Shown piece after piece: positions 1-64,000 of a stretch of DNA of 64,000 nt; the first letter of the stretch is position 1; every line of letters starts with the position of its first letter. The translations under genes were made by a program, and so were the position numbers. Under the pieces are notes generated by a model, which was not told the DNA's origin, searched no databases, and saw nothing but the letters and a program-made list of their open reading frames with translations. The stretch is from Herbiconiux flava (lineage in GTDB: Bacteria > Actinomycetota > Actinomycetes > Actinomycetales > Microbacteriaceae), in the NCBI RefSeq assembly GCF_013409865.1, contig NZ_JACCBM010000001.1:1054001-1118000 (forward strand). The letters are read 5' to 3'.

Positions 1-237
1 TGGTGAGGTGACCTGCACCGCGAACTGCCCGGTCGGAGGTGTCGTGACGGTCGAGGTCACCGACACGGATGCCGCCGCGGCCGAACCGGCGAGGGTGACG
101 GGGGCCGCGGTCCACGAGGCGCTCGCCGCCCAGCTCGAGGTACCCACGGCGAACACCGACACGAAGACGACCACGATCAGGCGCCATCCCGCGAGCCGGC
201 GCACGGGGCGGGGGCTCGGGTCGGGGCTGTTGGGCAT
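1..237 (-). CDS. Secreted or membrane-anchored protein, N-terminal part only
   Basis: Reading the minus strand from the ATG at 237 gives 79 codons without a stop, cut by the window edge. The product starts with a short charged region (RPVRRLAGWR, residues 9-19), then a hydrophobic stretch (LIVVVFVSVFAVG, about 20-32) and an Ala/Ser/Thr-rich sequence with SASWTAAPV. This is a Sec-type signal sequence or signal anchor followed by an extracellular segment rich in Val/Thr/Ser (residues 45-79), as in adhesin- or TasA/SipW-like exported proteins. The family cannot be named from so little sequence. It lies downstream of the small gene at 406-768 on the same strand, separated by 168 bp in which I see no gene. 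Confidence 0.6.
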   Translation of the reverse strand, partial: MPNSPDPSPRPVRRLAGWRLIVVVFVSVFAVGTSSWAASASWTAAPVTLAGSAAAASVSVTSTVTTPPTGQFAVQVTSP

Positions 238-405
238 GGTGGGCGAGCGCCTTTCGGGTCGCCGTCAAGTCTGCGGATGCCCGGCCCACCGGCCTCGGAA
301 CGCGACCCCCGACGTCGCCGGGGTGACGCATCCGGTCGCGCAGGTGACCACGCACGCCGCGGGCACGGGACCGGTGGCGGGCCTGCGCGCCGCTGGGAGC
401 GCCGG

Positions 406-768
406 TTACTGCGCCGCGGGCACGGCCGCGGGCACGGCCGCGAGGTGCTCGCGCGACTTCTGCTCCAGGAACGAGCACAGCTCCGCCGCCACCACCAGCT
501 CCTCCGAGAGCTCGTTCAGCCGCTCGACGTCGAGGGTGAGCTCGTCGTGCCGGGGCGCGAACACGACCTGCCAGCTCGGGTCGCCGGGCGCGGTCGGTTC
601 GAGGTAGGCGTAGGGGCCGGCGTTCTTCAGGCGAACCACCACGAGGCCGGTGTCGCCGCCGCTCAGGTCTTCGTGGCGCAGCACTTCGAGCTCGCCGGGC
701 ATCGGATGCTCCTCGGCGATGAATTCGGCGAGCCACTCCTCGAGCAGCTCCTTGGTACGGAACGGCAC
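406..768 (-). CDS. Small conserved hypothetical protein (paralog of 8279-8650)
   Basis: A 120-residue acidic, soluble protein with no signal peptide or membrane segment. The GTG at 768 is chosen because AGGAGG lies four bases upstream and because it gives the same first residues (VPFRT-E-L) as the paralog at 8279-8650. The two share VPFRT, a Trp-Leu region, DTGLVV and YLEP.APGDP.W (residues about 55-80), then a helical C-terminus containing AELC. Roughly half the positions look identical by eye. I recognise no named domain and no catalytic motif. It lies 70 bp downstream of aztA on the same strand and might be co-transcribed, but nothing links it to zinc. Confidence 0.75.
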   Translation of the reverse strand: MPFRTKELLEEWLAEFIAEEHPMPGELEVLRHEDLSGGDTGLVVVRLKNAGPYAYLEPTAPGDPSWQVVFAPRHDELTLDVERLNELSEELVVAAELCSFLEQKSREHLAAVPAAVPAAQ

Positions 769-838
769 CGGTCCTCCTCTGCACTGGCGACGGGAATGGC
801 CGCTCGGCCACAGCAGAATCATAGGGAATGCGAGCCGT

Positions 839-1543
839 TCACCCGAAGGCGCCCGGAGGGGTTGACGGCTGCCCCTCCGGTGCGACGGTGCCGGGCCCGG
901 TCAGCCGCAGCACGAGTCCTCGGGGGCCGGCCCGCCCGGCCCAGGCGGGGTCGTGCGTGGCCTGCACGACGGTCGCCCCGCGCGCCAGCTCGGCGTCGAC
1001 CGCCGCGCGGATGAGCTCCTGCGCCCGGTCGTCCACCCCCGAGGCCGGCTCGTCGAGCAGCACGAGCGCGGCCCGTTGGGCGAGCGCCTGGGCGACGAGC
1101 GCGCGCTGACGCTGTCCGCCCGACAGCTCGTGCAGCGGCCTCCGCGCGAGCGGCCCGATCTGCAGGGCGTCGAGAGCGTCGTCGACGATGCGGCGGTCGG
1201 CGGCGCGCAGGAGGCCGACGGGTCCGCGCGCCCGCCAGCGCCCCATCGACACGACCTCGCGCACGGTCAGGGGCATCCGTTCGGGGGCGGCGCTGCGCTG
1301 CACCACGAGTGCCACGCTCGATCGCGGCCGGCGTTCGAGGTGCCCCGAGCTCGGTTTCAGGATGCCCGCCAGCACCGCGAGCAGCGTCGACTTGCCCGAT
1401 CCGTTCGGCCCGAGCAGCACGGTCAGCCGGCCCTCGGGCGGTTCGAAGTCGACCCGGTCGAGCACGAGCCGGTCGCCGTAGGCGGCGGACACGGCGGTCA
1501 GCCGCACGAGCGGCCCGGTCGTCGGAGCGGGTAGGGAGGTCAC
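839..1543 (-). CDS. aztA: Zinc ABC transporter ATP-binding protein AztA
   Basis: A 234-residue ABC ATPase of the Zn/Mn (ZnuC/AztA) group that powers uptake through AztB. Walker A is GPNGSGKST (residues 45-53), the signature is LSGGQRQR (140-147) and Walker B is VLLDEPAS (161-168), followed by the switch His in ATHDPAW. Length is typical for single-domain metal-import ATPases. The GTG start at 1543 sits six bases from a TAGGAT -10 hexamer, suggesting a leaderless transcript. It is divergent from aztB-aztC-aztD, and the 55-bp gap holds a Zur-type palindrome. The neighbouring AztC/AztD homologs make zinc much more likely than manganese as the substrate. Confidence 0.88.
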   Translation of the reverse strand: MTSLPAPTTGPLVRLTAVSAAYGDRLVLDRVDFEPPEGRLTVLLGPNGSGKSTLLAVLAGILKPSSGHLERRPRSSVALVVQRSAAPERMPLTVREVVSMGRWRARGPVGLLRAADRRIVDDALDALQIGPLARRPLHELSGGQRQRALVAQALAQRAALVLLDEPASGVDDRAQELIRAAVDAELARGATVVQATHDPAWAGRAGPRGLVLRLTGPGTVAPEGQPSTPPGAFG

Positions 1544-1549
1544 GCGCCG

Positions 1550-1577
1550 ATCCTAACTTAATGAGAATGGTTATCAA
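1550..1577 (-). promoter_or_regulatory. aztA promoter
   Basis: On the minus strand TTGATA (1577-1572) and TAGGAT (1555-1550) are 16 bp apart, and the GTG of aztA follows six bases after the -10. This is a near-consensus housekeeping promoter with an apparently leaderless start. The Zur-like palindrome (1562-1576) covers the -35 and spacer, as expected for repression. Confidence 0.65.
1562..1576. promoter_or_regulatory. Zur (Fur-family) box between aztA and aztB
   Basis: TGAGAATGGTTATCA is an imperfect 15-bp palindrome (TGA-AA---TT-TCA arms) matching the general Zur/Fur pattern TGAtAATnATTaTCA. It is an AT-rich island in a GC-rich genome and lies in the only gap between divergent zinc-uptake genes, so one Zur dimer pair could repress both sides. 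Fur or a manganese regulator cannot be excluded from the motif alone, but the genes favour Zur. Confidence 0.75.
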
Positions 1578-1584
1578 TTAACGC

Positions 1585-1590
1585 TAGGGT
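1585..1590 (+). promoter_or_regulatory. Candidate aztB -10 element
   Basis: TAGGGT lies eight bases before the ATG at 1599, which would make the aztB transcript leaderless or nearly so. A -35 at the usual distance (TGAGAA, 1562) is poor and coincides with the Zur box. Confidence 0.4.
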
Positions 1591-1598
1591 CGGTGACC

Positions 1599-2594
1599 AT
1601 GACCGAACTGCTCGAGCCCTTCGCCGCCGGCTTCCTGCTGCGTGCCCTCGTCGGCGGCGTGCTGGTGGCGGTGCTCTGCGGGGTAGTGGGCACGTGGGTC
1701 GTGATCCGCGGCATGGCCTTCCTCGGGGAGGCGATGGCGCACGGGGTGCTGCCCGGGGTGGCCGTCGCGACGCTCCTCGGTCTGCCGCCCGTCGTCGGGG
1801 CGGCGGTCAGCGCCTCCGTGATGACCGCCGGCATCGGGGTCGCGTCGCGGCGGGGGCGGCTGTCGGACGACACCGCCATCGGTCTGCTCTTCGTGGCCAT
1901 GCTCAGCCTCGGCGTGATCGTCGTGTCGCGGTCGCGGTCGTTCGCCACCGACCTCACCGCCATCCTGTTCGGTGACGTGCTGGCCATCTCGTGGGGGGAC
2001 ATCGCCCTGCTGGCGGGCGCTCTGCTGCTGGCGCTGGGGGTGTGTGCGGTGTTCCATCGCTCGTTCGTGGCGGCGACCTTCGACGAGCGGATCGCCGCGA
2101 CCCTGGGGCTCCGGCCGTGGATCGCGCGGCCGGTGCTCGTGGGGTTGGTGACGCTCGTCGTCGTGGCCTCGTACCAGGCCGTCGGGAGCCTGCTCGTGGT
2201 GGGACTGCTGCTCGGTCCGGCGGTCGCGGCGGGGCGGTGGGTGCGGAGCATCCCGGCGACCATGGCGCTCGCCGCGGCACTCGGCGCGCTCGCCGTGCTC
2301 GGGGGGCTGCTCGTCTCGTGGCACGCGGCCACCGCCGCGGGCGCCACGATCGCGGCGATGGCAGCGCTGCTGACGGCGCTGTCGGCGCTCGCCCGAGCGC
2401 TCCTCACGGCGACCACCGCCCGCCGCGCCACCCGCCGAACCGCCCGCCGCGCCTCGGGCCGCCGCACCGCTTCTGGCCGCGCCTTTGCTCCGGCCCGCGC
2501 CGCCGGTGGCGCCGTCGTCCCCACGACGGCCCCTGTTCCCACCCCCGGCCCCGTCCGCCTCGGCGGCTCAGTCAAGGAGACCGCAGAACTGTGA
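1599..2594 (+). CDS. aztB: Zinc ABC transporter permease AztB
   Basis: About 331 residues with 8-9 hydrophobic segments up to residue ~270; an ABC-3 family permease (ZnuB/MntB/AztB type). The motif FLGEAMAHGVLPGVA (about 41-55) is the conserved first cytoplasmic region, and the usual ABC-3 segment QAVGSLLVVGLLLGPAVAA is at about 195-213. The C-terminus is extended by about 60 Ala/Arg/Pro-rich residues, probably a disordered cytoplasmic tail. A GTG at 1593 in the same frame is an alternative start; ATG 1599 fits the -10 spacing better. Its stop overlaps the start of the next gene (GTGA), indicating translational coupling. Confidence 0.87.
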   Translation: MTELLEPFAAGFLLRALVGGVLVAVLCGVVGTWVVIRGMAFLGEAMAHGVLPGVAVATLLGLPPVVGAAVSASVMTAGIGVASRRGRLSDDTAIGLLFVAMLSLGVIVVSRSRSFATDLTAILFGDVLAISWGDIALLAGALLLALGVCAVFHRSFVAATFDERIAATLGLRPWIARPVLVGLVTLVVVASYQAVGSLLVVGLLLGPAVAAGRWVRSIPATMALAAALGALAVLGGLLVSWHAATAAGATIAAMAALLTALSALARALLTATTARRATRRTARRASGRRTASGRAFAPARAAGGAVVPTTAPVPTPGPVRLGGSVKETAEL

Positions 2595-3886
2595 GCACCT
2601 CGTTCATCCCCATCCGCCGGAGTGCCGTCGTCGTCAGCGCCCTCCTCGCCGTCATCGGGCTGACGCTGGCGGGCTGCACCTCTCCGCCGAGCGCGACCGA
2701 TCGCGCTCCGGCGTCGACGGCCGGCGACGGGCACGGGTTCGTGGCCGGTGCCGCCGAGATGCCCGAACCGCAGCTGCGCCTGATCACGCTCGGCGAGACC
2801 GGCCTGCAGGCGTTCGACCCGGCCACCGGCGACTCGGTCGCGCTCCTCGACGAGGCCCAGGGAGCGCTCTCGAGCGACGGCCGCTACGCCGTCGTCACGG
2901 AGCCCGACGGCCGCGCGACGGTCGTCGACACCGGCACCTGGACGGTGCCGCACGGCGACCACTCCCACTACTACCTCGCCGAGCCGCGCTCGCTGGGTCG
3001 CCTCGACGACAGGGCGGATGCGGGTCCCGCCCGACTGGCGTCGAGCACCACCCTGACCGCCGTGTCCCTCCCGGGTGCCGGCGACAGCTCTGCGGGGGAG
3101 GGCCTGGGGATCGTCCTGGATGGGGAGGCGCTCGCTGACGGCCGGCTCGAGGAGCGCGCGCGCATCCCGCTCGCCGCTGGGGGAGCCCTGCTCCCGCTGG
3201 AAGATCTGCTGGTCGGCCCGGCACCCGACTCGGAGAACGTGGAAGCGGGCGCGCTCGCGTCGTATTCCGCGGACGGCATACGGCTCGATGTCGAAGCCGA
3301 CTGCGCTGCGCCCGCCGGCGCCGAGCTCACCCGGGTGGGAGCCGCGTTCAGCTGCGCCGACGGCGCCGTGCTCGCGACCGCCGAAACCGGGGGTGGCTCG
3401 ATCCGCTTCGAGCGCATCCCCTACCCCGACGACATAGCAGACGGGGATCGCGCGATGTCCTTCGCCGGCCGCCCCGGTCGCCCCGACGTCGCGGCGGTGG
3501 CCGGAGGCCGTGGCGCCTGGCTGCTCGACACCCGCGATCGCCGCTGGACGCTGCTGCCGAGTCCCGCCCCGCTGCTCCGCGCGACCGCCGTGGGCGACGC
3601 CGACGGCACCGTGGTGGGCGTCGACGTCGAGGGCCGGATCGTCGTGCTCGACGCGCAGAGCGCAGGGGACGGGGCCGCACCCGCACGGAGCGAGCCCGTG
3701 CTCGCCGCCGAGATCGTCGACGGGCAGGTGCCGGCCGAGCTCGTGTTCGAGGTCGACGCCGACCGCGCCTACGTGAACGCGCCGTCGGCCGGCACGGTGC
3801 TCGAGATCGACTACCGCGACCGGGCGCGCATCGCCCGCACGCTCGACATCCCCGGCGGCGCAGCGGCCCTCGCGGAGGTGGGATGA
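2591..3886 (+). CDS. Beta-propeller lipoprotein of the azt operon, His-rich loop
   Basis: A 431-residue lipoprotein: signal segment to residue 28 and lipobox LAGC with Cys29. The rest is made of repeated strands with DxxG-type turns, as in WD40/quinoprotein-like propellers and resembling AztD. Residues 121-128 (HGDHSHYY) form a compact His/Asp/Tyr cluster well suited to zinc. It starts on the stop of aztB and ends on the start of aztC, so it is a true operon member. A second protein of this fold (AztD) follows aztC, so this gene is probably a diverged AztD-like metallochaperone or zinc reservoir. That role is inferred from context and the His cluster; I do not recognise a named family with certainty. 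Confidence 0.75.
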   Translation: MSTSFIPIRRSAVVVSALLAVIGLTLAGCTSPPSATDRAPASTAGDGHGFVAGAAEMPEPQLRLITLGETGLQAFDPATGDSVALLDEAQGALSSDGRYAVVTEPDGRATVVDTGTWTVPHGDHSHYYLAEPRSLGRLDDRADAGPARLASSTTLTAVSLPGAGDSSAGEGLGIVLDGEALADGRLEERARIPLAAGGALLPLEDLLVGPAPDSENVEAGALASYSADGIRLDVEADCAAPAGAELTRVGAAFSCADGAVLATAETGGGSIRFERIPYPDDIADGDRAMSFAGRPGRPDVAAVAGGRGAWLLDTRDRRWTLLPSPAPLLRATAVGDADGTVVGVDVEGRIVVLDAQSAGDGAAPARSEPVLAAEIVDGQVPAELVFEVDADRAYVNAPSAGTVLEIDYRDRARIARTLDIPGGAAALAEVG

Positions 3887-4833
3887 TGACCGCGACCCGC
3901 CCGGCCCGCGTCGCCGCGACGGCGGCGATCCTCGCGGCGCTCGCCGCCCTGACCGGCTGCACCGCCACCACCTCCATGGCCACCGACCCGCCGCCCGCCG
4001 GCCGCCCCGTCGTCGCCGTCACCACGACCATCCTCGGCGACGTCGTCACCGAGCTCGTCGGCGACCAGGCCGAGGTGCTCACCCTGATGCCGCCCGAGGC
4101 CGATCCGCACTCCTTCGAGATCTCGGCGACCGAGGCGGCGCGCCTGCGAGACGCCGCGCTCGTCGTCTCGAACGGTCTCGGCCTCGAGGAGGGGCTGCAG
4201 CACCACGTCGACGCCGCCGCCGAGGACGGCGTGCCCACCGTCGAGGCCGGCGAGCTCATCGACCCGCTCGACTACACCGACGGCGACGCCCGCGGCGAGC
4301 CCGACCCCCACTTCTGGACCGACCCCGCCCGCATGATCGACATCGTCGACGGCCTCGAGCCGACGCTGGCTGCTGCCGAGGGCATCGACCCGGCCCGCCT
4401 CGCCGCCGCCGCCGATCGCTACCGGGCCGAGCTGCAGGCGCTCGACGCCGAGATGATCGGCCGGTTCGAGGCGATCCCGTCCGCGCAGCGGGCGCTCGTG
4501 ACGAACCACCACGTCTTCGGCTACCTCGCCGACCGCTACGGGTTCCGCGTGATCGGCGCGGTGATCCCGGGCGGCACCACCCTCGCGGCCCCGAGCGCGT
4601 CCGACCTGCAGGAGCTCGTCGACGCCATCCGCGAGGCCGGCGTCCCCACGATCTTCGCCGACGCCTCGCAGCCCGACCGGCTGGTGCAGGTGCTCGCCGA
4701 GGAGGCCGGCGTCGACGTCGACGTGGTCGCCCTGCACACCGAGTCCCTCTCGACCCCCGGCGGGGGAGCCGCCACCTACCTCGAGATGATGCGCTCGAAC
4801 GCGCAGCTGATCGCCACCGGCCTGTCGCCCTGA
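3883..4833 (+). CDS. aztC: Zinc ABC transporter substrate-binding protein AztC
   Basis: A 316-residue cluster A-I (TroA/ZnuA-type) metal-binding lipoprotein that captures zinc outside the membrane for AztB. Lipobox LTGC with Cys26. Likely zinc ligands are His76 (DPHSFE), His143 (DPHFW), His209 or His210 (NHHVFGY) and Asp260 (IFADAS), the expected HHH-D set. It lacks the long His-rich loop of ZnuA, as in AztC proteins, which receive zinc from AztD. The start is ATGATG at 3883/3886, preceded by GGAGGTGG inside the previous gene. The end of the gene and the region after the stop are directly duplicated (see 4819-4881). Confidence 0.9.
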   Translation: MMTATRPARVAATAAILAALAALTGCTATTSMATDPPPAGRPVVAVTTTILGDVVTELVGDQAEVLTLMPPEADPHSFEISATEAARLRDAALVVSNGLGLEEGLQHHVDAAAEDGVPTVEAGELIDPLDYTDGDARGEPDPHFWTDPARMIDIVDGLEPTLAAAEGIDPARLAAAADRYRAELQALDAEMIGRFEAIPSAQRALVTNHHVFGYLADRYGFRVIGAVIPGGTTLAAPSASDLQELVDAIREAGVPTIFADASQPDRLVQVLAEEAGVDVDVVALHTESLSTPGGGAATYLEMMRSNAQLIATGLSP

Positions 4834-4881
4834 CCGGCCGACCCCGACCACAGGCCTGTCGCCCTGACCGGCCGACCCCGA
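4819..4881 (+). repeat. 29-bp direct repeat spanning the aztC stop
   Basis: The 29 bases 4819-4847, which include the last codons and TGA of aztC, recur exactly at 4853-4881, with only five bases between copies. The second copy fills almost all of the aztC-aztD gap and carries a second TGA in the same local context. It looks like a recent slippage or unequal-crossover duplication. The aztD ribosome site (AAAGGA) follows directly. Confidence 0.95.
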
Positions 4882-4890
4882 AAGGAAACG

Positions 4891-6120
4891 ATGAACACCA
4901 GAACCACCACGCATCGACGGATGATCGCCGCGATCGCTCTGACGACCACGACGCTGCTCGGCCTGTCCGCCTGCGCGAGCACCGCATCCGGAGACCCGGC
5001 CGGCGACGCCGGACCCGTCAGCCCGAACGCGGCCGCGTCGACCGGCCCGCGCATCGCCCTCACCTACGACGGCGGACTGCTCGTGCTCGACGGCACGAGC
5101 CTCGACACGCTCGCCGACATCGAGCTGGCCGGCTTCAACCGGGTGAACCCCGCGGGCGACGGCCGGAGCGTGATGGTCTCGACCACCGACGGTTTCCAGG
5201 TGCTCGACACCGGCGCCGGCAGCAGCGACGGGCCCGAGCTCACCGACCTCGTCTTCGAGGCGCCTTCGCCGGGCCACGTCGTGCGCCACCACGGCCGCAC
5301 CATGCTCTTCGCCGACGGCACGGGCGAGACCACGATCTTCGACTCCGCCGAGCTGCTCGCGAACGCCGGCGCGGGCCGGCTGCCCCAGACCGAGACGGTT
5401 CCCTCGCCCGAGGCGCACCACGGCGTCTCAATCGAGCTCGCCGACGGCACGCTGCTCACGACGATCGGCACTCCGGATGCCCGAACCGGCGTTCGAGCCC
5501 TCGATTCCGATCGCACCGAGACGGTCCGCAACGAGGAGTGCCCGTCGGTGCACGGCGAGGGAGCGGTGCGCGGCGAGGTCGCGGTGTTCGGCTGCAGCGA
5601 CGGCGTGCTCGTCTACGACGACGGCGCCTTCACCAAGATCGCGGCACCCGACGCCTATGGCCGCACCGGCAACGCGTACGTCACCGAGACCTCTCAGATC
5701 ATGGTCGGCGACTACGACGCCGATCCCGACGCCGAGGGCTACGTGCTCACCGCGCTGACGCTCGTCGACACCGAGGCGAAGTCGTCCCGGGTCGTGTCGC
5801 TGCCCGAGGGCGTCGGCTACACCTGGCGAGACGTCGCCCGCACCGCCGACGACGACGCGATCGTGCTCGGCACCGACGGGGCACTGCACGTCCTCGACGT
5901 CACGACGGGGGAGTTCGGCGCCTCGTTCCCGGTCATCGAGGCGTGGGAGGGCCCGGCGGAGTGGCAGGACGCGCATCCGGCCCTCGTCGTCGACGGCGGA
6001 ACGGCCTACGTCACCGATCCCGCGACCTCGTCCATCCACGCGGTCGACGTGGCCACCGGCGAGGTGCTGGCGAGCAGCGAGCTCGCCGGCGTGCCGAACG
6101 AGATCGCCGTCACCGGCTGA
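4891..6120 (+). CDS. aztD: Zinc metallochaperone AztD
   Basis: A 409-residue lipoprotein (lipobox LSAC, Cys28) with a beta-propeller body. In characterised systems AztD binds zinc outside the cytoplasmic membrane and passes it to AztC. Family-like features are GHVVRHHGRTMLFADGTG (about residues 126-143), EAHHGVS, CPSVHGEG and FGCSDGVL, giving several His residues plus a Cys pair facing the propeller axis. Length is usual for AztD. It is the last gene of the azt operon, preceded by AAAGGA and an ATG at 4891. Distinguishing this from the other propeller lipoprotein at 2591 rests on its closer match to AztD. Confidence 0.85.
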   Translation: MNTRTTTHRRMIAAIALTTTTLLGLSACASTASGDPAGDAGPVSPNAAASTGPRIALTYDGGLLVLDGTSLDTLADIELAGFNRVNPAGDGRSVMVSTTDGFQVLDTGAGSSDGPELTDLVFEAPSPGHVVRHHGRTMLFADGTGETTIFDSAELLANAGAGRLPQTETVPSPEAHHGVSIELADGTLLTTIGTPDARTGVRALDSDRTETVRNEECPSVHGEGAVRGEVAVFGCSDGVLVYDDGAFTKIAAPDAYGRTGNAYVTETSQIMVGDYDADPDAEGYVLTALTLVDTEAKSSRVVSLPEGVGYTWRDVARTADDDAIVLGTDGALHVLDVTTGEFGASFPVIEAWEGPAEWQDAHPALVVDGGTAYVTDPATSSIHAVDVATGEVLASSELAGVPNEIAVTG

Positions 6121-6306
6121 GCCCGCGCCGCTGCTCCAGCCGCCCACCCTTGACCGGCACCCGGCCGTGCCCCGTCGCTGGGAGGCCGCTGGATGCCCGG
6201 CCGCAGTCTGCTGGAGGCCCGCCCCCATTCCGCCGCGAACGGGAGCGGGCCGCCGGCGTTCGCGGTTCCATGGACTCGACACGATGGCTTGAGGGAAGGC
6301 GCCGCG

Positions 6307-7119
6307 ATGAACAGAGCCCTGGTGGTCATGCCGACCTACAACGAACTCGAGAACCTCGAGCCCATCGCCCGGCGGGTGCTCGCCACCGGCGCAGCCGACC
6401 TGCTGATCGTCGACGACAGCTCGCCCGACGGCACCGGTGAGCTCGCCGACCGGCTCGCGGCGGCCCACCCGGGCGCAGACGGCTCGAGCGCCGTTCACGT
6501 GCTGCACCGTGCCGGCAAGGAGGGCCTCGGCGTCGCGTACCTGGCGGGCTTCGCCTGGGCGCGCGAGCGCGGCTACGACGCGATCATCGAGATGGACGCC
6601 GACGGCTCCCACCAGCCCGAGGCCCTGCCCGAGATGCTCGCCCTGCTCGAACACTCCGACCTCGTGCTCGGCTCCCGCTGGGTGCCCGGCGGAGAGGTGC
6701 GCAACTGGCCGCTCAGCCGCAAGATGCTGAGCCGCGGCGGCAACCTCTACGCCCGGATCGCCCTGGGCATCGCGGTGAAGGACGCGACCGGCGGCTTCCG
6801 CGCGTACCGCACCACCGCGCTCGACACCATCGGCCTCGACGACGTCGCCTCGCACGGCTACTGCTTCCAGCTCGACCTGGTCTGGCGTGCGCTGCAGTCG
6901 GGCCTCCGCGTCACCGAGTTCCCCATCCTGTTCGTCGAGCGAACGCACGGCGAGTCCAAGATGAGCGGGTCGATCGTGCGCGAGTCGCTCGTGAAGGTCA
7001 CGCAGTGGGGCCTCGACCGGCGGATGCGGTCGGCCCGCGAGGTCGTGCTGCACGGTCACCGGCTCCCGTCGGTGCGCGCCGGCTCGAGCGTCGCGGGCGC
7101 CGGCCTGGCCCGCCTCTAG
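6307..7119 (+). CDS. Polyprenol monophosphomannose synthase (GT2)
   Basis: A 270-residue GT2 glycosyltransferase of the Dpm1/Ppm1 type, which transfers mannose from GDP-mannose to polyprenyl phosphate at the cytoplasmic face of the membrane. Characteristic motifs: VVMPTYNE.ENL (residues 6-17), VDDSSPDGTG (35-44), the metal site EMDADGSHQPE (about 95-105), GSRWVPGG, and FVERTHGESKMS near the end. No membrane segment follows, so this is the soluble catalytic form, unlike the two-domain mycobacterial protein. The ATG at 6307 aligns with family starts; an in-frame ATG at 6193 would add 38 non-conserved residues. A 25-bp direct repeat begins at the stop. Confidence 0.9.
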   Translation: MNRALVVMPTYNELENLEPIARRVLATGAADLLIVDDSSPDGTGELADRLAAAHPGADGSSAVHVLHRAGKEGLGVAYLAGFAWARERGYDAIIEMDADGSHQPEALPEMLALLEHSDLVLGSRWVPGGEVRNWPLSRKMLSRGGNLYARIALGIAVKDATGGFRAYRTTALDTIGLDDVASHGYCFQLDLVWRALQSGLRVTEFPILFVERTHGESKMSGSIVRESLVKVTQWGLDRRMRSAREVVLHGHRLPSVRAGSSVAGAGLARL

Positions 7120-7173
7120 CCCGAGCGCCGCCGCCGGGCCCGCCTCCCGCCCGAGCGCCGCCGCCGGGCCCGC
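7119..7173 (+). repeat. 25-bp direct repeat after the mannose synthase stop
   Basis: The sequence at 7119-7143 recurs at 7149-7173 (period 30 bp), starting at the last base of the stop codon. It contains the GC-rich core GAGCGCCGCCGCCGGGCCCG. It resembles the duplication at the aztC stop in position and size, and I see no hairpin strong enough to call a terminator. Confidence 0.9.
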
Positions 7174-7196
7174 TGGGAGCCGGACGACGTCTGTGT

Positions 7197-7202
7197 GAGA
7201 AT
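7197..7202 (+). promoter_or_regulatory. Candidate extended -10 for the AraC gene
   Basis: GAGAAT preceded by TGT (TGn extended -10 pattern) ends seven bases before the ATG at 7210, so the transcript would begin at or beside the start codon. There is no recognisable Shine-Dalgarno sequence at proper distance, which supports a leaderless start. No good -35 is present. Confidence 0.4.
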
Positions 7203-7209
7203 TCGGGGG

Positions 7210-8166
7210 ATGGACGGTGAACCGAGCGCACTGATCCGGACCGAGTCGTCCGGCACGGAGCTCGACGATGCCCGCGCGATGTACCAGGACGGCTACAACG
7301 GCTCGGGCTTCCGCGCCGAGCTGAGCGACGAGGAGTTCTCGTACCGCTACACGGTGGCCGGCGGCCCCGACATGACGCTGCGCTCCTCGACCTACCTCGG
7401 CACCATCACCGGCACGATCCAGCCCGAGAACGCCTACATCGTCTCGTGGCTGCTCGGCGGCCGCGGCACGATGGACGTCGGTCACGACGAGGTGTCGCTG
7501 GTGCACGGCGTGCCCGCGATGTTCCCGACGGGCAAGCCGTACGCCTTCGACTTCGCCGACTACCGGCAGAACCTCGTGCACTTCGACGCCGGCTTCCTCG
7601 AGCGGGTGGCGGCCGAGCACGAGGGGCTGCTCCCGGGGCCCATCCACTTCGCCTCGGGGGTGCTGCCGGCTCCGGATGCGCTGCGGCGGTGGAACGCCAG
7701 CGTCGACGAGGCGGCCCGGCTGATCATCCGGGGCGAACCGACCCCGCTGCAGCTGGCCGAGATCGACCGGCGCACCGCCGTCGCCCTGCTGGACGCGTTC
7801 GCGCATGAGGGCAGCGGCATGCCGACGGTGCTGCTGGCGCCCCGCAACGTGCGGCTGCGGCGGGCGGTCGAGCGGATGCACGCGAGCGCCCATCTGCCCA
7901 TCGCACCGTTCGAGGTGGCCGAGGAGGTCGGGCTGACACCGCGCGGACTTCAGCAGGCGTTCGCCCGGCAGCTCGGAGTCACGCCGACCGAGTACCTGCG
8001 GGCCATCCGCCTGGATCGCGTGCAGGCCGAGCTGCAGCAGCTCGGCCCCGACGAGACCACGGTCGCACAGGTGGCGGCGCGCTGGGGCTTCACGCATGCC
8101 GGACGCTTCTCGCGCTCCTACGCGGCGCGCTTCGGCGAGTACCCCCGCACCACCCTGCTGCGCTGA
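7210..8166 (+). CDS. AraC-family transcriptional regulator
   Basis: A 318-residue AraC/XylS regulator. Residues about 1-200 form an N-terminal sensing domain with YRQNLVHFDAGFLE, and the C-terminal ~100 residues are the double helix-turn-helix: APFEVAEEVGLTPRGLQQAFARQLGVTP, then TVAQVAARWGFTHAGRFSRSYAARFGEYP. A paralog at 33365-34354 has the same length and the same PHRQNL/YRQNL landmark. An in-frame GTG at 7195 is an alternative start; ATG 7210 matches the paralog start better. Direct repeats 22 bp apart lie downstream at 8184-8218, before the next gene, and could be its binding sites. The ligand is unknown. Confidence 0.85.
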   Translation: MDGEPSALIRTESSGTELDDARAMYQDGYNGSGFRAELSDEEFSYRYTVAGGPDMTLRSSTYLGTITGTIQPENAYIVSWLLGGRGTMDVGHDEVSLVHGVPAMFPTGKPYAFDFADYRQNLVHFDAGFLERVAAEHEGLLPGPIHFASGVLPAPDALRRWNASVDEAARLIIRGEPTPLQLAEIDRRTAVALLDAFAHEGSGMPTVLLAPRNVRLRRAVERMHASAHLPIAPFEVAEEVGLTPRGLQQAFARQLGVTPTEYLRAIRLDRVQAELQQLGPDETTVAQVAARWGFTHAGRFSRSYAARFGEYPRTTLLR

Positions 8167-8183
8167 GCTCCCCGACCGCTGTT

Positions 8184-8218
8184 CGTTCTGCGGACACGAC
8201 GGGTGCGTTTTGTGGACA
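8184..8218 (+). promoter_or_regulatory. Paired direct repeats, possible AraC binding sites
   Basis: CGTTCTGCGGACA (8184-8196) and CGTTTTGTGGACA (8206-8218) agree at 11 of 13 positions and are exactly 22 bp apart, about two helical turns. Tandem direct half-sites at this spacing are the usual arrangement for AraC-family dimers. They sit between the AraC gene and the small gene at 8279, about 60 bp before its start. Confidence 0.5.
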
Positions 8219-8278
8219 GAAGGAGCATTCTCCCAGCCCGCATCCACTCGAATGGATCCACCGACCCGAGGAGGTGCC

Positions 8279-8650
8279 GTGCCGTTCCGCACGCAGGAGA
8301 TCCTGACGCAGTGGCTCGAGGACTTCCTCGCCGCCGGCCGAGCGATCGAGGGCACCGTGGAGGTGCTCCGCCAGGACGGCGCCGACGGGGCCGACACCGG
8401 TCTCGTGGTGATCGAGCTGGCGAACGCGCCCACCACCCTCTACCTCGAGCCGGTCGCGCCCGGCGACCCGCGCTGGTCGATCACCTTCCTCGCCCGCGAC
8501 GTCGACGCGGCCCGGTCGCCCGACCGCGTCTCCGCCCTGGCGGCCGAGCTCGCCGTGATCGCGGAGCTCTGCCGGCACCTCGAGGCGCTCTCGGCCTCAT
8601 GGGACGCCCCCGACCTCCGCCCGAGCGGCGGCCGCCCGGCCCTCCTCTGA
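8279..8650 (+). CDS. Small conserved hypothetical protein (paralog of 406-768)
   Basis: A 123-residue soluble acidic protein with no signal peptide. GAGGAGG lies just before the GTG at 8279. It begins VPFRTQEILTQWLEDFL and shares DTGLVV and YLEPVAPGDPRW with the protein at 406-768, then a helical segment ELAVIAELCRHLE. The C-terminal 20 residues are Pro/Gly/Ser-rich and differ. No catalytic motif or named domain is recognised. It follows the AraC gene with candidate AraC sites in front, so it may be the regulated target; that is inference. Confidence 0.75.
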   Translation: MPFRTQEILTQWLEDFLAAGRAIEGTVEVLRQDGADGADTGLVVIELANAPTTLYLEPVAPGDPRWSITFLARDVDAARSPDRVSALAAELAVIAELCRHLEALSASWDAPDLRPSGGRPALL

Positions 8651-8671
8651 CCCGCCCTCGGACGACGATGC

Positions 8672-8719
8672 TTGACAGGCCTGGCTAATGGGATTAGCTT
8701 TGGGCTAACAACATTAGCC
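8672..8719 (+). promoter_or_regulatory. Hydrolase-tetR promoter with TetR-type operator
   Basis: TTGACA (8672-8677) and TAGCTT (8695-8700) are 17 bp apart. Overlapping the -10 is a nested inverted repeat: outer arms GGCTAATG (8683-8690) and CATTAGCC (8712-8719), perfect over 8 bp, and inner arms TTAGC (8694-8698) and GCTAA (8704-8708). The dyad is well placed for repression by the TetR protein encoded at 9593-10165. Confidence 0.75.
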
Positions 8720-8745
8720 AGAGCATCCATCGCCGGGAGGCAGCC

Positions 8746-9600
8746 ATGACCGAGTACCTCACCCTCGACGAGGGCGCCATCGCGTACGACCTCAGCGGAA
8801 CGGGCCCGCTCGTCGTGCTCGCCCACGGCATGGGCGACAGCCGCCACTCGTACCGCTTCGTGGTGCCCGCCCTCGTCGCCGCCGGCTACCGGGTCGCGAA
8901 CGTCGACCTCCGTGGCTGCGGCGAGTCGAGCACCGGTTGGGCCGGCTACAGCCGCACCGACATCGCCGGCGACCTCGTCGCCCTCGTCCGCCACCTCGGC
9001 GGCCCCGCCGTGATCGTGGGCCAGTCGATCAGCGGGGGAGCGGCGACCATCGCCGCGGCCACCGCGCCCGAGCTGATCGTCGGGCTCGCCGAGCTCGCGC
9101 CGTTCACCCGCGCGCAGTCGGTCGACCTCGGCGGCCTCCTCCGAAATAGGAACCACCGCGCGGGCACGGTGCAGCTCGCCAAGGTCATGATGACCGGCAG
9201 CCTGAAGGCCTGGCTCGCCTACCTCGAGCTCGCGATCCCCACGAAGCCCGCCGACTGGGCCGCGGAGCGTGCGCGTATCGAGACGTCCCTCGGCCAGCCG
9301 GAGCGGATGGCCGTCCTCAAGGCCATGACGAAGACCACCCCGGCCGACGCCGGCGCCCAGCTCGCGAACGTGCGCTGCCGCGTGCTCGTGATCGAGGGTG
9401 GGGCCGACCCCGACTGGGCCCGTCCCGAGGAGGAGGGTCAGCGCATCCTGGCCGACCTGCCCACCGGGCTCGGCGAGCTCGCGGTGATCGACGGTGCCGG
9501 GCACTACCCGCACACCGAGACCCCCGACGCCGTGGTCGCGCTGCTGCTGCCCTTCCTCGCCGCGACGCTCAGCCCCGCCACCCTGGGCGACCGTGCCTAG
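8746..9600 (+). CDS. Alpha/beta hydrolase
   Basis: A 284-residue soluble alpha/beta-hydrolase fold protein. Oxyanion-loop motif VLAHGMGDSRHSY (about residues 24-36), nucleophile elbow VGQSISGG (about 89-96) with Ser in GQSIS, acid in IEGGADPDW, and the catalytic His in GAGHYPHTE near residue 252. Substrate is unknown: this family includes esterases, epoxide hydrolases and haloperoxidase-like enzymes. GGGAGG precedes the ATG. It overlaps the tetR start by 8 bp and is presumably co-regulated with it from the operator at 8683-8719, so it may detoxify the TetR ligand. Confidence 0.85.
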   Translation: MTEYLTLDEGAIAYDLSGTGPLVVLAHGMGDSRHSYRFVVPALVAAGYRVANVDLRGCGESSTGWAGYSRTDIAGDLVALVRHLGGPAVIVGQSISGGAATIAAATAPELIVGLAELAPFTRAQSVDLGGLLRNRNHRAGTVQLAKVMMTGSLKAWLAYLELAIPTKPADWAAERARIETSLGQPERMAVLKAMTKTTPADAGAQLANVRCRVLVIEGGADPDWARPEEEGQRILADLPTGLGELAVIDGAGHYPHTETPDAVVALLLPFLAATLSPATLGDRA

Positions 9601-10165
9601 GGCCGGTCTCGACGCCGCCAGCGTCACCGAGGCGGCGGCCGACCTGGCCGACGAGCTCGGGCTGGGGCAGCTCAGCATGAGCCTCGTCGCCGAGCGCCTC
9701 GGCGTGAAGACCCCTTCGCTGTACAAGCACGTCGACGGCCTGGCCTCGTTGACGCATCGCATCGCGGTGCTCGGCGCCACCGAGGTGGGCGACCGCCTTC
9801 GCGACGCGATGCAGGGCGTCTCGGGAGGGGAGGCGCTCACAGCGGCCGCGCAGGCGCTCCGCCGCTTCGTGAAGGAGCATCCGGGGCGCTATGCGGCCAC
9901 CACCGGAGCCCGGCCGGCCGGCCCCGACGACCCCCTGGCGCCGGCCCTCGGCCGCACCCTCACATCGCTCGAGGCGGTGCTGCGCGGCTACGGTCTCGAC
10001 GACGCCGACCGCATCCACGCGCTCCGGATGCTCCGCAGCGTGCTGCACGGCTTCGCCACCCTCGAGGCGGCCGACGGCTTCCAGATCGACACCGACGTCG
10101 ACGACAGCTTCCTCTGGCTGATCGACTTCGTCGATGGAGGGCTGCGCGCCCGCGCCTCGTCCTGA
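9593..10165 (+). CDS. TetR-family transcriptional regulator (WHG-type C-terminus)
   Basis: A 190-residue repressor. The N-terminal helix-turn-helix contains LGLGQLSMSLVAERLGVKTPSLYKHVDGLASL. The C-terminal part has YAATTGARPAGPDDPLAPAL and LRSVLHGFATLE, the pattern of TetR proteins with a WHG domain. The GTG at 9593 overlaps the hydrolase stop and places the helix-turn-helix at the usual distance from the N-terminus. It probably represses its own operon through the GGCTAATG...CATTAGCC dyad. It is followed, tail to tail, by an MFS gene 21 bp away. Confidence 0.85.
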   Translation: MPRAGLDAASVTEAAADLADELGLGQLSMSLVAERLGVKTPSLYKHVDGLASLTHRIAVLGATEVGDRLRDAMQGVSGGEALTAAAQALRRFVKEHPGRYAATTGARPAGPDDPLAPALGRTLTSLEAVLRGYGLDDADRIHALRMLRSVLHGFATLEAADGFQIDTDVDDSFLWLIDFVDGGLRARASS

Positions 10166-10186
10166 CAGCCCTCCCGACCGCCCGGT

Positions 10187-11602
10187 TCAGCGGCGTCGCC
10201 GCAGGAACACCGCCACGAGGATCGCGGTCGCCACGGCGATCGCCGCGTTCACCCCGATGGCGCTCCGGATGCCCGGCAGCAGCGTCGCGCCGGCGAACGC
10301 CGTGACGATCGCCGCCATGACCGGCGTGCCGAGCGCGATGCCGACCTGCTGGCTCAGGGTGATCAGCCCCGTGGCGAGCCCCTGCTCACCGGCGGGCACG
10401 CCGGCCGTCGAGGAGACGGTGAAGGCGACGATCGCGACGAGGTTCGCGACGCCGCCGACGAACACCGCGGCGAGCAGCGGCACGATCCAGCCGGGGGAGT
10501 CCGTGACGAACGCGAGCGGCAGCGTGGCGGCGGCTTGCACGAGGAGCCCGGCGACGATCGCCGTCCGGGCGGAGGTGCGGCCGATGATCCGCGGGGCGAT
10601 CAGCCCGCCCACGACCGTCCCGACGCCGAGCCAGGCGAAGATCAGGCCCGTCGTGATGGCGCCGTAGTCGAGCACCTCCTGCAGGTAGAGAGTCAGCGGG
10701 AACACCATCGAGGTCCAGGTCGCGAACGCGACGAGCCCGGCGAGGTTGCCCCAGGCGATGTTCGGGCGGCGCAGGAGGGCCGGGGCGACCAGCGGCTCGG
10801 CCACCCGCGACTCGATGCGGAGGAACACCGCGATCAGCACGGCCGCGACGAGCACGGCACCCCAGGCGAAGGGATCGCCCCATCCCTTCTGCCCGGCCGT
10901 CGTGATGCCGGAGACCAGGCTGACGAGGGCGAGGGTGACGGTGACCGCGCCGGGGGCGTCGAGCCGGGGGCGCCGCCCGGCCCTCGTCTCCGTCAGCACG
11001 AACGGCGCGACGATCAGCACCGCGACGGCGACCACGACGTTGACGTAGAAGGCCCACCGCCAGGAGACGGTGCCCGTGAGGAGCCCGCCGAGCGCGGCAC
11101 CGATCGTGAACCCGGCTGCCATCAGCGCACCCGAGAGACCGAGCACGCGGGAGCGGGCGGGGCCTTCGGGGAACATGGTCGTCAGCAGGGCCAGCGCCGC
11201 CGGGGTGACCATCGCGGTCGCGAGCCCCTGACCGACGCGGGCACCGAGAAGGGTCGCCGGATCCGCCGCGAGGCCCGCGACCAGGGAGGAGGCGCCGAGC
11301 AGTGCGATCCCGATCAGGAACAGGCGCCGACGGCCGACGAGGTCGGCCACCCGGCCGAAGAACAGCGTGAACCCGGCGGCGCAGAGCGCGAACGCGGTCA
11401 CGATCCACTGCAGCTCGGCCGTGCCGAACCCGAGGTCGGCGCCGATGCGGGGGAGGGCGACGCCGAGGATGGAGAAGTCGACGGCCAGCGTGAAGTTCGC
11501 GGTCAGCAGCACGATCACGGCTGCGCGCATCCGCACCGGCGGTCGCTCGCGGCCGGAGGACGCCGGGACGGTGACCGAGGTGGCCCGGTCCGCGGGCGTC
11601 AT
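10187..11602 (-). CDS. MFS drug transporter, 14-segment DHA2 type
   Basis: A 471-residue membrane protein with about 14 hydrophobic segments. N-terminal landmarks of the EmrB/QacA group are FSILGVALPRIGADLGF (about residues 43-59), GRVADLVGRRRLFLIG between segments 2 and 3, and GLSGALMAAGFTIGAALGGLLTG (motif C, typical of antiporters). Drug export driven by protons is the likely role. It overlaps the upstream reductase gene by 4 bp and is last in an arsR-reductase-MFS set. The substrate is probably whatever the ArsR protein or reductase responds to. Confidence 0.87.
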   Translation of the reverse strand: MTPADRATSVTVPASSGRERPPVRMRAAVIVLLTANFTLAVDFSILGVALPRIGADLGFGTAELQWIVTAFALCAAGFTLFFGRVADLVGRRRLFLIGIALLGASSLVAGLAADPATLLGARVGQGLATAMVTPAALALLTTMFPEGPARSRVLGLSGALMAAGFTIGAALGGLLTGTVSWRWAFYVNVVVAVAVLIVAPFVLTETRAGRRPRLDAPGAVTVTLALVSLVSGITTAGQKGWGDPFAWGAVLVAAVLIAVFLRIESRVAEPLVAPALLRRPNIAWGNLAGLVAFATWTSMVFPLTLYLQEVLDYGAITTGLIFAWLGVGTVVGGLIAPRIIGRTSARTAIVAGLLVQAAATLPLAFVTDSPGWIVPLLAAVFVGGVANLVAIVAFTVSSTAGVPAGEQGLATGLITLSQQVGIALGTPVMAAIVTAFAGATLLPGIRSAIGVNAAIAVATAILVAVFLRRRR

Positions 11603-12267
11603 CGCGTCACCTCGAGGGCCGGGAGGTGGAAGGCCACCTCCACCGCGAGCAGACCGGCAGCCCGCTCCGCGTCGTCCAGGTGGGCCGGCCCGTAGGTGAT
11701 GACCGGCTCGAGCACCTCGTAGCCGACGAACTCGAGCATCCCGCGGTGGATGTGGAACAGGAAGCGGTCGATGTCACCGAACGCTCCGTCGGGGGCGAAT
11801 GCCTCGGCCGGCCCGCCCGTGGTGGTGAGCACGACGGCACGCCGTCCGGCGAGCCGGGCGGTCTCGAACAGGCCGGCGTCACCGCCGGCGACGCCGCCCA
11901 TCACGAACACCCGGTCCAGCCAGCCCTTGAGGATGGCCGGCACCGAGAACCACCAGAGCGGGAAGGACAGCACGAGCAGGTCTGCGGCCAGCACCCGGTC
12001 GAGATCGGCCCGCACCTCCTCGGCGAGGGTGCCCTCCCGCACGGCGGCCCACTGTTCACGCTGGGGTTTGAACGGCCCGTCGACCGGCGCGAATTCGCCT
12101 CGGTCGAGCACCGGGTCCCAGCCCCGGGCGTACAGGTCGAGGAGCTCGACGACCCAGCCGTCGGCCTCCAGGGTCCGGCGCGCTCGATGCGCCTGGGCGG
12201 TGCTGAACGAGGAGGGCTCGGGATGAGCGTGCACGATCAGCGCGGTCGGAGGAGTGGTGTCAGTCAC
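11599..12267 (-). CDS. NAD(P)H:quinone reductase-like flavoprotein
   Basis: A 222-residue flavodoxin-fold protein of the NQO1/KefF/MdaB family. Signals are ALIVHAHPEPSSFSTAQ at the N-terminus (FMN/FAD phosphate loop), FPLWWFSVPAILKGWLDRVF (about residues 100-119) and TTGGPAEAF. It probably carries out two-electron reduction of quinones or nitro compounds using NAD(P)H. The start ATG at 12267 lies just downstream, on the minus strand, of a palindrome in the 40-bp gap after arsR. Pairing with an MFS exporter suggests a xenobiotic or quinone stress response. Confidence 0.85.
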   Translation of the reverse strand: MTDTTPPTALIVHAHPEPSSFSTAQAHRARRTLEADGWVVELLDLYARGWDPVLDRGEFAPVDGPFKPQREQWAAVREGTLAEEVRADLDRVLAADLLVLSFPLWWFSVPAILKGWLDRVFVMGGVAGGDAGLFETARLAGRRAVVLTTTGGPAEAFAPDGAFGDIDRFLFHIHRGMLEFVGYEVLEPVITYGPAHLDDAERAAGLLAVEVAFHLPALEVTR

Positions 12268-12274
12268 CCCGACA

Positions 12275-12306
12275 ACATATCGTTAAAACGCGATGCGTTG
12301 ATATGT
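12275..12306. promoter_or_regulatory. Nested palindrome between arsR and the reductase gene
   Basis: Outer arms ACATATC (12275-12281) and GATATGT (12300-12306) are perfect over 7 bp; inside lie AACGC and GCGTT arms around GAT. This AT-rich dyad fills the gap between the arsR stop and the reductase start and is a good candidate operator, for ArsR or another regulator. Confidence 0.6.
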
Positions 12307-12307
12307 A

Positions 12308-12655
12308 CTAGATCGAGCCCGACCCGGCGGCACCGGTGACGGCGTCACCGACCTGCTTCATCCGCTCCTCGTCGAGCCGATAGTGGGTGTACTTCCCCAC
12401 CCGGGTCGGATGCACGAGGCCCGCGCGCTCCAGCGTCGCCATGTACGACGAGACGGTGGACTGCGCGAGGCCGCTCTTGGCCTGGATGTGGCTGACGCAG
12501 GCGCCCACCTCGGCGCGGTCGGCGATCGGGTCGTAGTCGGCGAACGCGGCCTCGGGGTCGCGCAGCCAGCCGACGATCTCCAGGCGCACCGGATTCGACA
12601 GCGCCTTCAGCGCGTCGACCAGCGCCTCGGCCGGAATCGGCACTCCATCCACCAT
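12308..12655 (-). CDS. ArsR-family winged-helix repressor
   Basis: A 115-residue ArsR/SmtB-type regulator: ALKALSNPVRLEIVGWL (about residues 15-31), recognition region KSGLAQSTVSSYMATLERAGLV, wing VGKYTHYRLDEE. Only one Cys (about residue 52, GACVSH) is visible, before the recognition helix, so the classic two-Cys arsenic or cadmium site is absent and a redox or organic signal is more likely. Its own promoter region carries an imperfect dyad (12671-12700). It heads a minus-strand group with the reductase and the MFS exporter. Confidence 0.85.
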   Translation of the reverse strand: MVDGVPIPAEALVDALKALSNPVRLEIVGWLRDPEAAFADYDPIADRAEVGACVSHIQAKSGLAQSTVSSYMATLERAGLVHPTRVGKYTHYRLDEERMKQVGDAVTGAAGSGSI

Positions 12656-12670
12656 GTCACCCGCCTCTTT

Positions 12671-12700
12671 CCCATCTACGGATCACTCTATGTCGATGGG
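12671..12700. promoter_or_regulatory. arsR promoter dyad
   Basis: CCCATCTAC (12671-12679) and GTCGATGGG (12692-12700) are inverted arms matching at 8 of 9 positions. The centre holds TAGAGT on the minus strand (12690-12685), a good -10 for arsR. An operator centred on the -10 fits ArsR autorepression. Confidence 0.55.
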
Positions 12701-12747
12701 TGGAGCGAAATGACGACGGGCGGATCGAGCAGGTTCGAATCGGCGTC

Positions 12748-12806
12748 TTGACACGCTCCGAAGCGTGTGGCAGTTTTACCTAGAACGTTTCAGATGAAAC
12801 GTTTCA
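12748..12806 (+). promoter_or_regulatory. CUT2 sugar operon control region
   Basis: TTGACA (12748-12753) overlaps a perfect inverted repeat ACACGCT-ccga-AGCGTGT (12751-12768). Further on, TGAAACGTTTCA (12795-12806) is a perfect 12-bp palindrome of LacI-family operator type, and a second half-site GAACGTTTC lies at 12783-12791. No convincing -10 is found at 17 bp. The LacI protein encoded inside the operon (19040-20038) is the likely ligand of the TGAAACGTTTCA site. Confidence 0.65.
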
Positions 12807-12830
12807 GATCACGAACGACGAGGTTCATCG

Positions 12831-13658
12831 ATGGTTCCCTCCGCACCCGGAACGCAGCCGGCCACCCCCGACGTGGCCCTTCAGGCCAGCAGCATCTCCC
12901 GCCGCTACGGCGCCGTCGTCGCTCTCGCCGACGCGTCGATGACACTGCGCCGCGGCGAGGTCATGGGCCTCGTCGGCGACAACGGCGCGGGCAAGTCGAC
13001 CTTCCTCAAGGTGCTCTCGGGCGCCGTCGTCCCTGACGGCGGGGAGATGGTGGTGGGTGGCTCGCCCGTGAGCTTCCGCCGCCCCTCCGACGCGCTCGAG
13101 GCGGGAATCGAGACCGTCTACCAGGACCTCGCCCTCGTCGACACCATGTCGGCCGTGCAGAACGTCTACCTCGGCCGCGAGGAGCTCTCGAAGAACCCCT
13201 TCCTGCGCCTGCTCAACGTCGTGAACGACGGCGGCATGCGCAAGCGCTCGCGGGAGGTGCTCTCCGAGCTCGGCGTCGGAATCCAGTCGGTCAACGTCTC
13301 GGTGAAGGGCATGTCGGGCGGTCAGCGCCAGTGCCTCGCCATCGCCCGGGCGCTGCTCTGGGGTCGCCAGATCGTCATCCTCGACGAGCCGACCGCCGCC
13401 CTGGGCGTGCGGGAGTCGGCCCAGGTGCTCGAGCTGATCGGCCGCCTCCGCGACCACGGCGTCAGCGTCATCCTGGTCAGCCACAACATGCAGCAGCTCG
13501 TCCAGGTCGCCGACCGGGTGACCGTGATGCGCCTCGGCCGCACCATCGCCACCCGTGACGTCGCCGACGTCACCCCCGAGGGCATCGTGGGCCTGATCAC
13601 CGGCGCCGTGCCGGCCGACGTCGCCACCCCCGAGGACACCTCGTCCGTCGTCCACTGA
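12831..13658 (+). CDS. Sugar ABC transporter ATP-binding protein, single-domain CUT2 type
   Basis: A 275-residue ABC ATPase: Walker A GDNGAGKST (residues 49-57), signature MSGGQRQ (161-167), Walker B IVILDEPTA (181-189), switch VSHNM. Most CUT2 importers have a fused double ATPase (RbsA); this one has a single domain, as in FrcA-like systems, and would act as a homodimer with the two permeases at 14871 and 15887. It is the first gene of the operon, about 25 bp after the LacI-type operator. The ATG at 12831 has a weak ribosome site (GAGG). Confidence 0.88.
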   Translation: MVPSAPGTQPATPDVALQASSISRRYGAVVALADASMTLRRGEVMGLVGDNGAGKSTFLKVLSGAVVPDGGEMVVGGSPVSFRRPSDALEAGIETVYQDLALVDTMSAVQNVYLGREELSKNPFLRLLNVVNDGGMRKRSREVLSELGVGIQSVNVSVKGMSGGQRQCLAIARALLWGRQIVILDEPTAALGVRESAQVLELIGRLRDHGVSVILVSHNMQQLVQVADRVTVMRLGRTIATRDVADVTPEGIVGLITGAVPADVATPEDTSSVVH

Positions 13659-13728
13659 CGGTCCCCCCCAGCCACCACCGCGCACCACCCCTGCAATCCC
13701 TACCCATCTCACTGAGGAGAACACTGCA

Positions 13729-14820
13729 ATGACGCACTTCACCCGCGGGCGCCTCGCCCGATTCGGACTGGTCGGCGTGGCCGCCGCCGGTCTCCTGCTC
13801 ACCGGCTGCAGCACGGTCGGCAGCACCTCCGACGCCGGCTCGACCGGCGCCGCCGACGACGGCACCTTCACCGTCGGCTTCGCCGTGGGCGGCCAGCCCG
13901 ACGCCGACTGGCAGGACCTCCAGGGCGACGTCGCCGAGGGCCTCGCGAAGCAGCGCGGCTGGGACTTCGTCGAGCTGAGCAACGACAACAGCGAGGCGAC
14001 GGCCACCAAGAACGCCGACATCTTCATCCAGAAGGGCGTCGACGTCGTGATGATGTTCAACGGGCAGCCCTCGGCCAACCCGGTCATCGCCAAGAAGTAC
14101 GAGGCGGCGGGCATCCCGGTCGTCACCTTCGACATCGCCCAGCCCGGCTGGTACTTCGTCGGCGTCGACAACGCGGCCGCCGGCACCGACGGCGGCACCC
14201 GACTCGGCGAGCTCGCGAAGGAGAAGTGGGACTGCAAGGTCGACCTGGTCATCTCGGCCGAGGGCACCGCCGCCGGCCAGATCAACACCTGGCGCACCGG
14301 CAACGCCCGCGACGCCGTCAAGGAGACCTGCCCCGACATCCCCGAGGGCAACTACGTCTCCTACGAGGCCGACGGCAACCTCACCACCTCGCTCGCGAAC
14401 GCCCCCGGCATCTTCGCCGCCCACCCCGACGCGAAGAACATCCTCGTCGTCGGCCTGAACGACCAGGCCGTGGTCGGCGCCCTCCAGGCCGCCACCCAGC
14501 TGGGCCGCGACGGCTCGATCATGGGCTGGGGCCAGGACGGCGGGCTCATCACCGGGCCGAACGTCGACCCGAACCTCGTCGGCAGCGTGATGTACTTCCT
14601 CGAGGGCTACCCGGCCGGTGCCTTCGAGATCGCCGACGAGATCGCCGCCGGCAACGCCCCGGCCGTGAAGGACACGGGCGATGACGCAGCCGTCAGCGTG
14701 CAGCCCTGCGCCGTCACCGCGGACGAGGCGGCGGAGATCCCCTCCATCGACCAGCGCGTCTCCGAGCTCGCCGACGCCCCCAAGGGGACGACGGAGTACG
14801 ACCTCTACTGCAAGTCCTGA
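13729..14820 (+). CDS. Sugar ABC transporter substrate-binding lipoprotein (CUT2)
   Basis: A 363-residue lipoprotein (lipobox LTGC, Cys25) of the ribose-binding-protein-like Peripla_BP_4 family: TVGFAVGGQPDADWQDLQGDVAEGLAK near the N-terminus, then IQKGVDVVMMFNGQPSANPVIAKKYEAAGIPVVTFD, the usual first-lobe pattern. The second lobe has ILVVGLNDQAVVGALQAA. The ligand is probably a free aldose or a small glycoside, judging from the GH42 and dehydrogenases in the operon. AGGAGA precedes the ATG at 13729. Confidence 0.88.
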   Translation: MTHFTRGRLARFGLVGVAAAGLLLTGCSTVGSTSDAGSTGAADDGTFTVGFAVGGQPDADWQDLQGDVAEGLAKQRGWDFVELSNDNSEATATKNADIFIQKGVDVVMMFNGQPSANPVIAKKYEAAGIPVVTFDIAQPGWYFVGVDNAAAGTDGGTRLGELAKEKWDCKVDLVISAEGTAAGQINTWRTGNARDAVKETCPDIPEGNYVSYEADGNLTTSLANAPGIFAAHPDAKNILVVGLNDQAVVGALQAATQLGRDGSIMGWGQDGGLITGPNVDPNLVGSVMYFLEGYPAGAFEIADEIAAGNAPAVKDTGDDAAVSVQPCAVTADEAAEIPSIDQRVSELADAPKGTTEYDLYCKS

Positions 14821-14870
14821 TCACCTCACGGTGACCCCCTGCCCGGATCAGCCCTGAACGGTACTGGAAC

Positions 14871-15890
14871 ATGACCACGTCACTCATCACCCCGGCCGAT
14901 CCGGCCGCACCCCGGAGTCCGGGCGGCCCCAACCGCCGCCCGGACTCCCGGGGGCTCCCCGTGAGCGCTCGCGACGCCCTCAGCATCGCGGGCGTCTGGA
15001 TCACCCTCATCATCGCCACCGCGATCGTGCGGCCCGACTTCCTCTCGACGCAGTCCCTCCTCGCGGTGACCTTCACGATGTCGATCTCCGGCATCCTCGC
15101 GGTGTCGCAGGCCATCATCGTCATCTCGGGCGGACTGCTCGACCTGAGCCTGCCGGTCTCGCTCATCCTCAGCGCCTGGGCGACGGTCACGGCACTGAAC
15201 AACGGCCTGCCGACGCCGGTCGCCGTGCTGATCGGCATCGTCACCGGCATGGCCTGGGGCCTGATCAACGCGCTGATCGTGGTGTTCGGCAAGCTGAACC
15301 CGATCATCGTCACCCTCGCCACCGGATTCGGCGGCCTGGCCGTGATGCTCATCTTCTTCAAGTCCGCCCAGATCCCGGCGGCGTCGGACCTGCGGCTCTA
15401 CGGCCTCGGCCGCTTCCTCGGCCTGCCGAACGTGTTCTGGCCGATGGTGATCGTGATCCTGCTGGGCGGACTGGCCTTCGCCTACACCCGCTGGGGTCGC
15501 CGCCTGATCGCGGTGGGCGGCAACGCGTCGGCCGCCAAGGCACGCGGCATCGACCTGCGCCGCATGCGCTTCGCCAGCTTCATCGGCGCCGGCGCCGTGG
15601 CGGGGCTCGCCGGGGTGATGTTCTCGGCGGTCACGCCCAGCTTCACGCCGGCCGCCGGGGCGGGCTTCCAGCTGATCGTCATCGGCGCGGTCATCCTCGC
15701 CGGCATCAGCCTCTCGGGCGGCAAGGGCAACCTGCTCGTGCTCCTGCTCTCGGTCGGCTTCTTCGCCACCATCCCCACCTCCATCGCCTTCTTCGGGCTC
15801 GCCCCCGCCTGGGCGCTCGTGTTCCAGGGGGCGCTGCTGATCATCGCCGTCGGGATCGACGGCTACCGACTGAAAAGGACGGCGCGATGA
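14871..15890 (+). CDS. CUT2 sugar ABC transporter permease 1
   Basis: A 339-residue permease of the BPD_transp_2 (RbsC-like) family with about 9-10 membrane segments. Signature GGLLDLSLPVSLILSAWATV is at about residues 88-107, and the cytoplasmic loop has RRLIAVGGNASAAKARGIDLRRMRFASFIGAGAVAGLAG. It overlaps permease 2 by 4 bp, and the two probably form a heterodimeric pore. A 40-residue hydrophilic N-terminal extension precedes the first segment. Confidence 0.88.
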   Translation: MTTSLITPADPAAPRSPGGPNRRPDSRGLPVSARDALSIAGVWITLIIATAIVRPDFLSTQSLLAVTFTMSISGILAVSQAIIVISGGLLDLSLPVSLILSAWATVTALNNGLPTPVAVLIGIVTGMAWGLINALIVVFGKLNPIIVTLATGFGGLAVMLIFFKSAQIPAASDLRLYGLGRFLGLPNVFWPMVIVILLGGLAFAYTRWGRRLIAVGGNASAAKARGIDLRRMRFASFIGAGAVAGLAGVMFSAVTPSFTPAAGAGFQLIVIGAVILAGISLSGGKGNLLVLLLSVGFFATIPTSIAFFGLAPAWALVFQGALLIIAVGIDGYRLKRTAR

Positions 15891-16897
15891 CCGCCACCGC
15901 CACCCCACCGGCCACCCTCTTCGACGACCCGGTGCTCCCCGCGCACCGCCGCATCCTGAACTCCTTCCGCGGGCCGGTGGGCAGCATCAGCGCCACCCTC
16001 GTGGTGACCCTCCTGGTCGGCCTCGTCTGGGTCGGGCCGAGCTTCTTCTCGCCCTCGAACATCCAGATCGTGGGCGTCAGCGTCGCGATCCCCCTGATCG
16101 TCGGCGTGATGGCCTCGTTCGCCCTGCTGGCCGGCGTGGTCGACCTCTCCATCGGATCGATGGTCGGCTTCGGCGCCGTGATCTTCAACCAGCTCGTCGC
16201 CGCCGGGCTCGACCCGTGGCTCGTCGCCCTGATCACCGTGGTGGTGGGCGTCGTGGTGGGCCTCACCAACGCCTTCGTGATCGTGCGTTTCGGCGCCGAG
16301 CCGCTGGCGGTCACGCTGGGCATGCTGACGCTGCTCCGCGGTCTCTCCCAGGTGATCGTGGTGAGCGCGCCCCCGTCGACCCTGATCGAGCCGCTCTACA
16401 ACGTCACCCAGGGCGCCATCGCCGGCTTCCCGACGCTGCTGCTGATCGGTATCGGCGTGACCCTGATCGCCGCCGGGATCGTCTCGAAGACCCGGGTCGG
16501 CCGCAAGGTGCAGGCCGTGGGCGGCGACGACCGGGCCGCGAGCCGGGCCGGCATCTCGGTGCCGAAGGTTCGGGTTATCGCGCTCGTGGTCAGCTCGGTC
16601 GGGGCGGCGATCGGCGGCATCCTCTACGTGGGGCAGCTGGGCTCGGCGTCGAACGTGCTGGGCACCGGACTGGAGTTCCAGATCTACGCGGCCCTGATGA
16701 TCGGCGGCTACTCGATCACCCGGGGAGGGGTGGGCAACCCGATCGGGGCGCTGCTCGGCCTCCTCGTCGTGGCCGGGATCACGAACATCCTGAACGTCAC
16801 CTTCACCGACCCGAACTACCTCGACCTGATCACGGCGCTGATCCTGCTGGCCGCCGTGCTGGTCGACCGGTTCCGCGGGGGTGACTCGTTCGAATGA
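15887..16897 (+). CDS. CUT2 sugar ABC transporter permease 2
   Basis: A 336-residue BPD_transp_2 permease with the same design as its neighbour: GVVDLSIGSMVGFGAVIFNQLVAAGLDP (about residues 83-110), KVQAVGGDDRAASRAGISVPKVRV, and a final VGNPIGALLGLLVVAGITNILNV. It starts ATGA over the stop of permease 1 and its own stop overlaps the next gene by 4 bp, so the importer and the first enzyme are translationally coupled. Confidence 0.88.
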   Translation: MTATATPPATLFDDPVLPAHRRILNSFRGPVGSISATLVVTLLVGLVWVGPSFFSPSNIQIVGVSVAIPLIVGVMASFALLAGVVDLSIGSMVGFGAVIFNQLVAAGLDPWLVALITVVVGVVVGLTNAFVIVRFGAEPLAVTLGMLTLLRGLSQVIVVSAPPSTLIEPLYNVTQGAIAGFPTLLLIGIGVTLIAAGIVSKTRVGRKVQAVGGDDRAASRAGISVPKVRVIALVVSSVGAAIGGILYVGQLGSASNVLGTGLEFQIYAALMIGGYSITRGGVGNPIGALLGLLVVAGITNILNVTFTDPNYLDLITALILLAAVLVDRFRGGDSFE

Positions 16898-17850
16898 GCG
16901 TCGCCACCGTTCCCACCGCCGTACTCGGCCGCACCGGTCTCGAGGTGTCGTCGCTCTGCGTGGGCACCGCCGCGTGGGGCGTCAGCTCGCCCGTGCACGG
17001 TGTCACGGTGTCGACCGACGACGCCGTCGCCACCGCTCTGCACGCCTTCGGCGGACCCGTCACCTTCCTCGACACGTCGAACAACTACGGCGACGGGGAG
17101 GCCGAGCGCCGGGTCGGCCTCGCCATCGCGCGGGCCGGAGGGGTGCCCGAGGGCTTCGTCGTGCAGACCAAGCTCGACCGCGATCCGGTCACCGGCTCGT
17201 TCGATGCCGAGCGGATGCGCGCTTCGCTCGCCGAGAGCCTCGAACGCCTGGGGCTCCCGAGCGTTCCGGTGCTCTACCTGCACGACCCGGAGCACATCGG
17301 TTTCGAGGCCGCGATGGCCGACGGTGGACCGGTGGAGACGCTCCGGCGACTGCGCGACGAGGGCTTCGCCGAGCACATCGGCATCTCGGGCGGGCCGGCC
17401 TCGATGCTGCTGAGCTTCGTGGAGACGGGGCTGTTCGACACCGTCATCACCCACAACCGCTTCACCCTGGTCGATCGCACCGCCGACGAGCTGCTCACCG
17501 CGGCCCACGAGGCAGGTCTCGGCGTGCTCAACGCCGCCGTCTACGGCGGGGGGCTGCTGGCGCAGTATCCCCGAGTCTCCGACCGCTACCACTACGCGGC
17601 CGCGCCGGCCGAACTCCTCGACGCCGTCGACGCGATGGGCGCCGCCTGCGCGCGGCACGACGTGCCGCTGCTCGCCGCGGCGCTGCAGTTCTCCACCCGC
17701 GACCCCCGCGTCACGTCCACCGTCTGCGGAGTGGTGACGCCGCAGCAGCTCGACGACGCCGTCTCGAGCATCTCGCTCGAGATCCCGGATGCGCTCTGGG
17801 AGGAGCTCGAGAGCCTCCGCCCCGGCCGCTCGAACTGGATCGATGACTGA
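16894..17850 (+). CDS. Aldo/keto reductase (aldose dehydrogenase-like)
   Basis: A 318-residue AKR with the full catalytic tetrad: Asp60 and Tyr65 (FLDTSNNYG), Lys93 (VVQTKLD) and His130 (LYLHDPE). It resembles bacterial AKRs that oxidise L-fucose, D-arabinose or galactose to lactones, a guess that fits an importer plus beta-galactosidase operon. It is coupled at both ends by overlaps. A second AKR (22143-23111) in the same operon belongs to a different subgroup, so the pathway may use two successive redox steps. Confidence 0.85.
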   Translation: MSVATVPTAVLGRTGLEVSSLCVGTAAWGVSSPVHGVTVSTDDAVATALHAFGGPVTFLDTSNNYGDGEAERRVGLAIARAGGVPEGFVVQTKLDRDPVTGSFDAERMRASLAESLERLGLPSVPVLYLHDPEHIGFEAAMADGGPVETLRRLRDEGFAEHIGISGGPASMLLSFVETGLFDTVITHNRFTLVDRTADELLTAAHEAGLGVLNAAVYGGGLLAQYPRVSDRYHYAAAPAELLDAVDAMGAACARHDVPLLAAALQFSTRDPRVTSTVCGVVTPQQLDDAVSSISLEIPDALWEELESLRPGRSNWIDD

Positions 17851-18535
17851 CGCGGCGACGACCACGGCCACCGGCCGGCCGCTCGCCGTCGTCGTGCTGG
17901 TCGGGGAGGCGGAGCACGGCGACCCCTGGCACGCCCTCGACCAGACGGGGCGGCGGGCGGCCGAGGTCATCGCCGACGAGCTCGGCCAGGCGGTGTCGGT
18001 GCGCCTCGCCCGCACCTCCGACGACGCGGAGACCCTGCTCGACGGAGCAGACGTCGCGGTGCTGGACGTCAGCGGCGACCTCGCGGAACCCGAGACCGAC
18101 TCGTCCGCGCTGGTCGACGCCCTGAGCGCGCACCTCTCCGCCGGCCGCGGTCTCCTGGCCCTGCACAGCTCGGCGATCGCGTTCCGCGACGATCCGCGCT
18201 GGGCGGCGCTCCTCGGCGGTCGCTGGGTGCCCGGGGTGACCATGCATCCGCAGATCGGCCACGCGCTGGTGCAGACCTCAGGCGTCGTCGGTGCTCCGCC
18301 AGAGAGCGACTTCGTGCTCTACGACGAGCGGTACACCCACCTCGAGACGGACGAGGGGGTGGAGGTGCTGGCGTTCCACACCGAGGACGGCATCGCGCAT
18401 CCGCTGGTCTGGCGCGCCGAGGCACCCGGCCGGGGGCGGGTCGCCTACGACGCTCTGGGTCACGGCGTGGAGTCGTTCGACTCCGCCAAGCACCGGGCCC
18501 TGCTCGCCGCCCTGGTGCGTTGGGTCGCCTCGTGA
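17843..18535 (+). CDS. ThuA-like domain protein
   Basis: A 230-residue ThuA-like (glutamine-amidotransferase-like fold) protein. Landmarks: ADVAVLDVSGDL, GRGLLALHSSAIAFRDDPRWAALLGGRWVPG (about residues 100-130), then MHPQIGHALVQ and a final GRGRVAYDALGHGVESFDSAKHRALLAALVRWV. ThuA proteins accompany sugar oxidoreductases, for example in trehalose use through keto-sugars in rhizobia, but their reaction is poorly defined. It overlaps the AKR gene by 8 bp and the next gene by 4 bp. It supports a keto-sugar route for this operon. Confidence 0.8.
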   Translation: MTDAATTTATGRPLAVVVLVGEAEHGDPWHALDQTGRRAAEVIADELGQAVSVRLARTSDDAETLLDGADVAVLDVSGDLAEPETDSSALVDALSAHLSAGRGLLALHSSAIAFRDDPRWAALLGGRWVPGVTMHPQIGHALVQTSGVVGAPPESDFVLYDERYTHLETDEGVEVLAFHTEDGIAHPLVWRAEAPGRGRVAYDALGHGVESFDSAKHRALLAALVRWVAS

Positions 18536-19047
18536 GGGCGATGTGGCGCGGGCTCCAGCTGGACGCCGTGGACTACGAGATCGTGCGTCTCTCGGCGAGT
18601 GCTGGGCGGCCGGATGCCGTCGCCTTCGCCGATGCGCACCACGTGACCAGCCCCAGCTGGCGCCTGGTCAGCGGGTACTTGTCGTTCGAGGTGCAGCCCG
18701 AGGACGGCTCACCGCGCGCGGGTGACCAGCTGGTCGTGCGCAGTCATGGTCACCTCGTCGCCCGCGTGCGCCGCATCGCCGAGGGAGGCCGCACGGCCGA
18801 GGGAGCCGGCGTGCGGATCGAGTTCGAGCACGATCCGATCACCGGCCCCGACGGCGTAAGGTCCGAGGGAGGCATCGCGATCGTGCCCGACGAGGGTTCT
18901 CGGGTCGTCGTCGAGGGTCGCGTGGCCGAGCTGCGGGGCGGGCCGCAGTGGGGCGCGGCGCTCGTGCACGGGCCCGCCGAGATCAAGCTGGACAACCGCA
19001 TCCGGTTGCTGCGCAGCCTGGAGCGAGTGGGGGGTCGACATGGATGA
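18532..19047 (+). CDS. Orphan protein of the CUT2/GH42 operon, unknown function
   Basis: A 171-residue soluble protein starting at GTG 18532 over the ThuA stop (GTGA), with an ATG at 18541 as an alternative. It has no signal peptide, membrane segment or cysteine. It is beta-rich, with GDQLVVRSHGHLVARVRRIAEGG (about residues 64-86), VRIEFEHDPITGPDG and SRVVVEGRVAELRGGPQWGAALVHGPAEIKLDNR. I recognise no family. It ends inside the lacI start by 8 bp, so it is a firm operon member between ThuA and LacI and may be an enzyme subunit or sugar-binding partner. Confidence 0.75.
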   Translation: MRAMWRGLQLDAVDYEIVRLSASAGRPDAVAFADAHHVTSPSWRLVSGYLSFEVQPEDGSPRAGDQLVVRSHGHLVARVRRIAEGGRTAEGAGVRIEFEHDPITGPDGVRSEGGIAIVPDEGSRVVVEGRVAELRGGPQWGAALVHGPAEIKLDNRIRLLRSLERVGGRHG

Positions 19048-20038
19048 GGTGGGGATCCGCGACGTCGCGGCTCTCGCCGGGGTCTCGGTGAGCACGGTGT
19101 CGAATGCGCTGAACCGGCCGGAACTGGTCTCGCGGAAGGCCGCGACGCGGGTGGCGGAGGCGATCGCCGAGCTCGACTACGTGCCGAACGTCGCCGCCCG
19201 GCAGCTGCGCGCCGGTCGCAGCAACGCGATCGGGATGGCCGTGCTCAACATCACCAACCCGTTCTTCTCCGACGTCGTGCTCGGCGCGGAGGAGGTGGCC
19301 GAGGAGGCCGGCTACTCGGTGATCGTCGGCAACAGCTACGACTCCGTCGACCGCGAGGCGCGCTACCTCAGCCTGTTCGAGCAGCAGCGCCTCGACGGCG
19401 TGCTGATCGCACCCGTCGGCGAGTCGATCGAGATGCTCGACCGCTTCCGTCGTCGCGGAGTGCCCGTGGTGCTGATCGACCGGGTCGACACGAGCGGGGT
19501 GCTGCCCTCGATCTCGCTCGACGACGTGCTCGGCGGGAGGCTGGCGGCGAAGCTGCTGGTGGAGGGGGGCGCCCGGCACCTCGCCTTCATCGGCGGGCCG
19601 CTGCGGGTGCCGCAGATGCGCGAGCGGCTGAGGGGCTGCCGCGAGATCGTCGAGGCCGCCGGCGCCCGTTTCACGTTCATCGAGACCAGCACCCTGAACC
19701 CGCAGCTCGGTCGCGAGATCGGCGACCGCCTCTCCGCGCTGCCGTCAGGGGAGCGCCCCGACGGCATCTTCGCCGGCAACGACCACGTGGCCCTCGGCGT
19801 GCTGCAGAGCCTGATCAGTCACGGAATCTCGGTGCCGGGCGAGGTCTCCATCGTCGGGTACGACGACATCGACTTCGCCTCGGCGGCGGTCGTCCCGCTC
19901 ACCACCGTGCGGCAGCCGAGCCACGACATGGGCGGCAACGCGGCCCGGCTGCTGCTGGGTCAACTCACCGACCGGCACGACCCGGGGCTGCGCATCCGCT
20001 TCGACCCGGTGCTCGTGACGCGCCAGACGACACGCTGA
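19040..20038 (+). CDS. LacI-family transcriptional regulator (CUT2/GH42 operon)
   Basis: A 332-residue LacI repressor: DNA-binding part GIRDVAALAGVSVSTVSNALNRPELVS, hinge region YVPNVAARQLRAGRSNAIG, and a periplasmic-binding-like effector domain with FAGNDHVALGVLQSL and SIVGYDDIDFASAAVVPLTTVRQP. It is encoded within the operon and probably binds TGAAACGTTTCA at 12795-12806, so it controls its own synthesis together with the importer and enzymes. Effector unknown, likely the imported sugar. Confidence 0.88.
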   Translation: MDEVGIRDVAALAGVSVSTVSNALNRPELVSRKAATRVAEAIAELDYVPNVAARQLRAGRSNAIGMAVLNITNPFFSDVVLGAEEVAEEAGYSVIVGNSYDSVDREARYLSLFEQQRLDGVLIAPVGESIEMLDRFRRRGVPVVLIDRVDTSGVLPSISLDDVLGGRLAAKLLVEGGARHLAFIGGPLRVPQMRERLRGCREIVEAAGARFTFIETSTLNPQLGREIGDRLSALPSGERPDGIFAGNDHVALGVLQSLISHGISVPGEVSIVGYDDIDFASAAVVPLTTVRQPSHDMGGNAARLLLGQLTDRHDPGLRIRFDPVLVTRQTTR

Positions 20039-20097
20039 CCCGGCCGCGGCTCCCACCGCACCACCGACCGACACCACGACAGGAAGACGACACACAC

Positions 20098-22146
20098 ATG
20101 CACTACGGCGGCGACTACAACCCGGAGCAGTGGGACGAGGCCACCTGGCTCGACGACGCACGATTGATGCGCGAGGCCGGGGTGAACCTGGTCAGCCTCG
20201 GCATCTTCGCCTGGTCGCGCATCCAGCCCGACGAGGAGACCTTCGACTTCGACTGGCTCGACCGGGTGATCGACCTGCTGCACGAGAACGGCGTCTCGGT
20301 CGACCTCGCCACCGCCACCGCATCGCCGCCCGCGTGGGCCGCGGCGCGCTACCCCGGCATCCTGCCCCAGGACGAGAACGGCGCCACCTACTGGCCGGGC
20401 AGCCGCCAGGCCTACAGCCCGAGCTCGCCCGACTACCGGCGGCTGGCGGCGCGCCTGGTCACGGCCATCGCGGAGCGGTACCACGCGCATCCGGCCGTCG
20501 TGCTCTGGCACGTCAACAACGAGTACGGCTGCCACCTGCACTACGACTACTCCGACAACGCGGCCCGCCACTTCCGGCGCTGGCTGGAGCGCGAGTACGG
20601 CGACATCGAGACGCTCAACCGCATCTGGGGCACCGCGTTCTGGTCGCAGCACTACGGCTCGTTCGACGAGATCGTCCCGCCGCGGAAGGCGCCCTACAGC
20701 CACAATCCGACCGGACTGCTCGACTTCAAGCGCTTCACCTCCGACACGCTGCTCGAGCTGTTCACCATGGAGCGCGACATCATCAGGGCGAGCGGGGCGG
20801 CCCAGCCCGTGACGACCAACTTCATGGGGGCCTTCCCGCCGCTCGACTACGCGAAGTGGGCGGCCGAGGTCGACGTCGTCAGCGACGACAACTACTTCGA
20901 CCCGAACGACCCGCTCTCCTTCCGGGGTGCGGCGTTCAGCCGCGACCTGATGCGGTCGCTGAAGCCCGGAGTGCCGTGGCTGCTGATGGAGCAGGCCACG
21001 AACTCGGTGAACTGGCGGCCCTCGAACGCCCCCAAGGCGCCCGGCCAGATGGCGGCCCTGTCGATGCAGGCGGTGGGTCGCGGAGCCGACGGCATCCTGT
21101 TCTTCCAGTGGCGGCAGTCGCGTCGCGGCAGCGAGAAGTTCCACTCCGCGATGGTGCCGCAGGCGGGCCTGGCGACGCGCACCTGGCGTGAGGTCACCGC
21201 CCTCGGTGCCACCCTGGCCGGCCTGCCCGCCCTGCCCTCCGGGGCCGAGGGGGGCAGCGGCGCCCGCGTCGCGCTCGTCTTCGACTGGCAGAACTGGTGG
21301 GCGATCTCGAGCCCCGACCACCCCGTGCGGCTCGACTGGCTCGCCCTGGTGCAGCGCTGGTACGCGGCCCTGCACCGCCAGAACATCGCCGTCGACCTGG
21401 TGCAGCCGACCGCCGACCTCTCGGCCTACTCGCTCGTGCTGCTGCCGCACGGCTACCTGTTGACGGAGGCGGCGGCCGGATCATTGACGGCGTTCGTCGA
21501 ACGGGGCGGCCACCTGCTGGTCACCCCGTTCAGCGACATCGTCGACGAGCACGACGCCTTCCGCGAGGGCGGCTTCCAGGTGGGGCTGCGCGGGGTGCTC
21601 GGCGTCACCGTCGAGGACTTCGGTGCCCTCGTCCCGCCCGCAGCAGGGCCGGGGCAGAGCTCGGCCGGCGAGACGGCGGGCGGCGTCACGGCGCTCGCCC
21701 AGCCCGGGCAGGACCATGCCCTCGTCGACGCGCCGTTCGGCTCGTTCCGCGGCGAGTACGTCGCGGAGGAGCTGCAGCTGCTGGCCGACGACGTCACCGT
21801 CGAGGCGCGCTTCTCGAGCGGGCGCACGGCGGGGCTGCCGGCGCTGACGACGCGGTCCTCCGGCGACGGGGCGGCCCACTACCTGGCGACCGTCCCCGAT
21901 GACGAGGGGATGCTCGCGCTCACCCGCTGGGCCACCCGCGCCGCCGGGGTCGAACCGCTCCTGGCCACGCCGAGCGAATGGGTCGAGGTCGCCCGTCGCG
22001 GCGACGTGCTCACGCTGATCAACCATGGACCGGACACCGTGTCGATCGCGATCGCGGGCGTCGACGTCACCACCGGCGCCGCCGTCGACGGGGTCGAGCT
22101 GGGCCGCTACGACTGGGCCCTCATCCGCACGGAGGAGAACGCATGA
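20098..22146 (+). CDS. GH42 beta-galactosidase
   Basis: A 682-residue GH42 enzyme. Catalytic acid/base Glu142 (HVNNEYG) and nucleophile Glu298 (LLMEQATNSVNW) are present, with the family start HYGGDYNPEQW at the extreme N-terminus. Domain A (TIM barrel) covers about 1-390, the trimerisation domain about 400-600 and a small beta domain ends the protein. No signal peptide, so it acts in the cytoplasm on imported galactosides (or alpha-L-arabinopyranosides, which some GH42 accept). AGGAAG precedes the ATG 59 bp after lacI. It overlaps the next AKR by 4 bp. Confidence 0.92.
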   Translation: MHYGGDYNPEQWDEATWLDDARLMREAGVNLVSLGIFAWSRIQPDEETFDFDWLDRVIDLLHENGVSVDLATATASPPAWAAARYPGILPQDENGATYWPGSRQAYSPSSPDYRRLAARLVTAIAERYHAHPAVVLWHVNNEYGCHLHYDYSDNAARHFRRWLEREYGDIETLNRIWGTAFWSQHYGSFDEIVPPRKAPYSHNPTGLLDFKRFTSDTLLELFTMERDIIRASGAAQPVTTNFMGAFPPLDYAKWAAEVDVVSDDNYFDPNDPLSFRGAAFSRDLMRSLKPGVPWLLMEQATNSVNWRPSNAPKAPGQMAALSMQAVGRGADGILFFQWRQSRRGSEKFHSAMVPQAGLATRTWREVTALGATLAGLPALPSGAEGGSGARVALVFDWQNWWAISSPDHPVRLDWLALVQRWYAALHRQNIAVDLVQPTADLSAYSLVLLPHGYLLTEAAAGSLTAFVERGGHLLVTPFSDIVDEHDAFREGGFQVGLRGVLGVTVEDFGALVPPAAGPGQSSAGETAGGVTALAQPGQDHALVDAPFGSFRGEYVAEELQLLADDVTVEARFSSGRTAGLPALTTRSSGDGAAHYLATVPDDEGMLALTRWATRAAGVEPLLATPSEWVEVARRGDVLTLINHGPDTVSIAIAGVDVTTGAAVDGVELGRYDWALIRTEENA

Positions 22147-23111
22147 AGTACACCCGGCTCGGCGACTCGGGCGCCCTCGTCAGCCGCATCGCCCTCGGCA
22201 CGATGAACTTCGGCCCGGTGATCGGCGCCGAGGAGTCCTACGGCATCCTCGACCTCGCGGTCTCGCACGGCATCACCTTCATCGACACGGCCGACGTCTA
22301 CGGCGGCGCGCCCTGGGGCGACGAGCCCGGCCAGAGCGAGAGGCTGCTCGGCGACTGGATGCGCGAGCGGGGCAACCGCGACGAGCTCGTCGTCGCCACC
22401 AAGGCCCAGGGCCGGATGGGGGCCGGGCCGAACGACCGAGGCCTCTCGGCGGTGCACATCAGGGCCGCCGTCGACGCCTCGCTGCGCCGGCTCGGCACCG
22501 ACCGCATCGACCTCTTCCAGATGCACCACATCGAGCGGGAGGTGCCGCTGGACGAGGTGCTCGACGCGATGACCCTGCTGCGTCAGCAGGGCAAGATCCT
22601 CTACCTGGGCTCGTCGAACTTCGCCGGCTGGAACATCGCCCAGTACCGCGAGCACGCGGCCGCCCGGCAGCAGGTGCCGCTCGTCACCGAGCAGTCGGTC
22701 TACAACCTCGCCCAGCGCACCCTCGAGCTCGAGGTCGTGCCCGCGGCCGAGCACTACGGGATGGGCCTGCTGCCCTGGTCGCCGCTCGCCGGCGGGCAGC
22801 TCGGCGGCGTTCTGAAGAAGGCCGACCGCTCGCGCTCGAAGGACCTCTCGCACCTCGGCGGGCGGCGCCCGCAGATCGAGCGGTACGAGGCGTTCGCCGA
22901 GGCAGCCGGTCACGACCCGGCCGAGCTCGCCCTGGCCTGGCTGCTGCACCAGCCGGTGGTCACCGCGCCCATCGTCGGACCGCGCACGGCCGGGCAGCTC
23001 ACCGGCGCGCTCGCAGCGCTCGAGCTCGAGCTCTCGGCCGAGGAGCTCGCGCAGCTCGACGAGATCTGGCCCGGTCCTGGAGGGCAGGCGCCGGAGGCGT
23101 ATGCCTGGTAG
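22143..23111 (+). CDS. Aldo/keto reductase
   Basis: A 322-residue AKR with tetrad Asp48, Tyr53, Lys87 and His128 (QMHHIE). It belongs to the group with GKILYLGSSNFAGWNIAQ, EQSVYNLAQR and WSPLAGGQLGG and ends PEAYAW. The AKR at 42498-43472 is a close paralog with the same landmarks and ending. These enzymes reduce or oxidise sugars and small aldehydes with NADP(H); the substrate is not predictable here. It starts ATGA over the GH42 stop and overlaps the next gene by 11 bp. Confidence 0.87.
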   Translation: MKYTRLGDSGALVSRIALGTMNFGPVIGAEESYGILDLAVSHGITFIDTADVYGGAPWGDEPGQSERLLGDWMRERGNRDELVVATKAQGRMGAGPNDRGLSAVHIRAAVDASLRRLGTDRIDLFQMHHIEREVPLDEVLDAMTLLRQQGKILYLGSSNFAGWNIAQYREHAAARQQVPLVTEQSVYNLAQRTLELEVVPAAEHYGMGLLPWSPLAGGQLGGVLKKADRSRSKDLSHLGGRRPQIERYEAFAEAAGHDPAELALAWLLHQPVVTAPIVGPRTAGQLTGALAALELELSAEELAQLDEIWPGPGGQAPEAYAW

Positions 23112-24408
23112 CGCCCGCCGGCCGGCCGCCGCACCGGGCCGGCTGCCCGCGGTGTTCTTCGTCACGCTCGGTTTCATCCAGGCGATCTGGCCGCTGACGA
23201 TGGACCTCTACCTGCCGTCGTTCCCGCAGATCGAGCGGGAACTGGCGACGGCGCCGTCACTGGTGCAGTTCACGCTCACCGGGGCGTTCATCGGCATGGC
23301 GGCCGGGCAGCTGGTCGCGGGGCCGCTGTCGGACCGGATCGGGCGCATCCGGCCGCTGCTCGCGGCGCTCGCCGTGTACACGGTCGCCAGCGTCGGCTGC
23401 GCCCTCGCCCCGAGTATCGAGGTGCTGATCGGGGTGCGGGTGGCGCAGGGGATCGGCGCGTCGGCGACGGCGGTGATCATCCTGGCCATCGTGCGCGACC
23501 GCGCCGAGGGCCCGGTGATGGTGAAGCTGCTCGCGCGGCTGCAGCTGATCAACGGCGTGTTCGTCGTGGCCTCGCCGGCCCTCGGGGCGCAGCTGCTCGG
23601 GGTGACCGACTGGCGCGGGCTGTTCTGGCTGCTCGTGGTGTACGGGGCGGTGATGCTCGTGGCGGCCGCGACGGTGCTCGGGCGGGGACTGCCGAGGCCC
23701 GCGACGGGGGCGAGGGCGGGTGCGACCGGTCGTGCCGAGATGGACGGGGGTGACACGGCTGCGACCGACACCGCTGCGACCGGAGCGCCGGCGGTGCCGG
23801 GGGCGCGGCTGATCGATGACTACCGGGCATTGCTCGGAGACCGCCGCTACCGGGCCGCCGTGGGAGCCGGTGCGCTGCAATGGGCGGCGATGATGAGCTA
23901 CATGGCGTCGTCCGCCTTCCTGTTCCAAGGGGTCTTCGGGCTCGACGAGCTGCAGTACGCGATCGTCTTCGGCGGGCACGGGGCACTGATGATCGCCGGC
24001 GCCCAGATCAGCGCGAGGCTGGCCGGTCGCGTCGACATCACCGTGGTGGCGCGGGTCGGTGCCGTGGTGCTCTTCGGCACGGCGCTCGTGCTGCTGGCCG
24101 GTCAGCTCTGGCTGCCCGGGCTCGGGCTGCTGGTGTTCCTGCTGCCCCTGTTCGCCTTCACCACCACGTTCGGCGTCATCTCGCCCACGCTTCAGAGCAC
24201 CGCGCTCGCCGACCACGGCAGCCGGGCCGGCGCGGCCGCCTCGCTGATCGGGGCCACGAACATGATCTCGGGGGCCGTCGCCTCACCGCTGGTGGGGCTG
24301 TTCGGGGTGGCCACGACGGTGCCGGCGGCGACCGTCATGACGATCGCGAGCGGGGCGTCGGCGCTCGTGCTCGTGCTGGGATTCCGGACGAGGAGGCGGT
24401 GGCGATGA
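23101..24408 (+). CDS. MFS transporter, Bcr/CflA-like
   Basis: A 435-residue membrane protein with about 12 segments. The start region WPLTMDLYLPSFPQIERELATAPSLVQFTLTGAFIGMAAGQLVAGPLSDRIGRIRPLL is typical of the Bcr/CflA drug-resistance group (DHA1). A Thr/Ala-rich insert lies in the central loop (about residues 200-225). Export of an aglycone or sugar product, or protection from it, would fit a glycoside-degrading operon, but that is inference. Both ends overlap neighbours (11 bp and 4 bp). Confidence 0.85.
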   Translation: MPGSARRPAAAPGRLPAVFFVTLGFIQAIWPLTMDLYLPSFPQIERELATAPSLVQFTLTGAFIGMAAGQLVAGPLSDRIGRIRPLLAALAVYTVASVGCALAPSIEVLIGVRVAQGIGASATAVIILAIVRDRAEGPVMVKLLARLQLINGVFVVASPALGAQLLGVTDWRGLFWLLVVYGAVMLVAAATVLGRGLPRPATGARAGATGRAEMDGGDTAATDTAATGAPAVPGARLIDDYRALLGDRRYRAAVGAGALQWAAMMSYMASSAFLFQGVFGLDELQYAIVFGGHGALMIAGAQISARLAGRVDITVVARVGAVVLFGTALVLLAGQLWLPGLGLLVFLLPLFAFTTTFGVISPTLQSTALADHGSRAGAAASLIGATNMISGAVASPLVGLFGVATTVPAATVMTIASGASALVLVLGFRTRRRWR

Positions 24409-25400
24409 GCACGATCGATCTGAGGGGCGTGGTCGAGGAGGCCGAGCGGGCCGTGGCCGCGCAGCGCCGAGGGGAGGGGTACGCGCGCTTCGCCGAGCGT
24501 GACGGCGGCAGCGACCGTGACGGGGGTCCCGACCTCTACGGCACGGCCGACGCCGTCGGGGTGTTCGCCACGCTGGGCCGGCTCGATCCCGACCCCGCGG
24601 TGCGCGATCGCCTGGCGGCCGCCGTCGTGGCGTTCCAGCAGCCCGACGGGCGCTTCGTCGACGACAGCCACGGAGTGCTGCACTCCACGGCCACCGCCGT
24701 CGGAGCCCTCCACCTGCTCGGACGCCCGGCCCCTCCGCCCGCCTTCCTCGAGCCCCTGTTCCAGCCGTCGGCCGTCGAGCCGTTCCTCGACGGCCTCGAC
24801 TGGGCCGATCCCTGGCTCGCCTCGCACGACGCCGCGGGTCTTCTCGCGGTCGCCGTCATGACCGGCCTCGACCGGCCCGGCTTCGTCACCGCGTACCTCT
24901 CGTGGCTCGACGCGCACGTCGACCCCGCCACCGGTCTGTGGCCCCGCGGCGGAATCGGGCGCCTGGAGGAGTGGCCCGGCCTCTTCGGCAACCTCGGATG
25001 CTCGTTCCACCTGCACTTCCTGCTGCGGCACCTGGGCCGCCCCATCCCACACGCGCCCCAGGTGGTCGACACCTGCCTCGAGCTCGCGAGCGGCACCCGC
25101 GCGGTCTTCGACGCCGGGTCCTGGGGCTACCCGCAGCTGGACTGGGCCTACTCCCTCTCCCGGGCTTCCCGCCAGTCAGGCCATCGCGTCGCGGAGACGC
25201 AGGAGGCGCTCCGCGCGCTCGCCCGTGCGCTGCAGCACGACCTCGAGCACGACGGCGCTCCCTCGGTCACGGGCTCGCACGACCTGCACACCGTCGGCGC
25301 GGTGACCGCCCTGGTCGCCGAGCTCTCCGCCGCCCTCGGCGACGAGCTGCGCACGGGGGCCGACCTCACGCCGACCACCGATCTGAGGCCCTTCATCTGA
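24405..25400 (+). CDS. Alpha/alpha-toroid (prenyltransferase/terpene-cyclase-like) protein
   Basis: A 331-residue soluble, mostly helical protein. FQQPDGRFVDDSHGVLHSTATAVGALHLLGR (about residues 77-107) looks like the repeated helix-turn of alpha/alpha-toroid domains found in prenyltransferases, squalene-hopene-type cyclases and some glycan enzymes; further repeats are WLDAHVDPATGLWPRGG and FDAGSWGYPQLDWAYSLSRA. No DXDD or DDXXD cyclase motif is seen. It is the last gene of the sugar operon, coupled by a 4-bp overlap to the MFS gene. It could be a glycan-active enzyme rather than a lipid cyclase; no function is assigned. Confidence 0.72.
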   Translation: MSTIDLRGVVEEAERAVAAQRRGEGYARFAERDGGSDRDGGPDLYGTADAVGVFATLGRLDPDPAVRDRLAAAVVAFQQPDGRFVDDSHGVLHSTATAVGALHLLGRPAPPPAFLEPLFQPSAVEPFLDGLDWADPWLASHDAAGLLAVAVMTGLDRPGFVTAYLSWLDAHVDPATGLWPRGGIGRLEEWPGLFGNLGCSFHLHFLLRHLGRPIPHAPQVVDTCLELASGTRAVFDAGSWGYPQLDWAYSLSRASRQSGHRVAETQEALRALARALQHDLEHDGAPSVTGSHDLHTVGAVTALVAELSAALGDELRTGADLTPTTDLRPFI

Positions 25401-25404
25401 CACT

Positions 25405-25434
25405 GGCCGGGCGTGATTCAGACCTGGCCCGGCC
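25405..25434. terminator. Hairpin between convergent genes
   Basis: GGCCGGGC (25405-25412) and GCCCGGCC (25427-25434) form a perfect 8-bp GC stem with a 14-base loop in the 45-bp gap between convergent genes. There is no T-tract, so it is a candidate bidirectional terminator rather than a classic intrinsic one. Confidence 0.5.
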
Positions 25435-25445
25435 TGACCGCTGCG

Positions 25446-26510
25446 TCAGGAGCCGGCCGGCTCGCGGGGCCGGGACAGCGCCGCGAGCGCCCGCTCGAGC
25501 GGCCCCTGCCCGAGGGTCGCCGTCCAGACGCTCGCGAACACCAGGCTGGCCGCGCTGAGCAGGGCGAACGGCAGCCAGGTGTCGGCGAGCGCTCCGCCCG
25601 AGCTCCGCCACACGGCCAGCGCCACGACGTGGGCGGTGTACACAGTGAGGGGCATCGCGCCCACGGCCTGCAGGGGCCACAGCACCGCTCCCGTCACCCG
25701 CCGCCAGCCGCTCGCCGATTCGGTGACCAGGAGCAGCGCTGCGATCAGCGCCACGGCGGCGCCGATCGCTCCGAGGTGCACGAGCAGCTCGGTCGAGAGG
25801 GGGCGCTCGCCGGGGCCGCCGGTCGCCCGCGGGGCCAGTGTCGCGAGGGCCAGCACTGCCCCGCCGCCGAGCAGCAGGAGCTGCGTGCTCCGGCGGCGCA
25901 GCGGGAACCGGGAGATCGCGAACCCGATGGTGAGGAAGCCGAACCAGAGCAGCAGCGGGTACTGTCCGATCGCCGCCCACTCGAACAGCTGGTTCAGCAC
26001 CAGGTTCCGGGCGAGCTCGTCGCGGGCGGTGATCGGCAGGGCGGCGGCGAGGGCCGAGCCGGCGAAGACGGCCGCCGCGGCGCCGGCCAGCAGCAGCGGG
26101 GTGCGCACCCGCAGGACGGGCAGCGCGATCAGGAACAGCACGCCCCAGGTGTCGAGCACCACAGCCACCCCGGAGGCCATGGTCTGCAGCACGAGACCGA
26201 GGGCGATCAAGGCCACCCCGCGCACCGCGATCTCACGGCGGATCTCCCGGTCGGAGAGCCCGCGGCGGTCGGTGCTCGCGACGAACAGCCCGAGTGCGAT
26301 CCCCCCGACGACGGCGAACAGCGTGCGCGGGCGCTCCCCGCCGCCCGCCACGGCGATCAGGTCGAGTGCGCCGGTCGGCAGCGTGGGCTGCACGTGCGCG
26401 ACGAACATCGTCAGCACGGCGATGCCGCGGGCGATGTCCACGGCGGGGATGCGGTGGGCCGCCCGGGCGGGGAGGCGGCGTGCAGGCGCAGGGGCGGTGG
26501 AGGTCGTCAC
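25446..26510 (-). CDS. DUF1624/DUF418-like membrane protein (putative acyltransferase)
   Basis: A 354-residue membrane protein with about 9-10 segments. The N-terminus RIPAVDIARGIAVLTMFVAHV (about residues 20-40) matches the heparan-alpha-glucosaminide acetyltransferase-like (DUF1624) catalytic start, with His in the first segment; the C-terminal half (MPLTVYTAHVVALAVW) resembles DUF418. It may transfer acetyl groups to an envelope sugar, but the activity of these bacterial proteins is largely untested. It is a single gene, convergent with the sugar operon. Confidence 0.75.
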   Translation of the reverse strand: MTTSTAPAPARRLPARAAHRIPAVDIARGIAVLTMFVAHVQPTLPTGALDLIAVAGGGERPRTLFAVVGGIALGLFVASTDRRGLSDREIRREIAVRGVALIALGLVLQTMASGVAVVLDTWGVLFLIALPVLRVRTPLLLAGAAAAVFAGSALAAALPITARDELARNLVLNQLFEWAAIGQYPLLLWFGFLTIGFAISRFPLRRRSTQLLLLGGGAVLALATLAPRATGGPGERPLSTELLVHLGAIGAAVALIAALLLVTESASGWRRVTGAVLWPLQAVGAMPLTVYTAHVVALAVWRSSGGALADTWLPFALLSAASLVFASVWTATLGQGPLERALAALSRPREPAGS

Positions 26511-26634
26511 CCCTCCGATCCTCCGGGTGCCGGCCGGCCGGCACCCTCGCCCGCCCGGCGCCCGTCGTCGAGATGACGGGCGGTGTCGCCGGAGTGACCT
26601 TCCGGGAGCGACCTGCTCGACACGCCCGGCCGGC

Positions 26635-28410
26635 TCAGCAGGTCGTGAGCGACGCCACCCCGTCCTCGAGCGACACCGGTCCGCCGAGCAGCGTGACCTT
26701 CGTGTTGGAGAAGGATCGGAAGCTCGCCTTCACGTCGGCCGGCACGCAGTTCTGCGGCACGACGAGCAGGGGCGCGCCGAGGGCTCCGGCGTAGGCGGAG
26801 CCGGCCAGGGCGTCGGGGAAGTTCACGCCCGTGGCCAGGAAGACCCGGTCGCTCGTGCCGTACGCGTCGTCGTTCACGGCGAGGGCCGTCTCGTAGCGGT
26901 CGTCGCCGGCGAGCCGCTTCACCGAGACGCCGGGCAGTGCGTCGAGCGAGGAGGCGACGCCCGCCGAGACGGTGTTCGGCCCGCCCGCGATCGCGACCGT
27001 CGAGACCTCGAGGCTCTTCAGCGTCGCCGCGGTGGCCGAGTCGATCGACGAGGCGCCGCCGTTCACGAGGATGACCGGCCGCCCGAGGGCCCCGCCGGCG
27101 CCGCTCGCGCTCAGGGCGTCGGGGAAGTTCAGGCCGGTGGCGACGTAGGCTCCGGATGCTCCTCCCGGGAACGCGTAGGCGGCGAGGCCCCGCGACACGG
27201 CGAACCGGTCCGCCCCGTCGATGCGCTTCACGGAGTTCGTCAGCTTCGACACCTGCTGCTGCACGGCGCCGGACACGGCGTTCGTGCCGCCGACGATGAC
27301 GACCTTGGAGGGCTCGAGCCGCACGATCTCGGCCCGCACCTCGTCGGGCAGCGCATCCGGGGTCGTCAGGAGCAGGGGGCCGTGCGCCGCCACCGCCGCG
27401 GGGCCGGCCGAGAGGGCGTCGGCGTAGCCGGTGCCGGTGGCGAGGTAGACCGTCTTCGCGCCATCGGGGTAGGCCTTCTTCGAGATCGCGACGGCGCCCT
27501 CGAAGCGGTCGTCGCCCTGGATGCGGTCGACGTCGATGTGCGGGAACCCGAACCAGTCGGTGTAGACGAACCAGAAGTTGAGGTTGCCGATGCTCGAGCA
27601 CCGGTTGCCGTCGCTGCCCGTCACCTTGGCCGCGTCGTTGGGTTGATACGGCGTGTACGAGTAGAGGGCCGCGGTCGCCACCGTTCGGAGGGTGATCGTG
27701 GCCGCGCCGCAGCCGGAGTTCGGCGAGTAGTCGATGGACGTCGGGGTGCCCACGGGGAAGCGGGGGTCGGTGCGGTAGTCCTTCAGCTGGCGGGCCGCGT
27801 TGTAGACCTGCAGGAAGAAGCCCTTGTAAGCGGGGTCGCAGCTCGAGGTGTCGGGGCATCCGTAGCCGGTGGCCTGGTCGTAGGAGGCGTTGCTCGGGTC
27901 GTTGCTCAGCACGACCGAGGACTCCTTCTGGATCAGCGCGAGCAGCGCTTTCTGGCTCACGCCGCAGGCCTTGCCCGAGGCCGCGATCATGGCCGAGGCC
28001 TTCGTGTAGCCGGCGGGGACGGCGGTGCAGTCGTTGTTCGCGGGCTGCGCGGGCGAGGCCGAGAAGGAGCGGATGTCGATGCAGTTCGTGCTCGCGCACT
28101 GCGGGGTGTTCTTCACCAGGAAGTCCTGCACCTGGTCGGCGCTCATCGCGCCGCCGTCGTACATCTTCTTGTCGGTGATGATGTCGTCGTTGCGGAAGCT
28201 CGCCACGCTGCCGGCCGCGAGGTAGGCCTCGAACTCCGGGGACGGGGACGGGGGCGGCGTCTCGGCGGCCGCACTCGGCGTCGGCGTCTCGGCCGCGACG
28301 GACGGGGCGGGAGACGGGGACGGCGACGTCTCGGTGGCGGCAGCGGGCGCGGCGGCCGCCGTGAGGAGAGCGGCGACGAGCGACAGCGACCAGAGCATCC
28401 GGAATCTCAT
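26635..28410 (-). CDS. Cell-wall-binding (CWB2) protein with transglycosylase-like domain
   Basis: A 591-residue exported protein: signal peptide to about residue 25, a Pro/Ser/Thr linker (27-58), then an N-terminal domain of about 230 residues seen in many actinobacterial secreted proteins (often labelled hemagglutinin-like). It carries CGVSQKALLALIQKESSVV with a Glu in the place of a lysozyme/transglycosylase acid, TGYGCPDTSSCD, and YSYTPYQPNDAA, and several Cys. Residues about 295-591 hold three CWB2 repeats (RIQGDDRFEGAVAIS; YADALSAGPAAV; FPDALSASGAGG; FPDALAGSAYAG), which bind cell-wall polymer noncovalently. A wall-remodelling role is inferred. Confidence 0.85.
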   Translation of the reverse strand: MRFRMLWSLSLVAALLTAAAAPAAATETSPSPSPAPSVAAETPTPSAAAETPPPSPSPEFEAYLAAGSVASFRNDDIITDKKMYDGGAMSADQVQDFLVKNTPQCASTNCIDIRSFSASPAQPANNDCTAVPAGYTKASAMIAASGKACGVSQKALLALIQKESSVVLSNDPSNASYDQATGYGCPDTSSCDPAYKGFFLQVYNAARQLKDYRTDPRFPVGTPTSIDYSPNSGCGAATITLRTVATAALYSYTPYQPNDAAKVTGSDGNRCSSIGNLNFWFVYTDWFGFPHIDVDRIQGDDRFEGAVAISKKAYPDGAKTVYLATGTGYADALSAGPAAVAAHGPLLLTTPDALPDEVRAEIVRLEPSKVVIVGGTNAVSGAVQQQVSKLTNSVKRIDGADRFAVSRGLAAYAFPGGASGAYVATGLNFPDALSASGAGGALGRPVILVNGGASSIDSATAATLKSLEVSTVAIAGGPNTVSAGVASSLDALPGVSVKRLAGDDRYETALAVNDDAYGTSDRVFLATGVNFPDALAGSAYAGALGAPLLVVPQNCVPADVKASFRSFSNTKVTLLGGPVSLEDGVASLTTC

Positions 28411-28430
28411 GGGGGAACGCTAGCCGTCAT

Positions 28431-28442
28431 CGACAGCTGTCG
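28431..28442. promoter_or_regulatory. 12-bp palindrome upstream of the CWB2 gene
   Basis: CGACAGCTGTCG is a perfect palindrome 21 bp before the ATG at 28410. On the minus strand TTCCGA, 17 bases, TAGCGT can be read across it as a weak promoter ending close to the start codon. It may be an operator; no regulator is linked. Confidence 0.35.
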
Positions 28443-28481
28443 GAAGAGACGCGAGGTGAACTCCCGGTCAGAACGGTGCGG

Positions 28482-28811
28482 TCAGTACTCGTCGCCCAGG
28501 GCCGGCGCCGAGGCATCGGGGTCGGGCTGAGCGCGGGCCGGCCGCAGCCGTGCCGTCTTCTCCTGCATCGACGTGACGGCATCGGGATCGTCGAGGTCGA
28601 CGTCACGATCCAGCGCCGGAGCCGCGAAGAGCTGGCTCGCCGGGCCGATCAGCAGCCGAACCGTGCCGCGCAGACCCTCGTCGGAGAGGGCCGGCACGAC
28701 GACCAGATCGGACTTGCCCACATCGGCCAGAGCTTGGGCGTATTCGACGACCGCGTCGCAGATGGCGTCACTCAGCAGAATGAACCCACCCGCGTAGAAG
28801 AGCTTCTGCAT
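28482..28811 (-). CDS. Conserved hypothetical protein divergent from lpdA
   Basis: A 109-residue soluble acidic protein beginning [37 protein letters not shown], with [11 protein letters not shown] in the middle and a polar, disordered-looking C-terminus. The ATG at 28811 follows GGAGAG closely; an upstream in-frame ATG at 28913 would overlap lpdA and adds non-conserved sequence. No domain is recognised. The position beside lpdA suggests nothing more than a shared intergenic promoter region. Confidence 0.65.
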
Positions 28812-28911
28812 CTCTCCATACTCCCCCCATCCGGCGAGTTCGCCAGGGGCGACTAGTGTCGATAGCAGGCCGAGAAGCCTCATCCCCACTGTTCTTCCCC
28901 GAAGGAGATCC

Positions 28912-30312
28912 ATGTCCTCGCACTACGACGTCGTCGTCCTCGGAGCCGGCCCCGGCGGCTATGTCGCCGCCATCCGTGCCGCCCAGCTGGGCAAGAAGGT
29001 GGCCGTGATCGAGTCGCAGTACTGGGGCGGGGTCTGCCTCAACGTCGGCTGCATCCCGTCGAAGGCGCTGCTCCGCAACGCCGAGCTGGCGCACATCTTC
29101 CACCACCAGGCCGAGCAGTTCGGCATGTCGGGCCAGGTCGACTTCGACTTCGGCGTCGCCTTCGATCGCAGCCGCTCGGTGGCCGACGGTCGCGTCAAGG
29201 GCGTGCACTTCCTGATGAAGAAGAACGGCATCACCGAGATCGACGGCCGCGGCTCGTTCCAGGATGCGCACACGATCGAGGTCATCCTCGGCGCGGGCGG
29301 CACCGAGACCGTCACCTTCGACGACGCCATCATCGCGACCGGCAGCACCGTGCGGCTCCTCCCCGGCGTCGAGCTGAGCGACAACGTCGTGACGTACGAG
29401 ACCCAGATCCTCACCCGCGAGCTGCCCGGTTCGATGGTGATCGTGGGCGCCGGTGCCATCGGCATGGAGTTCGCCTACGTGCTGAAGAACTACGGCGTCG
29501 ACGTCACCATCGTCGAGTTCCTCGACCGCGCGCTCCCCAACGAGGACGCGGACGTCTCGAAGGAGATCGCCAAGCAGTACAAGAAGCTCGGCGTGAACAT
29601 CCTGACCTCCACCAAGGTCGAGACCGTCGTCGACGACGGCTCGCAGGTGACGGTGACCTACACGGCGAAGGACGGCTCGCAGGGAACGCTCGTCGCCGAC
29701 AAGGTGCTGATGTCGATCGGCTTCGCGCCCCGCGTCGAGGGCTTCGGCCTCGAGACGACCGGCGTGCAGCTGACCGAGCGCGGCGCCATCGCGATCGACG
29801 ACTTCATGCGCACGAACGTCGAGAACATCTACGCCATCGGCGACGTCACCGCGAAGCTGCAGCTCGCCCACGTGGCCGAGGCCCAGGGCGTGGTGGCGGC
29901 CGAGACGATCGCCGGCGCCGAGACCCAGTCGCTCGGCGACTACCGCATGATGCCGCGTGCCACCTTCTGCCAGCCGCAGGTCGCCTCGTTCGGCCTCACC
30001 GAGCAGCAGGCCCGCGACGAGGGCCACGAGCTGCTCGTGTCGAAGTTCCCGTTCACCGCGAACGGCAAGGCCCACGGCCTCGGCGAGCCGACCGGCTTCG
30101 TCAAGCTGATCGCGGATGCCCGGTACGGCGAGCTGCTCGGAGCCCACCTCATCGGCCCCGACGTCTCCGAGCTGCTGCCCGAGCTGACGCTGGCGCAGAA
30201 GTGGGATCTCACCGCCACCGAGCTGGCCCGCAACGTGCACACGCACCCCACGCTGAGCGAGGCGCTGCAGGAGGGCTTCCACGGCCTCACCGGCCACATG
30301 ATCAACATGTGA
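28912..30312 (+). CDS. lpdA: Dihydrolipoyl dehydrogenase
   Basis: A 466-residue E3 flavoprotein that reoxidises lipoamide in the pyruvate and 2-oxoglutarate dehydrogenase complexes using NAD+. FAD site [10 protein letters not shown] (residues 11-20), redox disulfide Cys42/Cys47 in [12 protein letters not shown] site [13 protein letters not shown], second FAD motif [20 protein letters not shown], and the C-terminal catalytic His-Glu in HTHPTLSE. Length is standard. AGGAGA precedes the ATG at 28912. It stands alone, as usual for lpdA in this group, and is a good housekeeping anchor. Confidence 0.96.
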
Positions 30313-30349
30313 TCCGGTGCGGCATCGCCGGGCGTGGCAGGCTCGTGGG

Positions 30350-31582
30350 GTGAACCCGCCCGCCGAGTCGCCCGCCTGGCGCGGCTTCGAGCGCGGCGAG
30401 CGGGCCTACGCGCGCATCGTCGTGGCCCTCTTCGCGGCCGGTTTCGCCACCTTCGCGCAGATCTTCGACGCGCAGGCGGTGCTGCCCGCCCTCGGCCGTG
30501 AGCTGGGCGTGCCGGCGGCCGGTGCCGCGCTGACGGTCTCGGCGACCACCATCGGCCTGGCGATCTCGGTGCTGCCCTGGGCCTCCGTCGCCGACCGCAT
30601 CGGCCGCATCGCGGCCATGAAGATCTCGCTGGTCTCGGCCACGCTGCTCTCGCTGCTGGTGCCGCTGATGCCCGGTTTCGAGTCGGTGCTCGTGATGCGC
30701 GGGCTCGTCGGCCTCGCGCTGGGGGCGGTGCCGGCGATCGCGGTCGCCTACCTCGCCGAGGAGCTGCACGGCTCCTGGGTCGGCGTGGCCGCCGGCACCT
30801 ACGTGGCGGGCAACACGATCGGCGGCATCGCCGGCCGGCTGGTGGCCGGGCCGCTGTCGGAGGTCGTCGGCTGGCGGTCCGGGCTGCTGGCCGTGTCGGT
30901 GCTCGGTGCGGTCGCCGCGGCGACCTTCTTCGTGCTGGTGCCCGCGGCGCGGGGGTTCGTGCGCGTGCGGGAGGTCGCCGTGCCGCTGCGCACGCGCATC
31001 CTGTTCCAGCTCAGGGACCCGGTGATGCTCGCGCTGTACGCGGTGGGGTTCCTGCTGATGGGGGCGTTCTCGGCTGTCTACAACTACCTCGGCTTCCATC
31101 TGACGGGGGCGCCCTTCCTCGTGCCGGAGACCCTCGTCAGCCTGCTCTTCGTCGCCTACCTCTCGGGCACGGTGGCGAGCCGGGTCTCGGGCGGGCTCGG
31201 GCAGCGCATCGGCTACCTGCGCGTGATGCTCGGCGGCATCGCCGTCATGGTGGCCGGGCTGGTGCTGCTGTTCAGCGACTCGCTCGCCGTCGTGATCGTG
31301 GGGCTCGTGGTGTTCACGGTCGGCTGCTTCAGCGCGCATCCGGTCGCCAGCGGACTGAGCGGGCGCTGGGCCCAGCTCGGCCGCGGCCAGTCGACGGCGC
31401 TCTACCAGCTCGCCTGGCTGAGCGGAACGGCGTTCTTCGGCTGGGCCGTGGGGGTCGTCTACGACGGGGCGGGGTGGTCGGCGACGCTTCTCACGGTGCT
31501 CGGGATGTGCGGGGCGGCGGCGCTCGCCGCGGGCGTCGGCATCGGGCTGCTGGGGCGGCGGAGGCCGGTGCCGCCGGCCTGA
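30350..31582 (+). CDS. MFS transporter, YnfM-like
   Basis: A 410-residue membrane protein with about 12 segments: AGFATFAQIFDAQAVLPALGRELGV, then SVADRIGRIAAMKISLVSATLL (motif A) and MRGLVGLALGAVPAIAVAYLAEELHGSW, typical of YnfM-type MFS carriers. Substrate unknown. The GTG at 30350 is preferred because CAGGCT ends six bases upstream (a leaderless pattern seen elsewhere in this window); an in-frame GTG at 30317 is possible. It is 37 bp after lpdA and may be partly read through. Confidence 0.82.
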   Translation: MNPPAESPAWRGFERGERAYARIVVALFAAGFATFAQIFDAQAVLPALGRELGVPAAGAALTVSATTIGLAISVLPWASVADRIGRIAAMKISLVSATLLSLLVPLMPGFESVLVMRGLVGLALGAVPAIAVAYLAEELHGSWVGVAAGTYVAGNTIGGIAGRLVAGPLSEVVGWRSGLLAVSVLGAVAAATFFVLVPAARGFVRVREVAVPLRTRILFQLRDPVMLALYAVGFLLMGAFSAVYNYLGFHLTGAPFLVPETLVSLLFVAYLSGTVASRVSGGLGQRIGYLRVMLGGIAVMVAGLVLLFSDSLAVVIVGLVVFTVGCFSAHPVASGLSGRWAQLGRGQSTALYQLAWLSGTAFFGWAVGVVYDGAGWSATLLTVLGMCGAAALAAGVGIGLLGRRRPVPPA

Positions 31583-31651
31583 GCTCGCGCTGCCGTCCCA
31601 GGCCTCCCGCTCCTCCGCTCGACTCCGTCGGCGCGCAGCCGGGCCGCGACG

Positions 31652-32008
31652 TCACGGGGCGGGGGTGGGGGTGGGCGCCTCCGCGTCGACCAGGCGCACG
31701 GTGACCGCGATGACGACCGGGGGCGCGAGCGTCGGCTCGTTTTCGATCGCGTGGCGGAGGAGCTCGCCGACGCGGCGGAGGGTGGCCGGCGCCGGGAGCG
31801 CGTCGGCGGCGGCGATCTGCGCGCGCACCGTCACGACCCCGAGGGCTCGCTCGACGTCGACGTACGAACCCGGGGGCCGCAGCTCGAGGGTCTCGGCCAC
31901 CACCTCGGCCGCGGCCTCGAGCGGCGGCTGGGCGGGATAGACCGCGGTCACGCCCTCGGCGGCGCGCACCAGAGCGTTCAGGCGCTGCGAGAGCTCGGCG
32001 TCAGACAT
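31652..32008 (-). CDS. Small protein of the sigma/Asp23 operon
   Basis: A 118-residue soluble protein with the pattern of the Asp23/Gls24 fold: SYVDVERALGVVTVRAQIAAADALPAPATLRRVGELLRHAIENE, that is, strands VDV/VTVRAQIA followed by a helix, ending in an Ala/Pro/Thr tail. It may be a diverged Asp23-like partner of the preceding gene. The ATG at 32008 overlaps the upstream stop by 8 bp. Confidence is good for the gene, low for the family. Confidence 0.7.
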   Translation of the reverse strand: MSDAELSQRLNALVRAAEGVTAVYPAQPPLEAAAEVVAETLELRPPGSYVDVERALGVVTVRAQIAAADALPAPATLRRVGELLRHAIENEPTLAPPVVIAVTVRLVDAEAPTPTPAP

Positions 32009-32603
32009 CGGCGGCACCGCCCCTCGGGTGGACGTCGTCCACCGCCACGTCGACGGCTCCGACCACGAGCTCGGTGTGCCGGGCGAGCTCGGCGCGCACC
32101 CGGTGGCGCAGTCGCTCGACGGTCGCGCCGATCGGCAGGCCGTACTCGATCGCGCAGCTGAGGTCGAGGCGGATCACCGCCCCCGGCTCGTCGACGTCGC
32201 CGTCCAGCCGGCAGCGGCCCATCACCACCCCGCCGAGGGTGTCGCCCGCGCGCCGCACGATGCCGCGCACGGCCGCCTCGGTCAGGGTGAGTCGCAGCGC
32301 GGGGTCCGGATGCGCGACCGGCACGTCCCGTCCCGAGACGATCTCGGCGCGGATGATCTCCAGCAGCCCGGCGATCCACAGCTCGTCGCGGGCGGGCTCG
32401 CTCTCGGCCTGCCGGCTCAGCAGCCCGGTCGACAGGCCGGCCAGCCGGCTCAGGTTCGCGAGCGCGAGGCGGCAGCCCGCGGATCCCTCGATCGAGGGGT
32501 CGAACGGCGTGCGGCCGCGGTCGAGGTACTCGCCCAGCTCGGCCAGGGTGTGGCCGTCGAGCCCGGGCTCGGGGGCGGAGGCGGCGGAGCGGTCGGGGGT
32601 CAT
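32001..32603 (-). CDS. Asp23/Gls24-family envelope stress protein
   Basis: A 200-residue protein. The first ~95 residues are helical, with GCRLALANLSRLAGLSTGLLSRQ; the C-terminal part LTEAAVRGIVRRAGDTLGGVVMG...VIRLDLSCAIEYGLPIGATVERLRHRVRAELARHTELVVGAVDVAVDDV follows the Asp23 (DUF322) pattern. Asp23 proteins associate with membranes and respond to alkaline or envelope stress. The ATG at 32603 lies over the sigma stop (ATGA) with GGAGG seven bases upstream, inside the sigma gene. A GTG at 32609 is a less likely start. Confidence 0.8.
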   Translation of the reverse strand: MTPDRSAASAPEPGLDGHTLAELGEYLDRGRTPFDPSIEGSAGCRLALANLSRLAGLSTGLLSRQAESEPARDELWIAGLLEIIRAEIVSGRDVPVAHPDPALRLTLTEAAVRGIVRRAGDTLGGVVMGRCRLDGDVDEPGAVIRLDLSCAIEYGLPIGATVERLRHRVRAELARHTELVVGAVDVAVDDVHPRGGAADV

Positions 32604-33232
32604 CGCCACGCCTCCATCTCCCGCAGCAGGGACTGCCGCGCCCGGGCGAGCAGCCCGCGCACGGTCGACACGGGCAGGCCGAGGGCCTCGGCGATCTCCT
32701 GGTAGCGGTAGCCGCCGATCTCACGAAGCAGCCAACACCGCTGCTGCTCCGGCGGCAAGCGGTTCAGCGCCAGCCACATCGCGTCGAACTGCAGTCGCGT
32801 CTCGACGATGCGGTCGGGGGAGGAGGCGTCGGGAGCGGGCGGATCCCAGTCGTCGATGTCGTCGTGGCTGCGGCGGACGCGCATCCGGTCGATGGCCTTG
32901 GAGCTGACGATGCGCATCAGCCAGGCCCGCACGTGCTCGGGTCTGTCGAGGTCGGCGAGCCGGCGCCAGCCGATCAGGAACGACTCCTGCACCACGTCGT
33001 CGGCTTCGCCGTCGCTGCCGAGAAGACGCGAGGCGTAGACGCGCATCAGTGGTCCGTGCCGCCGGGCGAGCTGGGCGAACGCCTGCACGTCGCCGTCGAC
33101 CGCGCGTGCCGCGAGGAGGGCGTCGTCGGCCGTGAGCAGGGCGTCGTGCTCGATGATGTCCGCCTCTCTCCCGGGTCCAGGGCTCCCCGGTGAGAGTCCC
33201 TCGGAGTGCCTATCACCGTCGGCCCGGAACAC
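32600..33232 (-). CDS. ECF-type RNA polymerase sigma factor
   Basis: About 210 residues. Region 2: AFAQLARRHGPLMRVYASRLLGSDGEADDVVQESFLIGWRRLADLDRPEHVRAWLMRIVSSKAIDRMR; region 4: LNRLPPEQQRCWLLREIGGYRYQEIAEALGLPVSTVRGLLARARQSLLREM. The start is uncertain: no ATG lies close, and the GTG at 33232 adds about 20 non-conserved residues before region 2. It is first in a three-gene operon with two Asp23-like proteins and lacks an anti-sigma gene, so the Asp23 partners may control it or be its targets. Confidence 0.83.
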   Translation of the reverse strand: MFRADGDRHSEGLSPGSPGPGREADIIEHDALLTADDALLAARAVDGDVQAFAQLARRHGPLMRVYASRLLGSDGEADDVVQESFLIGWRRLADLDRPEHVRAWLMRIVSSKAIDRMRVRRSHDDIDDWDPPAPDASSPDRIVETRLQFDAMWLALNRLPPEQQRCWLLREIGGYRYQEIAEALGLPVSTVRGLLARARQSLLREMEAWR

Positions 33233-33364
33233 GACCCGAATATGTCCGTGCAGCGAAAGTCGTGACGAAACGTTCGTTCTCCACGTCTTATCTGTGACCG
33301 CGTGTCTGCGACCCCGCAGACGGCTGCCGGGCAGACCCGCCCCGGGGGCCGCGCGGTGCGTGAG

Positions 33365-34354
33365 ATGGAGAGAACGACGAGCAGCTACACAGCAGGCCAC
33401 GAACCCGGTGGAGCCCTGCGCCGCTTCGAGAGCGCGGGCGCCGACCCGCGTGAGGCGGCGACCACCTATTCCGACGCGTACGGCGGCGGAAGTCTCCGCG
33501 TGCGCGCCGCGTCCGGCGACTTCGCCTACCGCTACGCCTACATCGGCGACGAGCGGGTGACCCTCCGCACCTCGGAGTGCTCGGGCGTCCTGAGCGGCGA
33601 CGTCCTGCACCTGCAGGAGTACGTCGTGGGCTGGTTCCGGCGCGGCGGCGGCACGCTCGACCTGCGCCCCGTCACCCGACGCGGCTCGGACACCTCCGAC
33701 CCGCTGCTGCTCCCCGCCGAGCGGCGCTTCAGCCTGGAGTTCGAGCCGCACCGGCAGAACCTCATCCACTTCGCGCCCGAGTTCCTCGAGAAGGTCGCGA
33801 CCGAGCAGCACGCCGGCCCGCTGCAGCCGATCTCGTTCGACTACGCCGCTCCCGCCGACCCCTCGATGCTCGACCGGTGGCGCACCGCCGTCGGTGAGGC
33901 GACGCAGGCGATCGCCCGGGTGGGCGCCGGCCCGCTGGTGCGACTCGCGGCCGAGCTCGACCTCGCGCGCGTGCTGCTGCGCCTGTTCCCGTGGCGGGCG
34001 TGGGACGTGCCGGAGAGCATCCGCACCCCCGCCGCCTGGCGCACCCGGGTCGCCCTGGACTACCTGCACCACCACGCGCACGACCCGATCGCACCGGCCG
34101 ACGCGGCCGAGGCGGCGGGGATCCACACCCGCACCCTGCAGCAGGCCACGCGCCGGCACTTCGGCATGTCGCCGTCGACGTACCTCAGGAACATCCGGCT
34201 CGACCGGGTGCACCGTGAGCTGACCGAACGCGATCCGGGTTCGGCGACCGTGGCCGAGATCGGGCGCGACTGGGGCTTCGGCAACCTCGGGCGCTTCGCG
34301 GCGTCGTACTCGGCGCGGTTCGGGGAGCGGCCGAAGGACACGCTGCGGCGGTAG
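33365..34354 (+). CDS. AraC-family transcriptional regulator
   Basis: A 329-residue AraC regulator, paralog of 7210-8166. The N-terminal domain has EPHRQNLIHFAPEFLEKV; the C-terminal DNA-binding part is IAPADAAEAAGIHTRTLQQATRRHFGMSPSTYLRNIRLDRVHRELTERDPGSATVAEIGRDWGFGNLGRFAASYSARFGERPKDTLRR. Aligning the paralogs favours the ATG at 33365; an in-frame GTG at 33302 is possible. It is divergent from the sigma gene, and no obvious target lies downstream. Ligand unknown. Confidence 0.85.
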   Translation: MERTTSSYTAGHEPGGALRRFESAGADPREAATTYSDAYGGGSLRVRAASGDFAYRYAYIGDERVTLRTSECSGVLSGDVLHLQEYVVGWFRRGGGTLDLRPVTRRGSDTSDPLLLPAERRFSLEFEPHRQNLIHFAPEFLEKVATEQHAGPLQPISFDYAAPADPSMLDRWRTAVGEATQAIARVGAGPLVRLAAELDLARVLLRLFPWRAWDVPESIRTPAAWRTRVALDYLHHHAHDPIAPADAAEAAGIHTRTLQQATRRHFGMSPSTYLRNIRLDRVHRELTERDPGSATVAEIGRDWGFGNLGRFAASYSARFGERPKDTLRR

Positions 34355-34417
34355 GCGAGCATCCGCTCGGGCTCGGCTGGTCTGCGCGGCCTCGGCGTCG
34401 CTCGCGCATCCGCTCGG

Positions 34418-34648
34418 CTACAGCTCGCGGCGCTCCTTGAGGCGCAGCCGCCGCGCCTGGAACGCCGAGAGGCCGCCGAGCAGCAGCAGGCCGATCGCCA
34501 GTGCCACCGCGACCTGCCAGAACTCGTTGCGGGTGAGCAGGTTGGCGAAGAGCACGATCAGGCAGCCGCCGTTCAGGCCGAGGGCGAGGTAGGACCACTG
34601 GGCCGAGGTCCAGCGCGGGCGGTCGGCGGGCGGGACGGGGCTCGGCAT
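34418..34648 (-). CDS. Small two-segment membrane protein
   Basis: A 76-residue protein: a short polar start with WTSAQW, two membrane segments (YLALGLNGGCLIVLFANLL, about 20-38, and FWQVAVALAIGLLLLGGLSAFQA, about 43-65) and a basic tail RRLRLKERREL. The charge distribution predicts both ends in the cytoplasm. The ATG at 34648 is the only nearby start. The frame stays open far upstream only because of GC bias. No family recognised; a single-gene unit convergent with the AraC gene. Confidence 0.65.
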   Translation of the reverse strand: MPSPVPPADRPRWTSAQWSYLALGLNGGCLIVLFANLLTRNEFWQVAVALAIGLLLLGGLSAFQARRLRLKERREL

Positions 34649-34728
34649 GCGTCCATTCAAGCAGAGCGGATGCGCGGGGCCCCGTGTGGGGGCGGTGGCG
34701 TGGTGGCGCGGGGGCTGCGCGGCGGCTC

Positions 34729-34734
34729 TAGAGT
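34729..34734 (+). promoter_or_regulatory. Leaderless -10 for the dehydrogenase-like gene
   Basis: TAGAGT ends six bases before the GTG at 34741, so transcription would begin at the start codon. No ribosome site is present. The -35 region is poor. Confidence 0.5.
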
Positions 34735-34740
34735 GGCCCC

Positions 34741-35757
34741 GTGAGCGAGAGGGCGGCCGGCGGGCGGATCGCGGTGCTGGGGCTGGGGCGGATGGGGCTG
34801 CCGGTGGCGGGGCGGCTGGCGTCGCGGATGCCTCCGGGTGCGGTGACCGGGTTCGACCCCGTGGCGAAGCGGCGGGCCGCGGCCTCGGCCGCCGGCCTGG
34901 ACGTGGCCGCGTCGGCCGAGGCGGCGGTGCGCGGAGCCGATGTGCTGGTGCTCGTGCTGCCCGGGTCGGCCGAGGTGGAGGAGTTCGTCGCGGGGGCGGA
35001 CGGCGCGAGCATCCTGAACCTGCTCGAGGCCGGCGCCACCGTGCTCGACCTGACCAGCACCGACCCGAGGGTGGCCGAACGCGCCGCCCACGCGATGGCG
35101 ACCGGCCGCCCGGGGCGGGCGGGCTCGGACGGCCGGGCGGGCGACATGGGCCGCCCGGGGCGGGTCGGCTGGGTGGGTGCGCCGATGGGCGGAGGCGTGG
35201 CCGGGGCCGGGAGCGGCGGGCTGACGCTCTACGTGGGCGGTGCCGCGGGCGACGTCGAGCGGGTGAGGCCGCTGCTCGACGCTCTCGCCGATCCGGCCGG
35301 GGGCGGGCGGGTCGAGCTAGCCGGCGCGGGGCCGGGTGACGGATGCACGGCGAAACTCCTGGTGAACGCCCTCTGGTTCGGCCAGGTCGCCGCGGCGGCG
35401 GAGGTGCTGCAGATCGGGCGCGAGCGCGGTCTCGACCCGTCGCGACTCGTCGGGCTGCTGGCGCGGAGCGCGGCCGGCGGCGCGGTGCTCGAGGGCTACG
35501 GGCAGGCGATCGTCGACGACGAACCGCTGGCGGTGTTCGGCCTCGACCGGGTCGTCGAGGAGCTCGAGATCGTGCGGGGGCTCGCCGCCGACGCCGGCAC
35601 CGACGCCCGGCTCGCGGATCTCGTCGCCCGCCTGCACCGGGAGGCGCTCGCCGAGTTCGGGCCCGTCGACGGGGAACTCCTGGTGGCACGGCTGATCGCG
35701 CGACGGTCCGGCAGATCCGGATCGCCGTCGCCCGATCGGGCGACCCGGGGGGATTGA
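34741..35757 (+). CDS. NAD(P)-dependent beta-hydroxyacid dehydrogenase-like protein
   Basis: A 338-residue member of the 3-hydroxyisobutyrate dehydrogenase family. Rossmann motif VLGLGRMGLPVAGRL (about residues 11-25), substrate loop GAPMGGGVAGAGSGGLTLYVGG, and the catalytic Lys in GDGCTAKLLVNALWFG (about 206). A 15-codon in-frame duplication rich in Gly/Arg (about 121-145) enlarges the loop before the substrate region and is unusual for the family. The start is a GTG at 34741 with leaderless promoter spacing. Substrate unknown. Confidence 0.83.
   Translation: MSERAAGGRIAVLGLGRMGLPVAGRLASRMPPGAVTGFDPVAKRRAAASAAGLDVAASAEAAVRGADVLVLVLPGSAEVEEFVAGADGASILNLLEAGATVLDLTSTDPRVAERAAHAMATGRPGRAGSDGRAGDMGRPGRVGWVGAPMGGGVAGAGSGGLTLYVGGAAGDVERVRPLLDALADPAGGGRVELAGAGPGDGCTAKLLVNALWFGQVAAAAEVLQIGRERGLDPSRLVGLLARSAAGGAVLEGYGQAIVDDEPLAVFGLDRVVEELEIVRGLAADAGTDARLADLVARLHREALAEFGPVDGELLVARLIARRSGRSGSPSPDRATRGD
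35104..35164 (+). repeat. In-frame 16-bp repeat with 45-bp period inside the dehydrogenase gene
   Basis: GGCCGCCCGGGGCGGG occurs at 35104-35119 and again at 35149-35164. The 45-bp period adds exactly 15 codons, with related GR-rich peptide (GRPGRAG and GRPGRVG) in both copies, so the reading frame is kept. Confidence 0.85.
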
Positions 35758-35863
35758 CAGCGGCCGCGATCTGAGCGGCTGGCGTTCCCGGCCGGGTGTG
35801 CTGCACAATCGCCTGGTCGGAGAACCCGCCCGACGCCCGATCGATTCTGGAGACGCATCCCCG

Positions 35864-36028
35864 ATGGTCACTCTCGGACTCACCAGCCCCACCGCGGCAT
35901 CCTCGTCCGCCGCACCCGCTTCCCTGGGCACGGCCCGGTGCGAGCACTGCGGCGACGTCGTCGAGCACGGCGGTTCGTTCTGCTCGGACGATCACGCGGC
36001 CGCCTGGCTGGAGACGCCGTTCAGCTGA
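35864..36028 (+). CDS. Small zinc-finger-like protein
   Basis: A 54-residue protein: an Ala/Ser/Thr-rich N-terminal half and a compact Cys/His module RCEHCGDVVEHGGSFCSDDHAAAWLE with spacing C-x2-C-x10-C-x3-H, plus a further His in the loop. This looks like a small treble-clef or zinc-ribbon unit of the kind CxxCG...FCS. The ATG at 35864 has GGAG 13 bases upstream, so the start is moderately supported. Function unknown; DNA, RNA or protein binding is possible. Confidence 0.6.
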   Translation: MVTLGLTSPTAASSSAAPASLGTARCEHCGDVVEHGGSFCSDDHAAAWLETPFS

Positions 36029-36139
36029 GGCCGCCCCTGACGTCCCGCTCGCGACCGGTGCTTGGCGGGCTGCGCCCTCCTGGGCCACACTGATCCCGAT
36101 GGCGTCGTCGACGTCATCGGGGGATCGAGGGGGAACAGG

Positions 36140-38134
36140 ATGACCGGTCGCGCGTTCCGGCGGACAGCAACCATCATGAGCGGGCTGGCCGTGTCGGCCG
36201 CGCTGGCGCTCGCCGCACCACTGGGGGCCGCCGCGGCTGCGCCCGCCGCGCTCCCTGCGCCCGCCGTCGGATCGTCGGTCGCCGACGCCCCGACCCCGAC
36301 GGTCGACCGGTTCGGCGGCGCCGACCGCACGGCCACCGCCGTCGCGATCTCGAAGCAGGCCTACCCGGGCACCGCCCCCGTCGTCTACGTCGTCACCGGC
36401 ACCGGGTACGCGGATGCGCTCTCCGCCGGTCCCGCCGCGGCCGTGCAGGGCGGCCCGCTGCTGCTCACTGCGGGAGCCACCCTCCCGCAGTCCGTCGCCG
36501 ACGAGATCACCCGGCTCCACCCGGAGCGCATCGTCGTGGTCGGTGGCCCCGCCGCGGTCGGCCGCGCGGTCATCTCCGCCCTCACCCCGCTGGCGGCCGA
36601 GGTCGAGCGCGTCGCCGGGGACACCCGCTTCGCGACCTCCCGCGCGGTCGCCGACTACGCCTTCGGCGAGGGTGCCGCCGAGGCCTACGTCGCCACCGGC
36701 CGAGACTTCCCCGACGCGCTCACCGCGGGTGCCGCCGCCGGCTTCCACGACGCCCCGGTGCTGCTGGTCGACGGCCTGGCGTCGGTGCTCGATGCCCCGA
36801 CCCGCGATCTCGTGACGCGACTCGGTGTCGACGGCTTCGTCGTGGCAGGCGGGCCCGCATCCGTCACCCCGGCCCTCGAGGAGGACCTCGAGGCCATCGC
36901 GCCCACCACCCGCCTCGGCGGCGCCGACCGCTTCGAGACCTCGACCGCCGTGAACCTCGACGGCTTCGCCGCCGCGGAGCGCGCGTTCCTCGTGACGGGC
37001 ACCGACTTCCCGGATGCGCTGGCCGGCTCGGCTGTCGCGGGCAGCGTCGGCGCGCCGCTCTATGCGGTGCGGCCCGACTGCGTGCCCGAGTCGACCCTCG
37101 CCGCCCTGCGGCAGCAGGGAGTCACCCGGGTGACCCTGCTCGGTGGCCCGAACGCCCTCGGTGTCGGCGTCGAGGCGCTCGCCGGCTGCGGCGCGGAGCC
37201 CCAACAGGCGCCCGTGCGCGTGCCGGTCGCGTGCGACGCAGTGTTGCCGGAGGGCACGGCCGAGGCGCTCGGGGGGTCTGCGCTCGACCCGGTCGCCCTC
37301 GCCGGGAACCACCCGCTCGACTTCGCCGACGCCCGGGCCGGCGCGCTCACGTGCAGCTTCAGCGGCCCCGACGTGCCGGCGGGGAGCTACCGTGCCGGCG
37401 CGTACCTGACCATCGTTCCCGACGTCACCGACGAGGACTACGAGTGGACGGCGAACGGCGAGACCTTCGGCGGCAGCCCGGCCATCCCGGGCGGCGGCCC
37501 CGAGTCGAAGGAGTTCTGCACGGTCGGCGGCACCTTCCCGATCTGCGGTCTGGTCGACCATGTCGCCGGCTACGGCGTGCGCCTCTCGGTGTCGCCCGCC
37601 TCGGGCGCGATCACACCCGAGCTGGTCGCGGCCGCCCGCAGCGCGTTCGCGAGGGCGACCGCCGCGGTGGCCGCGGGCGGGGAGCCGGGCCCGCTCTGGC
37701 ACCCGGCGGGCGCCGACCTCGCGGGTGCGTCGAGCTGTGACGAGCTGATCCCCCTCGACCGGCTGGCGGGCATCGTCGGCGATGCGACGGTGAACGTCTA
37801 CCGCAGCTACGAGGGCGAGTACGCGCTGGCGAGCTTCCGCAGCAACCGGCAGGTGGGCGGCTTCGGCTGCGGCTGGGCCGGGGACGTGGCGCCGATCCTC
37901 TCGGCCGCGGTGCTGCCGGGCGGCGCCGGCTACTTCCCCGAGTCGACGCCGGTCGGCGGAGGCACCTGGGCGCCGGCCACCGGCTACCCGGGCGAGGCCT
38001 ACGTCTCCTCCTCGGGCGACCAGGTCGCGGTACTGCTCGACAACGCGTGGTTCTCCCTCCGCGTCACGCCGGGGCAGGAGGCGCTGCTGCCGCAGTTCGC
38101 GGCGGCGGTCGTCGACACGGTGACGGCCGACTGA
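36140..38134 (+). CDS. CWB2 cell-wall-binding protein with duplicated C-terminal domain
   Basis: A 664-residue secreted protein: signal peptide to about residue 34, then three CWB2 repeats (about 50-345; VDRFGGADRTATAVAIS, YADALSAGPAAA, FPDALTAGAAAG, FPDALAGSAVAG). Residues about 370-664 appear to be two tandem copies of a Cys-containing domain: one begins VACDAVLPEGTAEALGG, the other SSCDELIPLDRLAGIVGD. Both openings recall DUF3558-like lipoprotein domains. The ATG at 36140 has a purine-rich leader and a proper signal peptide; ATGs further upstream do not. The role is probably in sensing or modifying the cell wall. Confidence 0.83.
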   Translation: MTGRAFRRTATIMSGLAVSAALALAAPLGAAAAAPAALPAPAVGSSVADAPTPTVDRFGGADRTATAVAISKQAYPGTAPVVYVVTGTGYADALSAGPAAAVQGGPLLLTAGATLPQSVADEITRLHPERIVVVGGPAAVGRAVISALTPLAAEVERVAGDTRFATSRAVADYAFGEGAAEAYVATGRDFPDALTAGAAAGFHDAPVLLVDGLASVLDAPTRDLVTRLGVDGFVVAGGPASVTPALEEDLEAIAPTTRLGGADRFETSTAVNLDGFAAAERAFLVTGTDFPDALAGSAVAGSVGAPLYAVRPDCVPESTLAALRQQGVTRVTLLGGPNALGVGVEALAGCGAEPQQAPVRVPVACDAVLPEGTAEALGGSALDPVALAGNHPLDFADARAGALTCSFSGPDVPAGSYRAGAYLTIVPDVTDEDYEWTANGETFGGSPAIPGGGPESKEFCTVGGTFPICGLVDHVAGYGVRLSVSPASGAITPELVAAARSAFARATAAVAAGGEPGPLWHPAGADLAGASSCDELIPLDRLAGIVGDATVNVYRSYEGEYALASFRSNRQVGGFGCGWAGDVAPILSAAVLPGGAGYFPESTPVGGGTWAPATGYPGEAYVSSSGDQVAVLLDNAWFSLRVTPGQEALLPQFAAAVVDTVTAD

Positions 38135-38160
38135 CCGGGGTGCGGGGCCGACGCCGACGG

Positions 38161-38178
38161 CGGGAGCCTAGACTCCCG
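38161..38178 (+). promoter_or_regulatory. Leaderless promoter within a short dyad
   Basis: TAGACT (38169-38174) ends six bases before the ATG at 38181. It lies inside the inverted repeat CGGGAG-cctaga-CTCCCG (38161-38178), so a regulator bound there would cover the -10. Confidence 0.5.
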
Positions 38179-38180
38179 CC

Positions 38181-39122
38181 ATGACGACCGTCGACGACCT
38201 GGCCGAGTACGACGCCTTCGGCCCCTGGATCGACGAGGTGCGCAGCCCGTCGGAGGTGCCACGGCTCTTCCGCGCGCATCCGCTCGACCTCGGGGCCGCG
38301 TCGCTCGTGCTCAAGGTGCCGCGCAACATCGTGCGCCGCGACGCGAACCCCGCGATGCACCTCTACGACGCCCTGCTGGCGCTCGACCCCGAGGGCCTCG
38401 TCGTGCTCACCCGCACCGACGACGCCTTCTCCGCCCGCCGTGTGCCCCTCGCCTCGATCGTCGCCCTGCAGAACGATTCCCTGCTGCTCGACGCCCGCTT
38501 CACCGTGCACACCACCGACGGCGACCCCCTCGTCGTGCCCTACAACGGCTCGGCCCGCGAGAGCATCGACCGCCTGATCACGCGGATGCGTGGCCTGCTG
38601 ACCCCCGCGGCATCACGCCCGCCCGCCCAAGCGCCCGGGGGCTCGCCCACCCCGACGCCGGCGGCCCCGCCTGCCCCGCCGGCGGGCACGCCCGCCGCTA
38701 CCGGTGTCCGCCTCCCCGACCACCCGCGTGACGCCGGGCTCGTGGCGGCCTACGCCGACTTCGCGGCGGGGGAGCCCGAGATCACCCTGCTCGCGGCCCA
38801 CCCCACGCTCCGCCTCCGCCCCGCCGGCGGCGCGCTCACCCGAGCCCTGCACGCCGTGCGCCCCATGACGCTGCACGGCGCCGTCGTCGCCGCGACCCCC
38901 GGCGAGCTGCACGTGCTCCACCGCCGTGAGTGGCTCGCGCGCGGCAGCCAGGCCGACATCTCCGACGCCCACACGCTGGTCGTGCGGCGACCGGATGCGC
39001 GGCCGGCCTCGCACGCGCATCCGCTCTACCCCGACGCCGTCGTGGTTACCCTCCCCACGGGCGGAGCCCCCCTCGAGCTCGTGCTCGACGCGGACACGGC
39101 GGCGGCCCTGCTCGCTCACTGA
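38181..39122 (+). CDS. Hypothetical protein with PH-like N-terminal domain
   Basis: A 313-residue soluble protein in three parts: an N-terminal beta-rich domain (about 1-140, with VLKVPRNIVRRD, EGLVVLTRTDDAFSARRVPLASIVALQNDSLLLDARFTVHTTDGDPLVVPYN) resembling a PH-like module; a Pro/Ala/Thr linker (150-172); and a C-terminal domain (about 175-313) with DAGLVAAYADFAAGEPEITLLAAH and a second strand set. No signal peptide or membrane segment, no catalytic motif. Family not recognised with certainty. Confidence 0.7.
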   Translation: MTTVDDLAEYDAFGPWIDEVRSPSEVPRLFRAHPLDLGAASLVLKVPRNIVRRDANPAMHLYDALLALDPEGLVVLTRTDDAFSARRVPLASIVALQNDSLLLDARFTVHTTDGDPLVVPYNGSARESIDRLITRMRGLLTPAASRPPAQAPGGSPTPTPAAPPAPPAGTPAATGVRLPDHPRDAGLVAAYADFAAGEPEITLLAAHPTLRLRPAGGALTRALHAVRPMTLHGAVVAATPGELHVLHRREWLARGSQADISDAHTLVVRRPDARPASHAHPLYPDAVVVTLPTGGAPLELVLDADTAAALLAH

Positions 39123-39184
39123 CGCCCGGGGAGCAGCGGCGGGCGGCTCCGCACCGGCGAGCATCCGCGGCTGAGGCCGGCCTG

Positions 39185-39237
39185 TTGACATCTCCCGGCG
39201 GCTCTCTTATGCTCGGCCTATCTGGTAGCGCTACCAG
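39185..39237 (+). promoter_or_regulatory. CUT1 operon promoter with LacI operator
   Basis: TTGACA (39185-39190), 17 bases, TATGCT (39208-39213): the best sigma-70-type promoter in the window. Immediately after the -10 lies CTGGTAGCGCTACCAG (39222-39237), a perfect 16-bp palindrome with the central CG typical of LacI-family operators. The core TAGCGCTA recurs in front of the lacI gene at 44502. Confidence 0.85.
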
Positions 39238-39265
39238 AATGGAATGACTCGACGAGGAGACCCCG

Positions 39266-40159
39266 ATGCACCGAGAGAAGCGCAGGCGCGCCAAGCTCAC
39301 CGGCTGGTGGTTCTTCGGCCCCTTCGCGCTCGTCTTCATCGCCACGGTGATCGTGCCGCTGGCGTACGCGCTCGGGCTCAGCGGGTTCCAGGACAAGTTC
39401 ATCGGCGGCCTGCAGTTCACCGGTCTCGGCAACTACGTGAAGGTGCTCACCGACCCGGCGCTGGTCGCCGGTCTGGGGCGGGTGATCCTGTTCATGGCGA
39501 TCCAGGTGCCGATCATCCTGCTGCTGGCGCTGCTCACCTCGATCGCGATCGACAGCGGCAAGCTGCACTTCAGCGGCCTGTTCCGGATCGGGATCTTCAT
39601 CCCGTACGCCATCCCGACCGTGGTCGCGGCCCTCATGTGGGGCTATCTCTACGGCGACCAGTTCGGGCTCGTCGGTCAGTTCTTCACGGGCCTCGGCCTT
39701 CCGGCACCCGACCTCCTCTCGAAGGACCTGGCGATCCCGTCGATGGCGAACATCTCGATCTGGCAGTTCACCGGGTACAACATGCTGATCTTCTACGCGG
39801 GGCTGCAGAGCATCCCGCGCGAGCTCTACGAGGCGGCGGCGATCGACGGGGCCGGCGAGTTCCGCAAGGCCTGGAGCATCAAGCTGCCGGCGCTGATGCC
39901 GTCGGTGCTGCTCGCCCTGTTCTTCTCGGTGATCGGGGGCATCCAGCTCTTCACCGAGCCGAGCATCCTGCAAGTGCTGGCGCCGACCACGATCAGCAAC
40001 GACTACACGCCGGCCCTCTACATGTACAACCTCGCCGTGAAGAGCGGCCAGTTCGAGTACGCCGCGGCGGTGGCCGTGTTCATGGGGCTGGTCACCATCG
40101 CCGGCGTCCTCATCGTGCAGATCGTTCTGGCACGCCGAAGCAGGAAGGCCCTCGCATGA
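39266..40159 (+). CDS. CUT1 sugar ABC transporter permease 1
   Basis: A 297-residue MalF/UgpA-type permease with six membrane segments and the EAA loop YEAAAIDGAGEFRKAWSIKLPAL (about residues 190-212). It follows the LacI-controlled promoter and overlaps permease 2 by 4 bp. As with the other CUT1 importers in this window there is no ATPase gene, so a shared MsiK-like ATPase is expected elsewhere. The operon order here is permease, permease, binding protein, reductase. Confidence 0.9.
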   Translation: MHREKRRRAKLTGWWFFGPFALVFIATVIVPLAYALGLSGFQDKFIGGLQFTGLGNYVKVLTDPALVAGLGRVILFMAIQVPIILLLALLTSIAIDSGKLHFSGLFRIGIFIPYAIPTVVAALMWGYLYGDQFGLVGQFFTGLGLPAPDLLSKDLAIPSMANISIWQFTGYNMLIFYAGLQSIPRELYEAAAIDGAGEFRKAWSIKLPALMPSVLLALFFSVIGGIQLFTEPSILQVLAPTTISNDYTPALYMYNLAVKSGQFEYAAAVAVFMGLVTIAGVLIVQIVLARRSRKALA

Positions 40160-41022
40160 AGACCGCCACGACGAAGAAGTCCTTCCTCCTGACGGCCGTG
40201 ATGACCGTCGCCCTGGTGTACTACCTCCTGCCCCTCGTCTGGCTCGTGATCAACTCGACGAAGAGTCAGGGCGACCTGTTCAGCACGCCCGGCCTGGCCT
40301 TCGGCAACTCGTTCGACCTGTTCGCGAACATCGACCGGCTGTTCGCCTACGAGGGCGGCATCTACGGGAGCTGGCTCGCCAACACCCTGTTGTACGCGGC
40401 GGCGGGGGCCCTCGGCTCGGCCATCCTGTGCTCGCTCGGCGGCTACGCGCTCGCCCACTTCGCCTTCCCGGGCAAGAAGGCGGCGTTCGCCATCATCGTC
40501 GGCGCCGTGATGGTGCCGGGGTCGGTGCTGGCGTTGCCGATCTTCTTGCTGTGCAGCCAGGTCGGCATCACGAACACGGCGCTGGCGGTCATCCTGCCCT
40601 CGCTCGCGAACCCGTTCGCGCTCTACCTGATGGCCATCTTCGCGGCGCAGTCGGTGCCGCCCGAGCTGCTCGAGGCAGCGCGGATGGACGGGGCGGGCGA
40701 GCTGCGCATATTCTTCTCGATCGCGCTGCGGCTGATCGCGCCGGGGCTGGTGACTGTGACGCTGTTCCAGATCACGGCGGCGTGGAACAACTACTTCCTC
40801 CCGCTGATCGTGCTGAACGACTCCGGCCTGTTCCCGCTCGGTGTCGGGCTGGCGCAGCTCAACGCTCGGGCCACCCAGAACGACAGCGCGCTGAATGCCG
40901 CTGGCCTGTACCCGACGGTGCTGGTCGGGTCGCTGATCGCCATCATCCCGCTCGTCCTCGCTTTCCTCCTCCTCCAGAGGTTCTGGCGCTCCGGCCTGGC
41001 CGCCGGCGCCGTGAAGCTCTGA
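40156..41022 (+). CDS. CUT1 sugar ABC transporter permease 2
   Basis: A 288-residue MalG-type permease, six membrane segments, EAA loop LEAARMDGAGELRIFFSIALRLIAPG (about residues 175-200) and the usual C-terminus FWRSGLAAGAVKL. The ATG at 40156 sits on the stop of permease 1 (ATGA). It pairs with permease 1 to form the pore. Confidence 0.9.
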   Translation: MKTATTKKSFLLTAVMTVALVYYLLPLVWLVINSTKSQGDLFSTPGLAFGNSFDLFANIDRLFAYEGGIYGSWLANTLLYAAAGALGSAILCSLGGYALAHFAFPGKKAAFAIIVGAVMVPGSVLALPIFLLCSQVGITNTALAVILPSLANPFALYLMAIFAAQSVPPELLEAARMDGAGELRIFFSIALRLIAPGLVTVTLFQITAAWNNYFLPLIVLNDSGLFPLGVGLAQLNARATQNDSALNAAGLYPTVLVGSLIAIIPLVLAFLLLQRFWRSGLAAGAVKL

Positions 41023-41045
41023 CCCACCCCCGAAGAAAGGCAACA

Positions 41046-42440
41046 ATGATGTCCGTCCTTCCTGCCCGCACCGGCCGCACAGGCCGCACAGGCCCTGCCG
41101 GCCGCACCCGGCGCACCGGCCGTGTCGTCGGTGCCGTCGCCGCCGCCCTGATGGTCCTTCCCCTCGCGGCCTGCGCCGCCGGCGGTTCGGATGCCGCGTC
41201 CGGCACCAGTGACGAAGACCGCTTCGGCTCGCCCGACAACCCGATCACCCTCACGATGTGGTCGTGGGGCGGCGGAGACACCGCCGCCACGGAGAAGGCC
41301 TACGAGAAGCTGCACCCCGACGTCGACGTGCAGATCACCCAGTTCGGCGGCAGCGGCGACGTCTACACGAAGCTCGGTGTCGTGCTGAAGGCCGGAGACG
41401 GAGCGCCCGACATCACCGCGGTGGAGCTGATGAACATGCCGAGCTTCGCGGCCCAGGGCTACCTGGTCGACCTCGCCGACTACGGGGCCTCAGCCGATTC
41501 GTACAACCCCTCGGCCGCGGCCGCCGCATCGTTCGACGGCTCGCTCTACGCGATCCCCACCGACACCGGCCCGCTCGTCATGTACTACAACCAGGCGCTG
41601 TTCGATCAGCTCGGCATCGCCGCTCCGACCACCTGGGACGAGTACCGGCAGGCGGCCGAGACGCTGAAGGCCTCCGGCCACTTCATCGCCGACATCGACC
41701 CGGGCGACGCGAGCCTGTCACTCGGTCTGCTCCAGCAGGCCGGGGCCACCCCGTTCTCGCTCGAGGGCGACGACGCCGTCACGATCGACTTCACCGGGAA
41801 GGAGGCGAGCGCGGTGCAGGACTACTGGAGCTCGATGATCACCGACGGCCTGATCGACACCGAACCGGCGTGGTCGCAGGAATGGTTCAACCACTTCGCC
41901 GACGGAACCTACGCGACCTGGCTCACCGGAGCCTGGGGCGGATCGGTGCTGTCCGGGTCGATCCCGCAGGCGAACGGTCAGTGGCGGGTCGCCCCGCTGC
42001 CGAACTGGTCGGCCGATTCCGTCAGCGACGGCGTCTGGGGCGGCTCGGGAAGTGCGGTCACCACGCAGAGCAAGCACCCGGCGGCGGCAGCGGCCTTCGC
42101 CGAGTGGTTCTCCCGCGACCAGTACCTCGACCAGCTCGACAACGCCGCCAACATGCCCTTCCCGGCCAACCAGGAAGTGCTCGACGACCCCCGGTACGTC
42201 GACGCGTCGAGTGAGTTCCTCGGGGGCCAGAAGCCGGGTCAGCTGTACATCGATGCGGCCGCGACGGTCAACACCGACTTCCAGTTCCTTCCCTTCCAGC
42301 TCTACGCCAACAGCGTGTTCAAGGACACCGTCGGACAGGCGATCGTCGGCGACGGCGACCTGAGCGCCGGGTTCCAGGACTGGCAGAAGAAGATCGCCGC
42401 CTACGGCACCGACCAGGGCTTCACGGTCACCTCCAAGTAG
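41046..42440 (+). CDS. CUT1 sugar-binding lipoprotein
   Basis: A 464-residue family-1 extracellular solute-binding protein. A long basic N-terminus (RTGRTGRTGPAGRTRRTGR) precedes the hydrophobic core and the lipobox LAAC (Cys about 43). Body landmarks: ITLTMWSWGGGDT, PDITAVELMNMPSFAAQGYLVDLADY, YAIPTDTGPLVMYYNQALFDQLGI and WLTGAWGGSVL. AGAAAGG precedes ATGATG. A strong hairpin follows the stop. The ligand is an unknown oligosaccharide or glycoside. Confidence 0.9.
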   Translation: MMSVLPARTGRTGRTGPAGRTRRTGRVVGAVAAALMVLPLAACAAGGSDAASGTSDEDRFGSPDNPITLTMWSWGGGDTAATEKAYEKLHPDVDVQITQFGGSGDVYTKLGVVLKAGDGAPDITAVELMNMPSFAAQGYLVDLADYGASADSYNPSAAAAASFDGSLYAIPTDTGPLVMYYNQALFDQLGIAAPTTWDEYRQAAETLKASGHFIADIDPGDASLSLGLLQQAGATPFSLEGDDAVTIDFTGKEASAVQDYWSSMITDGLIDTEPAWSQEWFNHFADGTYATWLTGAWGGSVLSGSIPQANGQWRVAPLPNWSADSVSDGVWGGSGSAVTTQSKHPAAAAAFAEWFSRDQYLDQLDNAANMPFPANQEVLDDPRYVDASSEFLGGQKPGQLYIDAAATVNTDFQFLPFQLYANSVFKDTVGQAIVGDGDLSAGFQDWQKKIAAYGTDQGFTVTSK

Positions 42441-42448
42441 CAGCACCC

Positions 42449-42478
42449 GCCGGCCCCGCAGTGCGCTGCGGGGCCGGC
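42449..42478 (+). terminator. Hairpin after the binding-protein gene
   Basis: GCCGGCCCCGCA (42449-42460) and TGCGGGGCCGGC (42467-42478) form a perfect 12-bp stem with a 6-base loop, 20 bp before the AKR start. No T-tract follows. It is probably a partial terminator or mRNA-stabilising element that keeps binding-protein expression above that of the downstream gene. Confidence 0.7.
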
Positions 42479-42497
42479 CCTACGAGAAACGGCACCC

Positions 42498-43472
42498 ATG
42501 CGATACACGACCGTCGGCCGCAGTCGACTCGAAGTCTCCCAGCTCTGCCTGGGCACCATGAACATCGGCAGGTTCGCCGACCGCGAGCAGTCCTTCGCAC
42601 TGCTGGATGCGGCCGTCGACGTGGGCATCAACTTCGTCGACACCGCCAACAGCTACGGAGTGCAGGGCGAGCGGGGCCTCACCGAGACGATCATCGGGGA
42701 ATGGTTCGCCTCCTCGGGGCGCCGTGACCGGATCGTTCTTGCGACCAAGCTCTACGAGGACCAGGGTGACTGGCCGAATTCCGGCGGGCTGTCGGCGCTC
42801 AACATCCGCCGCGCCTGCGAGGCGTCGCTGAAGCGTCTCGGCACCGATCACATCGACGTGCTCCAGATGCACCACGTCGATCGCCGGGCCCCTTGGGAGG
42901 AGATCTGGGAGGCGTTCTCGGTGCTCCGCGACCAGGGCAAGATCCTCTACGTCGGATCGTCGAACTTCGCCGCCTGGCAGCTCATGGCTGCACAGCACGC
43001 CGCTCATGAGCTGGGATCGTTCAGGCTGCTCTCCGAGCAGTCGGTCTACAACCTGACCCAGCGCAGCATCGAGCTCGAGGTGGTGCCCGCCCTCGAGCAC
43101 CTCGGGGCCGGGCTCCTGGCCTGGAGCCCGCTCGCCGGTGGTCTTCTGGGCGCTGCGCCGTCGGAGACGACCGTGGGGGAGGGGCGCCGGTCGGACCCGT
43201 CCTTCCGGGAGCGCCAAGCGCAGCAGTCCGAAGCGCTGGAGAGCGCTGCGGCTGCGGCTGCCGGCTTCGGCCTCACTCTGGCGCAGGCGGCGATCGGGTG
43301 GTTGCTGGCGCAGCCGGTGCTCACCGCCGCGATCGTCGGGCCGCGCACCGCCGATCAGCTCTCGCAGCTCGCGACCAGCCTCGACGGCCACGACGACCGT
43401 GGGGCTCTGTGGGCTGAGTTGGACGCGCTCTTCTCCGGGCCGGGAGCCGCCCCGGAGGCCTACGCCTGGTAG
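42498..43472 (+). CDS. Aldo/keto reductase
   Basis: A 324-residue AKR with tetrad Asp48, Tyr53, Lys84 and His125 (QMHHVD). It is a close paralog of the AKR at 22143-23111: both have GKILYVGSSNFA or equivalent, EQSVYNL.QR, WSPLAGG and the ending PEAYAW. Last gene of the CUT1 operon, separated from the binding protein by a hairpin, convergent with lacI. It likely oxidises or reduces the imported sugar or a product. Confidence 0.87.
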   Translation: MRYTTVGRSRLEVSQLCLGTMNIGRFADREQSFALLDAAVDVGINFVDTANSYGVQGERGLTETIIGEWFASSGRRDRIVLATKLYEDQGDWPNSGGLSALNIRRACEASLKRLGTDHIDVLQMHHVDRRAPWEEIWEAFSVLRDQGKILYVGSSNFAAWQLMAAQHAAHELGSFRLLSEQSVYNLTQRSIELEVVPALEHLGAGLLAWSPLAGGLLGAAPSETTVGEGRRSDPSFRERQAQQSEALESAAAAAAGFGLTLAQAAIGWLLAQPVLTAAIVGPRTADQLSQLATSLDGHDDRGALWAELDALFSGPGAAPEAYAW

Positions 43473-43479
43473 GAGACGG

Positions 43480-44502
43480 TCAGCCCGACGACCGGACGAT
43501 CAGGGTTGAATCCACGACGGTGCGCGAGCCCGGCCGACCCGGCTCGCGCACCCTCTCCCAGACGAGCTCGGCCATTCGCGCCCCGATGTCGAAGAACGGC
43601 ACCCGGGTGGTCGTGAGGGGCGGCACCGTCGTCTCGGCCAGCGACGAGTCGTCGAAGCCGATGACCTTCACGTCCTCGGGGACTTTCCGCCCCTGCTCCT
43701 GCAGCGTGGTGATGGCTCCGACCGCCATCGCATCGCCGCAGACGACCAGTCCGTCGACGCGACCGGCCCCCAGAAGCTCACCGGCCGCCGTGCTCCCGGC
43801 CCGAACCGAGTAGTCGCCGCGGGCCACGGTGCGAGGATGCGCCGCCGGCAGCTCGCGGTCGTAGGCCGCGTACTGCAGCTGCGAGCGAGGGTCGTCGAGT
43901 GGCCCGGCGATGAGGCCGATGGCGGTGCAGCCTTCGTCGAGCAGCCGCTGCACCGATCTGGCCACGGCCGATTCGATGTCGACGTCGACGACGTCGAGGC
44001 CCGGGCGCTCGTCGAGCGACCCGGTCGCCGCCAAGGGGACGTTCGCGTCGAGCAGCTTCTCCATCACGTCGGGGATGATCTGCGGCGACAGGATGATCGC
44101 CCCGTCGACGTGCCGAGCGAGGACGTGGTCGCGCGCGCGGTCGGCCTGCTCGGAACCGCCGGCGATCAGCACGACCAGCTGAGATCCCAGCTCGGTCAGG
44201 CGGGAGCTCGCCCCCGCGATCATCGGGGCGATGTTCGGGTCGTTGAAGAACCGCTCACCGGCCATCGGAGCGATCAGGGCCACGCTGTCGGTGCGATTGG
44301 TCGCCAGGCTCCTGGCGCCCTGGTGCGGTACGAAGCCGAGTTCGGCCGCGGCCGCGCGCACCTTCTCCGTCGCGGCCGCGCTGACGTAGCGCTCACCGTT
44401 CATGGCCCGCGACGCCGTCATCATCGACACCCCGGCCAGTGCTGCGACATCCGTCAGCGTGGGCCGCTTCGGCCCCGGCTGATCGCCCTTCCTGCTGCGC
44501 AC
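43480..44502 (-). CDS. LacI-family transcriptional regulator (CUT1 operon)
   Basis: A 340-residue LacI repressor: PTLTDVAALAGVSMMTASRAMNGERYVSAAATEKVRAAAAELGFVPHQGARSL, then an effector domain with VCGDAMAVGAITTLQEQG and VIGFDDSSLAETTVPPLTTTRVP. The GTG at 44502 has AGAGG eight bases upstream. A TAGCGCTA operator core lies upstream (44520-44527), matching the centre of the perfect operator at 39222-39237, so it should repress both itself and the importer operon. Confidence 0.88.
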   Translation of the reverse strand: MRSRKGDQPGPKRPTLTDVAALAGVSMMTASRAMNGERYVSAAATEKVRAAAAELGFVPHQGARSLATNRTDSVALIAPMAGERFFNDPNIAPMIAGASSRLTELGSQLVVLIAGGSEQADRARDHVLARHVDGAIILSPQIIPDVMEKLLDANVPLAATGSLDERPGLDVVDVDIESAVARSVQRLLDEGCTAIGLIAGPLDDPRSQLQYAAYDRELPAAHPRTVARGDYSVRAGSTAAGELLGAGRVDGLVVCGDAMAVGAITTLQEQGRKVPEDVKVIGFDDSSLAETTVPPLTTTRVPFFDIGARMAELVWERVREPGRPGSRTVVDSTLIVRSSG

Positions 44503-44516
44503 CCCTGCACCTCTTC

Positions 44517-44531
44517 CGCTAGCGCTACCAG
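44517..44531. promoter_or_regulatory. Second LacI operator, in front of lacI
   Basis: The core TAGCGCTA (44520-44527) continues into CCAGC on the right, matching the right half of CTGGTAGCGCTACCAG at 39222-39237; the left flank is degenerate. It fits autoregulation with lower affinity. Confidence 0.7.
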
Positions 44532-44600
44532 CAACAGTATCGGGCAGCAACATCCGGTCGCCGAATACGGTCAAGGAGGAAGTGGGTACGACCGGAACGT

Positions 44601-45770
44601 CTAGCGCACCGCGAACGGCGACGCCGCCCCCACCCCGAACAGCGCCACCCCCGTGAACACCTCGACGGTCTCGCCGTCGACCAACACCTCCACCGCGCCG
44701 TCGCCGGCCGGCACCACCGTCTCCGCGCCCTGCCAGGTGCAGACCACCGAGTCGAGCTCGCGCCGGATGGTGAGCGTCCCGTCGGCGCTCGACGCCGTCC
44801 ACTCCTCGCCGACGGCGATCGCGGTGCGCGCCGAGGCCGAGGCCTCCGCGACCGCGGGGTGCGGCGACGCGACGAGGGTGTCGCCCTCGAGCCGCAGCAC
44901 GTGCGGCACGCTGAGCGCGCTGCTGCGGCCGACGTCGGGGTCGCTCGCGCCGCGCATCCACGAGATCAGGCAGGGCCGGCCGTCGCGGTCGCGGAAGAAC
45001 GAGGGTGCGTAGTAGCTGTCACCGTACGTCAGGCGTCCCCAGCTGCTCGCGGTGAAGCGGCCGTCGGCGAACGCGCCCACGGCGTAGGCGACGTAGTGCA
45101 GTTCGTCGTCCTGCCAGACCGAGGTGACCATCACGTCCCGGCCGTCGATGCTGAAGATCTGCGGGCACTCCCACAGTGCGCCCGTCCACACCGGGTCGGT
45201 CTCGGTCGTGCTGCGCGATGCCGCCAGGCCGTCGAACGACCAGGAACCGAGGTCGTCGGAGACGAACGAGCTCGCCGCGGCGTCTCCGCCCACGATGGCG
45301 GTGCCCACGAGCATCCGCCACCTCTCACCGTCGCGCATCACGAAGGGGTCGCGGAAGGCCACGAGATCGAGCGGCGGCGCCTCGGCGACCACCTCTCCCT
45401 TGGTCCAGACGAGCCAGTCGTCGTCGGCCGGGGTCGCGGTGCGGATACGGCCCACCCCGAACTCGGGCGTCGAGACCGCGGTGTAGAAGATCGTGGCGCG
45501 GCCCTCGTCGTCGACCGCGAGGGAGCCCGACCAGATGCCGTCGTCGCCGTCACCCGGTTCGAGGGCGACCGGATGCTCGGTCCACGAGATCAGGTCGGGG
45601 GAGCTCGCGTGACCCCAGCGGCACTCGGGAGCCCACGTCGTGCGGTCGGGCACGTACTGGAAGAACAGGTGGTAGCGGCCGTTGTGCCAGGTGAGCGCGA
45701 GCGGGTCGTTCATCCAGCCGGAACCGGGCGTGAAGTGCCAGCGGGGGCGGGCGCGCGTCGCGTGCGTCAT
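44601..45770 (-). CDS. GH32 beta-fructosidase, cytoplasmic
   Basis: A 389-residue GH32 enzyme with nucleophile Asp22 (SGWMNDPLA), transition-state Asp141 (AFRDPF) and acid/base Glu201 (WECPQ). The five-bladed propeller is complete; the C-terminal beta sandwich (about 310-389) is short compared with most invertases and levanases. No signal peptide, so it splits imported fructosides inside the cell. GGAG precedes the ATG at 45770. It is divergent from the importer operon and shares its 175-bp control region. Confidence 0.92.
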   Translation of the reverse strand: MTHATRARPRWHFTPGSGWMNDPLALTWHNGRYHLFFQYVPDRTTWAPECRWGHASSPDLISWTEHPVALEPGDGDDGIWSGSLAVDDEGRATIFYTAVSTPEFGVGRIRTATPADDDWLVWTKGEVVAEAPPLDLVAFRDPFVMRDGERWRMLVGTAIVGGDAAASSFVSDDLGSWSFDGLAASRSTTETDPVWTGALWECPQIFSIDGRDVMVTSVWQDDELHYVAYAVGAFADGRFTASSWGRLTYGDSYYAPSFFRDRDGRPCLISWMRGASDPDVGRSSALSVPHVLRLEGDTLVASPHPAVAEASASARTAIAVGEEWTASSADGTLTIRRELDSVVCTWQGAETVVPAGDGAVEVLVDGETVEVFTGVALFGVGAASPFAVR

Positions 45771-45827
45771 GAGGGCGGCTCCTTCTGCTGCCGCCGTCGA
45801 TGGCGGGCCTGCTGGACAAGTATGGAC

Positions 45828-45857
45828 TTGACAAGACGATTTGGCAAAACGTATTGT
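45828..45857 (+). promoter_or_regulatory. Fructan importer promoter with LacI-type operator
   Basis: TTGACA (45828-45833) and TATTGT (45852-45857) are 18 bp apart. Between them lies CGATTTGGCAAAACG (45837-45851), a 15-bp dyad with TTTG-G-CAAA arms, the odd-centre form common for LacI-family operators. The regulator at 49133-50200 is the likely ligand, and divergent GH32 may be controlled too. Confidence 0.65.
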
Positions 45858-45945
45858 CAGTGCTGTCGCCCCGGCGATGCGCGCCGGCACCCACGGCACG
45901 TACCCTCGCAATCACGCAACGTCGCACAGAATTGGAGTCGAAGTG

Positions 45946-47262
45946 ATGATGCTTCGCACACACCGACCGGTGTCCCGCCGGGTCCTGGCCGGAGCCGCCG
46001 GCGCCCTCGCCCTCGCCACCGCCGTCGTCCTGTCGGGCTGCGGTGCCGGAGGAGGAGCCCCCGCAGCGGGCGACGACTCGATCACCGTGCTCGTCGAGGC
46101 CGGTGGCCACGGCGAGCTGCAGCCCATCGCCGACCAGTTCGAGAAGGACACCGGCACGTCGGTCACCTTCGTCGAGCTGCCCTACGACGGCCTCTACAAC
46201 CGCCTGAACAGCGAGTTCAGCTCGGGGTCGCTCTCGTTCGACGTCGCCGCCCTCGACTCGATCTGGCTGCCGACCTTCGCCGAGGCGCTGACGCCGCTGG
46301 ATGACATGATGACCGACGAGGTGCAGTCCGACCTCTTCCCGGCGCTCGTCACCGAGGCGCAGGTCGACGACTCCTTCGTCGGGATGCCCGCCTGGACCAA
46401 CTCCGAGATCCTCTACTACCGCACCGACCTCTTCGAGGACCCGGCCCAGCAGCAGAAGTTCAAGGCCGAGTACGGCTACGACCTGGTCCCACCCACCACC
46501 TGGGAGCAGTACGCCGACGTCGCGAAGTTCTTCACGCAGGACACCGACAGCGACGGTCAGGTCGACGTCTACGGCACCGACGTGAAGGGCGCGGTCGAGA
46601 CCGAGTGGCTCGCCACCCTCTCGCAGACCGGCGAGAAGGACATGGTCGTGGGTGACGACGGCACCGTCTCGCTCGGCGACGCGGACAGCCTCGCCGCGCT
46701 CGACTTCTACACCAGCCTCCTGCCGTACGCCCCGTCGGGTGCCGCGCAGCTGGACTGGGCCGGATCGCAGAATCTCTTCAACCAAGGCCAGCTCGCGATG
46801 ATGCGCTTCTGGGCGCACGCCTACAAGCAGATCCCCGCCGACTCGGCGGTCACCGGCAAGGTCGGCGTGACCACGATGGTGGGCGGCCCCGGCGGGGTCG
46901 CCGGCGTGCCCGGAGCCTGGTACCTCTCGGTGCCGGCCGGCACGAGCAAGCAGGAGAAGGCGCTCGAGTTCGTGCAGTACGCCTACGACCACAACGAGCT
47001 GTCCGTCGACACCGACCTCGGCCTCGCCTCGCGCATCTCGGTGCTCGAGAAGTACCAGGACGAGCCCGGCTACGAGAACTACAAGCCGCTGGTCGACACC
47101 CTGAACGCCACCGCGACGATCCCGCGGCCGGCGAACCCGAACTGGCAGGAGATCGTCGACTCGGCGCTCATCCCGATGATCCAGAAAGCCGTCGTGCCGG
47201 GCGCCGACAACCAGCAGCTCCTCGACGACGCCAAGGCGCAGGTGGAGTCCATCACCGAGTGA
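45946..47262 (+). CDS. CUT1 sugar-binding lipoprotein of the fructan locus
   Basis: A 438-residue family-1 solute-binding protein: hydrophobic signal then lipobox LSGC (Cys28). Body motifs are SITVLVEAGGHGELQPIADQFEKDTGTSVTFVELPYDGLYNRLNSEFSSGSLSFDVAALDSIWLPTFAEALTPLDD and GMPAWTNSEILYYRTDLFEDP. TTGGAG lies before ATGATG at 45946/45949. The neighbours (GH32, fructokinase, GH91) suggest it binds a fructose oligomer or difructose anhydride. A 12-bp-stem hairpin follows the stop. Confidence 0.9.
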   Translation: MMLRTHRPVSRRVLAGAAGALALATAVVLSGCGAGGGAPAAGDDSITVLVEAGGHGELQPIADQFEKDTGTSVTFVELPYDGLYNRLNSEFSSGSLSFDVAALDSIWLPTFAEALTPLDDMMTDEVQSDLFPALVTEAQVDDSFVGMPAWTNSEILYYRTDLFEDPAQQQKFKAEYGYDLVPPTTWEQYADVAKFFTQDTDSDGQVDVYGTDVKGAVETEWLATLSQTGEKDMVVGDDGTVSLGDADSLAALDFYTSLLPYAPSGAAQLDWAGSQNLFNQGQLAMMRFWAHAYKQIPADSAVTGKVGVTTMVGGPGGVAGVPGAWYLSVPAGTSKQEKALEFVQYAYDHNELSVDTDLGLASRISVLEKYQDEPGYENYKPLVDTLNATATIPRPANPNWQEIVDSALIPMIQKAVVPGADNQQLLDDAKAQVESITE

Positions 47263-47268
47263 CGCGGG

Positions 47269-47301
47269 CTGCGGCGCCCCGACCCGACCGGGGCGCCGCA
47301 G
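47269..47301 (+). terminator. Hairpin after the fructan binding-protein gene
   Basis: CTGCGGCGCCCC (47269-47280) and GGGGCGCCGCAG (47290-47301) form a perfect 12-bp stem with a 9-base loop between the binding-protein gene and the first permease. No T-tract. Likely a stabiliser or attenuator that gives more binding protein than permease. Confidence 0.7.
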
Positions 47302-47341
47302 CGCTCTCCCGCCATCCGTCCCCCGACCCGAAAGTCTCCTC

Positions 47342-48235
47342 GTGCGTCTCACCGATCGCCGGTTCGCCTTCCTCCTGATGCTGCCGGCCACCGCCTTCCT
47401 CGCCGTCTTCGTGGCGTGGCCGCTCGTGCAGTTCGTCTCGGACTCGTTCTTCGAGATCAGCAAGTTCGCCGGCGGCCCGCGCACCTTCGTCGGCCTCGAC
47501 AACTACGTCGAGGCGTTCACCTCGGGCGACTTCGGCAACGCCGCCTGGCGCACCGTGGTCTACACCGTCATCGTGGTGGTCTTCGAGTTCGTGCTCGGCC
47601 TCGCCGTCGCGCTGATGTTCACAGCCCTCGGCAACTCCTCGCGGGTGTTCCGCACGATCTTCCTCTACCCGCTGATGATCGCCCCGATCGTCGCGGGCCT
47701 GCTCTGGCGCTTCCTGCTGATCGACAACTTCGGCATCGTCAACCAGCTTCTGACGGATGCCCACATCCTCAGCGACCCGGGCCAGATCCAGTGGCTGAGC
47801 GACCCGAACATCGCCCTGTTCTCGGTCGCGATCCCCGACATCTGGCTGACGACGTCGTTCATCTCGCTCGTGCTGTTCGCGGGCCTGCAGAACATCCCCG
47901 GCGACGTGATCGAGGCGGCGAGGCTCGACGGGGCGCGCTACCCGACGATCCTGTTCCGCATCATCATCCCGCTGCTGAGGCCCGTGATCGCGGTGGCCCT
48001 GATCCTCCGCGGCATCGACGCGGCCCGCGCCTTCGACGTCATCCTGATCCAGACCAACGGCGGCCCTCAGCAGAGCACCGAGACGATGTCGCTGCTCGTC
48101 TACCGCACCATGGTTCGGTTCGGCGACCCGGGCCTCGCGAGTGCCATGGGCACCGTCTACCTCGTGGCCATGCTCGCGGTCTCGGTCGCGGCCATCCTGC
48201 TCATCTGGCGACCCGGAAGTGAGAACATCCGATGA
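47342..48235 (+). CDS. CUT1 permease 1 of the fructan locus
   Basis: A 297-residue MalF-type permease, six membrane segments, EAA loop IEAARLDGARYPTILFRIIIPLLRPV (about residues 190-215). GTG start at 47342 with GAAAG upstream. Stop overlaps the next permease by 4 bp. Confidence 0.9.
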   Translation: MRLTDRRFAFLLMLPATAFLAVFVAWPLVQFVSDSFFEISKFAGGPRTFVGLDNYVEAFTSGDFGNAAWRTVVYTVIVVVFEFVLGLAVALMFTALGNSSRVFRTIFLYPLMIAPIVAGLLWRFLLIDNFGIVNQLLTDAHILSDPGQIQWLSDPNIALFSVAIPDIWLTTSFISLVLFAGLQNIPGDVIEAARLDGARYPTILFRIIIPLLRPVIAVALILRGIDAARAFDVILIQTNGGPQQSTETMSLLVYRTMVRFGDPGLASAMGTVYLVAMLAVSVAAILLIWRPGSENIR

Positions 48236-49071
48236 ACGGCCTCGAAACCACCCGAACGAGCTCCCGGGCCATCCTCTGGGTCGCCCTCGTGCTGCTCGTC
48301 GTGCTCTACGGCTTCCCCTTCCTCTACATGCTCTTCACCTCGTTCAAGACGCCGCTGGAGACCATCGCGGTACCCCCGACCGTGCTGCCCTCGAGCTGGA
48401 CGATCGAGAACTACGCCTCGGCCATCGGCCGTGACGGAGTGGTCGCCTCGTTCGTGAACAGCGTCGTGACGGCCGTGCTCAGCACTGCCATCTCGCTGGT
48501 GCTGGCGCTGCCGGCGGCCTACGCCGTCACCCGCTTCCGCACCCGCTTCGGTCGCTTCTTCATCGTCGGGGCCCTCGTGATGCGCATGGTGCCGCCGATC
48601 GTGATCGGTGTGCCGATGATCGGCATCTTCCGCAGCCTCGGCATCTCCGACACCTCGTTCGCCCTGGCGATCGCCCACGCCACCATCTCGCTGCCGCTGT
48701 CGATCTGGCTGATGTCGAGCTTCTTCGAGGCCGTGCCCGAGGAGCTCGAGGAGGCGGCCAAGATCGACGGTGCGAGCCGGCTCGGCGCGCTCTGGCGGGT
48801 GGTGCTGCCGGTCACCGCGGGAGGGATCGCGGTCACCGCGATCTTCGCCTTCCTGGCGTCGTGGAACGAGTTCCTGTTCGCGCTGCTGCTCACCGCCACG
48901 CGCTCGCAGACGACACCCATCGTGATCGCGAACTTCCAGACCCAGTTCGGCCTCGACTGGGGCGCGATGACGGCACTCGCGGTGCTGTACTCGGTGCCGG
49001 TCATCCTGCTCGCCCTCGTGCTGCAGCGTCACATCGTCGCCGGACTGACCGCCGGGGCGGTGAAAGGGTGA
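48232..49071 (+). CDS. CUT1 permease 2 of the fructan locus
   Basis: A 279-residue MalG-type permease with six segments, EAA loop EEAAKIDGASRLGALWRVVLPVTAGG (about residues 177-202) and the family C-terminus IVAGLTAGAVKG. It starts on the stop of permease 1. No ATPase gene follows. Confidence 0.9.
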   Translation: MNGLETTRTSSRAILWVALVLLVVLYGFPFLYMLFTSFKTPLETIAVPPTVLPSSWTIENYASAIGRDGVVASFVNSVVTAVLSTAISLVLALPAAYAVTRFRTRFGRFFIVGALVMRMVPPIVIGVPMIGIFRSLGISDTSFALAIAHATISLPLSIWLMSSFFEAVPEELEEAAKIDGASRLGALWRVVLPVTAGGIAVTAIFAFLASWNEFLFALLLTATRSQTTPIVIANFQTQFGLDWGAMTALAVLYSVPVILLALVLQRHIVAGLTAGAVKG

Positions 49072-49132
49072 CCGACTCGGTGAGAATGGTCGCGAGCCGA
49101 ATCGCCCGGCCTCGAGCATCCAAGGGGACACA

Positions 49133-50200
49133 GTGGCACGCAAAGCGGTAGGCATCAAGGACGTGGCCCGCGAGGCGGGGGTCTCGGTGACCACGGTCTC
49201 GCACATCCTGAACGACGTGGAGTTCGCGCGCGCGAGCGACGAGACCCGCGAGCGGGTGAAGTCGACGGCCGAGCGCCTGGGCTACGGCGCGAACCGCATC
49301 GCGCGGAGCCTGCGCCGCCAGCAGTCCGAGATGATCGGGCTGCTGAGCGAGGAGATCGCCACCACGCCGCACGCCGGCCGGATCATCCTCGGTGCGCAGG
49401 AGGCGGCCCGGAAGCGCGGCCTCACCCTCGTGCTCATCAACACCAGCCGCGACGAGCTCGACATCCAGCGCGACACGGATGCCCTGCTGCGCCAGCAGGT
49501 CGACGGAGTGCTCTACGCCACGATGTACCACCGCGAGATCGACCTCCCCCGCTCGCTGCGGTCGGTTCCGACGGTGCTGATCGACTCGACCTCGCAGGAC
49601 GGAAGCGTGCCGTCGGTCGTCCCCGACGAGGAGGGCGGAGCGTACGTCGCCGTGAACGAGCTGATCGGGCACGGCCACCGGCGCATCGGCTTCGTCACCA
49701 ACTCCGACGACGTCCCGGCGACCCGCGGCCGACTCGCGGGCTACCGGCGTGCGCTGGCCGAGGCGGAGGTGGAGTTCGACCCGCGACTCGTGGTCGCCGA
49801 GCAGTCCGAGACCCCCGGCGGGTACAAGGCCGCCCGCTCGGTGCTCGACCGCGACCGCGCCGACCGGCCGACCGCCCTGTTCTGCTACAACGACCGGATG
49901 GCCATGGGTGCCTACCGGGCCGCGGCGGAGCTCGGGCTCCGCATCCCCGCCGACCTCTCGATCGTCGGCTTCGACAACCAGGAACTGATCGCCGAAGGTC
50001 TCTACCCGGCCCTCACCACCGTCGCTCTGCCGCACTTCGAGATGGGCGAGTGGGCCCTCGGCGCCCTGGCCGAGCTGATGGTGGGCGACGCCGACTCCGC
50101 CGCGAAGGACAGCTACCAGCCCGCGGTGCTCTCCTGCCCGCTGGTGCGGCGCGACTCGGTCGCGGCACCCCGCCCGGCCGGAGGATCCGCCGGTGACTGA
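49133..50200 (+). CDS. LacI-family transcriptional regulator of the fructan locus
   Basis: A 355-residue LacI protein: GIKDVAREAGVSVTTVSHILNDVEFARASDETRERVKSTAERLGYGANRIARSLRRQQ, effector domain with FCYNDRMAMGAYRAAAELGLRIP and SIVGFDNQELIAEGLYPALTTVALP. AAGGGG precedes the GTG at 49133. It overlaps the fructokinase start by 8 bp and should bind the dyad at 45837-45851. The effector is probably fructose, a fructoside or a phosphate ester. Confidence 0.88.
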   Translation: MARKAVGIKDVAREAGVSVTTVSHILNDVEFARASDETRERVKSTAERLGYGANRIARSLRRQQSEMIGLLSEEIATTPHAGRIILGAQEAARKRGLTLVLINTSRDELDIQRDTDALLRQQVDGVLYATMYHREIDLPRSLRSVPTVLIDSTSQDGSVPSVVPDEEGGAYVAVNELIGHGHRRIGFVTNSDDVPATRGRLAGYRRALAEAEVEFDPRLVVAEQSETPGGYKAARSVLDRDRADRPTALFCYNDRMAMGAYRAAAELGLRIPADLSIVGFDNQELIAEGLYPALTTVALPHFEMGEWALGALAELMVGDADSAAKDSYQPAVLSCPLVRRDSVAAPRPAGGSAGD

Positions 50201-51155
50201 GCTGCTCGTCGTCGGCGAGGCGCTCGTCGACGTCGTGTCGACGCCCGTCGGGCGGCAGGAGCACCCGGGCGGCAGCCCGATGAACGTCGCCATCGGTCTC
50301 GCTCGGCTCGGAGCATCCGTCGCCCTGGCGACCCGCCTCGGCACGGATGCCCGGGGCCGGCTGGTCTCGCGCCACCTCGCCGACTCGGGCGTGCGTCTGG
50401 CGCCCGGCTCGCTCGACGAGGCGATCCGCACCTCGAGCGCGACCGCCACGATCGGGGCCGACGGCTCGGCGAGCTACGACTTCGACATCGCCTGGGACGT
50501 CTCCGACCTGCCCGCGACCGGCTTCGAGCTGGTGCACACCGGATCGATCGGGGCGCTCTTGGCGCCCGGAGCCGACGCGGTCGCCGCGTGCTTCGAGGCC
50601 GTCGACGAGGGAGTGCTCCGGTCGTTCGACCCCAACATCCGGCCGTCGGTGCTCGGCAGCCGCAGCGAAGTGCTCCCGCTCGTGGAGCGACTGGCCCGGG
50701 CGAGCACGGTGGTGAAGCTGAGCGACGAGGATGCGCGCTGGCTGCATCCCGAGCTCGATCCGCTCGGGGTGACCGCCCATTACGCGCGCCTCGGCGCGCA
50801 GATCGTCGTGGTGACGCGCGGCCCGGAGGGGAGCCTCCTGCGTGCCGGCGCCGAGACGGCCGCCATCTCGTCGCCGACCGTCGACGTCGCCGACACGATC
50901 GGTGCCGGCGACTCGTTCATGGCCGGGCTGCTGTTCGGCCTCACGACCTCGGTCGGCGCCGAGACGGTCGTCGGGCGAGCGGCGGCCTTCGACGACATCG
51001 TGCAGGCGGCCCGGTTCGCCGCCGCGTGCGCCGCGATCACGGTCGGCCGCCCCGGCGCCGACCTCCCGCGACGGCACGAGGTCGGCGTCCTGACGACAGC
51101 ACCGGCACCGGCACCCGCACCGGCACCCGCACCCGCAGAGAGAGGCAGACGATGA
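50193..51155 (+). CDS. PfkB-family fructokinase
   Basis: A 320-residue ribokinase-family sugar kinase: LLVVGEALVDVV at the N-terminus with substrate Asp, HPGGSPMNVAIGLARLG, NIRPSV (FDPNIRPSV, the fructokinase pattern), VVTRGPEGSLL, and the catalytic base in DTIGAGDSFMAGLLFGL. GGAGG precedes the GTG at 50193. The last ~20 residues are an Ala-Pro repeat encoded by a CCGGCA/CCCGCA microsatellite (about 51093-51138), outside the catalytic fold. It makes fructose 6-phosphate from the fructose freed by GH32. Confidence 0.9.
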   Translation: MTELLVVGEALVDVVSTPVGRQEHPGGSPMNVAIGLARLGASVALATRLGTDARGRLVSRHLADSGVRLAPGSLDEAIRTSSATATIGADGSASYDFDIAWDVSDLPATGFELVHTGSIGALLAPGADAVAACFEAVDEGVLRSFDPNIRPSVLGSRSEVLPLVERLARASTVVKLSDEDARWLHPELDPLGVTAHYARLGAQIVVVTRGPEGSLLRAGAETAAISSPTVDVADTIGAGDSFMAGLLFGLTTSVGAETVVGRAAAFDDIVQAARFAAACAAITVGRPGADLPRRHEVGVLTTAPAPAPAPAPAPAERGRR

Positions 51156-52489
51156 GCAGCGCCAACCGCTACGACGTCACGACGTGGCCCGTCGGGGATC
51201 CCGCCCACGACATCGGGGAGGTGCTGAACAGCATCATCGCCGACGTCCACAGCCGCCAGTCGGCCTCGGTCGACTCCGACGGCGGCCGGCCCGGTGCGGT
51301 GATCGTCATCCCGCCGGGCGACTATCGGCTGCGCACCCAGGTCGTCATCGACCTCAGCTTCCTCAGGATCGAGGGGTCCGGCCACGGGTTCACCTCGTCG
51401 AGCATCCGCTTCAACGTGCCCGAGGAGGAGTGGACGGACCTCCACGAGCTGTGGCCGGGAGGCAGCCGCATCCTCGTCGACCTGTCCGTCGCCGCCGGGG
51501 CGAGCGAGCGCGAGGGGGCCGCCTTCGTGGTCTCGCGGAGCGGCAGCCCGCGGATCAGCTCGGTCGAGTTCGCCGGCTTCTGCATCGACGGGCTGCACTT
51601 CACGGGCGAGCGTTCGGGCCGGCATCCGGAGAACAGCTACTTCAACGGCAAGACGGGCATCTACGTCGAGAGCGCCAACGACTCGTTCCGCATCAGCGAG
51701 ATGGGGTTCGTCTACCTCGAGCACGCACTCACGATCTGCAACGCGGATGCGCTGTCGATCCACGACAACTTCGTCGCCGAGTGCGGCAGCTGCATCGAGC
51801 TGCGCGGCTGGGGCCAGGCCTCGAAGATCACCGACAACCTGATCGGTGCCGGCCCCGACGGTTACTCGATCTACGCCGAGAACCACGGCGGGCTGCTGAT
51901 CACGGCCAACAACGTCTTCCCGCGCGGGGCGAGCAGCGTGCACCTGGAGTCGGTGAGCCGCTCGAGCGTGACGGCCAACCGGCTGCACTCGTTCTACCCC
52001 GGGATGCTCGTGCTCGCCGGCGGCAGCTCGGAGAACCTCGTCGCCTCGAACCACCTGCTGCGCGACCACGAGCCGTGGACGCCGTTCCTCGGCGTCGACA
52101 ACGGCCTCGACGACCTCTACGGCCTCGTGCGGGTGGAGGGCAGCGACAACTCGATCATCGGGAACCACGTCTCCGAGGTGATCGATTCGGCGAGCATCCG
52201 CCCCGCCGGTGCGCGGCCGGTCGTCATCCGTCTCGCTTCGGGCAGCGGCAACTACGTCGCCACGAACCATGTCGTGGCGCGGGGCGTGCACGCGTCGACG
52301 GGTGGTTCGGCCTTCGAGGCCCAGGTGGATGCGCTGCTGGCGACCTCGGCGGCGGAGACCCTGGCCGTCACGGCCGTCGCCGTCGACCCGGCCTCGACGC
52401 GGAACACGATCCTCGACAGCGGCACCGACGCCGAGGTGCAGGCCGACCGCGCGGTCAACGCGGTCCGCCCGACCCCGACCGTCGACTGA
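51152..52489 (+). CDS. GH91 inulin fructotransferase / difructose anhydride hydrolase family, cytoplasmic
   Basis: A 445-residue right-handed beta-helix protein matching GH91 along its whole length: RYDVTTWPVG at the start, GAVIVIPPGDYRLRTQVVIDLSFLRIEGSGHGF, NSYFNGKTGIYV, MGFVYLEHALTICNADAL, AECGSCIEL, GPDGYSIYAENHGGLLITANNVFPRG, YPGMLVL and NGLDDLYGLV. Likely catalytic residues are Asp205 and Glu216 (11 apart, as in characterised members). Secreted inulin fructotransferases carry a signal peptide; this one does not, which is the state of DFA III hydrolases that open difructose anhydride to inulobiose. Its place after importer, GH32 and fructokinase genes supports an intracellular hydrolase. 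Transferase activity, or DFA I as substrate, remains possible. Confidence 0.88.
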   Translation: MSSANRYDVTTWPVGDPAHDIGEVLNSIIADVHSRQSASVDSDGGRPGAVIVIPPGDYRLRTQVVIDLSFLRIEGSGHGFTSSSIRFNVPEEEWTDLHELWPGGSRILVDLSVAAGASEREGAAFVVSRSGSPRISSVEFAGFCIDGLHFTGERSGRHPENSYFNGKTGIYVESANDSFRISEMGFVYLEHALTICNADALSIHDNFVAECGSCIELRGWGQASKITDNLIGAGPDGYSIYAENHGGLLITANNVFPRGASSVHLESVSRSSVTANRLHSFYPGMLVLAGGSSENLVASNHLLRDHEPWTPFLGVDNGLDDLYGLVRVEGSDNSIIGNHVSEVIDSASIRPAGARPVVIRLASGSGNYVATNHVVARGVHASTGGSAFEAQVDALLATSAAETLAVTAVAVDPASTRNTILDSGTDAEVQADRAVNAVRPTPTVD

Positions 52490-52496
52490 CCCGAGC

Positions 52497-53054
52497 TCAG
52501 AGGCGCGCCACGACGTCCTCGATGTTGGGATGGAGGTCGTTGTTCAGGCGGAGTACGCGCACCCCGGTCCATGAGATCGTGAGGTCTCCCCATTTCGGCC
52601 AGAATGCGTCCCAGTCGGCGAGCTTGACCGTGTCGCGGGGGAGACCGCGCTCGGCGAGGCGGCGTCGCGTCGTCGTCTCGGACGCGGACACATGGAGCAC
52701 GGTGTGGGGTAGAGCAGGCCAACCGGCCTTGTCCGCGGCCTCGGTGAAGAAGGCGGGCTGGTCGAGATAGGCGGCGAACGGCGCGTCGATGACGACGGAG
52801 CGACCGAGTCTCAAGTTGTCGTTCGCCACGGCGAACAACGCGGCGTACTCGGCGGGCATCACGTGCTCGAGGTAGTACGCGTTCGACTCCCGCTCGTCGC
52901 CCGGCTGCCCGTTGGCGGCGAGCGCTGCTTCCACGAGCGGCCCGGCGAGAGCGTCCTTGTCGAGGTAGACCGCTCTCGTGCGCCGGGCGAGGCGGCGGGC
53001 GACGGTGGACTTGCCCGAGCCGGCACCGCCGACCACCGCGAGTGCGAAGGTCAT
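52497..53054 (-). CDS. P-loop small-molecule kinase-like protein
   Basis: A 185-residue P-loop protein: Walker A GGAGSGKST (residues 9-17), an Asp-Lys-Asp after the first strand (YLDKDAL), VVIDAPFAAYL as Walker B, and a lid region RRRLAERGLPRD with several Arg. It looks like the AAA_33 / gluconokinase / adenylate-kinase-like group, so a sugar or sugar-acid kinase is plausible, giving the phosphorylated substrate for the aldolase with which it overlaps (4 bp). The exact substrate is not readable. It is convergent with the GH91 gene with only 7 bp between. Confidence 0.78.
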   Translation of the reverse strand: MTFALAVVGGAGSGKSTVARRLARRTRAVYLDKDALAGPLVEAALAANGQPGDERESNAYYLEHVMPAEYAALFAVANDNLRLGRSVVIDAPFAAYLDQPAFFTEAADKAGWPALPHTVLHVSASETTTRRRLAERGLPRDTVKLADWDAFWPKWGDLTISWTGVRVLRLNNDLHPNIEDVVARL

Positions 53055-53695
53055 CGCTGTCGGGCTCCGCGGACAGCGGTCAGGAAGTCGGCGGCCGCCG
53101 TCGTGACGCGGGAGTAGTCGCCGTCGGGCCTGGCGGCCTTGGTGATGGTGCTGCCCACGCCGACGGCTGCGACTCCGGCGTCGAACCAGGTCTTGGCGTT
53201 GGCGGCGGAGACCCCTCCCGCCGGCATCAGGGCGACGTGGGCCAGCGGTGCGAGGACGGCCCTGGCGTACTCGGGGCCGATCTCGGCGGGGAAGAGCTTC
53301 ACGATGTCGGCGCCCTCCTCGATCGATTCGACGATCTCGGTCGGAGTGTACGCGCCGCTGATCGTCGGCACCTGGTGCCTGTTGGCGGTGCGGATCATCT
53401 CTCGGCTGAGGTGGGGGCTGACCAGGAACGAGGCTCCTGCCGAGATGGACGCGTAGGCGCTCGGACCGTCGAGCACGGTGCCGGCGCCGATCGACGCGGC
53501 CGATCCGTGGGTCTCGACCAGGCGCTCGATCACGCGGAGTGCTCCCGGGGTGGAGAGGGTGATCTCGATGGCGCGAATGCCTCCGGCGATGGCCGCGTCA
53601 GCGGCTCGGTAGGCCTCGTCGGCGTCGTCGAGGCGAACGATGACGATGGTTCCGTCCTCGATGATGTGATTGAGGGTGACGAGTTTGTGCAGCAT
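53051..53695 (-). CDS. KDPG/KHG-type aldolase
   Basis: A 214-residue class I aldolase of the 2-keto-3-deoxy-6-phosphogluconate family: Glu44 (IEITLSTP), Schiff-base Lys133 (DIVKLFPAE), GAGTV and PAGGVSAANAKTWFDAGVAAVGVGS. It cleaves 2-keto-3-deoxy acid phosphates to pyruvate and an aldehyde phosphate. The ATG at 53695 is chosen; the longer frame to 53734 overlaps the DeoR operator. It is divergent from deoR and overlaps the P-loop kinase gene, so kinase and aldolase probably finish one sugar-acid pathway under DeoR control. Confidence 0.87.
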   Translation of the reverse strand: MLHKLVTLNHIIEDGTIVIVRLDDADEAYRAADAAIAGGIRAIEITLSTPGALRVIERLVETHGSAASIGAGTVLDGPSAYASISAGASFLVSPHLSREMIRTANRHQVPTISGAYTPTEIVESIEEGADIVKLFPAEIGPEYARAVLAPLAHVALMPAGGVSAANAKTWFDAGVAAVGVGSTITKAARPDGDYSRVTTAAADFLTAVRGARQR

Positions 53696-53710
53696 GCTCG
53701 CTAAACTACA

Positions 53711-53740
53711 ACAAAGTGCGACAGAAAGCGACAAAGATGA
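53711..53740. promoter_or_regulatory. Three phased 10-bp repeats, probable DeoR operator
   Basis: ACAAAGTGCG, ACAGAAAGCG and ACAAAGATGA follow each other at an exact 10-bp period (53711-53740), on the same face of the helix, in an AT-rich gap between aldolase and deoR. DeoR-family repressors bind arrays of such direct repeats. The array runs into the deoR start codon. Confidence 0.65.
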
Positions 53741-54525
53741 TCACATCGTCCGCTCTGCTGGCCGGGGACCGCCAGGCGCGCATCCGCGCTCAGATCGCCG
53801 ATCGGGGTTCGGTGCGCTCGGCCGAGCTCGCCGCGGAGCTCGGAGTCTCGATCGTCACCATCCGGCGCGATCTGGCCGACCTGCGGAAAGCCGGCGAGGT
53901 CGAGCTCGTCTACGGTGGAGCCCGCTCGGCGGGCGGGCGTGTACCGCCACCCGATCGTCGGGAGCGCACCGGGGTCGAGGTCGAAGCGAAAGCAGCGATC
54001 GCGCGGGCGGCGGCAGGTCTGCTGAAGGCGGGTGACACGGTGTATCTCGACTCGGGGACGACCTGCGCGGCCATGGTGCCGTATCTGGCAGCCGTCGACG
54101 GCCTGACGGTGGTCACCAACGACCTCACGACGGCGGTCGAGCTCACCGGCGCCGCTCCCGAGGTCTCGGTGATCATGGCGCCGGGCGTCATCGACCCCGC
54201 GACGCTCTCGACGGTCGGCGAACTCCTCCCGCCCGTGCTGGCGAACTTCGTCTTCGACGTCGTCTTCGTCAGCGCCAGTGCCTGGCAGCCCGGGGTAGGA
54301 GCCACCACGGGCGACCTCAGCTATGCCGCGGTGAAGAGAGCGGTGATCGAGCGGGCCAAAGCGTCGTATCTCCTGGTCGACGCCAGCAAATTCGGCGTGG
54401 CCGAGCCGCACGTCGTGCAGCGGTTGCAGGATTTCGATGCCGTCGTGACCGACGAGTCCCTCTCGGCCGAGCACCGTCGAGAGCTCGACCAGTGCGGTGT
54501 CGAACTGGTCGCGGCGTCCGCCTGA
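53737..54525 (+). CDS. DeoR-family transcriptional regulator
   Basis: A 262-residue DeoR/GlpR-type repressor: DNA-binding RQARIRAQIADRGSVRSAELAAELGVSIVTIRRDLADLRKAGEVELVYGGA, then a DeoRC sugar-phosphate sensor with VYLDSGTTCAAMVPYLA, VVTNDLTTAVEL, and VDASKFGVAEPHVVQRLQDFDAVVTDE. The ATG at 53737 is preferred to the in-frame GTG at 53716. The effector should be a phosphorylated sugar or sugar acid, consistent with the kinase-aldolase pair opposite. Confidence 0.87.
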   Translation: MITSSALLAGDRQARIRAQIADRGSVRSAELAAELGVSIVTIRRDLADLRKAGEVELVYGGARSAGGRVPPPDRRERTGVEVEAKAAIARAAAGLLKAGDTVYLDSGTTCAAMVPYLAAVDGLTVVTNDLTTAVELTGAAPEVSVIMAPGVIDPATLSTVGELLPPVLANFVFDVVFVSASAWQPGVGATTGDLSYAAVKRAVIERAKASYLLVDASKFGVAEPHVVQRLQDFDAVVTDESLSAEHRRELDQCGVELVAASA

Positions 54526-54533
54526 GATGACTC

Positions 54534-54592
54534 TTGACACTCGACGGTGGCTCGGTTAGCTTTTCTGCAACCGATCTCAGCAACCGATCTCA
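54534..54592 (+). promoter_or_regulatory. Promoter and tandem 13-bp repeat before the third CUT1 operon
   Basis: TTGACA (54534-54539), 17 bases, TAGCTT (54557-54562). Directly after the -10 the 13-mer GCAACCGATCTCA occurs twice without a gap (54567-54579 and 54580-54592), covering the transcription start. Tandem direct sites there suggest a repressor, perhaps the LacI at 59640 or the DeoR next door. Confidence 0.7.
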
Positions 54593-54604
54593 TTGGAGAG
54601 ATAC

Positions 54605-55870
54605 ATGATCAACAAGCGATGGGGCTTGACGCTGGCCAGCCTGACCATGGCCGGTCTCCTGCTCGCCGGGTGCTCCGCATCCTCCGACTCCGGATCCGCA
54701 GACTCTGCCGGACCGGTCACTCTCACCTACTGGGACTTCCTCGACCCGAGCCAGGACAACCCGCGCTCGAACGCTCTGAAGGAGAACATCGCGAACTTCG
54801 AGGCGGCGAACCCCGACATCACGGTCGACCTGTCGGTCGTATCACTCGGTGACATGCTCAACCGCCTGCCCCAGGCGGCGGCCGCCGGGCAGGCTCCCGA
54901 TGTCTTCAAGATGTTCACCCCGACCGTGCCGCAGATGGCGGCGGCCGGAGCGTACGAGCCTCTGCCGGAGGCGGCGACGGAGATCAGCGACTGGCTGCGT
55001 CCGACCGACGCGCTGATGGGGCGCGATGGTAAGCAGGTCGCCGTTCCCTACGAGTACCGCACCTGCGCCCTCTACTACAACCAGAAGATCCTCGACCAGA
55101 TCGGCGCTCCCGTGCCGACGACCTACGACGAGGTCATCGACGTGGCGGGCAAAGCCGCCGCCGCGGGCTTCACCGGGTTCGGGACCGGCTTCTCCGACAC
55201 GGACAACTCGGCGATCATCAGCACCTTCTTCGACTGCTTCATGAGCCAGGTCGAGCAGGAGATCTGGAACGGCGACGGCGACCCCGACTTCGCCACCAAG
55301 AAGGGCGAGGAGTTCGGTCAGTTCCTGGCCGACCTCCGCGATGCCGGAGGGCTCGGGAGCAGCGTCGTGTCCGACAGCTACTCCACCGTCACCGACGGCC
55401 TCACCAACGGCACCGTCGCCATGGCCGTGCTCGGCAGCGAGCGGGTCGTCACCCTCACGAAGGCCAATCCCGACGTGAAGTGGTCGGCTCTGCCCACCGC
55501 CTCGACGGGAGACTCCACCGGAGCGACCATCGGCTGGACGCTCGGCATGGGTGCCGGCACGAAGCACGCCGACGCGGCCTGGAAGTTCATCGACTACATG
55601 ACCGGAGCGGAGGCAGGAGCCGTGATGGCGACCGGTGGCGAGGTGCCCACGCGTTCGTCCACCTACGAGCAGCCGTACTTCTCCACGCCCGAGGCGGAGA
55701 CCGTGAACGCGGTCGCGGACTACGTCGAGAAGAACAGCAAGCCGCACGCCTACTCAGATGACTGGATCTCCATCGCGACGGGGCTCTCCTCGGCCGGACA
55801 GGAGCTCTACCTGAACGGGCTCAGCGGCAGCGAGTTCATCCAGTCCGCACAGGACTCCGCCAGCAAGTAG
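54605..55870 (+). CDS. CUT1 sugar-binding lipoprotein, third importer
   Basis: A 421-residue family-1 solute-binding protein, lipobox LAGC (Cys24). Landmarks: VTLTYWDFLDPSQDNPRSNALKENIANFEAANPDITVDLSVVSLGDMLNRLPQAAAAGQAPDVFKMF and VPYEYRTCALYYNQKILDQIG. TTGGAGAG precedes the ATG at 54605. A hairpin follows the stop. The ligand should be a substrate for the dehydrogenase-rich operon downstream. Confidence 0.9.
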   Translation: MINKRWGLTLASLTMAGLLLAGCSASSDSGSADSAGPVTLTYWDFLDPSQDNPRSNALKENIANFEAANPDITVDLSVVSLGDMLNRLPQAAAAGQAPDVFKMFTPTVPQMAAAGAYEPLPEAATEISDWLRPTDALMGRDGKQVAVPYEYRTCALYYNQKILDQIGAPVPTTYDEVIDVAGKAAAAGFTGFGTGFSDTDNSAIISTFFDCFMSQVEQEIWNGDGDPDFATKKGEEFGQFLADLRDAGGLGSSVVSDSYSTVTDGLTNGTVAMAVLGSERVVTLTKANPDVKWSALPTASTGDSTGATIGWTLGMGAGTKHADAAWKFIDYMTGAEAGAVMATGGEVPTRSSTYEQPYFSTPEAETVNAVADYVEKNSKPHAYSDDWISIATGLSSAGQELYLNGLSGSEFIQSAQDSASK

Positions 55871-55883
55871 CTCGATCGACAAT

Positions 55884-55910
55884 CCGGGGGGCCCGACCAG
55901 GGTCCCCCGG
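55884..55910 (+). terminator. Hairpin after the third binding-protein gene
   Basis: CCGGGGGGCCC (55884-55894) and GGGTCCCCCGG (55900-55910) pair over 11 positions with one G-U and a 5-base loop, between the binding protein and permease genes. No T-tract. Same location as the hairpins at 42449 and 47269. Confidence 0.68.
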
Positions 55911-55924
55911 GGAAACGAGTCGTC

Positions 55925-56848
55925 ATGACCCTCACCAGTGCGCCTGTCCTGCAGACCCCCACTCCCGTGGGAGAACGCACCTTCCGCCGCCCCCGCCGAG
56001 ACCGCAGGGTGTGGCTCTACGTCATCCCGGTCGTCGCAGTCTTCCTCTTCGTGTTCGTCGGCCCGCTGTTCTACACCGCGTGGACCGCGCTGCACGAGAC
56101 GAACTACTACCAGATCGGCGAGTTCTCCGGTCTCAGCTCGTTCAGCAACCTCTTCGCCGACCCCGACCTGCTGGGGCAGATCGGCACCACTCTCGTCTTC
56201 TCCCTCGGAGCGCTCGTCATCGCGCTGCCGGCGGGCCTCCTCTCGGCCATCGTGCTGAACAACCTGCACCGCTTCAAGCGCACCGTCCGCAGCCTGTTCC
56301 TGCTGCCGTGGCTGATGTCCCAGGCGACGGCCGGAACGATCTGGCTCTGGTTCCTCAACCCGAACTTCGGTCCGGCATCCGCCATCACCAAGGCGCTCGG
56401 GTTCGGCCCCACCGATGTCTTCTCGACACCATCCGCAGCCCTCGTCGCGGTCACCCTGATCACGGCCTGGTGGTCGTATCCGCAGGCGATGCTCCTGTTC
56501 CTCGGAGCTTTGCAGACCATCCCCGTGGAACTCCGCGAGAGCCTCACCATGGACGGCGGCGGCATCTGGCGCGGCTTCGTCAGCATCACACTGCCCTACC
56601 TCCGCAACACGATCGTCTCGGTCGTGGTGGTGCTGCTCATGCTCTACGTGCAGATGATCACCATCATCCTCGTCACCACCCGCGGTGGCCCGCTCGGGGC
56701 GACCGAGACCCTCTCCATGCGGGTCTACAACCAGACCTTCAACGACTTCGACCTGTCGGGAGCCTCGGCGACCGCGCTCCTCCTGTTCGCGATCAACGCC
56801 CTCCTGACCCTGGTCGCCATCCGGTTCCGACGTAAGGAAGCCCTGTGA
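55925..56848 (+). CDS. CUT1 permease 1, third importer
   Basis: A 307-residue MalF-type permease: a 35-residue polar N-terminus with RRPRRDRR, six segments, and an EAA-like loop RESLTMDGGGIWRGFVSITLPYLRNT (about residues 202-227) in which EAA is replaced by ESL. Overlaps permease 2 by 4 bp. Confidence 0.9.
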   Translation: MTLTSAPVLQTPTPVGERTFRRPRRDRRVWLYVIPVVAVFLFVFVGPLFYTAWTALHETNYYQIGEFSGLSSFSNLFADPDLLGQIGTTLVFSLGALVIALPAGLLSAIVLNNLHRFKRTVRSLFLLPWLMSQATAGTIWLWFLNPNFGPASAITKALGFGPTDVFSTPSAALVAVTLITAWWSYPQAMLLFLGALQTIPVELRESLTMDGGGIWRGFVSITLPYLRNTIVSVVVVLLMLYVQMITIILVTTRGGPLGATETLSMRVYNQTFNDFDLSGASATALLLFAINALLTLVAIRFRRKEAL

Positions 56849-57705
56849 CCGCCGCACCTGTCAGCCGCCGCCATCGCGCCGGCAAGGCACTCCGCAACGT
56901 CCCCGCCTGGATCTACATCGTGCTGTCGGCCGCGATCGTGCTGCCGCCCGTGGCCTGGATCCTCTCGACCTCGCTGAAGCCCGAGGCCGACACGATCCAG
57001 TTCCCACCCGAGTGGATCCCGAGCCCGGTGACCTTCGACGCCTTCACCGGGCTGTTCACCTCCACGAACATCCGCTTCTTCGTCAACTCGCTGATCTACG
57101 CCGGCGGCTCGATCGTGCTCGCGCTGATCATCTGCATCCCGGCCGCCTACGTGGCCACCCGCCATCACAGCCGCCGCATGGAGACCCTCATGACGGGCAT
57201 CCTGGTGCTGTCGATGGTGCCGGCGATCGTGGTGTTCATCGCGCTCTACTCGATGTTCGTCAAGACCGCCTTCATCAACACCTATCCCATGCTGATCGTG
57301 GTCTACACCGCGATCATCTGCGGCCAGACCATCCTGTTCCTGCGGAACTTCATCGAGAACATCCCCGTCGAGATCGAAGAGGCCGCTGCGATCGACGGAT
57401 GCTCGCGATTCCAGATCCTCTGGCGCATCGTCCTCCCCCTGATCCGGCCCGGAATCGCCGCCATCGCGATCTTCATCTTCGTCTTCGTCTGGAACGACTT
57501 CCTCGTCGGCACCGTGCTCGCCACGACCGAGGACATGAAGACGGTGCAGAACGGCATCGTCCGCTACGTCACGACCGGGTTCGGCAACTTCTGGGCCCTC
57601 TTCTCCGCCTTCGTGATCGTCGCGTTCATCCCGGTGCTCGCCATCTTCGCCGCCTTCCAGCGCTGGTTCATCGCCGGCCTCACCTCAGGTGGGGTGAAGG
57701 GATGA
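56845..57705 (+). CDS. CUT1 permease 2, third importer
   Basis: A 286-residue MalG-type permease: six segments, EAA loop EEAAAIDGCSRFQILWRIVLPLIRPG, ending FIAGLTSGGVKG. GTG start over the stop of permease 1 (GTGA); its own stop overlaps the next gene (ATGA). Confidence 0.9.
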   Translation: MTAAPVSRRHRAGKALRNVPAWIYIVLSAAIVLPPVAWILSTSLKPEADTIQFPPEWIPSPVTFDAFTGLFTSTNIRFFVNSLIYAGGSIVLALIICIPAAYVATRHHSRRMETLMTGILVLSMVPAIVVFIALYSMFVKTAFINTYPMLIVVYTAIICGQTILFLRNFIENIPVEIEEAAAIDGCSRFQILWRIVLPLIRPGIAAIAIFIFVFVWNDFLVGTVLATTEDMKTVQNGIVRYVTTGFGNFWALFSAFVIVAFIPVLAIFAAFQRWFIAGLTSGGVKG

Positions 57706-58667
57706 CCGGGGAGCAGCAGACCAGGGTCGCCGTCATCGGCGCTGCCGGGTGGGCGGGCAGTCGTCACGTCGCCGCCTTTCACCAGCTGGGAGCAGATGTC
57801 ACCGCACTGATCGATCCGTCGCCCCGAACGCAGGAGCTCGCGACGTCGGTCGGGGCCGAGGTGCTCGGCTCGGCCGAGGAGTTGAGCCCGGACTCCGTGG
57901 ACCTCGTCGTCGTGTCGCTGCCGAGCAGCTTCCAGCCCGAGGCGGCGGCCGGCCTGCTCCGTCGGGGCTTCCGAGTGCTCGTCGAGAAGCCGATCGGCTC
58001 GTCCTCCGACAATGCGGCCGTGCTGGAGGGCATCGAAGGCATCGACGAGACCCTGATGGTCGGGTACACCCTGCATCAGCACCCGGCGGCGCGCGAGCTC
58101 GCCGAGTGGATCTCGGCCTCGCACGTCATCGGCGTCAGCGTGCGATCCGCAGCCCGGAAGCTCAGCCTCGACTCGTGGCGGGTGGCTCCCGACGAGGGCG
58201 GTGTCGCGGTCGTCAACGGAATCCACGCGATCGAATTCGTCTCGTCGCTCTTCCCGGGCGACGCCGAGGTCATCAGCAGCCACGCCAGCGATGGACTGCA
58301 CGGAGCCGCTGTGCCGGACTACGCGGCGGCCACCGTGGCGTTCGACGGCGGACCGCTGTTCCGGTTCGAGAGCTACTGGAACCCGTGGAATCACAGCTCC
58401 GGACTGAACCGCGACGACTGGTCACTGGAGATCGACGTCGTCGCGCACGAGGGTCGTCGGGTCTGGAGCAATTGGGAGATCCACGCCTGGGACCGGCTGG
58501 GGTCGGAGACCGTCCGGCATCTGCCCGAGGTCGACCTGTTCCTCGCCCAGGCCGCGGACGCTCTCCGCTTCGCCGAGGGTCAGGCGCCGACCGTCGGCTA
58601 CCGGCAGGCGCTGCGCGCCACCCGGTTGGCCGACGAGATCATCGCGCGGGCGGGGGCGCTCGGATGA
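57702..58667 (+). CDS. Gfo/Idh/MocA oxidoreductase 1
   Basis: A 321-residue NAD(P)-dependent sugar oxidoreductase. Rossmann VAVIGAAGWAGSRHVAAF (residues 9-26), the EKP motif at 95-97 (VLVEKPIGS), and a family-type His in NGIHAIEF (about 173). The substrate domain has FESYWNPWNHSSGLNRDDW, rich in Trp, typical of pyranoside binding. It is the first of three members of this family in the operon. Confidence 0.86.
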   Translation: MTGEQQTRVAVIGAAGWAGSRHVAAFHQLGADVTALIDPSPRTQELATSVGAEVLGSAEELSPDSVDLVVVSLPSSFQPEAAAGLLRRGFRVLVEKPIGSSSDNAAVLEGIEGIDETLMVGYTLHQHPAARELAEWISASHVIGVSVRSAARKLSLDSWRVAPDEGGVAVVNGIHAIEFVSSLFPGDAEVISSHASDGLHGAAVPDYAAATVAFDGGPLFRFESYWNPWNHSSGLNRDDWSLEIDVVAHEGRRVWSNWEIHAWDRLGSETVRHLPEVDLFLAQAADALRFAEGQAPTVGYRQALRATRLADEIIARAGALG

Positions 58668-59659
58668 TCCGCGCGCGCACGCTCGTCATCGGGCCCACCC
58701 ATTGGCACGTTCCGCTGTATACCGACCGCATCGCCACACGGCATGAGGTGATCGGTGTGAGCGACCTGGACCAGGCCGGTGCTGCACCGTTCGCGGAGAG
58801 GTGGGGAGCGCCACTCGTGGGGAGCTGGGAGCAGCTCCTCGACGAGCATCCGGATGCCGAGCTGGCTTACGTCTTCGCTCCGCACGACACCATGCGGGAC
58901 ATCTGCCTGGCCCTGATCGACCGCCGCATCCCCTTCGTCGTCGAGAAGCCGGCGGGGATCTCGCTCGAGCAGCTGCGGGAGATCCGCGACGCCGCCGAGA
59001 TCGCCCACGTGCCGATCGCCGTGCCGCTCGTGCAGCGGGGCGGCCCGACCGAGCGGTGGCTCGAGCAGGCGGGCCGCGCGGTCTACGAGAGCTCGCAGTT
59101 CATCGCCGGCCCTCCCGACCGCTACCTCGTCAACGGCAGCCCCTGGATGGTCGACCGGGCGAGGGCGGGTGGGGGCTGCGCCGTGAACCTGGCGCCTCAC
59201 TTCGTCGACCTGTTCCTGCGGGCCGGCGGATCGACCGTCGCCCACGTGACGGCCGCGATGTCGTCGGCGCTGCACGGCCGCGGAGTCGAGGACTTCGCCT
59301 CCCTCGTCCTCACCACCGCCGACGGGCGGGTTGCCACGATCGAGGTCGGCTACGCCTTCCCGGGTTCGCCGCTCAAGCGGCACTGCTCCTTCCTGCGGAT
59401 CGGCGCTGCCGGCACCGCGACGATCTGGGCCGACGGCCGCGCGAGTTTCACCACCGCCGACGGAGTCACCACGACAGCCGAGCTCGACGTCGACAGCGAC
59501 CCGCTCTACGGCCCGTTCGTCGACGCCGTCGCCGACACTCTCGCGGACGGCTTCACGGGGCTTCCCGGGATCGAGGATCTGGAGGCCACCATGGCGGTCA
59601 TCTGGGACGCTTATGCACATGCAGCACGAGGGGGATCCGATGTCCATACCGAGCATTGA
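58664..59659 (+). CDS. Gfo/Idh/MocA oxidoreductase 2, altered nucleotide loop
   Basis: A 331-residue Gfo/Idh/MocA protein. EKP is present at 94-96 (FVVEKPAGIS) and NLAPHFVDLFLRAGG carries the usual His. The nucleotide loop is VIGPTHWHVPLY (residues 8-19), lacking the GxGxxG pattern, which may mean a tightly held or different cofactor. The C-terminus runs 20 bp into the lacI gene. Overlaps oxidoreductase 1 by 4 bp. Confidence 0.83.
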   Translation: MIRARTLVIGPTHWHVPLYTDRIATRHEVIGVSDLDQAGAAPFAERWGAPLVGSWEQLLDEHPDAELAYVFAPHDTMRDICLALIDRRIPFVVEKPAGISLEQLREIRDAAEIAHVPIAVPLVQRGGPTERWLEQAGRAVYESSQFIAGPPDRYLVNGSPWMVDRARAGGGCAVNLAPHFVDLFLRAGGSTVAHVTAAMSSALHGRGVEDFASLVLTTADGRVATIEVGYAFPGSPLKRHCSFLRIGAAGTATIWADGRASFTTADGVTTTAELDVDSDPLYGPFVDAVADTLADGFTGLPGIEDLEATMAVIWDAYAHAARGGSDVHTEH

Positions 59660-60629
59660 CGAGGTCGCGGCGGCGGCCGGCGTGCACAAGTCGACGGTGT
59701 CCCGCGCCTTCTCCCGCCCCGAAGCGGTGAAGAAGCAGACCCGCGACCACGTGCTGCAGGTCGCCGCCTCGATGGGGTACACGATGAGCCCCCTCGCGCA
59801 GGCCCTGCGCACCAAGACGAGCACCCTCGTGCCGCTGATCGTGCCCGACATCACCAACCCGTTCTTCGCCGAGCTCGCGCAGGCCATGACCGCGGCGGCG
59901 GGGAAGCGCGGCTACCAGCTCGTGCTGGGCATCGATGATCACGGGGGCGCCACCGGTGGCTACTTGCAGGCGATGCAGTCGATGTACGCGCCCTTCGCCA
60001 TCATCGCCCCGTTCAGCCGGATCGATCCCGCCGACTACGAGCGGTTCGGCTTCGGCAGCCGGCTGGTCGTGATGGACAGGATCGAGTCGGAGCACCAGGT
60101 GTCCACCGTCACGGTCGACAGCGGTGTGGGCATCCGTCTGGCCTTCGATCACCTGGTCGAGCTCGGGCACACCTCGATCGCCTACGTCTCGGGCATCGCC
60201 GGCACGCACACCGCCGCCGACCGCCGAGCCGCCTACCTCGAGCTGGCCGAGAGCCACGACATGGCGCCGGTCGAGTTCGACAGCGGCATCGGTGCAGAGG
60301 CCGGCGAGCACGGTGCCGAGAGCCTGATGGCGATGGCCGACCGGCCGACCGCCGTGATCGCCGCGAACGATCTCGTGGCGTTCGGCCTGATCAGTGCCCT
60401 CGGTGCGCGCGGGGTGCGGGTGCCCGATGACGTCTCCGTCGTCGGGTTCGACGGTCTGCCACTCGGGGCCCGCAGCAACCCGCCGCTCACCTCGGTGCAG
60501 CAGCCCATCGCCGAGATGGCACGCATCGCGGTCGAGCTGGCCGAGCATGCCGCCGAGGACGGGCGGGTCGAGCACGTGGTGCTCGAGCCGAGCCTGCTGG
60601 TGCGCTCGTCGACGGGACCGGCGCTGTGA
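59640..60629 (+). CDS. LacI-family transcriptional regulator, third island
   Basis: A 329-residue LacI protein: PSIDEVAAAAGVHKSTVSRAFSRPEAVKKQTRDHVLQVAASMGYTMSPLAQALRTKTS, effector domain with NPFFAELAQAMTAAAGKRGYQLV, AANDLVAFGLISALGARGVRVP and SVVGFDGLPLGARSNPPLTSVQQP. GAGGGGG precedes the ATG at 59640. It lies inside the operon and may act at 54567-54592. Confidence 0.88.
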   Translation: MSIPSIDEVAAAAGVHKSTVSRAFSRPEAVKKQTRDHVLQVAASMGYTMSPLAQALRTKTSTLVPLIVPDITNPFFAELAQAMTAAAGKRGYQLVLGIDDHGGATGGYLQAMQSMYAPFAIIAPFSRIDPADYERFGFGSRLVVMDRIESEHQVSTVTVDSGVGIRLAFDHLVELGHTSIAYVSGIAGTHTAADRRAAYLELAESHDMAPVEFDSGIGAEAGEHGAESLMAMADRPTAVIAANDLVAFGLISALGARGVRVPDDVSVVGFDGLPLGARSNPPLTSVQQPIAEMARIAVELAEHAAEDGRVEHVVLEPSLLVRSSTGPAL

Positions 60630-61186
60630 GCGAGCTGCGGATGCCCGGGCTGCAGTACGTCGACCATGCCGCCTACACCGTGCCCGATCTCGATGAAGCG
60701 GTGCGCTTCTTCGTCGACGTGCTCGGCGCCGAAGAACTCTACCGATCCCGCCGGGGCCCCGACGAGCACTTCATGCCGGCGAACTTCGACGTTCCCGCCG
60801 ACGCGGTGCTCGAGCTGTCGATGCTCCGGATGCCGCCGAACCTGAACATCGAGCTGTTCGAGTGGGCCACCGGTGATCGTCGCACCGAGCATCCGCGTCA
60901 CAGCGACCGCGGCGGCCACCACCTGTGCTTCGTGGTCGAGGACGTCGACGCCGCGGCCGCGCACCTCGCCGGTGTTCCCGGAGTGCGGATGCTCGGCGAA
61001 CGCAAGGAGGTCGCCGGCGACAGCCCCGCGGTCGCCGGCAACCGCTGGACCTATTTCGTCACGCCCTGGGGGCTGCTGATGGAACTCGTGGACCGGTCGC
61101 GCGTCGCCGATCCGCCCCCGCTGGTCGGACCGGCGGACTGGACCCGCCCGACAGAAAAGCCTCCAGAGAAGAGTGAGACCTCATGA
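60626..61186 (+). CDS. VOC-superfamily (glyoxalase-like) protein
   Basis: A 186-residue VOC protein with two beta-alpha-beta3 modules: VDHAAYTVPDLDEAVRFFVDVLGAEELY (metal ligand His14) and GGHHLCFVVEDVDAAAAHLAGVPG (second His), and the final metal Glu in LLMELVDRS. Metal-dependent isomerase, epimerase or lyase activity is likely. GTG start over the lacI stop; the stop overlaps the isomerase start (ATGA). Confidence 0.82.
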   Translation: MSELRMPGLQYVDHAAYTVPDLDEAVRFFVDVLGAEELYRSRRGPDEHFMPANFDVPADAVLELSMLRMPPNLNIELFEWATGDRRTEHPRHSDRGGHHLCFVVEDVDAAAAHLAGVPGVRMLGERKEVAGDSPAVAGNRWTYFVTPWGLLMELVDRSRVADPPPLVGPADWTRPTEKPPEKSETS

Positions 61187-62082
61187 TCATCGCCGGACAC
61201 ACCCTCGGCACCCCGGGCCGCGACCTCGCCGAGGCCCTGAGCCTCTTCAAGGAGGCCGGGCTCGACGCCGCCGAAGTCATCTACCAGGAGGGCTACCCCG
61301 CCGCCATCGACCCGGCCGACCCGGGCAGTGCTCGGTCGGCCGTCGCGGCTGCTTCTGCTGCGGGTCTGCCGATCGTGGCCCTCACCCCGTACACCACCGC
61401 CATCAACAGCCTCGATCAGGGCGAATGGCAGGCCGGTGTCGACGAGTTCCGGGCCTGCATCGAGGCCGCGCAGCAGGTGGGCGCGAAGCGGGTGCGGGTC
61501 TATGCGGGTTCGTGGCACCCCGGCGATGCCGATGAGGCCGCGCGGTGGCTGAGGCTGGCGGCAGCACTCGAGACCCTCTCCGTCGACGCGGTGCACGCCG
61601 GTGTCGTGCTCTGCGTCGAGAACCACTTCGGCACGATGACTCAGACGGCGGCTGACACCGCGCGCCTGGTGAGGCAGATCGATGCGCCGTCCGTGCGGGT
61701 GCTCTATGACCAGGCGAATCTCACGTTCACTCACGACGAGGAGTGGAGGGCGGCCTTCGCAGTGCAGGGTGACCTGATCAGCCATGTCCACGTGAAGGAC
61801 CTCGTGTTCAAGGACCCGGATGCTCCGTTCCGGGCATCCGACACCGCTCGCGTCAAGGCGGAGGAGCGGGCGGTCCGGTCACGGGTGGTGGGGGAGGGTG
61901 TGGTGCCCTGGGCCGAGATCGTGGGCGAGCTCGTGCGACGCGGGTACGACGACGTGCTCACGCTCGAGTACGAGTACCGCTGGCACCCTCAGGACCTCCC
62001 GGATCCTGAGATCGGATTCGCCCAGTCGGCGGCGGCGCTGCGCACCATCCTCGACTCGACGGTCGTAGCGAATGAGTACTGA
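61183..62082 (+). CDS. Sugar phosphate isomerase/epimerase-like TIM barrel (AP2EC)
   Basis: A 299-residue AP-endonuclease-2-like TIM barrel with metal ligands Glu146 (CVENHFG), Asp176 (LYDQANL), His203 (HVHVKDL) and Glu262 (TLEYEYR). The family includes IolE/IolI, hydroxypyruvate isomerase, ketose 3-epimerases and the alpha subunits of C-glycoside deglycosidases. With three Gfo/Idh/MocA dehydrogenases in the same operon, action on a keto-sugar (inosose, 3-keto-glycoside) is the best guess. Overlaps its neighbours by 4 and 11 bp. Confidence 0.85.
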   Translation: MIIAGHTLGTPGRDLAEALSLFKEAGLDAAEVIYQEGYPAAIDPADPGSARSAVAAASAAGLPIVALTPYTTAINSLDQGEWQAGVDEFRACIEAAQQVGAKRVRVYAGSWHPGDADEAARWLRLAAALETLSVDAVHAGVVLCVENHFGTMTQTAADTARLVRQIDAPSVRVLYDQANLTFTHDEEWRAAFAVQGDLISHVHVKDLVFKDPDAPFRASDTARVKAEERAVRSRVVGEGVVPWAEIVGELVRRGYDDVLTLEYEYRWHPQDLPDPEIGFAQSAAALRTILDSTVVANEY

Positions 62083-63058
62083 ACGGCTGCGCGTCGGGGT
62101 CGCCGGCGCCGGGAACATCGCGACCATCGCCCAGCTGCCCACCTTGGTCGCCCGGGATGACATCGAGCTGACCGCTCTCGTCACCCGCCGTGACGACCCC
62201 CAGCCGCTGATGCGGCGGTGGGGGTTCCGCAGCGCCTACCCGGCCGTCGAAGCGATGCTCGAGGCCGAGAACCTGGACGCGTTGTTCGTCCTGACTCCCC
62301 GCTCGGAGCATCTGGCCTCGACCCGGTCTGCGCTCGAAGCCGGGGTCGACGTCTTCTGCGAGAAGCCACTGGCCACCAGAGCCGAGGACGCCCAGGAGCT
62401 CGCCGAGCTCGCGGACCGCAGCGGCCGCATCCTCATGGTGGGCTTCAATCGCCGCTTCGCGCCTGTGTACGAAGCGGGACGGGCCGCCTTCGGTGAGAGC
62501 GGCGCGAGTTTCTGCGTCGCTCAGAAGAACCGCGCCGGGTCGGAATACCGGGCGACGTTCGAGAACGCCATCCACATGGTCGACCTCCTCCGCTGGTACT
62601 GCGGCGGCGAGCCCGTCGACGTGACGGCGCACGCCGCCGGTGACGACCCCTGGCAGGAGGACGGGCTGAGCGCCCTCGTCCGCTTCGACAACGGGCACAC
62701 CGGTGTGCTGATGGCCGCTCGCAACGCCGGAGGCTGGAGTGAGAAGCTCGACGCCTACGGCGACGAGGTCACCGCTGCCGTCACGGCCCCGGACCGGGTG
62801 GCCGTCACCCGCGACGGTGCCACGACCGTGCGCGACATGTCGCCCGAAGCGTTCGGCTGGGCGACCGCGACCCAGACCTTCGGCTTCGCCGGAGCCGTGC
62901 ACCACTTCCTCGACCGGGTGCGGGACCGCCGGGAACCCCTCACCTCGGGTGCCGAGGCCGCGAGGACCCAGCTGCTGCTGGACCGCATCCTCGCCGCAGC
63001 CGGTCTGCCGACCGAGGAGCAGCCAGGCCGGACTTGGGCGAGTTATGCCAAGAAGTGA
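62072..63058 (+). CDS. Gfo/Idh/MocA oxidoreductase 3
   Basis: A 328-residue member: nucleotide loop GAGNIA (residues 12-17), EKP at 97-99 (VFCEKPLAT), VGFNRRFAPVYEAGRAAFG, and NAIHMVDLLRWYCGG with the catalytic His. It has the canonical Rossmann loop missing from oxidoreductase 2. It probably works on the same keto-sugar series. Confidence 0.86.
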   Translation: MSTERLRVGVAGAGNIATIAQLPTLVARDDIELTALVTRRDDPQPLMRRWGFRSAYPAVEAMLEAENLDALFVLTPRSEHLASTRSALEAGVDVFCEKPLATRAEDAQELAELADRSGRILMVGFNRRFAPVYEAGRAAFGESGASFCVAQKNRAGSEYRATFENAIHMVDLLRWYCGGEPVDVTAHAAGDDPWQEDGLSALVRFDNGHTGVLMAARNAGGWSEKLDAYGDEVTAAVTAPDRVAVTRDGATTVRDMSPEAFGWATATQTFGFAGAVHHFLDRVRDRREPLTSGAEAARTQLLLDRILAAAGLPTEEQPGRTWASYAKK

Positions 63059-63071
63059 GAAGGAGCAGACC

Positions 63072-63824
63072 GTGAAGGACCAGATCGTCGTCGTCACCGG
63101 ATCCAACGGCGGCATCGGCGCCGCGATGGTCGAGGCCTACCTGCGCGCCGGCGCCACCGTCATCGGCGCCGATCGCGGTGACGAGGGCGTCGACGGCCTC
63201 GCCGCCTACTACCCGCTCGACGTCACCGAGGAGGCGGGGGTGGTCTCGGCCGTCGCCGACATCGTCGCGACGCACGGGCGCATCGACGCCCTCGTGCACG
63301 CCGCGGGCGTGCTCGGCGAGACCCCGGACCCGATGCGGACGAGCACCGCAGAGTTCGAGCGGATCATGTCGATCAACGCGACCGGCACCTTCACGATCGT
63401 GCGGGAGACAGCGCAGTCCATGCTGGACACGGGCGCCGCCGGCACGCTGCTGCTGTTCTCCTCGGTCGCGGCGAAGGAGGGGCGGCGCACCTACCTGCCC
63501 TACAACGCCAGCAAGATCGCCGTGCTCCACATCATGTGGTCGATGGCCCAGATCCTCGGCCCCTCCGGCATATCCGTCAATGCGATCACGCCCGGCCCTG
63601 TCGAGACGAACATGTGGACCCAGCTCGCCGACGCTGCGGGCACCGCGGTCGACTCGGCCGCCCGGGCGCGGGCGGAACGTGCGGCCCAGCTGCCGATGCA
63701 GCGCTTCGCTCAGCCTGACGAGGTCGCCCGTGCGGCGCTGTTCCTGACAGACCCGGCGAACCGGTACATCACCGGCGTCAGCCTCGACGTGGCGGGCGGG
63801 GCGCACCTCGGCATGGGCTCATAG
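63072..63824 (+). CDS. Short-chain dehydrogenase/reductase
   Basis: A 250-residue classical SDR: nucleotide motif TGSNGGIG (residues 9-16), catalytic Ser about 131, Tyr144 and Lys148 (YLPYNASK), PG motif in NAITPGPVETNMW, and a final GVSLDVAGGAHLG. The GTG at 63072 has AAGGAG seven bases upstream; an in-frame ATG at 63045 overlaps the previous gene and is less likely. Last gene of the operon visible here. Confidence 0.87.
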   Translation: MKDQIVVVTGSNGGIGAAMVEAYLRAGATVIGADRGDEGVDGLAAYYPLDVTEEAGVVSAVADIVATHGRIDALVHAAGVLGETPDPMRTSTAEFERIMSINATGTFTIVRETAQSMLDTGAAGTLLLFSSVAAKEGRRTYLPYNASKIAVLHIMWSMAQILGPSGISVNAITPGPVETNMWTQLADAAGTAVDSAARARAERAAQLPMQRFAQPDEVARAALFLTDPANRYITGVSLDVAGGAHLGMGS

Positions 63825-63825
63825 C

Positions 63826-64000
63826 CTCCCGGGCTTCTCCATCGGCGGCCTCCTCCAGAACCGCCACGTCATGCCCCCGCTCACCCGCATGCGTGCGAGC
63901 GGATCGGGGGTGCCGGGGCAGATCATGGCCGAGCACAACGCGCAGCGCGCATGCAGGCCCGGCGTCAGCTCGCGCGTTCGACCGACGACGTCGTCTCCCC
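63826..64000 (+). pseudogene. Old Yellow Enzyme-like N-terminal fragment, probably broken
   Basis: Reading frame 63826 onward gives FSIGGLLQNRHVMPPLTRMRASGSGVPGQIMAEHNAQRA, which follows the start of NADH:flavin oxidoreductases (NRIVMAPLTRxRA...GVPGELMAEYYAQRA). No start codon lies at the expected place: the frame runs back into the SDR gene without ATG, GTG or a ribosome site. After AQRA the match is lost (CRPGVSSRVR). A remnant or a recombination junction is likely, but the window ends here and a displaced start or sequencing frameshift could also explain it. Confidence 0.45.

Follow-up and report, generated by a model that had tools for sequence, protein, structure and literature searches.

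A predicted operon for import and intracellular cleavage of difructose anhydride III in Herbiconiux flava, with a candidate twin LacI-type operator

The seven genes at positions 44601 to 52489 of the window, a stretch of 64,000 nucleotides from the genome of Herbiconiux flava, very probably make up an operon for the catabolism of difructose anhydride III (DFA III; di-D-fructofuranose 1,2':2,3'-dianhydride), by which the sugar would be imported and cleaved to fructose inside the cell under LacI control. The computation supports the class of the central enzyme, its lid and catalytic residues, the gene order, the conservation of the operator, and the co-occurrence of importer and enzyme. The genes lie where the initial annotation placed them and each has the Pfam family expected of it. 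The features, in window positions, are as follows.

44601..45770, minus strand: cytoplasmic GH32 beta-fructofuranosidase of 389 aa, transcribed divergently from the importer; Glyco_hydro_32N, 195 bits (Pfam)
45829..45846: candidate LacI-type operator site 1, TGACAAGACGATTTGGCA, an exact match to the pattern TGNCAANNCGNNTTGNCA
45842..45859: candidate LacI-type operator site 2, TGGCAAAACGTATTGTCA, 13 bp beyond site 1 and overlapping it by 5 bp
45946..47262, plus strand: solute-binding lipoprotein of the CUT1-type importer, 438 aa; SBP_bac_1, 103 bits; VLSGC lipobox read at the N-terminus
47269..47301, plus strand: 13-bp hairpin, G+C-rich and without a T run, between the binding-protein and permease genes
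47342..48235, plus strand: permease 1, CUT1-type, GTG start; BPD_transp_1
48232..49071, plus strand: permease 2, CUT1-type; BPD_transp_1; 4-base overlap with permease 1
49133..50200, plus strand: LacI-family regulator; LacI HTH and Peripla_BP_3
50193..51155, plus strand: PfkB-family sugar kinase, probable fructokinase; PfkB, 134 bits
51152..52489, plus strand: predicted GH91 DFA III hydrolase, cytoplasmic, 445 aa; similar to 5zks, lidded clade
51746..51748, plus strand: codon of Asp199, catalytic by alignment (= D207 of A. aurescens, D233 of Bacillus)
51779..51781, plus strand: codon of Glu210, catalytic by alignment (= E218 of A. aurescens, E244 of Bacillus)
52280..52372, plus strand: C-terminal lid insert, approximately residues 377-407, characteristic of DFA III hydrolases and without a counterpart in 2inu or 9j4i

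The GH91 enzyme and its catalytic residues

The GH91 protein is predicted, from similarity and phylogeny, to be a DFA III hydrolase (DFA-IIIase). Over its full length (444 aligned positions) it shares 74.6% identity with the crystallised DFA-IIIase of A. chlorophenolicus (5zks), and it scores 751 bits against the solved chain 5zl5. Two of the checks proposed in the initial annotation were run: in a tree with characterised proteins, from which the lid columns were excluded, it falls with 5zks in the lidded clade (support 100/100), and inspection of the C-terminus found the lid itself. The lid is 31 residues long in 79/80 relatives and 30 in the remaining one, and is absent from chain 5zky, apparently a lid-deleted construct. 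No signal peptide was seen by eye on the window protein, whose alignment to the solved DFA-IIIase chain begins at residue 1 of both, in keeping with the original description of the protein as lacking one.

The inulin fructotransferases that form DFA III (2inu, 9j4i) share the family and the catalytic Asp/Glu, but they are lidless, approximately 46–50% identical to the window protein, and sit in a separate clade (100/100) with 14 locus rows in which Tat-like signals were read by eye. The window protein has a lid and no visible export signal, does not group with 2inu, and was rejected as an inulin fructotransferase. It had been suggested that the substrate was a difructose anhydride or inulin oligomers; the first is the better reading, narrowed to DFA III because of the lid and the clade, and the second is the weaker option.

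Asp205 and Glu216 had been named as the family catalytic positions, but the published numbering maps instead to Asp199 and Glu210. According to the available text of PMC4640833, four mutants of D207/E218 in the A. aurescens DFA-IIIase were all inactive, and these residues are equivalent to D233/E244 of the Bacillus inulin fructotransferase (IFTase). By hand count, F290-P291-R292 of the Bacillus IFTase in that text are residues 250-252 of chain 2inu, an offset of 40, and the catalytic pair is therefore at D199/E210 in the window protein. Both residues are invariant (80/80 relatives). Column 205 has D in 67 of the 80, N in 7, H in 3 and G in 3, with H in the solved enzyme, and the Asp205/Glu216 pair was rejected. 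In both pairs the residues are 11 apart, a possible source of the misassignment. The 80 rows counted for residues and lid leave out the window's own copy (L001), the minus-strand L083, whose contig equals that of L049 in length, and L082 and L084, whose contigs are as long as those of L004 and L055.

Accompanying genes and the twin operator

The best solved match to the GH32 protein is the beta-fructosidase 1uyp (E 7e-43), and it has NDP (21-23), RDP (140-142) and ECP (201-203), which we take to be the catalytic motifs; its predicted reaction is the cleavage of inulobiose to two fructose molecules. The PfkB kinase, probably a fructokinase, has PRK09434 (fructokinase) as its best NCBIfam model, at 137 bits and thus under the model's cut-off of 450, and a GAGD motif at 237. 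Its reading frame shares an ATGA overlap with that of GH91, confirming the coupling noted before. At the thresholds used here, GH32 is found near GH91 in 71/80 loci and PfkB in 47/80, and the GH32 neighbours are 71–86% identical to that of the window in 5 cases, approximately 44–59% in 13, and at most 43% in 53, which suggests that the GH32 and PfkB steps often rely on other versions or on genes located elsewhere.

The importer and divergent GH32 are present as first described, with a binding lipoprotein and two permeases of the expected Pfam families, presumably CUT1 from this family make-up. The claim of a complete route is too strong, because Pfam searches of the cluster genes found no ATP-binding importer gene. 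In actinobacteria, importer ATPases of this kind are shared among systems, and the single OB_MalK match in the genome (C1:1649528-1649671) is approximately 0.54 Mb from the cluster. The solved binding proteins give no hint as to the ligand, the best match being a maltose-binding protein (E 2e-22). Of 249 genomes of the family, with up to 6 candidates scored per genome, 10 have GH91 hits and 10 have relatives of the binding protein (E 1e-60 or better), 9 being common to both (Fisher p = 1e-14, ancestry ignored). The importer is not strictly bound to the DFA-IIIase, since genome G113 (locus L087) has relatives of the importer, LacI, GH32 and PfkB, yet no GH91 other than a lidless one, and in G097 the binding protein is 48% identical and GH91 is absent. 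The 79-base gap between the binding-protein and permease genes folds at a minimum free energy of -41.1 kcal/mol, and the corresponding gaps in relatives, which vary in length, fold below -20 in 76/76 cases (without a shuffled control).

The binding protein, both permeases, LacI and GH32 are all within 9 kb of GH91 in 68/80 loci, and 3 of the 12 exceptions are contigs of only 4.5–7.3 kb; a LacI relative is near GH91 in 79/80. This neighbourhood is the rule among GH91-found loci of related actinobacteria, and does not agree with the earlier view that few operons have such a layout, nor does the similar Blautia cluster described in the available part of PMC11538131. As GH91 was the starting point for collecting the 80 loci, the counts tell what accompanies GH91 and not the reverse. 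Within the genus, the DFA-IIIase gene is patchy (4/16 genomes, including the host's own).

New here is a candidate twin, overlapping LacI-type operator in the promoter region common to the divergent GH32 and importer genes. It was revealed by an 18-mer palindrome scan of promoters, but not by a 20-mer scan of the window. The putative operator is palindromic with a central CG and is close to the genes that LacI would regulate. Exact matches to TGNCAANNCGNNTTGNCA occur in the 3.85 Mb genome only at sites 1 and 2. A site with at most one mismatch is present in 83/86 related promoters, against 1/1720 mononucleotide-shuffled promoters, and pairs with 13-bp spacing are present in 82/86 (2 mismatches allowed per site). 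The LacI protein is proposed to be a ligand-released repressor acting at this operator.

The proposed route, its alternatives and known systems

In the route that we infer, neighbouring bacteria that secrete inulin fructotransferase would free DFA III from inulin, the lipoprotein would bind it, and the two permeases would import it with energy from an ATPase whose gene lies outside the cluster. Once in the cytoplasm, DFA III would be converted to inulobiose by the lidded GH91 enzyme through Asp199/Glu210; GH32 would cleave the inulobiose into two fructose units, which the PfkB kinase would phosphorylate. LacI on the twin operator would keep both the GH32 and importer sides off until released by DFA III, inulobiose or fructose. 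The order of anhydride import, inulobiose, GH32 and fructose phosphorylation had been put forward originally and is still the best reading, given the enzyme class, lid, clade, and co-occurrence.

An unlikely alternative is a general system for inulin oligomers or fructo-oligosaccharides, in which short chains are imported, GH91 shortens them with formation of DFA III and inulobiose, and GH32 completes the breakdown. GH32 would act on short inulin chains too, but exo-acting GH32 alone would presumably be enough for oligomers; the lid sets this GH91 clade apart from the transferases, and such binding proteins are almost confined to genomes with GH91 (9/10 among the 249). Oligomers keep some probability because, in the available text of PMC11538131, the lidded Blautia DFA-IIIase acted on inulin in vitro as well.

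DFA I, as the cyclic substrate in place of DFA III, is very improbable. Several of the 120 relatives among the matches listed have the source name 'inulin fructotransferase (DFA-I-forming)', but these names look automatic, and among solved proteins the closest are hydrolases of DFA III. For the bacterial DFA I synthase/hydrolase the family is GH172. This number occurs in the available part of PMC11538131, and the enzyme is in a different family from GH91 according to that of PMC8605356. It is scarcely credible that the GH91 protein is a leaderless inulin fructotransferase reaching the outside through lysis, beside an importer for another sugar, as the family does include secreted transferases, approximately 47% identical to the window protein, but the lid, the clade, the translational coupling to the kinase and the separate, Tat-associated 2inu/9j4i clade stand against it.

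The DFA III pathway itself is already known, with experimental descriptions for Arthrobacter (PMC4640833, PMC11538131) and Blautia (PMC11538131) in the available text of these papers. The same enzyme is present in Arthrobacter H65-7, A. ureafaciens, A. aurescens SK8.001 and A. chlorophenolicus A6 (PMC4640833, in part), but in the case of SK8.001 the strain's own enzyme also forms DFA III, whereas the window genome has no second GH91. In the Blautia cluster, as far as the accessible sections of PMC11538131 go, a GH91 DFA-IIIase is next to GH32 and ABC importer genes, with a sugar kinase in two strains, the same route is proposed, DFA III use is reported for three named strains, and the cluster description names no regulator. 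The window differs in being from an actinobacterium, with a LacI gene, the twin operator, and divergent GH32. The alpha-FFase1 of the Bifidobacterium dentium DFA I cluster, in the available text of PMC8605356, is similarly probably intracellular, converts a difructose dianhydride to inulobiose, and adjoins GH32 and an ABC importer, but it is from a different enzyme family and its substrate is DFA I, not DFA III.

Scavenging and a third GH91 branch

A whole-genome search found no second GH91 in the host, and its one GH32 is the cytoplasmic copy; the host therefore seems to scavenge DFA III that other organisms produce. A second GH91 is likewise not seen in 43/80 genomes with the DFA-IIIase.

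A third GH91 branch, matched to no described type, is lidless, has no recognisable signal peptide, and retains the catalytic pair. Related genomes carry it at these loci, in some cases behind the same operator, and 0/80 genomes combine it with the secreted enzyme. It may serve in the cytoplasm to open a different difructose anhydride. The tree contains 25 rows of this group and 14 of the Tat clade, besides two references. L053_1, at first labelled signal-less, is counted with the Tat clade, in which it falls and whose kind of signal can be read in the residues upstream of it; the branch leading to L090_0 is very long. The tree program warned of long branches where the lidded clade joins the Tat clade, and this joining, together with the 95/89 branch separating the third group, may therefore be false.

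It is tentatively suggested, at somewhat less than even odds, that DFA III is a currency between bacteria, with many carriers, including the host, unable to make it and living off secretors of inulin fructotransferase, a LacI switch with its twin overlapping operator reserved for this sugar, and the third GH91 branch perhaps handling another anhydride.

Here the substrate is narrowed to DFA III, the active-site residues are corrected, and the operon is shown to be standard around the GH91 DFA-IIIase in related actinobacteria. Testable additions are the candidate operator of a DFA III-responsive switch and the proposed sharing of DFA III between producers and scavengers. Beyond the known pathway, a likely switch and a scavenging lifestyle would be legible from the host genome.

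The GH91 enzyme and its catalytic pair

The GH91 protein encoded at 51152-52489 matches the solved DFA III hydrolase of A. chlorophenolicus end to end, at 74.6% identity and with scores of 751 bits for the C387A form and 750 bits for the wild type. It carries the C-terminal lid, which has no counterpart in the inulin fructotransferases 2inu and 9j4i, is absent from chain 5zky, and is present at 30-31 residues in all 80 relatives. Removal of the lid turns the A. chlorophenolicus enzyme into an inulin fructotransferase, according to PMC11538131, citing Yu et al. 2018. In a tree made without the lid columns, from 26 of the 87 lidded proteins and all 41 lidless ones (two references among the 41), the window protein and the A. 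chlorophenolicus structure 5zks group with the 26 sampled lidded proteins (support 100/100), and 2inu and 9j4i form a separate clade (100/100); the tree program flagged long branches where the two clades join, which leaves their junction unsure. Lid and placement, with 5zks and away from 2inu and 9j4i, are in keeping with the cytoplasmic difructose anhydride route proposed in the initial annotation.

The catalytic pair named there, Asp205/Glu216, has to be moved. According to PMC4640833, the A. aurescens DFA III hydrolase is inactive when D207 or E218 is mutated, and the Bacillus counterparts of these residues are D233 and E244. That paper's numbering runs 40 higher than that of chain 2inu (from F290-P291-R292 and Q256, by hand count on the alignment), which places the published pair on D199 and E210 of the window protein, six positions earlier with identical spacing. 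Both are invariant in the 80 relatives, among which position 205 is variable (D in 67, N in 7, H in 3, G in 3; His in 5zks) and at position 216 a single relative has D and the other 79 have E.

The gene cluster and its counterparts

The host genome (3.85 Mb, completeness 98.9%) is one of four, out of 16 in its genus, with a GH91 gene. Its cluster of seven genes occupies 44601-52489:

44601-45770, (-) strand: GH32, divergent from the other six genes
45829-45846 and 45842-45859: an overlapping pair of 18-bp palindromes at 13-bp spacing, each centred on CG, between the GH32 and importer genes
opposite strand to GH32: binding lipoprotein, two permeases, LacI, PfkB kinase
51152-52489, opposite strand to GH32: GH91

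By coordinates, there is a 4-base overlap between the permease genes and again between PfkB and GH91, and one of 8 bases between LacI and PfkB. The next ORF accepted as a gene, 52497-53054, is oriented opposite to GH91. The region 52497-57705 encodes an AAA_33 kinase-like protein and a KDPG aldolase, followed by genes recognised by eye for a DeoR-like regulator, a binding protein and a pair of permeases. It is probably a distinct sugar or sugar-acid cluster. Upstream, at 39266-42440, a second sugar importer (two permeases and a binding protein, by eye) adjoins an aldo/keto reductase.

A strong 13-bp hairpin without a T run (47269-47301) separates the binding-protein and permease genes, and this gap folds below -20 kcal/mol in all 76 relatives examined, a figure for the native sequences alone. 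The hairpin might perhaps determine how much binding protein is made relative to permease. The GH32 is short, at 389 aa, and has no match to a Pfam C-terminal domain; the closest solved relative, of 432 residues, is matched up to residue 363.

Within 9 kb of GH91 in 80 loci of relatives, all collected via GH91 and with presence called by our own bit-score thresholds, the binding protein is found in 77, the permeases in 77 and 78, LacI in 79, GH32 in 71 and PfkB in 47. Binding protein, both permeases, LacI and GH32 occur together in 68 loci, 41 of them also with PfkB; of the 12 loci where the five are not all present, three are contigs 4.5-7.3 kb in length. GH32 is the most exchangeable part of the cluster: five loci have one that is 71-86% identical, 13 one of about 44-59% and 53 one of at most 43%. 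In the reverse test of 249 genomes of the family (own genome counted, shared ancestry ignored, up to six candidates scored per genome), GH91 is present in 10, the binding protein (E 1e-60 or better) in 10, and both in 9. The exceptions are G141, an incomplete genome with a GH91 only 39% identical, and G097, which has the weakest binding protein (48%).

The paired palindromes

Exact matches to TGNCAANNCGNNTTGNCA in the whole genome are these two palindromes only, and the reversed control pattern has none. Of 86 importer promoters in relatives, 83 have a site with no more than one mismatch and 82 the pair at 13-bp spacing (two mismatches allowed per site), compared with a site in 1 of 1720 mononucleotide-shuffled promoters; the related promoters are a non-independent sample in which some genomes count twice (L088 repeats L071, and L094 repeats L027). 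The three promoters without the site are those of L065, which has a variant, L081, from Paenibacillus, and L095, from G097, which has no GH91. Outside the importer promoters, the same loci hold four exact sites in 1.70 Mb, three upstream of GH91 genes of a third group and one near a LacI gene. One-mismatch sites near the binding-protein/permease border in L004 and L091 may be chance. The operon's LacI protein presumably binds the site. No paper uniting difructose, LacI and operator was found in the open-licence literature.

Other GH91 proteins and the source of DFA III

The third group comprises 25 lidless GH91 proteins encoded in the DFA III loci of relatives, with no signal peptide recognisable by eye, for example:

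L013:4911-6098, (-) strand
L062:8354-9544, (+) strand
L087:6205-7398, (-) strand

In 11 of the 25 (L013, L021, L026, L029, L035, L040, L052, L056, L067, L069 and L073) a stop codon lies so close that just 8 residues can precede the matched start; the remaining 14 have a reading frame that extends further upstream, and their N-terminus could conceivably be longer. The group retains the equivalents of D199/E210 and is parted from the Tat and lidded clades by a 95/89 branch of the same tree, to which the long-branch warning applies. Third-group genes preceded by a site with no more than one mismatch, at a distance of 230-580 bp, are those of L008, L068, L071, L076, L088 and L089, which represent five genomes. 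In G113 (L087) the third-group protein is the sole GH91 and adjoins the importer.

A second GH91, by our tally of the search tables for the 80 genomes reached via the loci, is a Tat-type inulin fructotransferase in 14 (74-100% identical to the query), a full-length third-type protein in 20 (52-56%) and only a partial third-type one in 3 (G298, G304, G305). None was found in 43. Tat and third types occur together in none of the 80 (chance of no overlap 0.012, ignoring ancestry). Genes missed in draft genomes may affect these counts. The Tat-type gene of Arthrobacter sp. Hiyo8 (L005, about 4960-6160, (-) strand) is split in two, the parts matching query 1-338 and 349-401, through a broken gene or an assembly error.

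The window's genome has a single GH91 and a single GH32, the cytoplasmic one, and therefore, in the two families searched, no enzyme is seen that would attack inulin extracellularly. The DFA III pathway, the enzyme and the cluster type are already known, and the window cluster is a clean further case of that type; what it adds is a readable regulator site and a testable ecological reading.
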